This document shows positions 1 through 22,823 of a stretch of 22,823 nucleotides of DNA, in pieces. The notes below the pieces were generated by a model. It was not told where the DNA came from and did not search any database. It saw nothing but the letters and a program-made list of their open reading frames with translations. The position numbers were made by a program, and so were the translations under genes. Origin of the DNA: a virus. The DNA lies in the IMG/VR virus record IMGVR_UViG_3300032304_000606, positions 1-22,823 of that record. One strand, written 5' to 3'. Every line of letters begins with the position of its first letter. Position 1 is the first letter of the stretch.

Positions 1-1
1 C

Positions 2-2200
2 ATGCATTTTTGGAGTCCTGCAAAGTTCTATCAAGGTGCCACAATGGCCATGCGTGGAGTTGAATTTGATGAAATTGTACGACATATCACACAAGATCAA
101 CCAGCACAGTTTGAAGCTACCGGCGATAGCAAGTTTGATGCCATGATGGGCAAAATAAGCAAAGACCCTTGGACACAATTGAACTCAGACCCTAATTGGG
201 AATACGAAATAGAAGAACTGGTTGATCAGCACATTGAACCATGGTTGTTGGCCATGGAAAAAAGTGGCATGCCAATTACACGAGACAACAAGACCTTGAA
301 TCCCGGCTGGAGAAAACGTTACGAGCAGATATCGACTCAGCTGGCCCAGAAGTATCTGGCTTCTAAAAAATTCAATCCCAGAGATCCTGACCTGGTTGGC
401 AAAATCCGTGCTGCCATAGATAATCATACCGACCAAAGCAGAAACGTACACGGACAGCTGAGTGCCTACGCCAACGACCTGCCCATGCAACGCTATGCAG
501 ACGCATTTGATGCAGATGGAATGACTGCCAACATACGTGATGCCATAGCAGGGGTAGCACCCCGTGATGATGACGATGACGGATATGCACCACGTCCAGC
601 GGCCAATCCACGCAAGCTGGATCCAGGCAATATGGAAGAAACCAAAGCAGATCCAACCGGTAGTTGGGTAGTGTACAATGGTAACAAAATCAAGCGTTTC
701 AAATCACATACCGGTGCCAAGGCATACGCTGAAAAGAATGGTGGCAAGGTTGCAAGTAGCGAGTTCTATGCTGATCGGATTCAGAAACCAGTAAACGAAC
801 TTGATGTTAATACCCTAAAGAGTTATGCAGACAAGCGTGGTGCACAGGTTGCCGCAATGAAAGCTGACAATCCTAATCCAGTTGCAGGCAGTAAAGAATG
901 GGTTCAACAAGCAGTTCCAGCACAGCAGGTAAATCTTGCAAAACGTAAGATTGCTCGCAAAGAACGCCAACAAGGTGTAGGCGAAGCTATTGTTGCCAGC
1001 GGCCCAAGTCGTCCTCTAGATGATCGTGCTATTAGAAAAATGGTCTGGGACACAATGAAGATCAATGCCGACACAGGCGAACAAGCCTTACAACGTGCTC
1101 TTGCTGTGTTGGCCAAAAAGCCACAGAGCCGTATGGTTCAAGATCTACAAGACAAGTTTCAAAATCTAGCTGATCGTTTGGCACAAGGCATAACAGAAGG
1201 TGCAATGAGCAACCTACACGCAGAGTTATCAGATGTTTATAATCGCTTGGCGCCTGGTATTGAACGCAACAGAGACAGTTTCAAAGCCGGCCAACTGTAT
1301 GACGCCTTAGAAGCTGTTGCAGAACAACACGGTGCCGAGGCCGAATTTAAACGCATGATGAACGGTGCTAGAAATCGTGCGCACATGGACTACGATACTA
1401 ACCCAGGTGGTTTCCACAACTGGTTCTGGTACTTGCCATTTGCTGAAGACGATGTAACAGAAGGTTGGAAACAGAATGTAGCGGCTGGAATATTGGGTGC
1501 TACTATGGCATTGGGTGCGGCACCAGTTAGGGCAGACACTGGCATCAATGTAAATCCAGTTCAGGTACAACAAATGCAACAGCAGTCAAGTTTAACACAA
1601 AAATATGTCGATGCGTTGGTTCAACGTGCAAAAGATGATGGAAAACCAATAGATACACGCACAATGAATTCTATAAAAGCCAAGGCATCAGATATGGCTG
1701 CTAAACAGATACAAAAACAAAGTGGCGCACAACAACAAACACAACAATCAAACTTTCCCTCACAAGGTAGTGAAAGAATGACCAGTCCTAACTACAACAA
1801 GTTTGAAGATGAAATGTCTGAAAGCCTAATGAAGGAACCTACCAATCGTAAAGAGTATTTGGATCAACGCGACAAGTTATTCCGTATGATGGCAGTCGAT
1901 TCTAATCCGGCTAACAAACAAATTATTAAACAAGCCCTACAAGATTTAGAAGCACGGTACGGTAACTTAAAGAAAGCTGTAAAAGAAGAATTCAGCACTG
2001 ACAGTGAAGCGGTTGAACGTGCTATTCTTAATCGTATTATGGTTGCACATACAGACTTGTTGATGAAGTTTGGCCCAGAAAAAGTCATGCAGGCCGCAGA
2101 AGAAGTTGCTTACAATGTAGGCGATGTAGACGAAATTGGCACCAGTGATGTAAGTGCTTATGTTGCACAAGTAAAACAAATACTCGGAGCCGTCGCTTGA
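2..2200 (+). CDS. Large phage protein of unknown function, 5' end open
   Basis: I do not recognise a function. The reading frame is open to the window edge, so the first ATG may not be the true start; 732 residues are visible. It is hydrophilic and probably multi-domain. An Asp-rich linker lies near residue 190, followed near residues 222-260 by a small basic block (VVYNGNKIKRFK) that I remember from other marine phage proteins. A hydrophobic, signal-peptide-like stretch ending in APVRAD lies at about residues 492-508, and Gln-rich low-complexity sequence follows it. Three sites fit the T4 gp21 prohead-protease pattern ([ILV]-x-E-[AG]): V326-A329, I397-G400 and V485-G488. A virion or prohead component cut during maturation is one reading, but short motifs like this also occur by chance. 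The next gene starts inside its stop codon. Confidence 0.75.
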   Translation: MHFWSPAKFYQGATMAMRGVEFDEIVRHITQDQPAQFEATGDSKFDAMMGKISKDPWTQLNSDPNWEYEIEELVDQHIEPWLLAMEKSGMPITRDNKTLNPGWRKRYEQISTQLAQKYLASKKFNPRDPDLVGKIRAAIDNHTDQSRNVHGQLSAYANDLPMQRYADAFDADGMTANIRDAIAGVAPRDDDDDGYAPRPAANPRKLDPGNMEETKADPTGSWVVYNGNKIKRFKSHTGAKAYAEKNGGKVASSEFYADRIQKPVNELDVNTLKSYADKRGAQVAAMKADNPNPVAGSKEWVQQAVPAQQVNLAKRKIARKERQQGVGEAIVASGPSRPLDDRAIRKMVWDTMKINADTGEQALQRALAVLAKKPQSRMVQDLQDKFQNLADRLAQGITEGAMSNLHAELSDVYNRLAPGIERNRDSFKAGQLYDALEAVAEQHGAEAEFKRMMNGARNRAHMDYDTNPGGFHNWFWYLPFAEDDVTEGWKQNVAAGILGATMALGAAPVRADTGINVNPVQVQQMQQQSSLTQKYVDALVQRAKDDGKPIDTRTMNSIKAKASDMAAKQIQKQSGAQQQTQQSNFPSQGSERMTSPNYNKFEDEMSESLMKEPTNRKEYLDQRDKLFRMMAVDSNPANKQIIKQALQDLEARYGNLKKAVKEEFSTDSEAVERAILNRIMVAHTDLLMKFGPEKVMQAAEEVAYNVGDVDEIGTSDVSAYVAQVKQILGAVA

Positions 2201-2751
2201 GATATCAAGAAATTATTGAAGCCTGCTGGACAGGGTACCAACAACAGGGCATGAAGAAAAAGGGTGACCGTCAAGTGCCTAACTGTGTGCCGGTGCAGGA
2301 AGCCACAGACATATTTTTGGACAATGCAGCCAGAGAAATGATGGCTGTGTTGTTTACAATGGGTGCTGGACTCAGTTACGGTGTCTATCTCAAGATACGC
2401 AACAAGTTAGACCGATACCAAGGTTATCAGATTGTGTCTGCTCTAGAAAACAAGGGTGTTACCATGAATCGTGAAACTTATCTCAAAGTCAAACCCGCGC
2501 TGGATCAATTCCGCCAGGCCCTAAAAGACAATAATGGTGCAGAAGCCAAGGCTTTGGCCAAGGGTATAGAACAAATGATCATCATGGGCAAGTTGTCAGC
2601 ACCCGAACCCCAAGCCGCAGATGCCGCCAAGGAACGAGGGTCACAAGAAAAAGTCAACGAAAAATGGAGTCAAAAATACAAAAGCAGTATCAACTGTGCC
2701 AACCCCAAAGGCTTCTCACAAAAAGCTCACTGCGCCGGCAAGAAAAAATGA
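2197..2751 (+). CDS. Unknown 184-aa protein bracketed by two Cys-containing phage motifs
   Basis: It starts at a TTG that overlaps the upstream stop (TTGA), with a CGGAG ribosome site 8 nt upstream at 2184-2188. Residues 10-32 carry the pattern CW.GYQQ.GMKKKG..VPNCVP, and the last 28 residues carry INC.NPKGFSQKAHC.GKKK. From memory both short motifs recur in otherwise unrelated proteins of aquatic T4-like phages; no function for them is known to me. Between them lie a moderately hydrophobic segment (about residues 48-64) and a charged, Ala/Lys-rich helical region. Paired cysteines at both ends could bind metal or form disulfides (inference). It is translationally coupled to its neighbours, so it probably works with the large protein before it and the deaminase-like protein after it. 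Confidence 0.75.
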   Translation: MRYQEIIEACWTGYQQQGMKKKGDRQVPNCVPVQEATDIFLDNAAREMMAVLFTMGAGLSYGVYLKIRNKLDRYQGYQIVSALENKGVTMNRETYLKVKPALDQFRQALKDNNGAEAKALAKGIEQMIIMGKLSAPEPQAADAAKERGSQEKVNEKWSQKYKSSINCANPKGFSQKAHCAGKKK

Positions 2752-3383
2752 AAATCAGTGATTTTGAAATTACCAATCACGACAAGTTGGATGCTATCCT
2801 GGTGCGTCTTTGCGAGATGGTTGTGGAAGGTCAATACAAAAAGAAATTGAATCTTGGTGTGGTGGCGGCCGCAGTACTGGATCCAGACAATAACTGTGTG
2901 GTGGGCATCAACTATCCCACCAAGGACGGTCGACGTGTTCATGGTGAGCGAGCAGCTATTGACAGTTATGAGGCCCGCTTTGGGGCCATCCCGGCTGGTA
3001 GTATCATTATCACAACCTGTAGTCCTTGCACCCAACCCATGGCGGAACGGTCCGGTATTAACTGTAGTGATCTCATTGACGAAGTAGGTGTACACAAGGT
3101 ATATGCTGGTTATAAGGATCCCACACAGGATTTTGACGGTAAACGATATCACATTGAAGTAACACGCAATCCTAAAATTCAGGCATTGTGTAAGGCCTTT
3201 GCTGACACATTTTTAAAAGATGAACTTAACGAACTTGAATTTTTAGGATCGCCATGTACTAAAGACTGCTCAGGTCATAGAGCTGGCTATGCATGGAGTC
3301 AAAGCAAAGGCGGACGTGTTGCACAAAGCCCATTCAGCCCCAGCTTTAATAATGGTAGCCAGCTTCATGTAGACGGTAAGTAA
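2748..3383 (+). CDS. Cytidine/deoxycytidylate deaminase-like protein with extra C-terminal Cys/His tail
   Basis: 211 residues from an ATG that overlaps the previous stop (ATGA). The zinc-dependent deaminase signature is visible as H65-G-E67 followed by C91-S-P-C94; in this superfamily the His and two Cys hold zinc and the Glu shuttles the proton. The order and spacing fit a cytidine or dCMP deaminase fold. A separate tail with C170-TKD-C174-SGH.AGY.W follows, then an Asn/Ser-rich end with SFNNG. I recall this tail motif from unrelated phage proteins, so it looks like a mobile module. The substrate (free nucleotide, nucleic acid or other) cannot be told from sequence. A frame reading upstream into the previous gene exists, but the coupled ATG at 2748 fits better. 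Confidence 0.7.
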   Translation: MKISDFEITNHDKLDAILVRLCEMVVEGQYKKKLNLGVVAAAVLDPDNNCVVGINYPTKDGRRVHGERAAIDSYEARFGAIPAGSIIITTCSPCTQPMAERSGINCSDLIDEVGVHKVYAGYKDPTQDFDGKRYHIEVTRNPKIQALCKAFADTFLKDELNELEFLGSPCTKDCSGHRAGYAWSQSKGGRVAQSPFSPSFNNGSQLHVDGK

Positions 3384-3388
3384 AACAC

Positions 3389-4033
3389 ATGAGTTTTTTG
3401 ATAGCCAACATACCCCCTGTAAAATGTTTTGTACGCCGAGAGTTTTTGTACAATCACGAACGTGGACACGGCGAACTGGAACCCTGCTACTGGGTCACAG
3501 CCAAGGCCATAAAAGGTCAAGCCTTCCGTATAGAATGCATGCTGACTGAATACGGTGCACTCTACGATAAGTTGCCTATCAGTGCGTATGTGTGGAAATC
3601 AGTTGAACCCGATGCCATGTTGGATTTAGATCACCTACAGATTTGGGACTGTCTAGGCTACGACATAGCTGTGTTAGAAAAATCAAATCTGCGAGGACTC
3701 AAGGTCAAGTACTACGGCAAAGACAAGGCATTTCATTTTGGACAATATCTGTTTACCATAGACTTTGCCGCACCAGATCACAATAGATTAGATGTTTCAT
3801 TCAGTGAAGGCGTGCAAGAGCACAAGAGCTACAACTTTATACGACTTGACAATGGGCAGTTTGCATGTCAGCCTAACAATCGTTGTTTGTGGTATGATGT
3901 GAGTCTAGTGCCTGCCGAACTTAAAACTCCTGACTTTAAAATACCTACCGAAGTGTATTGTGTAGAAAATCAAGCCAAGTGGTCTGCCGGTGGCGACGAC
4001 TCATGGTTTTATCGAGGCACTGATACAGAATGA
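3389..4033 (+). CDS. Conserved unknown phage protein, 214 aa
   Basis: No domain is recognised. It begins 5 nt after the preceding stop with no clear Shine-Dalgarno sequence, which suggests coupled translation. The sequence is rich in Tyr, Trp, Phe and Cys, with many short alternating hydrophobic stretches, so a compact beta-rich fold is likely. There is no signal peptide or membrane segment. The opening (IPPVKCFVRREFLY.....GHGE) seems familiar from other aquatic T4-like phages, but I attach no function to it. It is the last full-size gene of the 5' block. Confidence 0.75.
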   Translation: MSFLIANIPPVKCFVRREFLYNHERGHGELEPCYWVTAKAIKGQAFRIECMLTEYGALYDKLPISAYVWKSVEPDAMLDLDHLQIWDCLGYDIAVLEKSNLRGLKVKYYGKDKAFHFGQYLFTIDFAAPDHNRLDVSFSEGVQEHKSYNFIRLDNGQFACQPNNRCLWYDVSLVPAELKTPDFKIPTEVYCVENQAKWSAGGDDSWFYRGTDTE

Positions 4034-4104
4034 ACGATTACCCAGTATATCCAGAACAACAAGGTGATGAGGATTATAAACTTAATCCTTACTCACCGGT
4101 ATAG
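4030..4104 (+). CDS. Possible 24-aa peptide
   Basis: An ATG overlaps the stop of the preceding gene (ATGA), the same arrangement as most junctions here. It opens a 24-codon frame ending at TAG, giving an acidic, Tyr- and Pro-rich peptide that starts MNDYPVYPEQQ. Only the overlap and the composition support it; it could equally be untranslated sequence. Confidence 0.3.
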   Translation: MNDYPVYPEQQGDEDYKLNPYSPV

Positions 4105-4223
4105 AACACCTACCTTAGGACCTTATGGTCACGGTGTGCCCGGGTGCTGGGCTAACATATATGGGAGTCGTGCCCCGGAATGTATGTTTAAAACGACCAA
4201 ATATTTTTTAAATCATAGTATAC
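4105..4223 (+). other. Non-coding gap with small hairpins
   Basis: This gap contains three short inverted repeats in a row: GACC-TTAT-GGTC at 4119-4130, GCCC-7 nt-GGGC at 4138-4152, and GGG/CCC around 4163-4175. An alternative longer pairing joins CCGGG (4140-4144) to CCCGG (4174-4178). The middle of the gap is GC-rich, while its end and the downstream gene are AT-rich. No U-run follows the hairpins directly, so this is not a standard terminator. It may be a processing site, a 3' end stabiliser or a small RNA. Confidence 0.3.
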
Positions 4224-4231
4224 AATAAATA
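4224..4231 (+). promoter_or_regulatory. T4-late-like promoter box (AATAAATA)
   Basis: It matches the T4 late consensus TATAAATA at 7 of 8 positions and ends 7 nt before the ATG of the radical SAM gene. T4 late transcripts start a few bases after the box, so the message would begin at or next to the start codon. No ribosome-binding site is present upstream of that ATG, which fits a leaderless message. Confidence 0.4.
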
Positions 4232-4238
4232 ATTCCAT

Positions 4239-5303
4239 ATGCACATTGACACTCTTAAATTTTACAAATATATTCCAGTTAAAAAACCTATATATAACGG
4301 AAAATTTTGCCAAATACCATTTACTACACTACAAATTGATCTAGACGGTGATGTGCAATTATGTGGATGCCAACTTCATATGCCGTATACTATTGGCAAC
4401 ATTTACAACAATACATTACAAGAAATTTGGTTAAGTCACTCTGCTGAGCAAGTTCGTCAATCAGTATTAGATGGTGATTTTACTTATTGCAATTGGGCTT
4501 GTTCGGTATTGCCAAATTTACCGTTGCGCCCAAGTCAGTTGCCAGTAGCAACCCCTTTTCCAAAAATAATTAAAATAGATCTTGATAGATCATGCAATCT
4601 TAAATGTCCCAGTTGTCGTGAACACGTGATTATTGAAAAAAACTCTGCACGCATTGATAAACAAATTGAACTGTACACTCAAATAAAACAATATGCTTTA
4701 GAAAACCCCAACACCGACATCATAATAATGCCACTTGCTAGCGGAGAAATATTTGCTAGTCATAGTGGTTTAGAATTTTTAAAATCATTAATTGACTATC
4801 CTTTTGATAATCTAAAAATAGAAATTACAACTAATGGTACATTAATAAACAAAAATAAAAAATTAATTAAAAACATTGGTCATTTGATTAAATCTTTTTC
4901 TGTAAGTATTGATGCTGCCACTCCTGAAACATACCGTCAGGTACGTGGTGGAGATTGGAACGAACTATTATTAGGACTAAACTTTATAAAAGAGTTAGGC
5001 ACGTACTCTTTAAAGTTTAATTACTGTATACAAAAAAATAATTTTCATGAGATTGAACAATTTGCCCAATTTGCCAATTCTTTTGGTGCCAATATATATT
5101 ATCAAAAATTATTAGATTGGGGACATTGGACTATTGCATGGTGGCACGATAATAATGTGTTTGATCGAACTCAACCATCGTTTGAATCTGCACTTGAAAT
5201 GCTTAAAAGAGTCAAACAAACATATCCTAAAAAAATTTACATGATGGCAGAACTAACCAAATATTTAGAAAAACAAAAAAATGCGGTTGACTTTACTGAA
5301 TAA
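4239..5303 (+). CDS. Radical SAM protein with N-terminal SPASM-like cysteine region
   Basis: 354 residues. The radical SAM cluster motif is C119-NLK-C123-PS-C126, which binds the [4Fe-4S] cluster that cleaves S-adenosylmethionine. Ahead of it, C24, C42, C44, C84 and C88, with the phrase IDLDGDVQLCGC and then IGNIYNNTLQEIW, look like a SPASM auxiliary-cluster domain. SPASM normally follows the radical SAM domain; here it comes first. Such enzymes usually modify peptides or sugars and need more than one Fe-S cluster. The substrate is unknown. The size and extra cysteines argue against QueE. The gene is visibly more AT-rich than its neighbours, sits between two non-coding gaps, and has no Shine-Dalgarno sequence. 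It may be a recent acquisition with its own late promoter. Confidence 0.8.
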   Translation: MHIDTLKFYKYIPVKKPIYNGKFCQIPFTTLQIDLDGDVQLCGCQLHMPYTIGNIYNNTLQEIWLSHSAEQVRQSVLDGDFTYCNWACSVLPNLPLRPSQLPVATPFPKIIKIDLDRSCNLKCPSCREHVIIEKNSARIDKQIELYTQIKQYALENPNTDIIIMPLASGEIFASHSGLEFLKSLIDYPFDNLKIEITTNGTLINKNKKLIKNIGHLIKSFSVSIDAATPETYRQVRGGDWNELLLGLNFIKELGTYSLKFNYCIQKNNFHEIEQFAQFANSFGANIYYQKLLDWGHWTIAWWHDNNVFDRTQPSFESALEMLKRVKQTYPKKIYMMAELTKYLEKQKNAVDFTE

Positions 5304-5314
5304 TATTGTATAAT
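5287..5314 (+). promoter_or_regulatory. sigma70-type promoter for the DsbA-like gene and polymerase
   Basis: -35 TTGACT (5287-5292), 16-bp spacer, -10 TATAAT (5309-5314), followed by AGTAAAA. The -35 lies inside the 3' end of the radical SAM gene. The leader then has AGGAG seven nt before the ATG at 5340. Confidence 0.75.
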
Positions 5315-5339
5315 AGTAAAACTTACTCAGGAGAATTAA

Positions 5340-5600
5340 ATGACAGATCGCGTATTCACAGCAGACCAAACAAATAAACTTACACAAATCATCAATGAAG
5401 GCATGTCAGTGATGTCCGAAATTGAAACCTTAACTGGCGGACTCAATGACACAGTCAAGGCCATTGCAGAAGAATTAGATATCAAGCCAAATATTCTTAA
5501 GAAAGCTATCAAGTTGGCACATAAAAGTGAATTTGGTCGTGAACAACAAGACCACGAATTACTTGAACAAATTTTAGTACAGGTTGGCAAAACATTATAA
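5340..5600 (+). CDS. dsbA: DsbA-like double-stranded DNA-binding protein (late transcription)
   Basis: An 86-residue protein, close in length to T4 DsbA (about 89). T4 DsbA binds double-stranded DNA near late promoters and stimulates late transcription. The support is size, a largely helical charged composition, and the central pattern DTVKAIAEELDIKPNILKKA followed by an acidic C-terminal helix, which resembles my memory of the DsbA annotations in marine T4-like phages. There is no catalytic motif. It has its own sigma70 promoter and a strong AGGAG site, and it is followed by the DNA polymerase. T4-late-like boxes elsewhere in the window agree with a late-transcription system. Another small helical DNA-binding protein cannot be excluded. 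Confidence 0.6.
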   Translation: MTDRVFTADQTNKLTQIINEGMSVMSEIETLTGGLNDTVKAIAEELDIKPNILKKAIKLAHKSEFGREQQDHELLEQILVQVGKTL

Positions 5601-5637
5601 GTAGTAATATAGAGTCGCTTACTTACAAGCATGAATC

Positions 5638-5653
5638 ATGGCTAACCGGCCAT
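5638..5653 (+). promoter_or_regulatory. Hairpin just upstream of the polymerase ribosome-binding site
   Basis: ATGGC-TAACCG-GCCAT forms a perfect 5-bp stem with a 6-nt loop, ending 4 nt before the GGAG at 5658-5661 that serves the polymerase TTG start. T4 gp43 represses its own translation by binding a 5-bp hairpin next to its ribosome-binding site, so this may be an equivalent operator (inference). Confidence 0.35.
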
Positions 5654-5667
5654 AAACGGAGAAAAAT

Positions 5668-8325
5668 TTGAGTTATATTGATGCATTGTTTGATCGTGAA
5701 CACGATCGCATTCACATAGTTGAACGGAAGGATGGCAAGAGATGCTATCAGGAATATCCAGCCAACTATGTGTTGTACTACGAGGATCCTCGTGGTAAGT
5801 TTCAAAGTATCTTTGGTACGCCGGTTAGTAGATTCAGCACCAGAAACAGTAAAGAATTTCGCAAAGAAGTTCGCATACAGTCAAACAAACAACTGTATGA
5901 GTCCGATATTAATCCTATCTTCCGTTGCCTTGAAGAAAACTACAAAGGGCAAGACGGCCCTAAGTTAAACGTGGCATTCTTTGACATTGAGGTTGACTTT
6001 GACCCAGAACGTGGATTCAGTCCACCAGCAGATCCATTCAACGCTATCACAGCCATATCGGTATACTTGCAATGGCTCAATCAAATGGTCACACTGGTGA
6101 TGCCGCCTAAACACATGAGTCAAGCTACTGCTCGAGACATTGCTGGTGAATTTGAAAATACTATTGTGTTTGAAACTGAAGAAGACTTGCTTAATACATT
6201 TTTAGACTTGATCGAAGATGCAGATGCGCTGTCGGGCTGGAATAGTGAGGGCTTCGATATTCCATACACTGTCAATCGTGTGACTCGTGTGCTCAGCAAA
6301 GATGACACACGTAGATTTTGCTTGTGGAATCAATATCCTAAGAAACGTACATTTGAACGCTTTGGTGCAGAAAATGAAACATATGACTTGATTGGTCGTG
6401 TGCATATGGACTATATGCAACTGTATCGCAAGTACACATACGAAGAACGTCATAGTTATAGTTTAGATGCCATTGCTGAATATGAACTAGGTGAAACTAA
6501 AACTGTGTTTGAAGGCACCTTAGATCAACTGTACAATCAAAACTTCAAAACATTTATTGAATACAACAGGCAAGACACAATGATTCTTGCCAAGCTAGAC
6601 AAGAAATTAAAATTTCTTGATCTTGCTAATACACTAGCACATGAAAATACTGTGCTACTACAAACTACCATGGGTGCAGTGGCAGTTACAGAACAAGCAA
6701 TTATCAATGAAGCTCACGAGCGCGGCATGGTCGTGCCCAATCGCAAAGAACGCTATTCAGATGAGGACACACAGGCCGCAGGTGCTTATGTCGCGTATCC
6801 TAAAAAAGGTATTCACGAATACATTGGATCAATTGATATTAACAGTTTGTATCCGAGTGCAATTCGTGCCCTCAACATGGGTCCAGAAACTATTGTAGGA
6901 CAACTTCGGCCTACTATGACCAACCGATATATTCGAGACAAGATGAACTCAGGATCCAGCTTTGCTGCGGCCTGGGAAGGTTTGTTTGCGTCATTGGAAT
7001 ATACCGCAGTAATGAATTTAGAAAAAGGTACAGAAATTACCATTGACTGGCAACAAGGTGAAGAAAGTGTACATAGTGCCGCGGAAGTGTGGCACATGAT
7101 CTTTGATAACAACCAGCCCTGGATGATCAGTGCCAACGGAACTATCTTTACTTACGAACGTGAAGGTGTGATTCCTGGGCTGTTAAAACGTTGGTATGCC
7201 GAACGTAAGGAAATGCAGGCCAAACTTAAAGAGTGTACGAATGAAGAAGATGAAGAATATTGGGACAAGCGTCAGCTTGTTAAAAAGATTAACCTTAACA
7301 GTCTCTATGGTGCTATTCTTAATCCTGGTTGCCGTTTCTTTGATAAGCGTATTGGTCAGTCCACAACTCTTACTGGTCGTGCCATTGCCAAGCACATGGA
7401 TGCTTACGTAAACGAATGTATTACCGGCAAGTATGACCATGTAGGCGAAACTATTATCTACGGTGACACAGACTCATGTTATTTTAGTGCGTGGCCGGTG
7501 CTGAAAAAAGAAGTTGAAGAAGGACGTATGACCTGGTCAAAAGACATGGCCATACAACTGTATGATTCAATTGCCGATCAAGTCAACATTAGCTTTCCTG
7601 GGTTTATGGAAACTGCATTCCATGTGCCTAGAGAGATGGGCGAAGTAATTAAGGGTGGTAGAGAAGTAGTAGCCAGCAAGGGCTTGTTTATTACCAAGAA
7701 GCGTTATGCTGTTATGATCATTGACAAAGAAGGCAAACGCTTGGACGTTGTTGGACAACCGGGCAAGGTCAAGGCCATGGGGCTGGACTTGAAGCGCAGT
7801 GACACGCCCAAGGTCATCCAAGAGTTCTTGAGTGAGATTCTCAATGATGTTCTAACTGGTGCTACCCGTGATGAGATCATTGCCAAGATCCGTGAGTTTA
7901 AATACATTTTCAAAGAACGTCCGGGTTGGGAGAAGGGTAGTCCAAAGCGTGTCAACAACTTGACCAAGTATGGCAAAGAAGAAGAACGCCTGGGCAAAGC
8001 CAATATGCCGGGTCATGTAAGAGCCGCACTTAACTGGAATAATCTGCGTAGAATGAATGGCGACAAGTATTCGTTACAGATTGTTGATGGTATGAAAACC
8101 ATTGTATGTAAATTAAAAGCTAATCCGTTAGGGTGGACCAGCATTGGTTATCCTACAGATGAGCAACAGTTACCTGCATGGTTTAAGGAATTGCCGTTTG
8201 ATGATAGCGAAATGGAAGCTACAGTGGTTGATCAAAAGATCGACAACTTGCTGAGTGTATTGGAATGGGATCTTGCAAGTTCTACCAACACAGAAAACAC
8301 ATTTGAAACTTTGTTTGAGTGGTAA
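5668..8325 (+). CDS. Family B DNA polymerase, T4 gp43 type
   Basis: This is the replicative DNA polymerase with 3'-5' proofreading. It has 885 residues against 898 in T4 gp43. Exonuclease motifs: D106-I-E108 (Exo I), GWNSEGFD (Exo II) and YNRQD (Exo III). Polymerase motifs: D390-INSLYPS (motif A), K540-INLNSLYG (motif B), YG-D600-T-D602-S (motif C), and a later KKRY. All catalytic acidic residues are present, so the enzyme should be active and should proofread. Translation starts at TTG, with GGAG at 5658-5661 six nt upstream; no better ATG is available in frame before the conserved N-terminal domain. A small hairpin lies directly upstream of the ribosome site and may be an autoregulatory operator. 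It acts with the clamp encoded 1 kb downstream. Confidence 0.97.
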   Translation: MSYIDALFDREHDRIHIVERKDGKRCYQEYPANYVLYYEDPRGKFQSIFGTPVSRFSTRNSKEFRKEVRIQSNKQLYESDINPIFRCLEENYKGQDGPKLNVAFFDIEVDFDPERGFSPPADPFNAITAISVYLQWLNQMVTLVMPPKHMSQATARDIAGEFENTIVFETEEDLLNTFLDLIEDADALSGWNSEGFDIPYTVNRVTRVLSKDDTRRFCLWNQYPKKRTFERFGAENETYDLIGRVHMDYMQLYRKYTYEERHSYSLDAIAEYELGETKTVFEGTLDQLYNQNFKTFIEYNRQDTMILAKLDKKLKFLDLANTLAHENTVLLQTTMGAVAVTEQAIINEAHERGMVVPNRKERYSDEDTQAAGAYVAYPKKGIHEYIGSIDINSLYPSAIRALNMGPETIVGQLRPTMTNRYIRDKMNSGSSFAAAWEGLFASLEYTAVMNLEKGTEITIDWQQGEESVHSAAEVWHMIFDNNQPWMISANGTIFTYEREGVIPGLLKRWYAERKEMQAKLKECTNEEDEEYWDKRQLVKKINLNSLYGAILNPGCRFFDKRIGQSTTLTGRAIAKHMDAYVNECITGKYDHVGETIIYGDTDSCYFSAWPVLKKEVEEGRMTWSKDMAIQLYDSIADQVNISFPGFMETAFHVPREMGEVIKGGREVVASKGLFITKKRYAVMIIDKEGKRLDVVGQPGKVKAMGLDLKRSDTPKVIQEFLSEILNDVLTGATRDEIIAKIREFKYIFKERPGWEKGSPKRVNNLTKYGKEEERLGKANMPGHVRAALNWNNLRRMNGDKYSLQIVDGMKTIVCKLKANPLGWTSIGYPTDEQQLPAWFKELPFDDSEMEATVVDQKIDNLLSVLEWDLASSTNTENTFETLFEW

Positions 8326-8326
8326 T

Positions 8327-9259
8327 ATGAAACTTAGCGAACTTGTTGCATACCGTAATCAGCTAGATGCGTTGTCTAGTGTGCCTGCATTAAAAACTGC
8401 CAATATTGAGTTGGATAAAGTTTTACATCTAGTAAGTACACAACCAGAATTAATGACATTGTTCACTCACGATCTTAATAATCAATATGCCGACATACAA
8501 CAAGTATTTGCTAAATTTGAAGATAATTTAAACAATTTAAAATCTCAATTAGCTCAGCAAATTGCACAGGCCGAACGTCCTTGGTTCCAAGAAAGTTATA
8601 CCTTGTATGAAGGTGAGCTGATGCAGGGCGCCAAGTCTATACTTGAGTTGAGAAAACCCAATACTCTAGGTACTGAACCATTTCAAGACCGATTAAGTCA
8701 ATATGCTAACTGGAAATATTCAGCATTGATCATTCGTCCAGGATTGGAAACATTTATTGAAAACATGGTGGCATATGATCCTCTCTACTTGGTAGATTTG
8801 AGTCATGATTACTTAACTCCAGCTATGAACAAGTTTAATGAACAATATCAAAATCGGTTAAGACCTTATGTTGTTAGTGAAGCACTAGATCGAGACATTC
8901 TAGCAAAAATTCCCAATAATCAATTTGGCATGTGTTTAGCTTACAATTATTTTAATTTCAGACCATTTGAAATTCTTAAAAAATATCTAACAGAAATATA
9001 TCAAAAACTCAAACCCGGAGGCATCCTAGCATTTACATTCAATGACTGCGATAGACCTAGTGCTGTTAGGCTGGTTGAAAACCATTATTGTTGCTATACT
9101 CCTGGATACCTGGTTCAAGAATTGGCTATCTCTATGGGTTACGAAATTGTCTACTCCTGGAACGATCCAGGACCAACTACCTGGTTGGAATTAAAGAAAC
9201 CTGGAGAACTGACCAGTCTTAAAGGTGGGCAAACTTTGGCAAAAATAGTTCCAAAATAA
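8327..9259 (+). CDS. SAM-dependent methyltransferase-like protein with N-terminal coil
   Basis: 310 residues from the ATG one nt after the polymerase stop; the frame reads further upstream, but only inside the polymerase gene. Residues about 20-90 are helical and probably coiled coil (heptad-like Leu/Ile spacing, many Gln). The second half resembles a class I methyltransferase: DPLYLVDLS would be the SAM-binding strand, and LKPGGILAFTFND is the typical late strand and turn. The SAM-binding glycine loop is not well preserved, so activity is uncertain. The substrate is unknown. Its place between polymerase and clamp suggests DNA or the replication machinery (inference), but sugar and protein methyltransferases of this build are also common in phages. 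Confidence 0.6.
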   Translation: MKLSELVAYRNQLDALSSVPALKTANIELDKVLHLVSTQPELMTLFTHDLNNQYADIQQVFAKFEDNLNNLKSQLAQQIAQAERPWFQESYTLYEGELMQGAKSILELRKPNTLGTEPFQDRLSQYANWKYSALIIRPGLETFIENMVAYDPLYLVDLSHDYLTPAMNKFNEQYQNRLRPYVVSEALDRDILAKIPNNQFGMCLAYNYFNFRPFEILKKYLTEIYQKLKPGGILAFTFNDCDRPSAVRLVENHYCCYTPGYLVQELAISMGYEIVYSWNDPGPTTWLELKKPGELTSLKGGQTLAKIVPK

Positions 9260-9270
9260 ATCAAAACCTG

Positions 9271-9299
9271 TTGCAAAATCTAAATAAACCCTGTACAAT
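9271..9299 (+). promoter_or_regulatory. sigma70-type promoter for the sliding clamp-dpdA operon
   Basis: -35 TTGCAA (9271-9276), 17-bp spacer, -10 TACAAT (9294-9299). A T4-late-like TCTAAATA (9279-9286) lies inside the spacer. The leader ends in GAGGAG (9308-9313) before the ATG at 9320. Confidence 0.65.
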
Positions 9300-9319
9300 A
9301 AACAAACGAGGAGAATTAA

Positions 9320-10042
9320 ATGAAAGATCACTTACTAGACTTAGTAGAACACACTTACGACCTAGGTTGTATTGACCTAATCAAGATCACCGGCGACGAT
9401 AAGTCAACAGCGATCAACGGATTGGCCGAGGACCGTAGTGTTATTGTTGACGGTGCTTTTGCTGGCCCAGTAGCAGACTTTATTGGCACGTTTGGTATGC
9501 CAAATTTGAGTAAGCTCAAGGTATTGTTGAATCTGCAGCCCTACAAAGAAAATGCCAAACTTGCTATTACACGCAAGGATACAGGTGCATTGGATCAACT
9601 TACATTTGAAAATGCTGAAGGCGACTTTAAAAATAGTTATCGCTTTATGGCCACCGAAATCATCAACGAGAAATTGAAAAACGTCAAGATGAAACCAGTT
9701 ACATGGCACATTGAGTTCGAACCTTCTGTAGCCGCTATTCAAAGATTAAAAATGCAGGCGGCTGCTAATGCCGAAGAAGTTAACTTCAAGGCAAGAACAG
9801 ACGGCAAAGATTTGAAATTTTTCTTTGGTGATCATTCAACCCATGCAGGTAACTTTGTATTCCAACATGATGTAGGTGGCACACTCAAACGTGAATGGTC
9901 TTGGCCAGTTAAGACTGTGATTAGTATTTTAGATCTAACCGGTGACAAAGTTATGCGTATCAGTGATGATGGCATTGCTGAAATTACTGTAGATTCAGGA
10001 TTGGCTACTTATAGCTTTAAACTTCCAGCACAAAGCAAGTGA
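9320..10042 (+). CDS. Sliding clamp, T4 gp45-like DNA polymerase processivity factor
   Basis: 240 residues (T4 gp45 has 228). The clamp is a trimeric ring that tethers the DNA polymerase to DNA; in T4 it also activates late transcription. I base the call on length, position downstream of a gp43-type polymerase, and a mixed alpha/beta pattern in two halves: an N-terminal lid-like DLIKITGDD..TAINGLAEDRSVIV, and a C-terminal FKARTDGKDLKFFFGDHS with a closing VDSGLATYSFKLPAQ. No single motif proves it, because clamps are poorly conserved. It has a strong ribosome site (GAGGAG) and its own promoter. Its TGA overlaps the GTG of dpdA (GTGA), so the two are probably made together. Confidence 0.75.
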   Translation: MKDHLLDLVEHTYDLGCIDLIKITGDDKSTAINGLAEDRSVIVDGAFAGPVADFIGTFGMPNLSKLKVLLNLQPYKENAKLAITRKDTGALDQLTFENAEGDFKNSYRFMATEIINEKLKNVKMKPVTWHIEFEPSVAAIQRLKMQAAANAEEVNFKARTDGKDLKFFFGDHSTHAGNFVFQHDVGGTLKREWSWPVKTVISILDLTGDKVMRISDDGIAEITVDSGLATYSFKLPAQSK

Positions 10043-11664
10043 TTGAACAAGACAACCTAACAGCCAAGCAAAAAGATTACGCTGTATTCTTGCCAGCTAT
10101 TAGTGGCTTCTATGCTACATTTATTGGCAAACAACGTGATCCTGTTGCAGGTCCGTATGTAGATCTGGCTCGTATGCCTGCAGGAATTCCAGATATGGAA
10201 CAAATGAATTGGCTCAACAGTCAGAAAGGATTGTTTCCTTATAAGTGGTCGCTTTACTCTGGTGGGCATGCTAACTTGGATTTAAACAAGCAGGACTGGT
10301 CAGAAGACATGGTTCGCAATCGTGAACCTGGCACACTCATGTTGGGCGACTCTGGAGGATTTCAGATTGCCAAAGGTCTATGGGAAGGCGATTGGAAAGC
10401 AAACTCAGGTTGCCCAAAGGCCCAGAAAAAACGTGATGCTGTTTTAAAGTGGTTAGATGGTGTTGCTGATTATGGCATGATTCTTGATATTCCGACTTGG
10501 GTTATTCATGATAAGAAAGCCAGTGCCGCTTGCCAAATTACCACACTACAAGAAGCAGTAGACGCCACCAAGTACAACAACGATTACTTTATGAAACACC
10601 GCAAGGGTGTTGCCAATGGAGGAGCCAAGTTCTTAAATGTACTACAGGGTGCCAATCATGCTGATGCAGATCGTTGGTATGAACTAATGAAAGACTATTG
10701 TAATCCTGCGGTGTATCCAGACACACACTTTAACGGCTGGAGCATGGGCGGACAGAACATGTGCGATGTGCATTTAGTACTACGCAGATTAGTAGCATTA
10801 CGTCACGACGGCCTGCTCAAAGAAGGAGTTCACGATTGGATGCACTTCTTAGGCACAAGTAAACTAGAATGGGCAGTATTATTAACTGACATTCAACGTG
10901 CTGTACGTAAGTATGTTAATCCTGCATTTACCATCAGCTTTGACTGTGCCAGTCCATTCTTAGCCACTGCTAATGGACAAGTGTACCACCACATTGATTT
11001 GCCACACAATGAAAAGTGGTGCTATCGTATGAGTCCTATTGTGGACGACAAGAAGTTTAGCACAGACACAAGATCATATCGTGATGGTGTGTTGGCCGAG
11101 GGCTTTGTTAAACACTTTGATGAAAGCCCAATCAGCAAGCATTTAAAGATGAAAGATATCTGCATCTACAAACCAGGTGTGCGTAAAACAGATGCTGAAC
11201 TAAACGGTGAAACATTTGATCCTAATAACCTGACACACTTCCATACTGCGCCAGATCTAAACAAGATTGGTAAAAATGGCAAAACAAGTTGGGATAGTTT
11301 CAGCTATGCCTTGCTAATGGGTCATAATGTTTGGATGCACTTGGAAGCAGTACAACGTGCTAATCGTGAATATGACAACGGTTCGTGGCCTGCTATGATG
11401 TGGAATCAAAATGGTGATCATGCTCGCTTCAAAGATATTGTGGACGCTATCTTTGCTACCACAGATCGTGCTGAGGCTGAAGCCATTATTGAATCGTATG
11501 ACCGTTATTGGATGGACATTGTAGGCACTCGTGGCTTCAAAGGCAAAAAGGCCAAGAATGCCATGAGCATGTTTAACAATTTATTTGAAGTAGAGGACGA
11601 TGGCGTTGACAGTGACGATATTGATTTGGATGAAAATAAACTAGACGAGTTGGAGGCTCAATGA
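10039..11664 (+). CDS. dpdA: DpdA-like DNA guanine transglycosylase (7-deazaguanine insertion)
   Basis: 541 residues, resembling tRNA-guanine transglycosylase (TGT). Visible signatures are LG-D104-SGGFQ (general acid and base pocket), VL-Q203-GAN, G233-WSMGG, HFLGTSK, and F-D302-CASPF carrying the probable nucleophilic Asp. The TGT zinc site (CxCxxC) is absent, as expected for DpdA, which swaps guanine in DNA for preQ0 or a derivative. With folE and queD in the same window this supports a DNA-modification role over tRNA. An acidic tail (EVEDDGVDSDDIDLDEN) ends the protein. It starts at a GTG overlapping the clamp stop codon with no good Shine-Dalgarno, so it depends on coupled translation. 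QueE and QueC are not present in the window. Confidence 0.87.
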   Translation: MIEQDNLTAKQKDYAVFLPAISGFYATFIGKQRDPVAGPYVDLARMPAGIPDMEQMNWLNSQKGLFPYKWSLYSGGHANLDLNKQDWSEDMVRNREPGTLMLGDSGGFQIAKGLWEGDWKANSGCPKAQKKRDAVLKWLDGVADYGMILDIPTWVIHDKKASAACQITTLQEAVDATKYNNDYFMKHRKGVANGGAKFLNVLQGANHADADRWYELMKDYCNPAVYPDTHFNGWSMGGQNMCDVHLVLRRLVALRHDGLLKEGVHDWMHFLGTSKLEWAVLLTDIQRAVRKYVNPAFTISFDCASPFLATANGQVYHHIDLPHNEKWCYRMSPIVDDKKFSTDTRSYRDGVLAEGFVKHFDESPISKHLKMKDICIYKPGVRKTDAELNGETFDPNNLTHFHTAPDLNKIGKNGKTSWDSFSYALLMGHNVWMHLEAVQRANREYDNGSWPAMMWNQNGDHARFKDIVDAIFATTDRAEAEAIIESYDRYWMDIVGTRGFKGKKAKNAMSMFNNLFEVEDDGVDSDDIDLDENKLDELEAQ

Positions 11665-11867
11665 TTGACCATTTACAAAATCGAGTACGGCATTTAGAAG
11701 AAGAACATGCTCAATTGAACAAGCGGATTGATGGTATAGAAAGCACTGGAGTGTTCGAAGATGCTACTTTAGAAGTTTTGAAGAAACAACGGTTGCATCT
11801 TAAAGATGAAATTGTTAAAATTAAACTTAAGATAGCATACGAATTGGGATTAAAAGAAAATGATTAG
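11661..11867 (+). CDS. Small DUF465/YdcH-like coiled-coil protein
   Basis: 68 residues, almost wholly helical. The ending with LKKQRLHLKDEIVKIK matches the pattern I know from DUF465 (YdcH-type) proteins, which are short antiparallel coils of unknown function. It overlaps the dpdA stop (ATGA) and has GGAGG 4 nt before its ATG. It is translated directly after DpdA and could be a small partner protein (inference). Confidence 0.65.
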   Translation: MIDHLQNRVRHLEEEHAQLNKRIDGIESTGVFEDATLEVLKKQRLHLKDEIVKIKLKIAYELGLKEND

Positions 11868-12378
11868 AGCAGGACATGATGATGTAAGTTTCTTTATAGG
11901 AACCGAAGTTGAACACACACCTGCATTTGGCTTGCGTACCTTGTTTGTAGTGGGTGTGCAGGATCCACAAATTGTTCTACAAGAGTTTGACAACAACAAT
12001 TGTGAGCATATCTACTTTGGTGCTAATCAAAGTTTTCCAGCACTAGATAAGAACGATGGCGAAGGCTGGCGAGATTGGGAGTGGATGGTTCGTAGTTGCT
12101 TAGAACAACGCCCTAACTACTGTACACTTGATTTAGATCATGCCCAAGCAGAAGGATTGTTAGAATCTAGTCTGGTTGAGTTCCATAACTTTATTCCAAT
12201 GATTAGCGTTAAACTTCCATACATTCGACAATTTGGATACAATGCAACTATCAAACTTGATGACAAAGATTTTGCCGCAACGAACCCAGGCGTCTGGTGC
12301 CACAGCCTACACGACTTACAAAAGCGTGAGGTGTTTACTGACTGGTCTAAATACACTAAAGACGAAGTAATACGATGA
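11860..12378 (+). CDS. Conserved unknown protein of the dpdA operon, 172 aa
   Basis: No named domain. It opens with FFIGTEVEHTPAFGLRTLFVVG and later has IYFGANQSF, CTLDLD and FIPMISVKLPYI; the ordered strands and acidic residues look like a small alpha/beta enzyme fold. From memory, close relatives exist in other T4-like phages of aquatic bacteria. It overlaps the coil gene by 8 nt and the next gene by 4 nt. It lacks the CxxxCxxC of QueE and the ATP pyrophosphatase loop of QueC, so it is not either missing pathway enzyme in recognisable form. A supporting role in base modification is only suggested by position. Confidence 0.75.
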   Translation: MIRAGHDDVSFFIGTEVEHTPAFGLRTLFVVGVQDPQIVLQEFDNNNCEHIYFGANQSFPALDKNDGEGWRDWEWMVRSCLEQRPNYCTLDLDHAQAEGLLESSLVEFHNFIPMISVKLPYIRQFGYNATIKLDDKDFAATNPGVWCHSLHDLQKREVFTDWSKYTKDEVIR

Positions 12379-12698
12379 AAAATTGGTTAAGACAACGACT
12401 GCTTCACTTTTTAATAGATACTGAAGATAGCAGGCCAACTCCTATTGCCAGAATCGGCCGAGGAAATATTAGTGTAACACTGGATGACGGACTATGTGAT
12501 GACAGCTCAAGTGGCATTGATCTTCCAGATCCTATCATCTTTAAGGTGCAGGCAGTGTCAGGTGGTACAATAGTAGAGTCTAGGTGGTATGACTACAAGA
12601 AAGACGAGAATCGTGTTAAACTGCATATTATTACTCAAGAAGAAAACTTATCTGAATCTATTGGTAAAATTGTAACTATGGAACTATTACAAAAATGA
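12375..12698 (+). CDS. Unknown 107-aa protein
   Basis: A short protein with a basic amphipathic start (MKNWLRQRLLHFLID) and then a beta-rich body with acidic stretches. No family is recognised. ATGA overlaps at both ends place it firmly inside the dpdA operon. It has no signal peptide and no clear membrane segment, though the first 15 residues could bind a membrane or a protein surface. Confidence 0.65.
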   Translation: MKNWLRQRLLHFLIDTEDSRPTPIARIGRGNISVTLDDGLCDDSSSGIDLPDPIIFKVQAVSGGTIVESRWYDYKKDENRVKLHIITQEENLSESIGKIVTMELLQK

Positions 12699-13144
12699 TA
12701 CAAGAACAACGTGAAACTATTGAACGTGTCAAAACAGCCGCACAACGGCAGATCTGGGTCACCTTCCGTAAGGAAGGCATTCATTGCTATCCAGCGGCTG
12801 CAACGGATCCAATGTTAAATACTAATGATGAATATAATGTTGCGTTCCTTGCTAGTCCTCACCGTCATATTTTCCATTTCAGGGTGTCAATCGATGTGTT
12901 CCACAACGACAGAGACATTGAGTTCATTCAGTTCAAACGATGGATCGAGTCGTTGTATAACGGTGCGAATACCGTTCTAGAACTAAACTATAAAAGTTGC
13001 GAGATGATCGCAGATGACTTATATATACAGATAGCAGGTCGCTATCCTGGTCGTGCTGTAGTAATTGAAGTGTCCGAAGACGGCGAGAACGGATGCTGCA
13101 TTAGTTATAACCTTACTCGTCCAACTCAATCAATTGTAATTTAA
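12695..13144 (+). CDS. Conserved unknown phage protein, 149 aa, His-rich core
   Basis: No function known to me. The core has GIHCYPAAATDP, FLASPHRHIFHFRV, DRDIEFIQFKRWIESLY and YPGRAVVIEVSEDGENG, a pattern I recall from many T4-like cyanophages and other aquatic phages. The H-R-H-x-F-H cluster and the nearby acidic residues could form a metal or catalytic site (inference). It overlaps the preceding gene by 4 nt. The next gene begins 10 nt later with its own ribosome site. Confidence 0.75.
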   Translation: MIQEQRETIERVKTAAQRQIWVTFRKEGIHCYPAAATDPMLNTNDEYNVAFLASPHRHIFHFRVSIDVFHNDRDIEFIQFKRWIESLYNGANTVLELNYKSCEMIADDLYIQIAGRYPGRAVVIEVSEDGENGCCISYNLTRPTQSIVI

Positions 13145-13154
13145 AGGAACTATC

Positions 13155-13382
13155 ATGGGCAAGCCCCAACATCGTGTAAACCCTAGAGCCACCCAGGCAT
13201 TTGAAGATTTATCACTGTACTTGGAATTCTGCGTAGACTACGGCTACAGGTATCGCGAAGAAGATCTGTACAACTTCAAGAGCTATGCATGGCAACAGTA
13301 CAACAAATTCACACAAGGCAAAAATGCCAAGAACATGTGGGATGAAGACGGACGCAGATTCTCAGGATATCGCCGTGCGTAA
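13155..13382 (+). CDS. Unknown 75-aa protein
   Basis: Basic at both ends and rich in Tyr (about one residue in nine), with a helical centre (FEDLSLYLEFCVDYGYRYREEDLYN). It has AAAGGAAC about 7 nt before the ATG. The next gene starts inside its 3' end. No family is recognised. Confidence 0.65.
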   Translation: MGKPQHRVNPRATQAFEDLSLYLEFCVDYGYRYREEDLYNFKSYAWQQYNKFTQGKNAKNMWDEDGRRFSGYRRA

Positions 13383-14577
13383 GTTATTCTACATGGGACT
13401 TGAGTCTTATGAAGCTCGCTACACTCTGCAACTGACCGAGTGGAATAAGCGTGTGTTTGATCGCCGTGAACTGGATGTAGTATATGTTCCAGGTTCTACC
13501 ATTGACAATACTCAAAGCATTAGTGTAGGGCAAGTGTTAGATGCACACGGTCGCAGTTACTTTAGTATGAGCCAAATGATGAATTTGGTTCAAATGATGC
13601 GTAATGGAGAAGTTACCAATGAAGATGTTATCTACTTTGAAGACATGTTTCAACCCGGTATTGAGAGCTTACCTTATATTCTCGATCAAGTCGATCCTGC
13701 TCAGCGTCCCCGTATTTTTGTACGCTGTCTTGCTCAGGCCATTGATCCGGATGACTTTGTTCATGTTTGGGGCATGGCAGAGTGGATGTCAACGTATGAA
13801 AAGATGGTTAACCAATTCGTAACAGGTGTGCTGGCTACTAACGAAGAGATGGTTGCCCATATGCGTATTGCCGGTTGGACTGCTCCAATCTATAATATTA
13901 GCGGGCTGGCATTTGGCAAAGCAGAAGTTCTAGAGCGTATAGGTGGCTCGCAAAATATAAAACCGTTTGACCATCGCAAGATGCGTGTGGGCTTTGCCGC
14001 AAGATTTGATCAAGAGAAGCAACCAGATTTTTACATGGACTTGATTGAAATGTATCATAATCAAGGACGGCACAATGATATAGAGTTTGCTATCTTCCAA
14101 GGTGGCCCGTTGCGTAGTAACAATCAACGGTATATTGAACGTGCTCGTCAGTTAGAGAGCGAAGGCAAACTTGTAATTTATGAGAACTTAAAGAAAAATG
14201 ATTACTATACTCTACTTAACGATACTCGTGTATTGTTCAATTGTGCTCTCCAGGACTGGGTCAGTAACACAGTGTCTGAAGCCGATACACTTGGAGCGAA
14301 TGTTTTATATCCTGCTTATCGTAGTTTCCCTGAAACTTTTGCTGATGACCCAAACAGACTTTACGTTCCCTGGTCAATAGATGATGCGTATCAAAAACTA
14401 GAAAACTTGCTTGACACACCGCATCACAATATGGGTTTGATCTCAGACTGGACTGATGGTACTGTGAATCGTATTGTAGATATATTGGAGGGTAAGGGTG
14501 AATCTTGGAATCGTGCAGGCAATCGTTATCGTGATCATGTGAGTCAAGCCAAGTATCACGTAAGAAAGATCAAATAA
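13375..14577 (+). CDS. Glycosyltransferase, GT-B-like, 400 aa
   Basis: I place the start at GTG 13375, which overlaps the previous gene by 8 nt and gives MRKLFYMGLESYEARYTLQL; ATG 13393 is the alternative. The sequence resembles a glycosyltransferase group found in T4-like cyanophages: an N-terminal Rossmann-like half with DVVYVPGSTID and EDVIYFEDMFQPGIESLPY, then a second half opening with MRVGFAARFDQEKQPDFYMDLIEMYH. The KLVIYENLKKNDYYTLLND....FNCALQDWVSNTVSEAD region corresponds to the donor-sugar site of GT-B enzymes, with an Asp/Glu-containing acceptor loop. Donor and acceptor are unknown. It is followed by an epimerase (1-nt overlap) and a DegT-like gene, so it belongs to a sugar set in the same operon as dpdA. 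Confidence 0.7.
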   Translation: MRKLFYMGLESYEARYTLQLTEWNKRVFDRRELDVVYVPGSTIDNTQSISVGQVLDAHGRSYFSMSQMMNLVQMMRNGEVTNEDVIYFEDMFQPGIESLPYILDQVDPAQRPRIFVRCLAQAIDPDDFVHVWGMAEWMSTYEKMVNQFVTGVLATNEEMVAHMRIAGWTAPIYNISGLAFGKAEVLERIGGSQNIKPFDHRKMRVGFAARFDQEKQPDFYMDLIEMYHNQGRHNDIEFAIFQGGPLRSNNQRYIERARQLESEGKLVIYENLKKNDYYTLLNDTRVLFNCALQDWVSNTVSEADTLGANVLYPAYRSFPETFADDPNRLYVPWSIDDAYQKLENLLDTPHHNMGLISDWTDGTVNRIVDILEGKGESWNRAGNRYRDHVSQAKYHVRKIK

Positions 14578-15530
14578 TGAAAGTAATGGTAACCGGTGCG
14601 GCCGGATACATCGGCGGCGAAACTGTATTAAAATTAGTAGATGCTGGGCATGAGGTGCTAGGCGTTGACCGTGTTATTCCAAGTAAACTCCTAGTTGAGT
14701 TGCCTAATACTTGGTGGCATACCGGAGACTTTGCTGGTGAAATTGGGTTAGAAACTATTAAGATGTTTGAGCCAGAGGCAATTATTCATTGCGCTGGTAC
14801 CAGTTTGGTTGGTCCGAGTATTAAAGATCCTAGAGAGTACTACAATAATAATTTTGTCAAAACAAAATGCTTGCTTAATTTTTTAATTGACAACAAATTA
14901 ACTCATATTAGATTTATTTTTAGTAGCAGTGCGGCCACATACGGCAATCCTATTATTACTCCGGTTCAGGAAGTTGATCCCACAGAACCAATCAGTCCAT
15001 ACGGTGAAAGCAAACTTATGATTGATTGGATGTTAAAACGATATGCTCACGCATATGGCATAGACTATGTAAGTTTTCGTTATTTCAATGCGTGTGGCGC
15101 TGATAGTCAAGCTCGTCATGGACAAGCACCAGGTGCTACTCATATAATTGCTCGTGTTTTAGAAAGCATTAAAGACGGAACAAACTTTACACTTTATGGC
15201 ACCGACTATTCTACCAGCGATGGTACTTGCGTTCGAGACTATATCCACGTAGAGGATCTAGCACAAGCACACATATTAGCAACAGATCGAACTATTCCAA
15301 GCGACGTCTATAATCTTGGAACAAACATTGGATATAGTAATCTTGATATAATACAAACGGCTGCTACTGTGACTAAAATTCCAGTCACTCATAAAAGTGG
15401 CCCAAAACGCAATGGCGATCCTGCTGTGCTTGTTGCTGATGCCGGTAAGTTTATAAAGGCCAGTGGCTGGCAACCACAGTTTAATTTAGAAGATATCGTT
15501 ACTCACGCTTGGGCATGGTATAACCAATGA
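14577..15530 (+). CDS. NAD-dependent sugar epimerase, GalE-like
   Basis: 317 residues of the extended short-chain dehydrogenase family. The NAD-binding motif G7-AAG-YIGG is at the N-terminus. The catalytic triad is seen as the Ser/Thr in FSSSAATYGNP and Y142-GES-K146. RYFNACGAD, the RVLES.K.G.NFTLYGTDY region and DYIHVEDLAQAHILA are typical of UDP-glucose 4-epimerase. The length is slightly below cellular GalE (about 338). It would interconvert UDP-sugars, probably feeding the glycosyltransferase directly upstream. It overlaps both neighbours by 1-4 nt. The exact sugar cannot be read from the sequence. Confidence 0.9.
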   Translation: MKVMVTGAAGYIGGETVLKLVDAGHEVLGVDRVIPSKLLVELPNTWWHTGDFAGEIGLETIKMFEPEAIIHCAGTSLVGPSIKDPREYYNNNFVKTKCLLNFLIDNKLTHIRFIFSSSAATYGNPIITPVQEVDPTEPISPYGESKLMIDWMLKRYAHAYGIDYVSFRYFNACGADSQARHGQAPGATHIIARVLESIKDGTNFTLYGTDYSTSDGTCVRDYIHVEDLAQAHILATDRTIPSDVYNLGTNIGYSNLDIIQTAATVTKIPVTHKSGPKRNGDPAVLVADAGKFIKASGWQPQFNLEDIVTHAWAWYNQ

Positions 15531-16105
15531 GTTTTAAGGCCTTATTTGATTTTGAATTAGCCTTGGCAGAATATACAGGTGCTCCATACGCGGTGTTAAC
15601 CGATGGGTGTACACATGCTATTGAATTGTGCATGCGATATGATCAAGTTAAACGTACTCGATTCTCTGCTTATACCTATCTTAGTGTTCCTATGTTAATG
15701 CACCATTTAGGAATTGAGTACGAGATGGTTACTGAAAAATGGACAGGCGAATATCAATTCTACGGAACTAGAATTTGGGACAGTGCCCGTAGATTAGAAC
15801 GCAATATGTACAATCCAGGAACCATGCAGTGCCTGAGCTTTGGTTGGACCAAGCCCTTGCAATTGGGCAAGATAGGTGCTATCTTGTTAGATGATGCGGA
15901 AGCGTACAAAAAATTTAGTAGGCAACGTGCAGATGGTAGAGATCTAAACATACCCTGGCAGGAAGAAACAGATCTTATACTTGGTTATCATTACTGTCCT
16001 ACACTAGAACTATGTGTGAAGGGCTTAGAATTATTATCTACTGTAGAACCAACAGCACAGCCTGGCATTTATCCTGATTGTAGAAATATTCCATTTTTCT
16101 ATTGA
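15527..16105 (+). CDS. Half-length DegT/DnrJ/EryC1-like aminotransferase
   Basis: 192 residues against about 370-390 for the family. It keeps the recognisable N-terminal landmarks: the LTDGCTHAIEL segment (PLP phosphate region), FSAYTYLSVP, the WDSARRLERN block (the usual E-D-A-A position), and SFGWT-K109-PLQLGKIGAI, where K109 would be the PLP lysine. The C-terminal small domain is missing, and the protein ends without a frameshift scar. It may be a real compact form, perhaps working as a dimer or as a carbohydrate-binding remnant. The TGA overlaps the -35 box of the folE promoter. The preceding epimerase stop is overlapped (ATGA), so it is the last gene of the long operon. Confidence 0.7.
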   Translation: MSFKALFDFELALAEYTGAPYAVLTDGCTHAIELCMRYDQVKRTRFSAYTYLSVPMLMHHLGIEYEMVTEKWTGEYQFYGTRIWDSARRLERNMYNPGTMQCLSFGWTKPLQLGKIGAILLDDAEAYKKFSRQRADGRDLNIPWQEETDLILGYHYCPTLELCVKGLELLSTVEPTAQPGIYPDCRNIPFFY

Positions 16106-16130
16106 CATAGACCTAAATAGTCTTTATAAT
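16102..16130 (+). promoter_or_regulatory. Perfect-consensus sigma70 promoter for folE
   Basis: -35 TTGACA (16102-16107), 17-bp spacer, -10 TATAAT (16125-16130), then AGTAAC. Both hexamers are consensus. The leader is about 45 nt and holds a small hairpin GGTC-6 nt-GACC at 16143-16156 before CGGAG (16166-16170) and the ATG at 16178. Confidence 0.85.
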
Positions 16131-16177
16131 AGTAACAAGACTGGTCATCCACGACCTTAATAACTCGGAGAAATTTA

Positions 16178-16990
16178 ATGCCTAAATATGTGTCACCTGA
16201 AGAACAAAAAATAGAAGATTTAAAATCACGAAAATATGCAGAAGAAGCACCGTATCATCCTGGGTACGAAGATGCCGCAATGAATGATAAAGGCTACGAA
16301 GAAAAGAACTTAGCAGATGCTATCCGCTTTAATATGAAGCGTGATAAGAAACGTTTTTGGGCCGGTGACAACATCAGCGACTACTTGCACGAAGGCGATA
16401 AAGAAATCTTAATCAACGAAGCTACAGAAGCGTTTGAACGGGTTCTAGATACGCTATTAATTGATCGTGAGAACGATCCAAATTCAAAAGGCACAGCACG
16501 CAGACTTGCTAAAATGTATTACAACGAAATTATGGGAGGTCGATATGATCCAGCACCAGATGCAACAGCTTTTCCAAATGATTCGGCGGATAGATATGAG
16601 GGTATGCTTGTTGTTCGTAGCGAATTGCGTTCTATGTGCAGTCATCATCATCAGCCTGTGTCTGGTGTTGCTTACATCGGAATCATCGCCGCTAATAAAC
16701 TTATTGGCCTGTCTAAATATACTCGGATCGCTCAGTGGTGTGCTCGTCGTGGCACACTTCAAGAAGAACTATGTAACGACATTGCAAGAGAAATCATGCG
16801 AGCAACAGAAAGTGAAAACGTAGGTGTGTATATTCAGGCCACACACGGTTGCTGTGAAAATCGCGGCATTATGGCACACTCTAGCCTAACACAGACCACA
16901 GTACTTCGAGGTAGCTTTCAAACAGACCCAGGAACTAAAAAAGAGTTCATGGACAATATCAAACTACAACAGGACTTTGCGCCACGATGA
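16178..16990 (+). CDS. folE: GTP cyclohydrolase I
   Basis: Converts GTP to dihydroneopterin triphosphate, the first step toward 7-deazaguanines (and folate). 270 residues against 222 in E. coli; the extra length is a charged N-terminal extension of about 50 residues with no domain I recognise. Zinc and active-site residues are present: M-C154-S-H-H157 (E. coli C110 and H113) and H223-G-C225...R229-G (E. coli H179, C181, R185). The stretches YIGIIAANKLIGLSK and ARR.TLQEEL are typical of FolE. It has its own strong promoter and a good ribosome site. Combined with dpdA and queD it points to DNA modification rather than folate supply. Confidence 0.95.
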   Translation: MPKYVSPEEQKIEDLKSRKYAEEAPYHPGYEDAAMNDKGYEEKNLADAIRFNMKRDKKRFWAGDNISDYLHEGDKEILINEATEAFERVLDTLLIDRENDPNSKGTARRLAKMYYNEIMGGRYDPAPDATAFPNDSADRYEGMLVVRSELRSMCSHHHQPVSGVAYIGIIAANKLIGLSKYTRIAQWCARRGTLQEELCNDIAREIMRATESENVGVYIQATHGCCENRGIMAHSSLTQTTVLRGSFQTDPGTKKEFMDNIKLQQDFAPR

Positions 16991-17154
16991 ACGTAGATCC
17001 AAGATGCTGTGGTTCAGGAACCTGCATTATTAATGCCGAAGGCGAATGTTGGTGCGGTCAGAAGTGGGACGGTAAAAAAATGTGCCAACCGTATTTTATA
17101 AACGAATCCGGCATGAAAGTTAATGCGGTAACAGGAGAGCTTATAAATGATTAA
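16987..17154 (+). CDS. Small cysteine-rich protein, 55 aa
   Basis: Starts at an ATG overlapping the folE stop (ATGA) and runs 55 codons to TAA at 17152. The first half carries six cysteines in the order CC....C.......CWC.........C, with RCCGSGTC and GECWCGQKWDG. These probably bind metal or form a compact knot. I recall similar short Cys-rich proteins in betaproteobacteria, which would hint at the host, but I could not verify this. AGGAC lies about 11 nt upstream. It overlaps the next gene by 8 nt. Confidence 0.7.
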   Translation: MNVDPRCCGSGTCIINAEGECWCGQKWDGKKMCQPYFINESGMKVNAVTGELIND

Positions 17155-17329
17155 AAAATTTAGAATTTGGTTGGCCCGTAAGATCTTGGGCGACTACTGT
17201 CCTTGCTTTCAGATGGGCTATCATTCAATGGTAAACTTTCAACAACGTAGCGCAGACGCATTAGCAAAACACAAAGAGAGAAAGGCAAACAATGAACAAT
17301 CTACACATCCTGGCCAACCAGGCTATTGA
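17147..17329 (+). CDS. Unknown 60-aa protein
   Basis: A basic N-terminal helix (MIKKFRIWLARKIL) precedes a CPC pair and a polar, charged tail. AGGAGAG lies about 8 nt before the ATG, a strong ribosome site. It overlaps the Cys-rich gene upstream and the next gene downstream. No family is recognised; the basic amphipathic start could touch the membrane or nucleic acid. Confidence 0.6.
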   Translation: MIKKFRIWLARKILGDYCPCFQMGYHSMVNFQQRSADALAKHKERKANNEQSTHPGQPGY

Positions 17330-17516
17330 ACGAGCAAAAAATCTACAAGAGTTTGCTGTGTTTCGCGACATGGAAGACATTGTGTTTTGTGGTAGCCCAC
17401 TACCATATACCTTAAACCATGTCATGGGCGAAAAGGTAGAAATCACTGTACCGGCCATCAACCAAGTTGAAGCCGAACAGCGTGTAGATGCTTGGTTACG
17501 AGGGCAAAGAGCCTAA
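17292..17516 (+). CDS. Unknown 74-aa protein
   Basis: Overlaps the preceding gene by 38 nt, with GAGAGAAAGG upstream as a plausible ribosome site. The sequence has a helical start (ILANQAIERAKNLQEFAVF) and ends with an amphipathic helix (INQVEAEQRVDAWLRGQ). There are no catalytic motifs. It is the last gene of the folE unit; a new promoter follows within 33 nt. Confidence 0.6.
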   Translation: MNNLHILANQAIERAKNLQEFAVFRDMEDIVFCGSPLPYTLNHVMGEKVEITVPAINQVEAEQRVDAWLRGQRA

Positions 17517-17548
17517 AATTCTGTTGTAAAAAAGCTACACCTGGCTGT

Positions 17549-17577
17549 TTGACTCAAAAAGAGTGATACGCTATAAT
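17549..17577 (+). promoter_or_regulatory. sigma70-type promoter for the lipoprotein gene
   Basis: -35 TTGACT (17549-17554), 17-bp spacer, -10 TATAAT (17572-17577), then AGTAGC. TTGGAG (17597-17602) precedes the ATG at 17608. Confidence 0.8.
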
Positions 17578-17607
17578 AGTAGCATATCGTAAATTCTTGG
17601 AGACAAT

Positions 17608-20061
17608 ATGCGTAAGGTACGGGTGTTTAATAGGACTGCTATAGCTCTAGCTGTTTCAACCGTTTTCCTATTATCGGCTTGTGCCGGCGGTGGCGGCGGC
17701 GCAAACAATCCAGGTAACAATGTGCCGCCTACACAAGGTAGTGGCCCGTCAGTTCCTTATGCCACTCCGGTTCGAGTTGGATCTATTACTCCTATAAACA
17801 GTGCAGTATATGAATACGACTCTAGTGCATTATACTCTGAAAATCTCGTTGGCACCGGCGAATCATTAATTACCGCAGGTCGTTCTGGCACAACCAACGG
17901 CGGAAGTTATCCAACCTATAATTTAAACATTTTTGATTGGGAAAATGGCCAATTAGTAAACAAAACCAATCGGTGGTTTTCTGGTACAGACAATGTTATC
18001 CTAGGCACCGAACCTAGCCTAAAATTTGGCGACCTTAATGGCGACGGCAAGCGTGATATGTATGTGGCGCCAAACACAGATAATGGCGGCACTGCTGGCT
18101 CCGGTTGGTTATTCCTTAATAATGGATCTAGTTTTACCAGAGTTAATTTAGGACTTAACATTAACGGACATGATAGTGCTATTTACGATATTAACAGAGA
18201 TGGTGTTGATGATATCTTTACTACTGGTAGTAAGGTTGTGTTTGGATCACGTATTAACAATTTTGTTGCACACACAGTGTCAGGACAGGATTATGGCGGT
18301 GCAGCAGGTTCGGTTGCTATTGCAGACTTTATGGGTAATAATACCGGCACAGTCATCCTTACTGACCAAAATAATTTCCAGGCCGGTGGTACTAGATTGT
18401 ACAGTTGGGCTATGACAGATGGTGGAAGGCCCACTTTAGATTTTGAATTAACAAAGATTAGTGCGCTGCCGTCATCGAGATTTTTTCTTCCTAAATGGGC
18501 GTCTAATGGATTTAGTGGCAGTCATGATTATCGATCGCTGGCATTTGACTTTGATAACTCTGGATTGACCAGTGCAGTTATTTTTAGTAGGCCTGTAATG
18601 GCCAATGGTACTTGGCCCGAGTTTAATGAGATTCAATTCTTAAAAAATCGAGGGGGTGGCACCTTTATTGATGTAACAGACACCACCCTAGTGGGCTACA
18701 ACACCGCATCTTCGTCGCAACATTATAACCCCAAGATTATGGATGTAAATAGCGACGGACTATTGGACATAGTATTAACTGGAACCAGTTGGAGTGGCAC
18801 TACCGGCGCTCAAGTACTGATTCATACCACCGAGCACAAGTATGTATCCAGCTATGCCGCTGTTATTGATGCATTTGTTGGTCAATCTGCTAATCTTGAA
18901 AAAGCAATTAATGCCAGTGCCGCATCGGGTGCCAATGGAATTGCGTTTGTCAAGGGGGCCGACGGTAGTATGTATCTTGCTACTGCTATTAGTTACACTG
19001 GCAATGGTACACAACAAAAAGCCATTTACCTTAGTAAGTTAGGAACAAACACCACTACAGCACAAGCAACTGTTAATTCTATTAAACAAGTATGGCCATG
19101 GATGAGCGATGCGCAGGTCAATACTGTATTGGCACAAAGCTCAACCACATGGTTTGGTATGAATGTATTAGACCCGGACAAGGCCTTTCAGCCCATTGGT
19201 AACTTGGGCATACCGTTATCTACCGGTGGCGTCGCACCTATACGGGGTTACATTACAGGCTTAAACATTGGTGACGGTGCGGCTGTGGTCACTGACAGCG
19301 TGGGCAGATCCTTTAACACAAACATCAAGCCCATGAACATATCTGCTATTAATGCTTTTGGATACAATACACAGCACAACGATCAGTACGAACTGACTAG
19401 TCATGCTGAATACTTGGTCAATGGATCATTAACAACTGTCAACGGCATGCGAGTGGGCGCTGACTTTGCAGGTCGCGATGCCAACGGGATGGGTCTAAAC
19501 AAGCCCACTCAATACACGGTGGGGGTACCCGGCTGGTATCGTAAAGGTTCTTGGAGCATGGGCACACAATATACCTATTTGAACACTAATCCGTGGATGG
19601 CATTTGGTGGCGCTTGGGGAGAGGTAAACGGATCCGGTATCATGGACAATGTGGTCACTTATCGTAAAAATGGATTTTCGGCTCAGGCCAGTGCTATGCA
19701 TGTGACTACTAACATTACACCAGGTTTGGTCACTAGAGTTGACAACATGTGGGGCACCTGGGCTGAAACTGGTTATAGATTTGGTCAGGCAAAAGAAAAT
19801 GGTGATCTTGGCCTGTATGCCGGTATCAAGCCTGTGGTGTTGTCCGGTAACGTCCAGGCCAAAATACCCACAGCGGTTGACAGTGCAGGCAATATAATGT
19901 ACACTAACAAAAAGTTGATGGTACAGAATCAGACTACTGGTTATATTCGAGCACTATATACCAATCAACTTACTAAGGATACTCAGTATAGATTTAGTGC
20001 AGTTGCCACACAACAAGGACAGTACCGAATCATGAATGAATTTAGATGGTGGTTAAATTAA
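17608..20061 (+). CDS. Secreted lipoprotein with FG-GAP/VCBS repeats and C-terminal beta domain
   Basis: 817 residues. The N-terminus is a lipoprotein signal: basic start, hydrophobic core, lipobox L22-S-A-C25, then Ala at +2 (outer-membrane sorting) and a Gly-rich linker. Residues about 140-390 hold calcium-binding FG-GAP/VCBS repeats: D142-LNGDGKRD, D194-INRDGVDD, D379-VNSDGLLD and a weaker D314-FDNSG, as in beta-propellers. From about residue 530 the protein is rich in Gly, Asn, Tyr and Trp with alternating strands, and ends YRIMNEFRWWLN, close to an outer-membrane beta-barrel end signal. I recall this C-terminal module behind S8 protease domains in phage proteins; here a propeller takes that place. 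It has its own promoter. It could be a host-surface receptor blocker, an adhesin or a virion protein. Confidence 0.8.
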   Translation: MRKVRVFNRTAIALAVSTVFLLSACAGGGGGANNPGNNVPPTQGSGPSVPYATPVRVGSITPINSAVYEYDSSALYSENLVGTGESLITAGRSGTTNGGSYPTYNLNIFDWENGQLVNKTNRWFSGTDNVILGTEPSLKFGDLNGDGKRDMYVAPNTDNGGTAGSGWLFLNNGSSFTRVNLGLNINGHDSAIYDINRDGVDDIFTTGSKVVFGSRINNFVAHTVSGQDYGGAAGSVAIADFMGNNTGTVILTDQNNFQAGGTRLYSWAMTDGGRPTLDFELTKISALPSSRFFLPKWASNGFSGSHDYRSLAFDFDNSGLTSAVIFSRPVMANGTWPEFNEIQFLKNRGGGTFIDVTDTTLVGYNTASSSQHYNPKIMDVNSDGLLDIVLTGTSWSGTTGAQVLIHTTEHKYVSSYAAVIDAFVGQSANLEKAINASAASGANGIAFVKGADGSMYLATAISYTGNGTQQKAIYLSKLGTNTTTAQATVNSIKQVWPWMSDAQVNTVLAQSSTTWFGMNVLDPDKAFQPIGNLGIPLSTGGVAPIRGYITGLNIGDGAAVVTDSVGRSFNTNIKPMNISAINAFGYNTQHNDQYELTSHAEYLVNGSLTTVNGMRVGADFAGRDANGMGLNKPTQYTVGVPGWYRKGSWSMGTQYTYLNTNPWMAFGGAWGEVNGSGIMDNVVTYRKNGFSAQASAMHVTTNITPGLVTRVDNMWGTWAETGYRFGQAKENGDLGLYAGIKPVVLSGNVQAKIPTAVDSAGNIMYTNKKLMVQNQTTGYIRALYTNQLTKDTQYRFSAVATQQGQYRIMNEFRWWLN

Positions 20062-20062
20062 T

Positions 20063-20455
20063 ATGAAAAAAAGAACCAATCAAGTATTCGATAATATTCC
20101 AGACTGCATCGAGGACAGTACCGCACCTTGGACCGAACTAGTTGAGGAAGATTACCACGTGAAAGTATTCCGTGACCTATATCCATGCACGCCAGGCCAC
20201 TTGTTATTTGTTCCAAAATACAATACTGTTGGTGTGCTAATGGATGCTATAGAAGATGCTGTACGCCACGGCCAAGCTCAAGTAGAACAAGGAGAATGGA
20301 ATGGATTCAATATTGGTCTTAACTATGGAGCGGCTGCTGGACAAACCGTTGCGTGGCCGCATGTGCATCTTATTCCACGCAGAACAGGCGATGTTGAGGA
20401 TCCAGTGGGTGGTGTGCGAAATACTATACCGGGCAAAGGTAACTATAAAAAGTAA
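20063..20455 (+). CDS. HIT-family nucleotide hydrolase/transferase
   Basis: 130 residues, normal for a HIT protein. It starts 1 nt after the lipoprotein stop. The HIT signature is QTVA-W98-P-H100-V-H102-LIPRR; the first His of the usual H-x-H-x-H triad is Trp, while the middle (nucleophilic) and last His remain. DLYPCTPGHLLFVPK earlier is the typical HIT strand pair, and the tail GDVEDPVGGVRNTIPGKGNY also fits. HIT proteins hydrolyse or transfer nucleotide groups such as ApnA or nucleotidyl-sugars. The substrate is unknown; a role in nucleotide or nucleotide-sugar turnover would suit the surrounding genes. Confidence 0.85.
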   Translation: MKKRTNQVFDNIPDCIEDSTAPWTELVEEDYHVKVFRDLYPCTPGHLLFVPKYNTVGVLMDAIEDAVRHGQAQVEQGEWNGFNIGLNYGAAAGQTVAWPHVHLIPRRTGDVEDPVGGVRNTIPGKGNYKK

Positions 20456-20481
20456 TAAATTATAACCCATGTTTGCCCTAT

Positions 20482-20489
20482 TATAAATA
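20482..20489 (+). promoter_or_regulatory. T4-type late promoter box (TATAAATA)
   Basis: Exact match to the T4 late consensus in the 56-nt gap before the 74-aa gene, ending 22 nt before its ATG. No good sigma70 -35 element accompanies it. Confidence 0.55.
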
Positions 20490-20511
20490 AATTTATTAAG
20501 AAAGAAAACTC

Positions 20512-20736
20512 ATGAGCCAAAAACGAACCTTTGTGTTAGAATTAAAAAATGGTCAAGCTATCACACTTGAATTCTCAGCAATTGACGCTACTGATAATTG
20601 TTTGTGGCAAATGTTTGCCACTACCGAGGCTCTCAACACCGTGCAACAGTTAATTAGTACTGGATCGACTGTTGAAACTAGGTCAGCTAGAAAAACACTG
20701 CCAGAAAAATCTGTAGTAACTAAAAAGAAAAAGTGA
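20512..20736 (+). CDS. Unknown 74-aa protein
   Basis: Begins with a short beta hairpin-like segment (RTFVLELKNGQAITLEF), continues with a helix, and ends in a run of lysines (VVTKKKK). The basic tail suggests nucleic-acid contact. The only ribosome site is a weak AAGAAAG. It lies alone behind a late promoter box and before the queD promoter. No family is recognised. Confidence 0.6.
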   Translation: MSQKRTFVLELKNGQAITLEFSAIDATDNCLWQMFATTEALNTVQQLISTGSTVETRSARKTLPEKSVVTKKKK

Positions 20737-20765
20737 TCAACCAGCGGTCTTTGGTGTCATCCCGC

Positions 20766-20794
20766 TTTACAAACTCTGCCGCCTATGCTATAAT
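20766..20794 (+). promoter_or_regulatory. sigma70-type promoter for queD
   Basis: -35 TTTACA (20766-20771), 17-bp spacer, -10 TATAAT (20789-20794). The leader is short, with TAGGAG (20801-20806) before the ATG at 20814. Confidence 0.75.
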
Positions 20795-20813
20795 CTAACA
20801 TAGGAGAATTACA

Positions 20814-21338
20814 ATGGCAAAATATCTTTCAACAAAAACATACGGCACAGATCGTGGACTTTCATGCTGTTTCCGTCAGTGGCGCAGTACACACAGCCAT
20901 TGCAGTCTATTACATGGATACTCAATTGGTATCAAATTAATTTTTGAATCAGAGACCTTAGATGATCGCAATTGGGTTATGGATTTTGGCGGACTCAAGG
21001 CATTCAAAGAATGGAGCGACTATGTGTTTGACCATACTTTGGTTGTTGCCGAGGACGACCCTCACTTGAAGTTGTTCGAAACTATGGCTGGACTTGGACT
21101 ACAAGACCAAGGCGGTATTTGTGATCTTAGAATTGTAGAAGCTGTGGGCTGTGAAAAATTCAGCGAGCTTGCATACAAAGAAATGAATTATATTCTCAAA
21201 ACATATCAACAAGGGCAAGAATATACATTGCCCAACGGTAAAACATTCACTGCACGTTATCCAGTGGGTCAAGGAGTACGATTGCGTAGTGTAGAAGTAT
21301 TCGAACACGCCGGCAACAGTGCTGTATATGAAGGGTAG
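20814..21338 (+). CDS. queD: QueD-like 6-carboxytetrahydropterin synthase
   Basis: 174 residues; E. coli QueD has 121. The QueD/PTPS fold converts dihydroneopterin triphosphate to 6-carboxytetrahydropterin, the second step to preQ0. Visible residues are H27 or H29 (first zinc ligand), C30 (catalytic Cys), L-H34-G-Y36, WVMDFGGLKAF and the F-D73-H74 pair. The usual LHGH is LHGY, so the third zinc ligand is Tyr unless the neighbouring His replaces it. The extra length is mainly an insertion before the C-terminal region (YTLPNGKTFTARYP). It has its own promoter and a strong ribosome site, and shares promoter style with folE although 4.6 kb away. Confidence 0.88.
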   Translation: MAKYLSTKTYGTDRGLSCCFRQWRSTHSHCSLLHGYSIGIKLIFESETLDDRNWVMDFGGLKAFKEWSDYVFDHTLVVAEDDPHLKLFETMAGLGLQDQGGICDLRIVEAVGCEKFSELAYKEMNYILKTYQQGQEYTLPNGKTFTARYPVGQGVRLRSVEVFEHAGNSAVYEG

Positions 21339-21364
21339 AATATATTTGGATAATTAACGGCGTA

Positions 21365-21372
21365 TATAAATA
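21365..21372 (+). promoter_or_regulatory. T4-type late promoter box (TATAAATA)
   Basis: Exact match to the T4 late consensus, ending 7 nt before the ATG at 21380. No ribosome site is present, so the message is predicted to be leaderless. The spacing equals that at 4224-4231. Confidence 0.55.
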
Positions 21373-21379
21373 TCTCACT

Positions 21380-22201
21380 ATGTCAAATGAATACAAAATA
21401 GCCATATTGTTACCCACACGAGGCCGCACAGAAGCCTTGGATCGCAGTCTAATTGGATTGTTGGAACAAGTATCAGACTTAGATAGTATACAAGTGCTAC
21501 TAGGACTGGACTCCGATGACACAGTTGGTATATCTCATTTCCAAGATGAGTTACAACCTAAATTAGACAACTTAGGTGTGGATTATACTGCCATGATATT
21601 TAAGCCCATGGGGTATGGTCGCCTTAATGAATATATCAATGAACTAGCTAAAAATTCGTCTGCGGATTGGATGTTTTTTTGGAATGATGATGCCGTAATG
21701 GAAACTCAAGGATGGGATAAAAAAATTACTGAACACACTGGTGAGTTTAAATTGTTAGCGGTACATACGCATCACGATCATCCTTACAGCATATTTCCAA
21801 TTGTGCCCAGAGCATGGTTGGATGTTATTGGACATTTAAGTTTACATTCAATGACCGATGCTTGGTTAAGTCAAATTGCTTACTGTGTAGATATCTGGGA
21901 ACGCATTGATGTCGACGTACTACACGATCGAGCCGACTTGACTGGCAACAACAAAGACGACACGTATAAGAATAGAGAGTTACTAGAAGGTAATCCTAAC
22001 AATCCTAGAGATTTCCATCATCCTAAAATGGCATCAACTCGTATGAATGAATGTGACAAACTCTCAGACTACCTGAAGAGTCAAGGCAATGATTCTGATT
22101 GGTGGGAACGTGTCAAGACTGGAAAACAAGATCCTTGGGCCAAACTCAAAGAAAATGATGTTAACTCCCAAATGCGTCAGTTCCAGATAAAAGTACAATA
22201 G
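21380..22201 (+). CDS. GT-A glycosyltransferase (family 2-like)
   Basis: 273 residues. The N-terminus (KIAILLPTRGRTEALDRSL) is the nucleotide-binding strand and loop of GT-A enzymes. DSDDTV and the later W-N102-D103-D104-A stand where the DxD-type metal and sugar-nucleotide site is expected. The C-terminal third is polar and holds RADLTGNNKDDTYKN, followed by a helical tail. Donor and acceptor are unknown. There is no Shine-Dalgarno, and an exact late promoter box sits 7 nt upstream, so late expression is likely. It is followed after 2 nt by a RmlB-like gene, which may supply its sugar. Virion or surface glycosylation late in infection would fit. Confidence 0.75.
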   Translation: MSNEYKIAILLPTRGRTEALDRSLIGLLEQVSDLDSIQVLLGLDSDDTVGISHFQDELQPKLDNLGVDYTAMIFKPMGYGRLNEYINELAKNSSADWMFFWNDDAVMETQGWDKKITEHTGEFKLLAVHTHHDHPYSIFPIVPRAWLDVIGHLSLHSMTDAWLSQIAYCVDIWERIDVDVLHDRADLTGNNKDDTYKNRELLEGNPNNPRDFHHPKMASTRMNECDKLSDYLKSQGNDSDWWERVKTGKQDPWAKLKENDVNSQMRQFQIKVQ

Positions 22202-22203
22202 TT

Positions 22204-22823
22204 ATGAAAAAAATCGTATATGTAACTGGGTGTCTGGGATTTATAGGAGTGCATGTCACAAGACAATGTTTGGCACGTGGTTGGCATGTGATCGGTGTGG
22301 ACAAGGGCACTTATGCTAGTAATTTTGATTTTTTAAACGAGTTTCAAAAATACGATACATTTAAATTCATACACAAAGATATCAACGATATTGATCGACT
22401 ATACGATTGTGATTACATTATAAACACTGCCGCAGAAACTCATGTAGATAATTCTATCATGAGTTCAGAAGTGTTCCTGCGCAGCAACATCAATGGTGTA
22501 CATCACTTGTTGGAATTAATTAAACAACAGCCTGTTCAACGGCAACCAATATTTTTACATTTTTCAACCGATGAAGTTTACGGCGACATTAATTCGGGTG
22601 CTCATACCGAAACTGATCTGTTAAAACCCAGCAATCCTTATTCCGCATCCAAGGCCGCTGCTGATATGTTAGTGCTGGCTTGGGCAAGAACTTATGGTAT
22701 TAAATATGTAATTGTGCGCCCTACCAACAACTATGGTATTGGTCAATATGTTGAAAAACTTATACCTAAAAGCGTTAAATTTCTTGAACTGGGCAAACCA
22801 ATTGACCTACACAATCGTGGCAA
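22204..22823 (+). CDS. dTDP-glucose 4,6-dehydratase-like (RmlB), 3' end cut by window
   Basis: 206 residues are visible and the frame is open at the window edge. The NAD motif is TG9-CLG-FIG15. The catalytic T122-D123-E124 in FSTDEVYGD and Y146-SAS-K150 are intact, and VRPTNNYGIGQYVEKLIP is characteristic of dTDP-glucose 4,6-dehydratase (RmlB/RfbB) and its close relatives. The reaction makes a 4-keto-6-deoxy sugar nucleotide, the entry to deoxysugars such as rhamnose. It follows the glycosyltransferase by 2 nt and would be co-transcribed from the same late box. UDP-GlcNAc or GDP-mannose dehydratases are related alternatives, but the motifs fit RmlB best. Confidence 0.88.
   Translation, partial: MKKIVYVTGCLGFIGVHVTRQCLARGWHVIGVDKGTYASNFDFLNEFQKYDTFKFIHKDINDIDRLYDCDYIINTAAETHVDNSIMSSEVFLRSNINGVHHLLELIKQQPVQRQPIFLHFSTDEVYGDINSGAHTETDLLKPSNPYSASKAAADMLVLAWARTYGIKYVIVRPTNNYGIGQYVEKLIPKSVKFLELGKPIDLHNRG

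Follow-up and report, generated by a model that had tools for sequence, protein, structure and literature searches.

We analyzed a 22.8-kb window, an IMG/VR fragment which encodes a T4-type DNA polymerase and in which no Rfam families or tRNAs were found. Two overlapping neighbors near its beginning, an ORF for a 184-aa protein (2197-2751) and a deaminase ORF (ATG at 2748), carry three short Cys motifs, here named HEAD, TAIL, and SGH. The 184-aa ORF starts with TTG, which overlaps the TGA of the preceding gene, and a Shine-Dalgarno-like GGAG lies 7 nt 5' of this codon. The features are as follows, a slash marking the predicted cut.

2..2200, plus strand: 732-aa multi-site ORF, possibly truncated by the window edge, adjoining the 184-aa gene upstream
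2123..2197, plus strand: C-terminal DVDEIGTSDVSAYVAQVKQILGAVA of the 732-aa ORF, a recurring end
2197..2751, plus strand: ORF of the 184-aa protein (putative targeting peptide, HEAD, core, TAIL)
2197..2220, plus strand: predicted capsid-targeting sequence MRYQEIIE with cut site IIE/A, compared with MKTYQEFIAE/A of T4 IPII/IPIII
2221..2301, plus strand: HEAD module ACWTGYQQQGMKKKGDRQVPNCVPVQE, flanked by IIE/A and VQE/A
2302..2661, plus strand: core of the 184-aa protein
2662..2748, plus strand: TAIL module KWSQKYKSSINCANPKGFSQKAHCAGKKK, preceded by VNE/K, net charge +8
2748..3383, plus strand: deaminase with C-terminal SGH tag (PF00383, E 1e-8)
2748..2777, plus strand: MKISDFEITN, a start of M[RK]xx[ED]F type without a cleavable Glu
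3225..3233, plus strand: LNE/ site, in a low-confidence linker between deaminase and SGH
3234..3380, plus strand: SGH module LEFLGSPCTKDCSGHRAGYAW...DGK, a two-helix mini-domain

All three motifs are present where a preliminary description of this DNA had placed them: CWTGYQQQGMKKKGDRQVPNC at aa 10-30 and INCANPKGFSQKAHC close to the C-terminus of the 184-aa protein, and CTKDCSGHRAGYAW at aa 170-183 of the deaminase, 28 residues from its C-terminus. Only its HEAD pattern had to be corrected, the gap from KKKG to VPNC being three residues rather than two. The 184-aa protein contains exactly three [LIVMF]xE sites (IIE8/A, VQE35/A, and VNE155/K), each at a module border, which divide it into start peptide, HEAD, core, and TAIL. 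Relatives of the core were limited to two of the fetched loci (L038 and L283).

The identification of the second protein as deaminase-like was confirmed by PF00383, a deaminase fold, and HxE and PC...C zinc ligands; the ligands H65, E67, C94, and C106 are invariant in 26 family members. In an AlphaFold2 model built from 26 aligned sequences, the deaminase domain is mostly confident and SGH forms a separate helical mini-domain; the linker between them (residues 158-173, pLDDT <50) holds LNE162/. Foldseek placed the domain nearest to RibD and TadA deaminases (best matches 2hxv and 6l2m).

The upstream 732-aa ORF has [LIV]xE sites at aa 72, 266, 328, 399, 487, and 662. Its relative in G020, a record related to the window, is 1161 aa long, and the multi-site protein of L319 and L262 is encoded as a single ORF with TAIL at its end. 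The recurring C-terminal end (DVDEIGTSDVSxYVxxVxQILG) was also seen after the SGH tag in L243, an apparent in-frame hybrid, and by eye it is similar to the ends of scaffold proteins from cyanophages (SMNAYVQALSR). Behind VTE/ of the same ORF, GWKQNVAAGILGATMALGAAPVRA (window 1463-1560, aa 488-519) is a signal-peptide-like hydrophobic stretch. The same GW...A-x-A segment is found again in G020 and in the L270 protein, which has an SGH tag.

Elsewhere in the window (4239-5303, 10039-11664, 16178-16990, and 20814-21338), a radical SAM protein and a GTP cyclohydrolase were identified by PHROG matches, and nearby ORFs look by eye like TGT/DpdA-type and QueD-type enzymes; together they are possibly a 7-deazaguanine DNA-modification set. 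An 817-aa ORF (17608-20061), for which no PHROG match was found, has a lipoprotein-like signal (LLSACAGG) and, by eye, FG-GAP/VCBS-like repeats.

Recurrence of the three Cys modules in unrelated proteins

HEAD, TAIL, and SGH are real interchangeable protein pieces which recur in unrelated proteins. A tblastn search of isolate phages with the 184-aa protein returned 373 records, nearly all cyanophages (E down to 1e-9), most of which align solely over ~30 residues at the beginning or end, i.e., the tag parts. Matches to the HEAD tag came from six different PHROG families, each with the tag at a different position. IMG/VR was scanned with exact degenerate DNA patterns, which yielded at least 119 stretches per motif, and at least 118 HEAD loci, 148 TAIL loci, and 119 SGH loci were obtained. 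The carriers are mostly T4-like aquatic phages. HEAD may be N-terminal, internal, or C-terminal, or may make up almost an entire protein of 31-44 aa; TAIL is found at either terminus or internally, and SGH usually 26-33 residues from the C-terminus.

After the tags were masked (50% reciprocal coverage, carriers having ≥60 aa of other sequence), carriers among the matches listed fell into 39 (HEAD), 61 (TAIL), and 25 (SGH) families. The pattern search across phage proteins thus bears out the earlier proposal of exchangeable tags on unrelated aquatic phage proteins, since carriers belong to many families and have the tags at varied positions. Occurrence of each motif in a single orthologous family, named there as the refuting case, is excluded because the masked carriers form many families and the ends of the deaminase family vary. 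Members of this RibD-like family end in SGH (the window and L235), a DUF6321 module (L165), a "FADG...NMK" module (L191 and L125), or no module (L213).

No sequence match in Pfam, NCBIfam, or PDB names any of the three modules, and no description of them was found in the open-access literature searched. SGH was not found in isolate phages apart from one chance match. Cellular relatives of SGH were found in 86 bacterial stretches (L357-L442; Mesorhizobium, Pseudomonas, Patescibacteria, and others); these small proteins have four conserved Cys residues (TFxGYxCTxDCSGHxAGYxWA...C...SFxEGC) and most, by eye, a signal peptide or lipobox. This apparently unnamed bacterial family has no Pfam or NCBIfam match. 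The SGH domain was predicted to be a two-helix hairpin (pLDDT 93.7), for which Foldseek gave non-significant matches only (best, anaphylatoxin-like modules, E 4.8). Invariant C and H residues of the tags are compatible with zinc, as in the metal clips of the preliminary description, but disulfides fit better, because the tags carry even numbers of Cys and SGH has secreted four-Cys relatives; the tag Cys residues may therefore form disulfides.

Border sites, targeting-like starts, and virion proteins

A [LIVMF]-x-Glu triplet lies at a fixed offset before each module, with Glu at -2 (HEAD), -12 (TAIL), or -8 (SGH) relative to the first Cys. We take its hydrophobic residue and Glu to be the P3 and P1 residues of the site of the T4 prohead protease (gp21). 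Among the matches listed, the triplet was exactly in place in unrelated contexts (upstream 25 residues <30% identical) for 27/56 HEAD, 44/50 TAIL, and 27/36 SGH modules, against a background of ~2% per position (P = 1.9e-31, 1.9e-68, and 7.2e-39, respectively). Where TAIL lacks the triplet, the start Met is often at its position. A triplet also follows HEAD within 6 aa in 69% of cases versus 9% in the control.

The rule was also applied to three further modules from these proteins which had played no part in forming the idea. The CYKVK and WFxxKWV modules follow it (99% vs 30% and 82% vs 21% in any-position controls, respectively), but the DUF6321 module, which occurs in the same proteins, does not (14% vs 39% in the control). 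The latter counts against cleavage, as do the absence of the site from 17 of 62 TAIL modules in loci with T4 markers and the residue after Glu, which is often K, L, or P, whereas T4 internal proteins have A. As a side observation, the major capsid proteins S-CREM2 gp145 (L353) and S-SZBM1 gp176 (L355) begin HLTEKWAP and HLQEKWAP, which by eye resemble the [VI]SE/KWS border of TAIL.

HEAD was also detected in another kind of phage, which has portal phrog_1216 and terminase phrog_38. Here the gene lies ~1.3-2.0 kb behind the portal gene and the module begins near Met. The triplet precedes HEAD in 0 of 11 such phages versus 34 of 41 loci with T4 markers; the 11 cases are related to each other and thus represent one or few independent events. 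Small HEAD-WFxxKWV proteins behind the portal were noted in eight non-T4 loci (L102, L113, L030, L035, L060, L110, L119, and L025).

In T4, gp21 cleaves behind a short motif whose last residue is Glu. The internal proteins have a capsid-targeting sequence of 10 residues; mutants assign its residues 4 and 7 to targeting and 8 and 10 to processing, and targeting can persist when processing is lost (PMC9026906). T4 IPII and IPIII begin MKTYQEFIAE/A, and IPI begins MKTFKEFT. Similar starts are present in tagged proteins: amino-terminal TAIL and SGH proteins begin MRAxEF[VI]xE (e.g., MRAEEFVTE, MRATEFISE, and MKASEFVSE), and HEAD proteins MKTFKQFTE/ACW. An M[RK]xx[ED]F start was found in 59 of 231 tagged versus 68 of 3553 untagged ORFs. 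The short N-terminal MRYQEIIE/A of the 184-aa protein resembles MKTYQEFIAE. The deaminase start MKISDFEITN has Asn at the Glu position, and the protein may therefore be targeted yet keep its start. Most targeting-like starts of G020 cluster at 190-200 kb, a region which also holds the SGH-deaminase, a protein with TAIL-HEAD-DUF6321 architecture, and the relative (1161 aa) of the 732-aa protein. On the other hand, S-CREM2 gp160 and many Met-start TAIL proteins lack a targeting sequence, which counts against the cleavage model, as does the missing Glu in the targeting-like start of the deaminase family.

Of the 21 long tagged records, 12 encode Peptidase S77 (gp21), among them three (G019-G021) that carry SGH-deaminases; the window is only a 22.8-kb fragment. 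One tagged protein, S-CREM2 gp160, was identified in a published virion proteome by 7 unique peptides (S-CREM2 and S-SZBM1 proteomes: PMC10665884, PMC9146016). It contains a HEAD variant, NLEE/KKNCWPGYEKKGTKKMFGKEYNNC, bordered by LEE/ and ISE/, with a CYHKVK module behind ISE/G, and DUF5872/DUF6321-type modules also occur in the S-CREM2 virion proteins gp160 and gp137. No such virion-proteome match is known for the window phage, TAIL, or SGH.

Non-structural virion proteins, enzymes among them, have T4-like starts in S-CREM2 (gp6 MKDFDSFLEE, gp14 VKRFDAFLTE, gp154 MKNFSSFLTE/A, and gp136 MQTFSMFFSE) and S-SZBM1 (gp140 MRFRQFIIE/A) (PMC10665884, PMC9146016). In S-CREM2, 5 of 7 such starts belong to virion proteins (P = 0.006), which is weak, some starts having been known before the regular expression was fixed. 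The S-CREM2 authors noted that carry-over is possible in virion proteomes, which counts against the model.

Possible functions of the modules and comparison with known systems

The tags are probably modules of proteins which lie inside the head and are matured there by the prohead protease. Exchangeable modules of ~27-50 aa would be built into head-internal proteins of T4-like aquatic phages, and a capsid-targeting sequence of 8-10 residues would take the precursor into the prohead core. There, a gp21-type protease is predicted to cut behind [LIV]-x-Glu, which would free the targeting peptide and part the modules from each other and from their cargo (deaminase, nucleotidyltransferase-like, and other cores). 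The products would be packed with DNA and exit the head at infection. The proteins of the window would likewise be present in virions, and SGH of the deaminase would still be cut off at LNE/. Since modules would become free pieces, shuffling, fusion, and splitting at the gene level would be harmless. Cutting at the borders would also explain how modules can have genes of their own in one phage but be fused in another (L319 and L262), why they occur in any order, and why one cargo is seen with different ends. Released peptides may adopt disulfide-stabilized folds and, more speculatively, as basic peptides, associate with DNA and leave with the genome.

SGH is predicted with confidence to fold as an independent two-helix domain, its relatives in cells occur on their own after a signal peptide, and some tagged proteins lack the targeting start. 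These observations would suit ordinary small zinc or disulfide binding domains of cytoplasmic proteins, with [LIV]xE as an uncut linker or helix cap. We consider this rather unlikely: the same triplet is common to three unrelated modules at different fixed distances, is absent in phages without T4 markers, and also ends the T4-like starts, and gp160 of S-CREM2 is a virion protein. The preliminary description had suggested packaging or docking signals, and tags acting as such signals for the prohead core and staying attached would agree with their presence at either end of otherwise unrelated proteins. However, most proteins with an amino-terminal TAIL or SGH already begin with a T4-like targeting peptide, close homologs without SGH retain similar starts and cargo, and stand-alone HEAD proteins of 31-44 aa have nothing to dock, which makes this explanation improbable. 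The suggestion was nevertheless close; the likely signal is the 8-10 residue T4-type start (MRAxEFVxE), and the tags follow the cut site.

Differences in architecture among relatives are so great that the tags might be viewed as a neutral outcome of promiscuous recombination with no common role. Yet Cys residues and their flanks are near-invariant across hundreds of contigs, which implies selection, and a neutral origin therefore appears highly implausible.

Returning to maturation by the prohead protease, a broader but tentative extension is that aquatic T4-like phages might deliver with their DNA a combinatorial protease-released payload, made as virion polyproteins of shared Cys mini-domains and enzymes, whose alphabet would also be used in unrelated phages and, for SGH, in bacteria as extracytoplasmic disulfide domains. 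The modules are carried by hundreds of cyanophage genomes (373 and 366 records). With the sequence rule (targeting start plus hydrophobic-x-Glu borders), one can predict which "hypothetical" proteins of T4-like aquatic phages enter the head, so that what these phages inject becomes a directly testable question.

Parts of this arrangement are found in known systems. The window deaminase shares the fold, HxE...PC...C ligands, and long Cys spacing with RibD-/TadA-type deaminases but differs in its exchangeable C-terminal module and targeting-like start. DUF5872 and DUF6321 are sister basic Cys modules within the same proteins; they have Pfam models, whereas no model in Pfam or NCBIfam matches HEAD, TAIL, or SGH. 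Prohead processing in phiKZ and SPN3US also involves Glu-specific cuts in many inner-head proteins with multiple sites each, and diverged proteins with identical starts (PMC5694885); in contrast, the consensus is AxE or SxE, propeptides are long, and Cys modules of the present kind are not described. Features in common with T4 IPI, IPII, and IPIII are a start of 8-10 residues (M-K/R-x-x-E-F-hydrophobic-x-E), a hydrophobic-x-Glu cut site, varied cargo behind the conserved start, and, in many tagged phages, a gp21-type protease. The T4 proteins are single small proteins which lose a short propeptide, whereas tagged proteins have several unrelated Cys modules in series, each preceded and often also followed by a site, and these modules are shuffled between enzymes and polyproteins. 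By analogy, this suggests a mix-and-match version of the T4 internal head proteins.

Follow-up and report, generated by a model that had tools for sequence, protein, structure and literature searches.

Which modified base would a phage make that carries FolE, a QueD-type protein and the transglycosylase DpdA, with neither QueE nor QueC beside them? The question is raised by a stretch of 22,823 bases (the window), which is an entire IMG/VR record and a fragment of a larger genome; it derives from a jumbo phage, a water-borne bacterial virus of very large size. Because the window is a fragment, genes missing from it mean little. The preliminary description had held that the final base cannot be predicted. 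This seems too pessimistic, as the base is probably derived from 7-carboxy-7-deazaguanine (CDG) rather than from preQ0, and is perhaps glycosylated. The features of the locus are as follows.

9320..10042, + strand: sliding-clamp-like gene, phrog_12062 (no function in PHROGs), its last 4 bases shared with the start of DpdA
10039..11664, + strand: DpdA-like DNA guanine transglycosylase, 541 aa, with TGT fold and D104/D150/D302
11860..12378, + strand: conserved protein, 172 aa, in 77 of 80 DpdA loci among the matches listed
12695..13144, + strand: second QueD-fold paralog, phrog_17812 (AF2, Foldseek, QueD profile)
13155..13382, + strand: small conserved ORF, 75 aa, in 58 of 80 DpdA loci and 73 of 79 phrog_17812 loci among the matches listed
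13375..14577, + strand: probable GT-B glycosyltransferase GT1, 400 aa from a conserved GTG start that was inferred from the alignment
14577..15530, + strand: UDP-glucose 4-epimerase GalE (TIGR01179, 297 bits, cut-off 262)
15527..16105, + strand: aminotransferase-like protein of DegT/DnrJ type, short at 192 aa, only about half the family length (PF01041 at 33.8 bits, exceeding its cut-off)
16102..16130, + strand: promoter-like site upstream of FolE, a perfect TTGACA-17-TATAAT (12/12, sigma-70-like)
16178..16990, + strand: FolE, GTP cyclohydrolase I, phrog_2197 (PF01227)
20766..20794, + strand: promoter-like site before the QueD-like gene (11/12, with an extended -10)
20814..21338, + strand: QueD-like protein, HGY variant, phrog_2389 (PF01242, alignment)
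21380-22201: second glycosyltransferase GT2 (PHROGs comparison)

The AF2 model of DpdA had middling confidence (pLDDT 72, pTM 0.77) and displayed the TIM-barrel fold of TGT. All five Foldseek matches with E<=1e-3 were TGTs (E 5e-6 to 4e-4), and structure comparison gave VIA Z values of 15-17 across some 300 residues (rmsd 4.4-5.7), with 17.2 to QTRT1. Both catalytic aspartates of TGT are present, in the motifs DSGG (D104) and FDCASP (D302). D104, D150 and D302 were invariant across 12 diverse members, and the second-motif Asp was found in 230 of 230. None of these 230 members among the matches listed had the CxCxxC zinc motif of tRNA-TGTs. E. coli Tgt, run alongside, showed DSGG, a FDCASP-type motif and CxCxxC, and the other phage proteins compared were without CxCxxC. 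Pathway neighbours lie beside DpdA in related and unrelated phages. The fold, the catalytic aspartates and these neighbours bear out the original core call of phage 7-deazaguanine DNA modification by a TGT-like DpdA without zinc motif. The gene set probably replaces guanine in the phage's own DNA with a modified base.

The feature had been placed from 9320, a position that belongs to the preceding clamp-like gene. This gene was present in all 80 DpdA loci among the matches listed and had DNA polymerase as its neighbour in 78-80 of them. Its homolog in Sinorhizobium phage Phosso is annotated as a sliding clamp, and in phage 9g DpdA likewise adjoins a clamp gene. The clamp-like gene is probably a neighbour and not a pathway enzyme. 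The genes had also been assigned to three separate transcription units, a division that the data bear out only in part. Promoter-like sites do precede FolE and QueD, although such sites overall were no commoner in the window than in shuffles; all genes lie on the + strand, and the chain from the clamp-like gene through DpdA to the aminotransferase overlaps nearly without gaps.

By its sequence, the window DpdA is not a DpdA2 and probably forms a subfamily of its own. Pfam, PHROGs, NCBIfam and PADLOC gave no match for it, and a PDB sequence profile search returned nothing significant. When its profile was compared with individual sequences from 9g, K575 and X1 and with E. coli Tgt, no firm link emerged, the best being ACP17 at probability 32. 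Alignment with the described subgroups, a check proposed beforehand, gave no DpdA2 match at the family level: in a set of 11 sequences the HMM E-value to the nt-1-type DpdA2 was no better than 0.005, while K575-type DpdA2 proteins matched each other at 1e-45 or better, and the family had no match in K575, X1, ACP17 or BUCT-ZZ01. None was found either in Campylobacter phage CP220 or HCTV-1 (DpdA3/DpdA4), where the transglycosylase gene itself was not pinpointed. The DpdA2 of Vibrio phage K575, which is of the nt-1 type, shares the DSGG and Asp motifs, and its relatives in ACP17, X1 and BUCT-ZZ01 also have phrog_17812 and a glycosyltransferase close by and no QueC. In Acidovorax phage ACP17, the homolog of the 172-aa protein stands between FolE and DpdA2.

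FolE was also borne out (PF01227, 134.7 bits, E 3e-39, Pfam cut-off 27), with a score below the NCBIfam equivalog cut-offs (133 versus 202). The protein called QueD belongs to the QueD superfamily (PF01242, 47.7 bits, E 2e-12) and is not a canonical member, scoring 34.1 bits against an NCBIfam QueD equivalog cut-off of 89. In the alignment, two of its three zinc ligands were gone, with the AHR-type His replaced by Phe and HGH by HGY. The catalytic Cys (HC-x3-HGY), the Asp-His dyad (FDHT) and the anchoring Glu (VFEH) were retained.

Neither QueE nor QueC lies inside the 22.8-kb window. A radical-SAM gene at 4239-5303, considered as QueE, encodes a SPASM/twitch protein, and phrog_2076 found no match in the window. 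QueE was found in the closest relative (G015, DpdA 96% identical), about 5 kb beyond the point that corresponds to the end of the window. The reported lack of QueE thus holds for the window and not for the phage family, and is an edge effect of a 22.8-kb fragment. The lack of QueC, in contrast, was confirmed when the search was extended to relatives. Among the 38 viral records that carry this DpdA, the window included, 37 had no QueC above cut-off, the only exception being Vibrio phage 2.275.O; the QueC-less records include contigs of 317-353 kb and the complete genomes of PA5oct (287 kb) and Phosso (469 kb). Weak QueC matches occurred in three relatives (G002, G003 and G015), and the one examined, in G015, is the NAD synthase NadE. 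The absence of QueC in this phage family is genuine.

This absence means more than the preliminary description supposed: it is accompanied by one particular additional QueD-fold paralog, phrog_17812, whose gene, like the adjoining glycosyltransferase and epimerase genes, that description did not list. The AF2 model of phrog_17812 (pLDDT 88) had 14 Foldseek matches with E<=1e-3, all of them QueD/PTPS, and structure comparison to the QueD type gave VIA Z 11.6. A profile match to QueD reached E=2e-5; a PDB sequence search gave nothing useful. The zinc His triad is kept, the catalytic Cys and Asp-His dyad are lost, and H30, H56, H58, E103 and E128 are invariant. Among 50,697 phage records, phrog_17812 occurred in 26, and these form 12 lineages when that of the window is counted. 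QueE was present in all 12 lineages and QueC in none, whereas QueC was found in 317 phage records. These patterns make phrog_17812 a candidate enzyme acting on CDG. We suppose that it may be DpdL, the predicted CDG decarboxylase.

The neighbouring GT1 is probably a GT-B protein. In the window it scored below the PF00534 cut-off (22.4 versus 26.4 bits), while the ortholog of Synechococcus phage BUCT-ZZ01 exceeded both Pfam cut-offs (26.5 and 28.3 bits) and the X1 homolog reached 45.5 bits; a PDB sequence search with GT1 gave nothing useful. Among the matches listed, the 54 GT1 loci with full context contained this DpdA in 54, phrog_17812 in 53, the epimerase in 53 and QueC in none. Many of the IMG/VR loci come from phages related to each other and do not count as independent. 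GT1 matched just two phage records at E<=1e-3, both of them phrog_17812 phages. In X1, ACP17, PA5oct, Phosso and BUCT-ZZ01, the sole match of its profile was the module gene, and the QueC-bearing phages tested showed no match. GT1 remained 65-74% identical where DpdA dropped to 32-41%.

Taken as a whole, the explanation that we favour, and regard as rather probable, is that the window holds most of a 7-deazaguanine DNA-modification module on a branch that does without QueC, with a route through CDG, insertion by DpdA and possibly a sugar. FolE would open GTP, and CDG would be made by the QueD-type protein together with QueE, encoded a little beyond the window. phrog_17812 would then act on the CDG branch in place of the QueC used by other phages, and the TGT-fold DpdA would put the resulting base into DNA in exchange for guanine. 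GT1 may, in this lineage, decorate the base after insertion, with GalE supplying the UDP-sugar, a step to which we give a little less than an even chance. If no sugar is added, dCDG would result, or plain 7-deazaguanine if phrog_17812 decarboxylates. The likely role is protection from host restriction. What the computation itself shows are the genes, their folds and catalytic residues, the synteny and the lack of QueC; that DNA is the substrate, what phrog_17812 catalyses, the sugar and the protective role are inferred from these.

That the base stays undecorated altogether is a real, if somewhat doubtful, possibility. It would be dCDG, or dDG if phrog_17812 is a CDG decarboxylase, and GT1 and GalE would act on a virion protein, a surface sugar or another DNA base. 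Phage DNA with dCDG and with dDG was reportedly described by Cui and colleagues (NAR, 2023), who also predicted the CDG decarboxylase DpdL; their QueC-less phages are said to carry FolE, QueD, QueE and DpdA, as the window module does, and no glycosyltransferase is known to belong to that pathway. Unrelated glycosyltransferases are frequent in large phages, GT2 being an example here. The GT1 profile detected no homolog in 6 of the 12 phrog_17812 lineages (phiST, MA9V-3, RHph_I1_18, Ahp1, D479 and Bakedbeans), which places the sugar outside the core chemistry, and a decarboxylated base would offer no obvious C7 handle for it. Against this stand the tie of GT1 to DpdA and phrog_17812, which extends to five other phage lineages, and its conservation beyond that of DpdA in divergent phages, unlike a surface-decoration gene.

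The suggestion that the host may supply intermediates we consider possible, and less likely than a rerouted pathway. Host QueC would convert phage-derived CDG to preQ0, and DpdA would insert it, giving the dPreQ0 known from CAjan or Rosebush. The queuosine pathway is present in most known phage hosts (PMC6884629). Hosts commonly have QueC, which leaves a preQ0 product possible and speaks against a CDG-derived base. The bacterial MAG record (G035) in which one relative was binned has its own, single QueC, on a different contig from that relative. However, host QueC would leave unexplained why QueC is missing from all phrog_17812 lineages and present in so many other phage records, and would give the QueD paralog no purpose.

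Still less probable is a composite enzyme, in which the HGY protein (Cys and Asp-His dyad) and phrog_17812 (zinc site) jointly perform the QueD step, with a product formed through host QueC or as dCDG. The residue losses of the two proteins are complementary, and QueD/PTPS active sites lie between subunits. However, the QueD that accompanies phrog_17812 in Bakedbeans is of the HGH type, no HGY protein was seen in Ahp1 or D479, and in PA5oct the HGY protein is joined by a second member of the PTPS family; Bakedbeans and PA5oct rule out a strict, obligatory pairing of the two. That the enzymes serve queuosine in host or phage tRNA is very improbable: DpdA has a TGT fold, and phages with pathway genes and no DpdA have been suggested to boost Q (PMC6884629), but this DpdA has neither the tRNA-TGT zinc motif nor a Pfam TGT match and is coupled to the clamp-like gene next to DNA polymerase.

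The favoured QueC-less module has FolE, a QueD-type protein, QueE and a TGT-like DpdA in common with the modification systems of 9g, CAjan and Rosebush (Hutinet et al. 2019, PMC6884629), where insertion by base exchange is also presumed. It differs from them in having no QueC, Gat-QueC or QueF, in the extra QueD-fold paralog, glycosyltransferase and GalE, and in the sequence group of its DpdA. In Bipper-type mycobacteriophage, QueC alone is missing and CDG was considered a possible base (PMC6884629), but the 26 phrog_17812 records include neither this type nor any other Mycobacterium phage. If the sugar step is real, it would be similar in function to T4 DNA glucosylation, where a glycosyltransferase acts on a modified DNA base, with 7-deazaguanine here instead of hydroxymethylcytosine. 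The literature searched offered nothing usable on glycosylated 7-deazaguanine or DpdL, and nothing linking PA5oct to queuosine. What is new here is probably a QueC-less variant of the known phage modification, with phrog_17812 and GT1/GalE.

Each module scan returned at least 600 matches, so the module is widespread, and it occurs in cultured phages. Tentatively, we propose that an abundant set of jumbo phages and a few unrelated cultured phages may carry glycosylated 7-deazaguanine in their DNA, with CDG diverted by the QueD-fold paralog and a GT-B/GalE sugar added after DpdA insertion. Stray pathway genes become a defined module, proteins labelled hypothetical gain candidate functions, and "QueD" calls in such phages are flagged as zinc-site variants. 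Overall, the gene content suggests that a known pathway has been rerouted to an unusual, possibly sugar-coated base. Phages with phrog_17812 are predicted to bypass QueC and, where GT1 adjoins, may have a guanine-type base with a sugar attached.

The DpdA candidate (10039-11664) had no family match in Pfam, PHROG, NCBIfam or PADLOC. Its sequence contains the motifs DSGG (at 104) and FDCASP (301-306) but no CxCxxC zinc motif. A model of its structure, built from 29 relatives (mean pLDDT 72, pTM 0.77), matched exclusively TGTs at E≤0.001 and aligned with them at Z 15-17. D104, D150 and D302 were invariant in a 12-member alignment with identity down to 30%. All 230 family members have Asp at the second catalytic position and none has the zinc motif, which bears out the TGT active-site signatures without zinc motif proposed in the preliminary description. 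The protein showed no family-level match to the DpdA2-type proteins of K575, X1, ACP17 and BUCT-ZZ01, nor to 9g DpdA. The TGT-only structure matches, the invariant Asp and the missing family-level match thus make it a TGT-like, DpdA-like protein in a sequence group of its own. From the gene context, its substrate would be DNA. The query matched at least 600 IMG/VR stretches and, among phage records, 13, comprising the PA5oct group, Sinorhizobium phage Phosso and Vibrio phage 2.275.O. A 172-aa protein of no known family (11860-12378) was present in 77 of 80 DpdA loci. In ACP17 a homolog sits between the FolE and DpdA2 genes, and PA5oct has one about 28 kb away from DpdA.

At 22,823 bases, the window makes up a whole IMG/VR record, and the + strand carries all long genes of the region. 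The two other proposed enzymes were located by Pfam:

16178-16990, + strand, FolE, exceeding the cut-off by a wide margin, as claimed
20814-21338, + strand, PTPS/QueD-family protein

The pathway had been said to start at 9320, which is the start of the clamp-like gene preceding DpdA. From this gene through the aminotransferase, successive genes abut or overlap. Sigma-70-like sites lie upstream of FolE (perfect match) and of QueD (11/12 match), yet the total number of such sites equals chance expectation, so the three separate transcription units proposed earlier are only possible. Elsewhere in the window, a methyltransferase-like ORF (8255-9259) between the DNA polymerase and clamp-like genes was found in 78/80 loci, at only about 44% identity. 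An 817-aa protein with a lipoprotein-like N-terminus (17608-20061), between FolE and QueD, had homologs in 12/80, and a cytidine/deoxycytidylate-deaminase-like protein (PF00383; 2745-3383) in 29/80. A radical-SAM protein of SPASM/twitch type lies at 4239-5303; relatives showed up to nine radical-SAM matches per 200-320 kb contig, an unusual number for a phage.

The pathway was also thought to lack QueE and QueC. The former does not hold for the phage family, since QueE (phrog_2076, E below 1e-38) matched strongly in 15 of 18 relatives searched. These include the closest relative, G015 (DpdA 96% identical, the highest among the matches listed), where QueE lies about 5 kb past the point equivalent to the window end. 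QueE was also found in 9/9 further phrog_17812 phages. The lack of QueC was confirmed: of 19 records, window included, Vibrio phage 2.275.O alone had QueC (TIGR00364) above cut-off, and it occurred in none of 9 further contigs (up to 353 kb) or 10 further viral records. The eleventh record of the last set is a bacterial MAG with QueC on another contig. A weak QueC match in G015 was rejected as NadE. Around QueE in G015 (locus L220), an NAD synthase (NadE, L220:13096-13857) adjoins it and could relate to NAD-depleting defences. Judged by sequence, QueE of this group (L220:14072-14935) seems to carry inserted residues that separate the second from the third cluster-binding cysteine (CNFTC...GCDS). 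A xanthine/guanine phosphoribosyltransferase-like gene (L220:15138-15635; L121:7468-7929 in BUCT-ZZ01) lay within 2.5 kb of QueE in 19/38 QueE loci, unrelated phages included; its product could salvage guanine released by DpdA.

The QueD assignment stands at family level, but the protein is a variant. HGY replaces HGH in QueD of the window group, ACP17, BUCT-ZZ01, phiST, MA9V-3 and RHph_I1_18, and also in X1 and Phosso; Bakedbeans lacks the HGY variant. The AHR-type His is lost in the same proteins from the window group through MA9V-3, with RHph_I1_18, where the sequence context differs, as the exception. The QueC-bearing phages 2.275.O, 9g and HCTV-1 have HGH. PA5oct encodes two PTPS-family proteins, one of them an HGY protein in which the first His is kept. 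Given these variant residues and differing QueD sets, the QueD-side step may fall to the variant, to a pair of QueD-fold proteins or to a host QueD.

A second QueD-fold protein is encoded at 12695-13144, a member of phrog_17812 (PHROG function label: unknown). Its profile matched QueD at E 2e-5 (controls, 0.06 to 0.7). In the predicted structure (pLDDT 88), 14/14 matches with E≤0.001 were QueD/PTPS, and VIA alignment gave Z up to 11.6. Three His equivalent to the zinc triad and a C-terminal Glu are retained; the Cys and the Asp-His dyad are absent. The family occurred in 26 of 50,697 phage records (QueC in 317, FolE in 389), representing 11 lineages, or 12 with the window's own; all had QueE and none QueC. 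In the loci read, it sits close to folE, queE or both. The domain forms the C-terminal part of longer proteins in Vibrio phage Bakedbeans (L118:11251-12402) and Chryseobacterium phage MA9V-3 (L123:11392-12273).

The next gene (13375-14577) encodes, by homology, a GT-B glycosyltransferase (GT), and the window epimerase is GalE, above the curated cut-off. The GT ortholog of BUCT-ZZ01 (697 bits) adjoins phrog_17812. The GT profile matched one gene each in X1, ACP17, PA5oct, Phosso (weakly, E 0.007) and BUCT-ZZ01, in each case the module's own copy, directly next to phrog_17812 or one gene removed from it, and none in 9g, K575, CP220, HCTV-1 or 2.275.O. A search of the 50,697 phage records with the window GT sequence found 2, each from a phage with phrog_17812. 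Among the matches listed for the BUCT-ZZ01 query, full-context IMG/VR loci contained this DpdA in 54/54, phrog_17812 and the epimerase in 53/54 each and QueC in 0/54, many loci being from related phages and the independent points being five or six named lineages. In divergent phages, GT was 65-74% identical and DpdA 32-41%. MAG contigs of marine relatives, with a GT of PA5oct/ACP17 type, showed the compact order clamp, DpdA, 172-aa gene, phrog_17812, GT, FolE, QueE. The module-only profile matches, co-occurrence with DpdA, conservation above that of DpdA, GalE and compact gene order therefore indicate with good probability that GT belongs to the module. Its acceptor would be the DNA base.

That 7-deazaguanine modification of phage DNA protects from restriction, as the preliminary description noted, is established (PMC6884629). 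No report of glycosylated 7-deazaguanine in DNA was found in the small part of the literature searched, a weak sign of novelty. Cui et al. (2023) reportedly described the bases dCDG and dDG, additional DpdA subfamilies and a CDG decarboxylase, DpdL, with which phrog_17812 may be identical. The module is a variation on the known pathway, which might yield a base of a new class.
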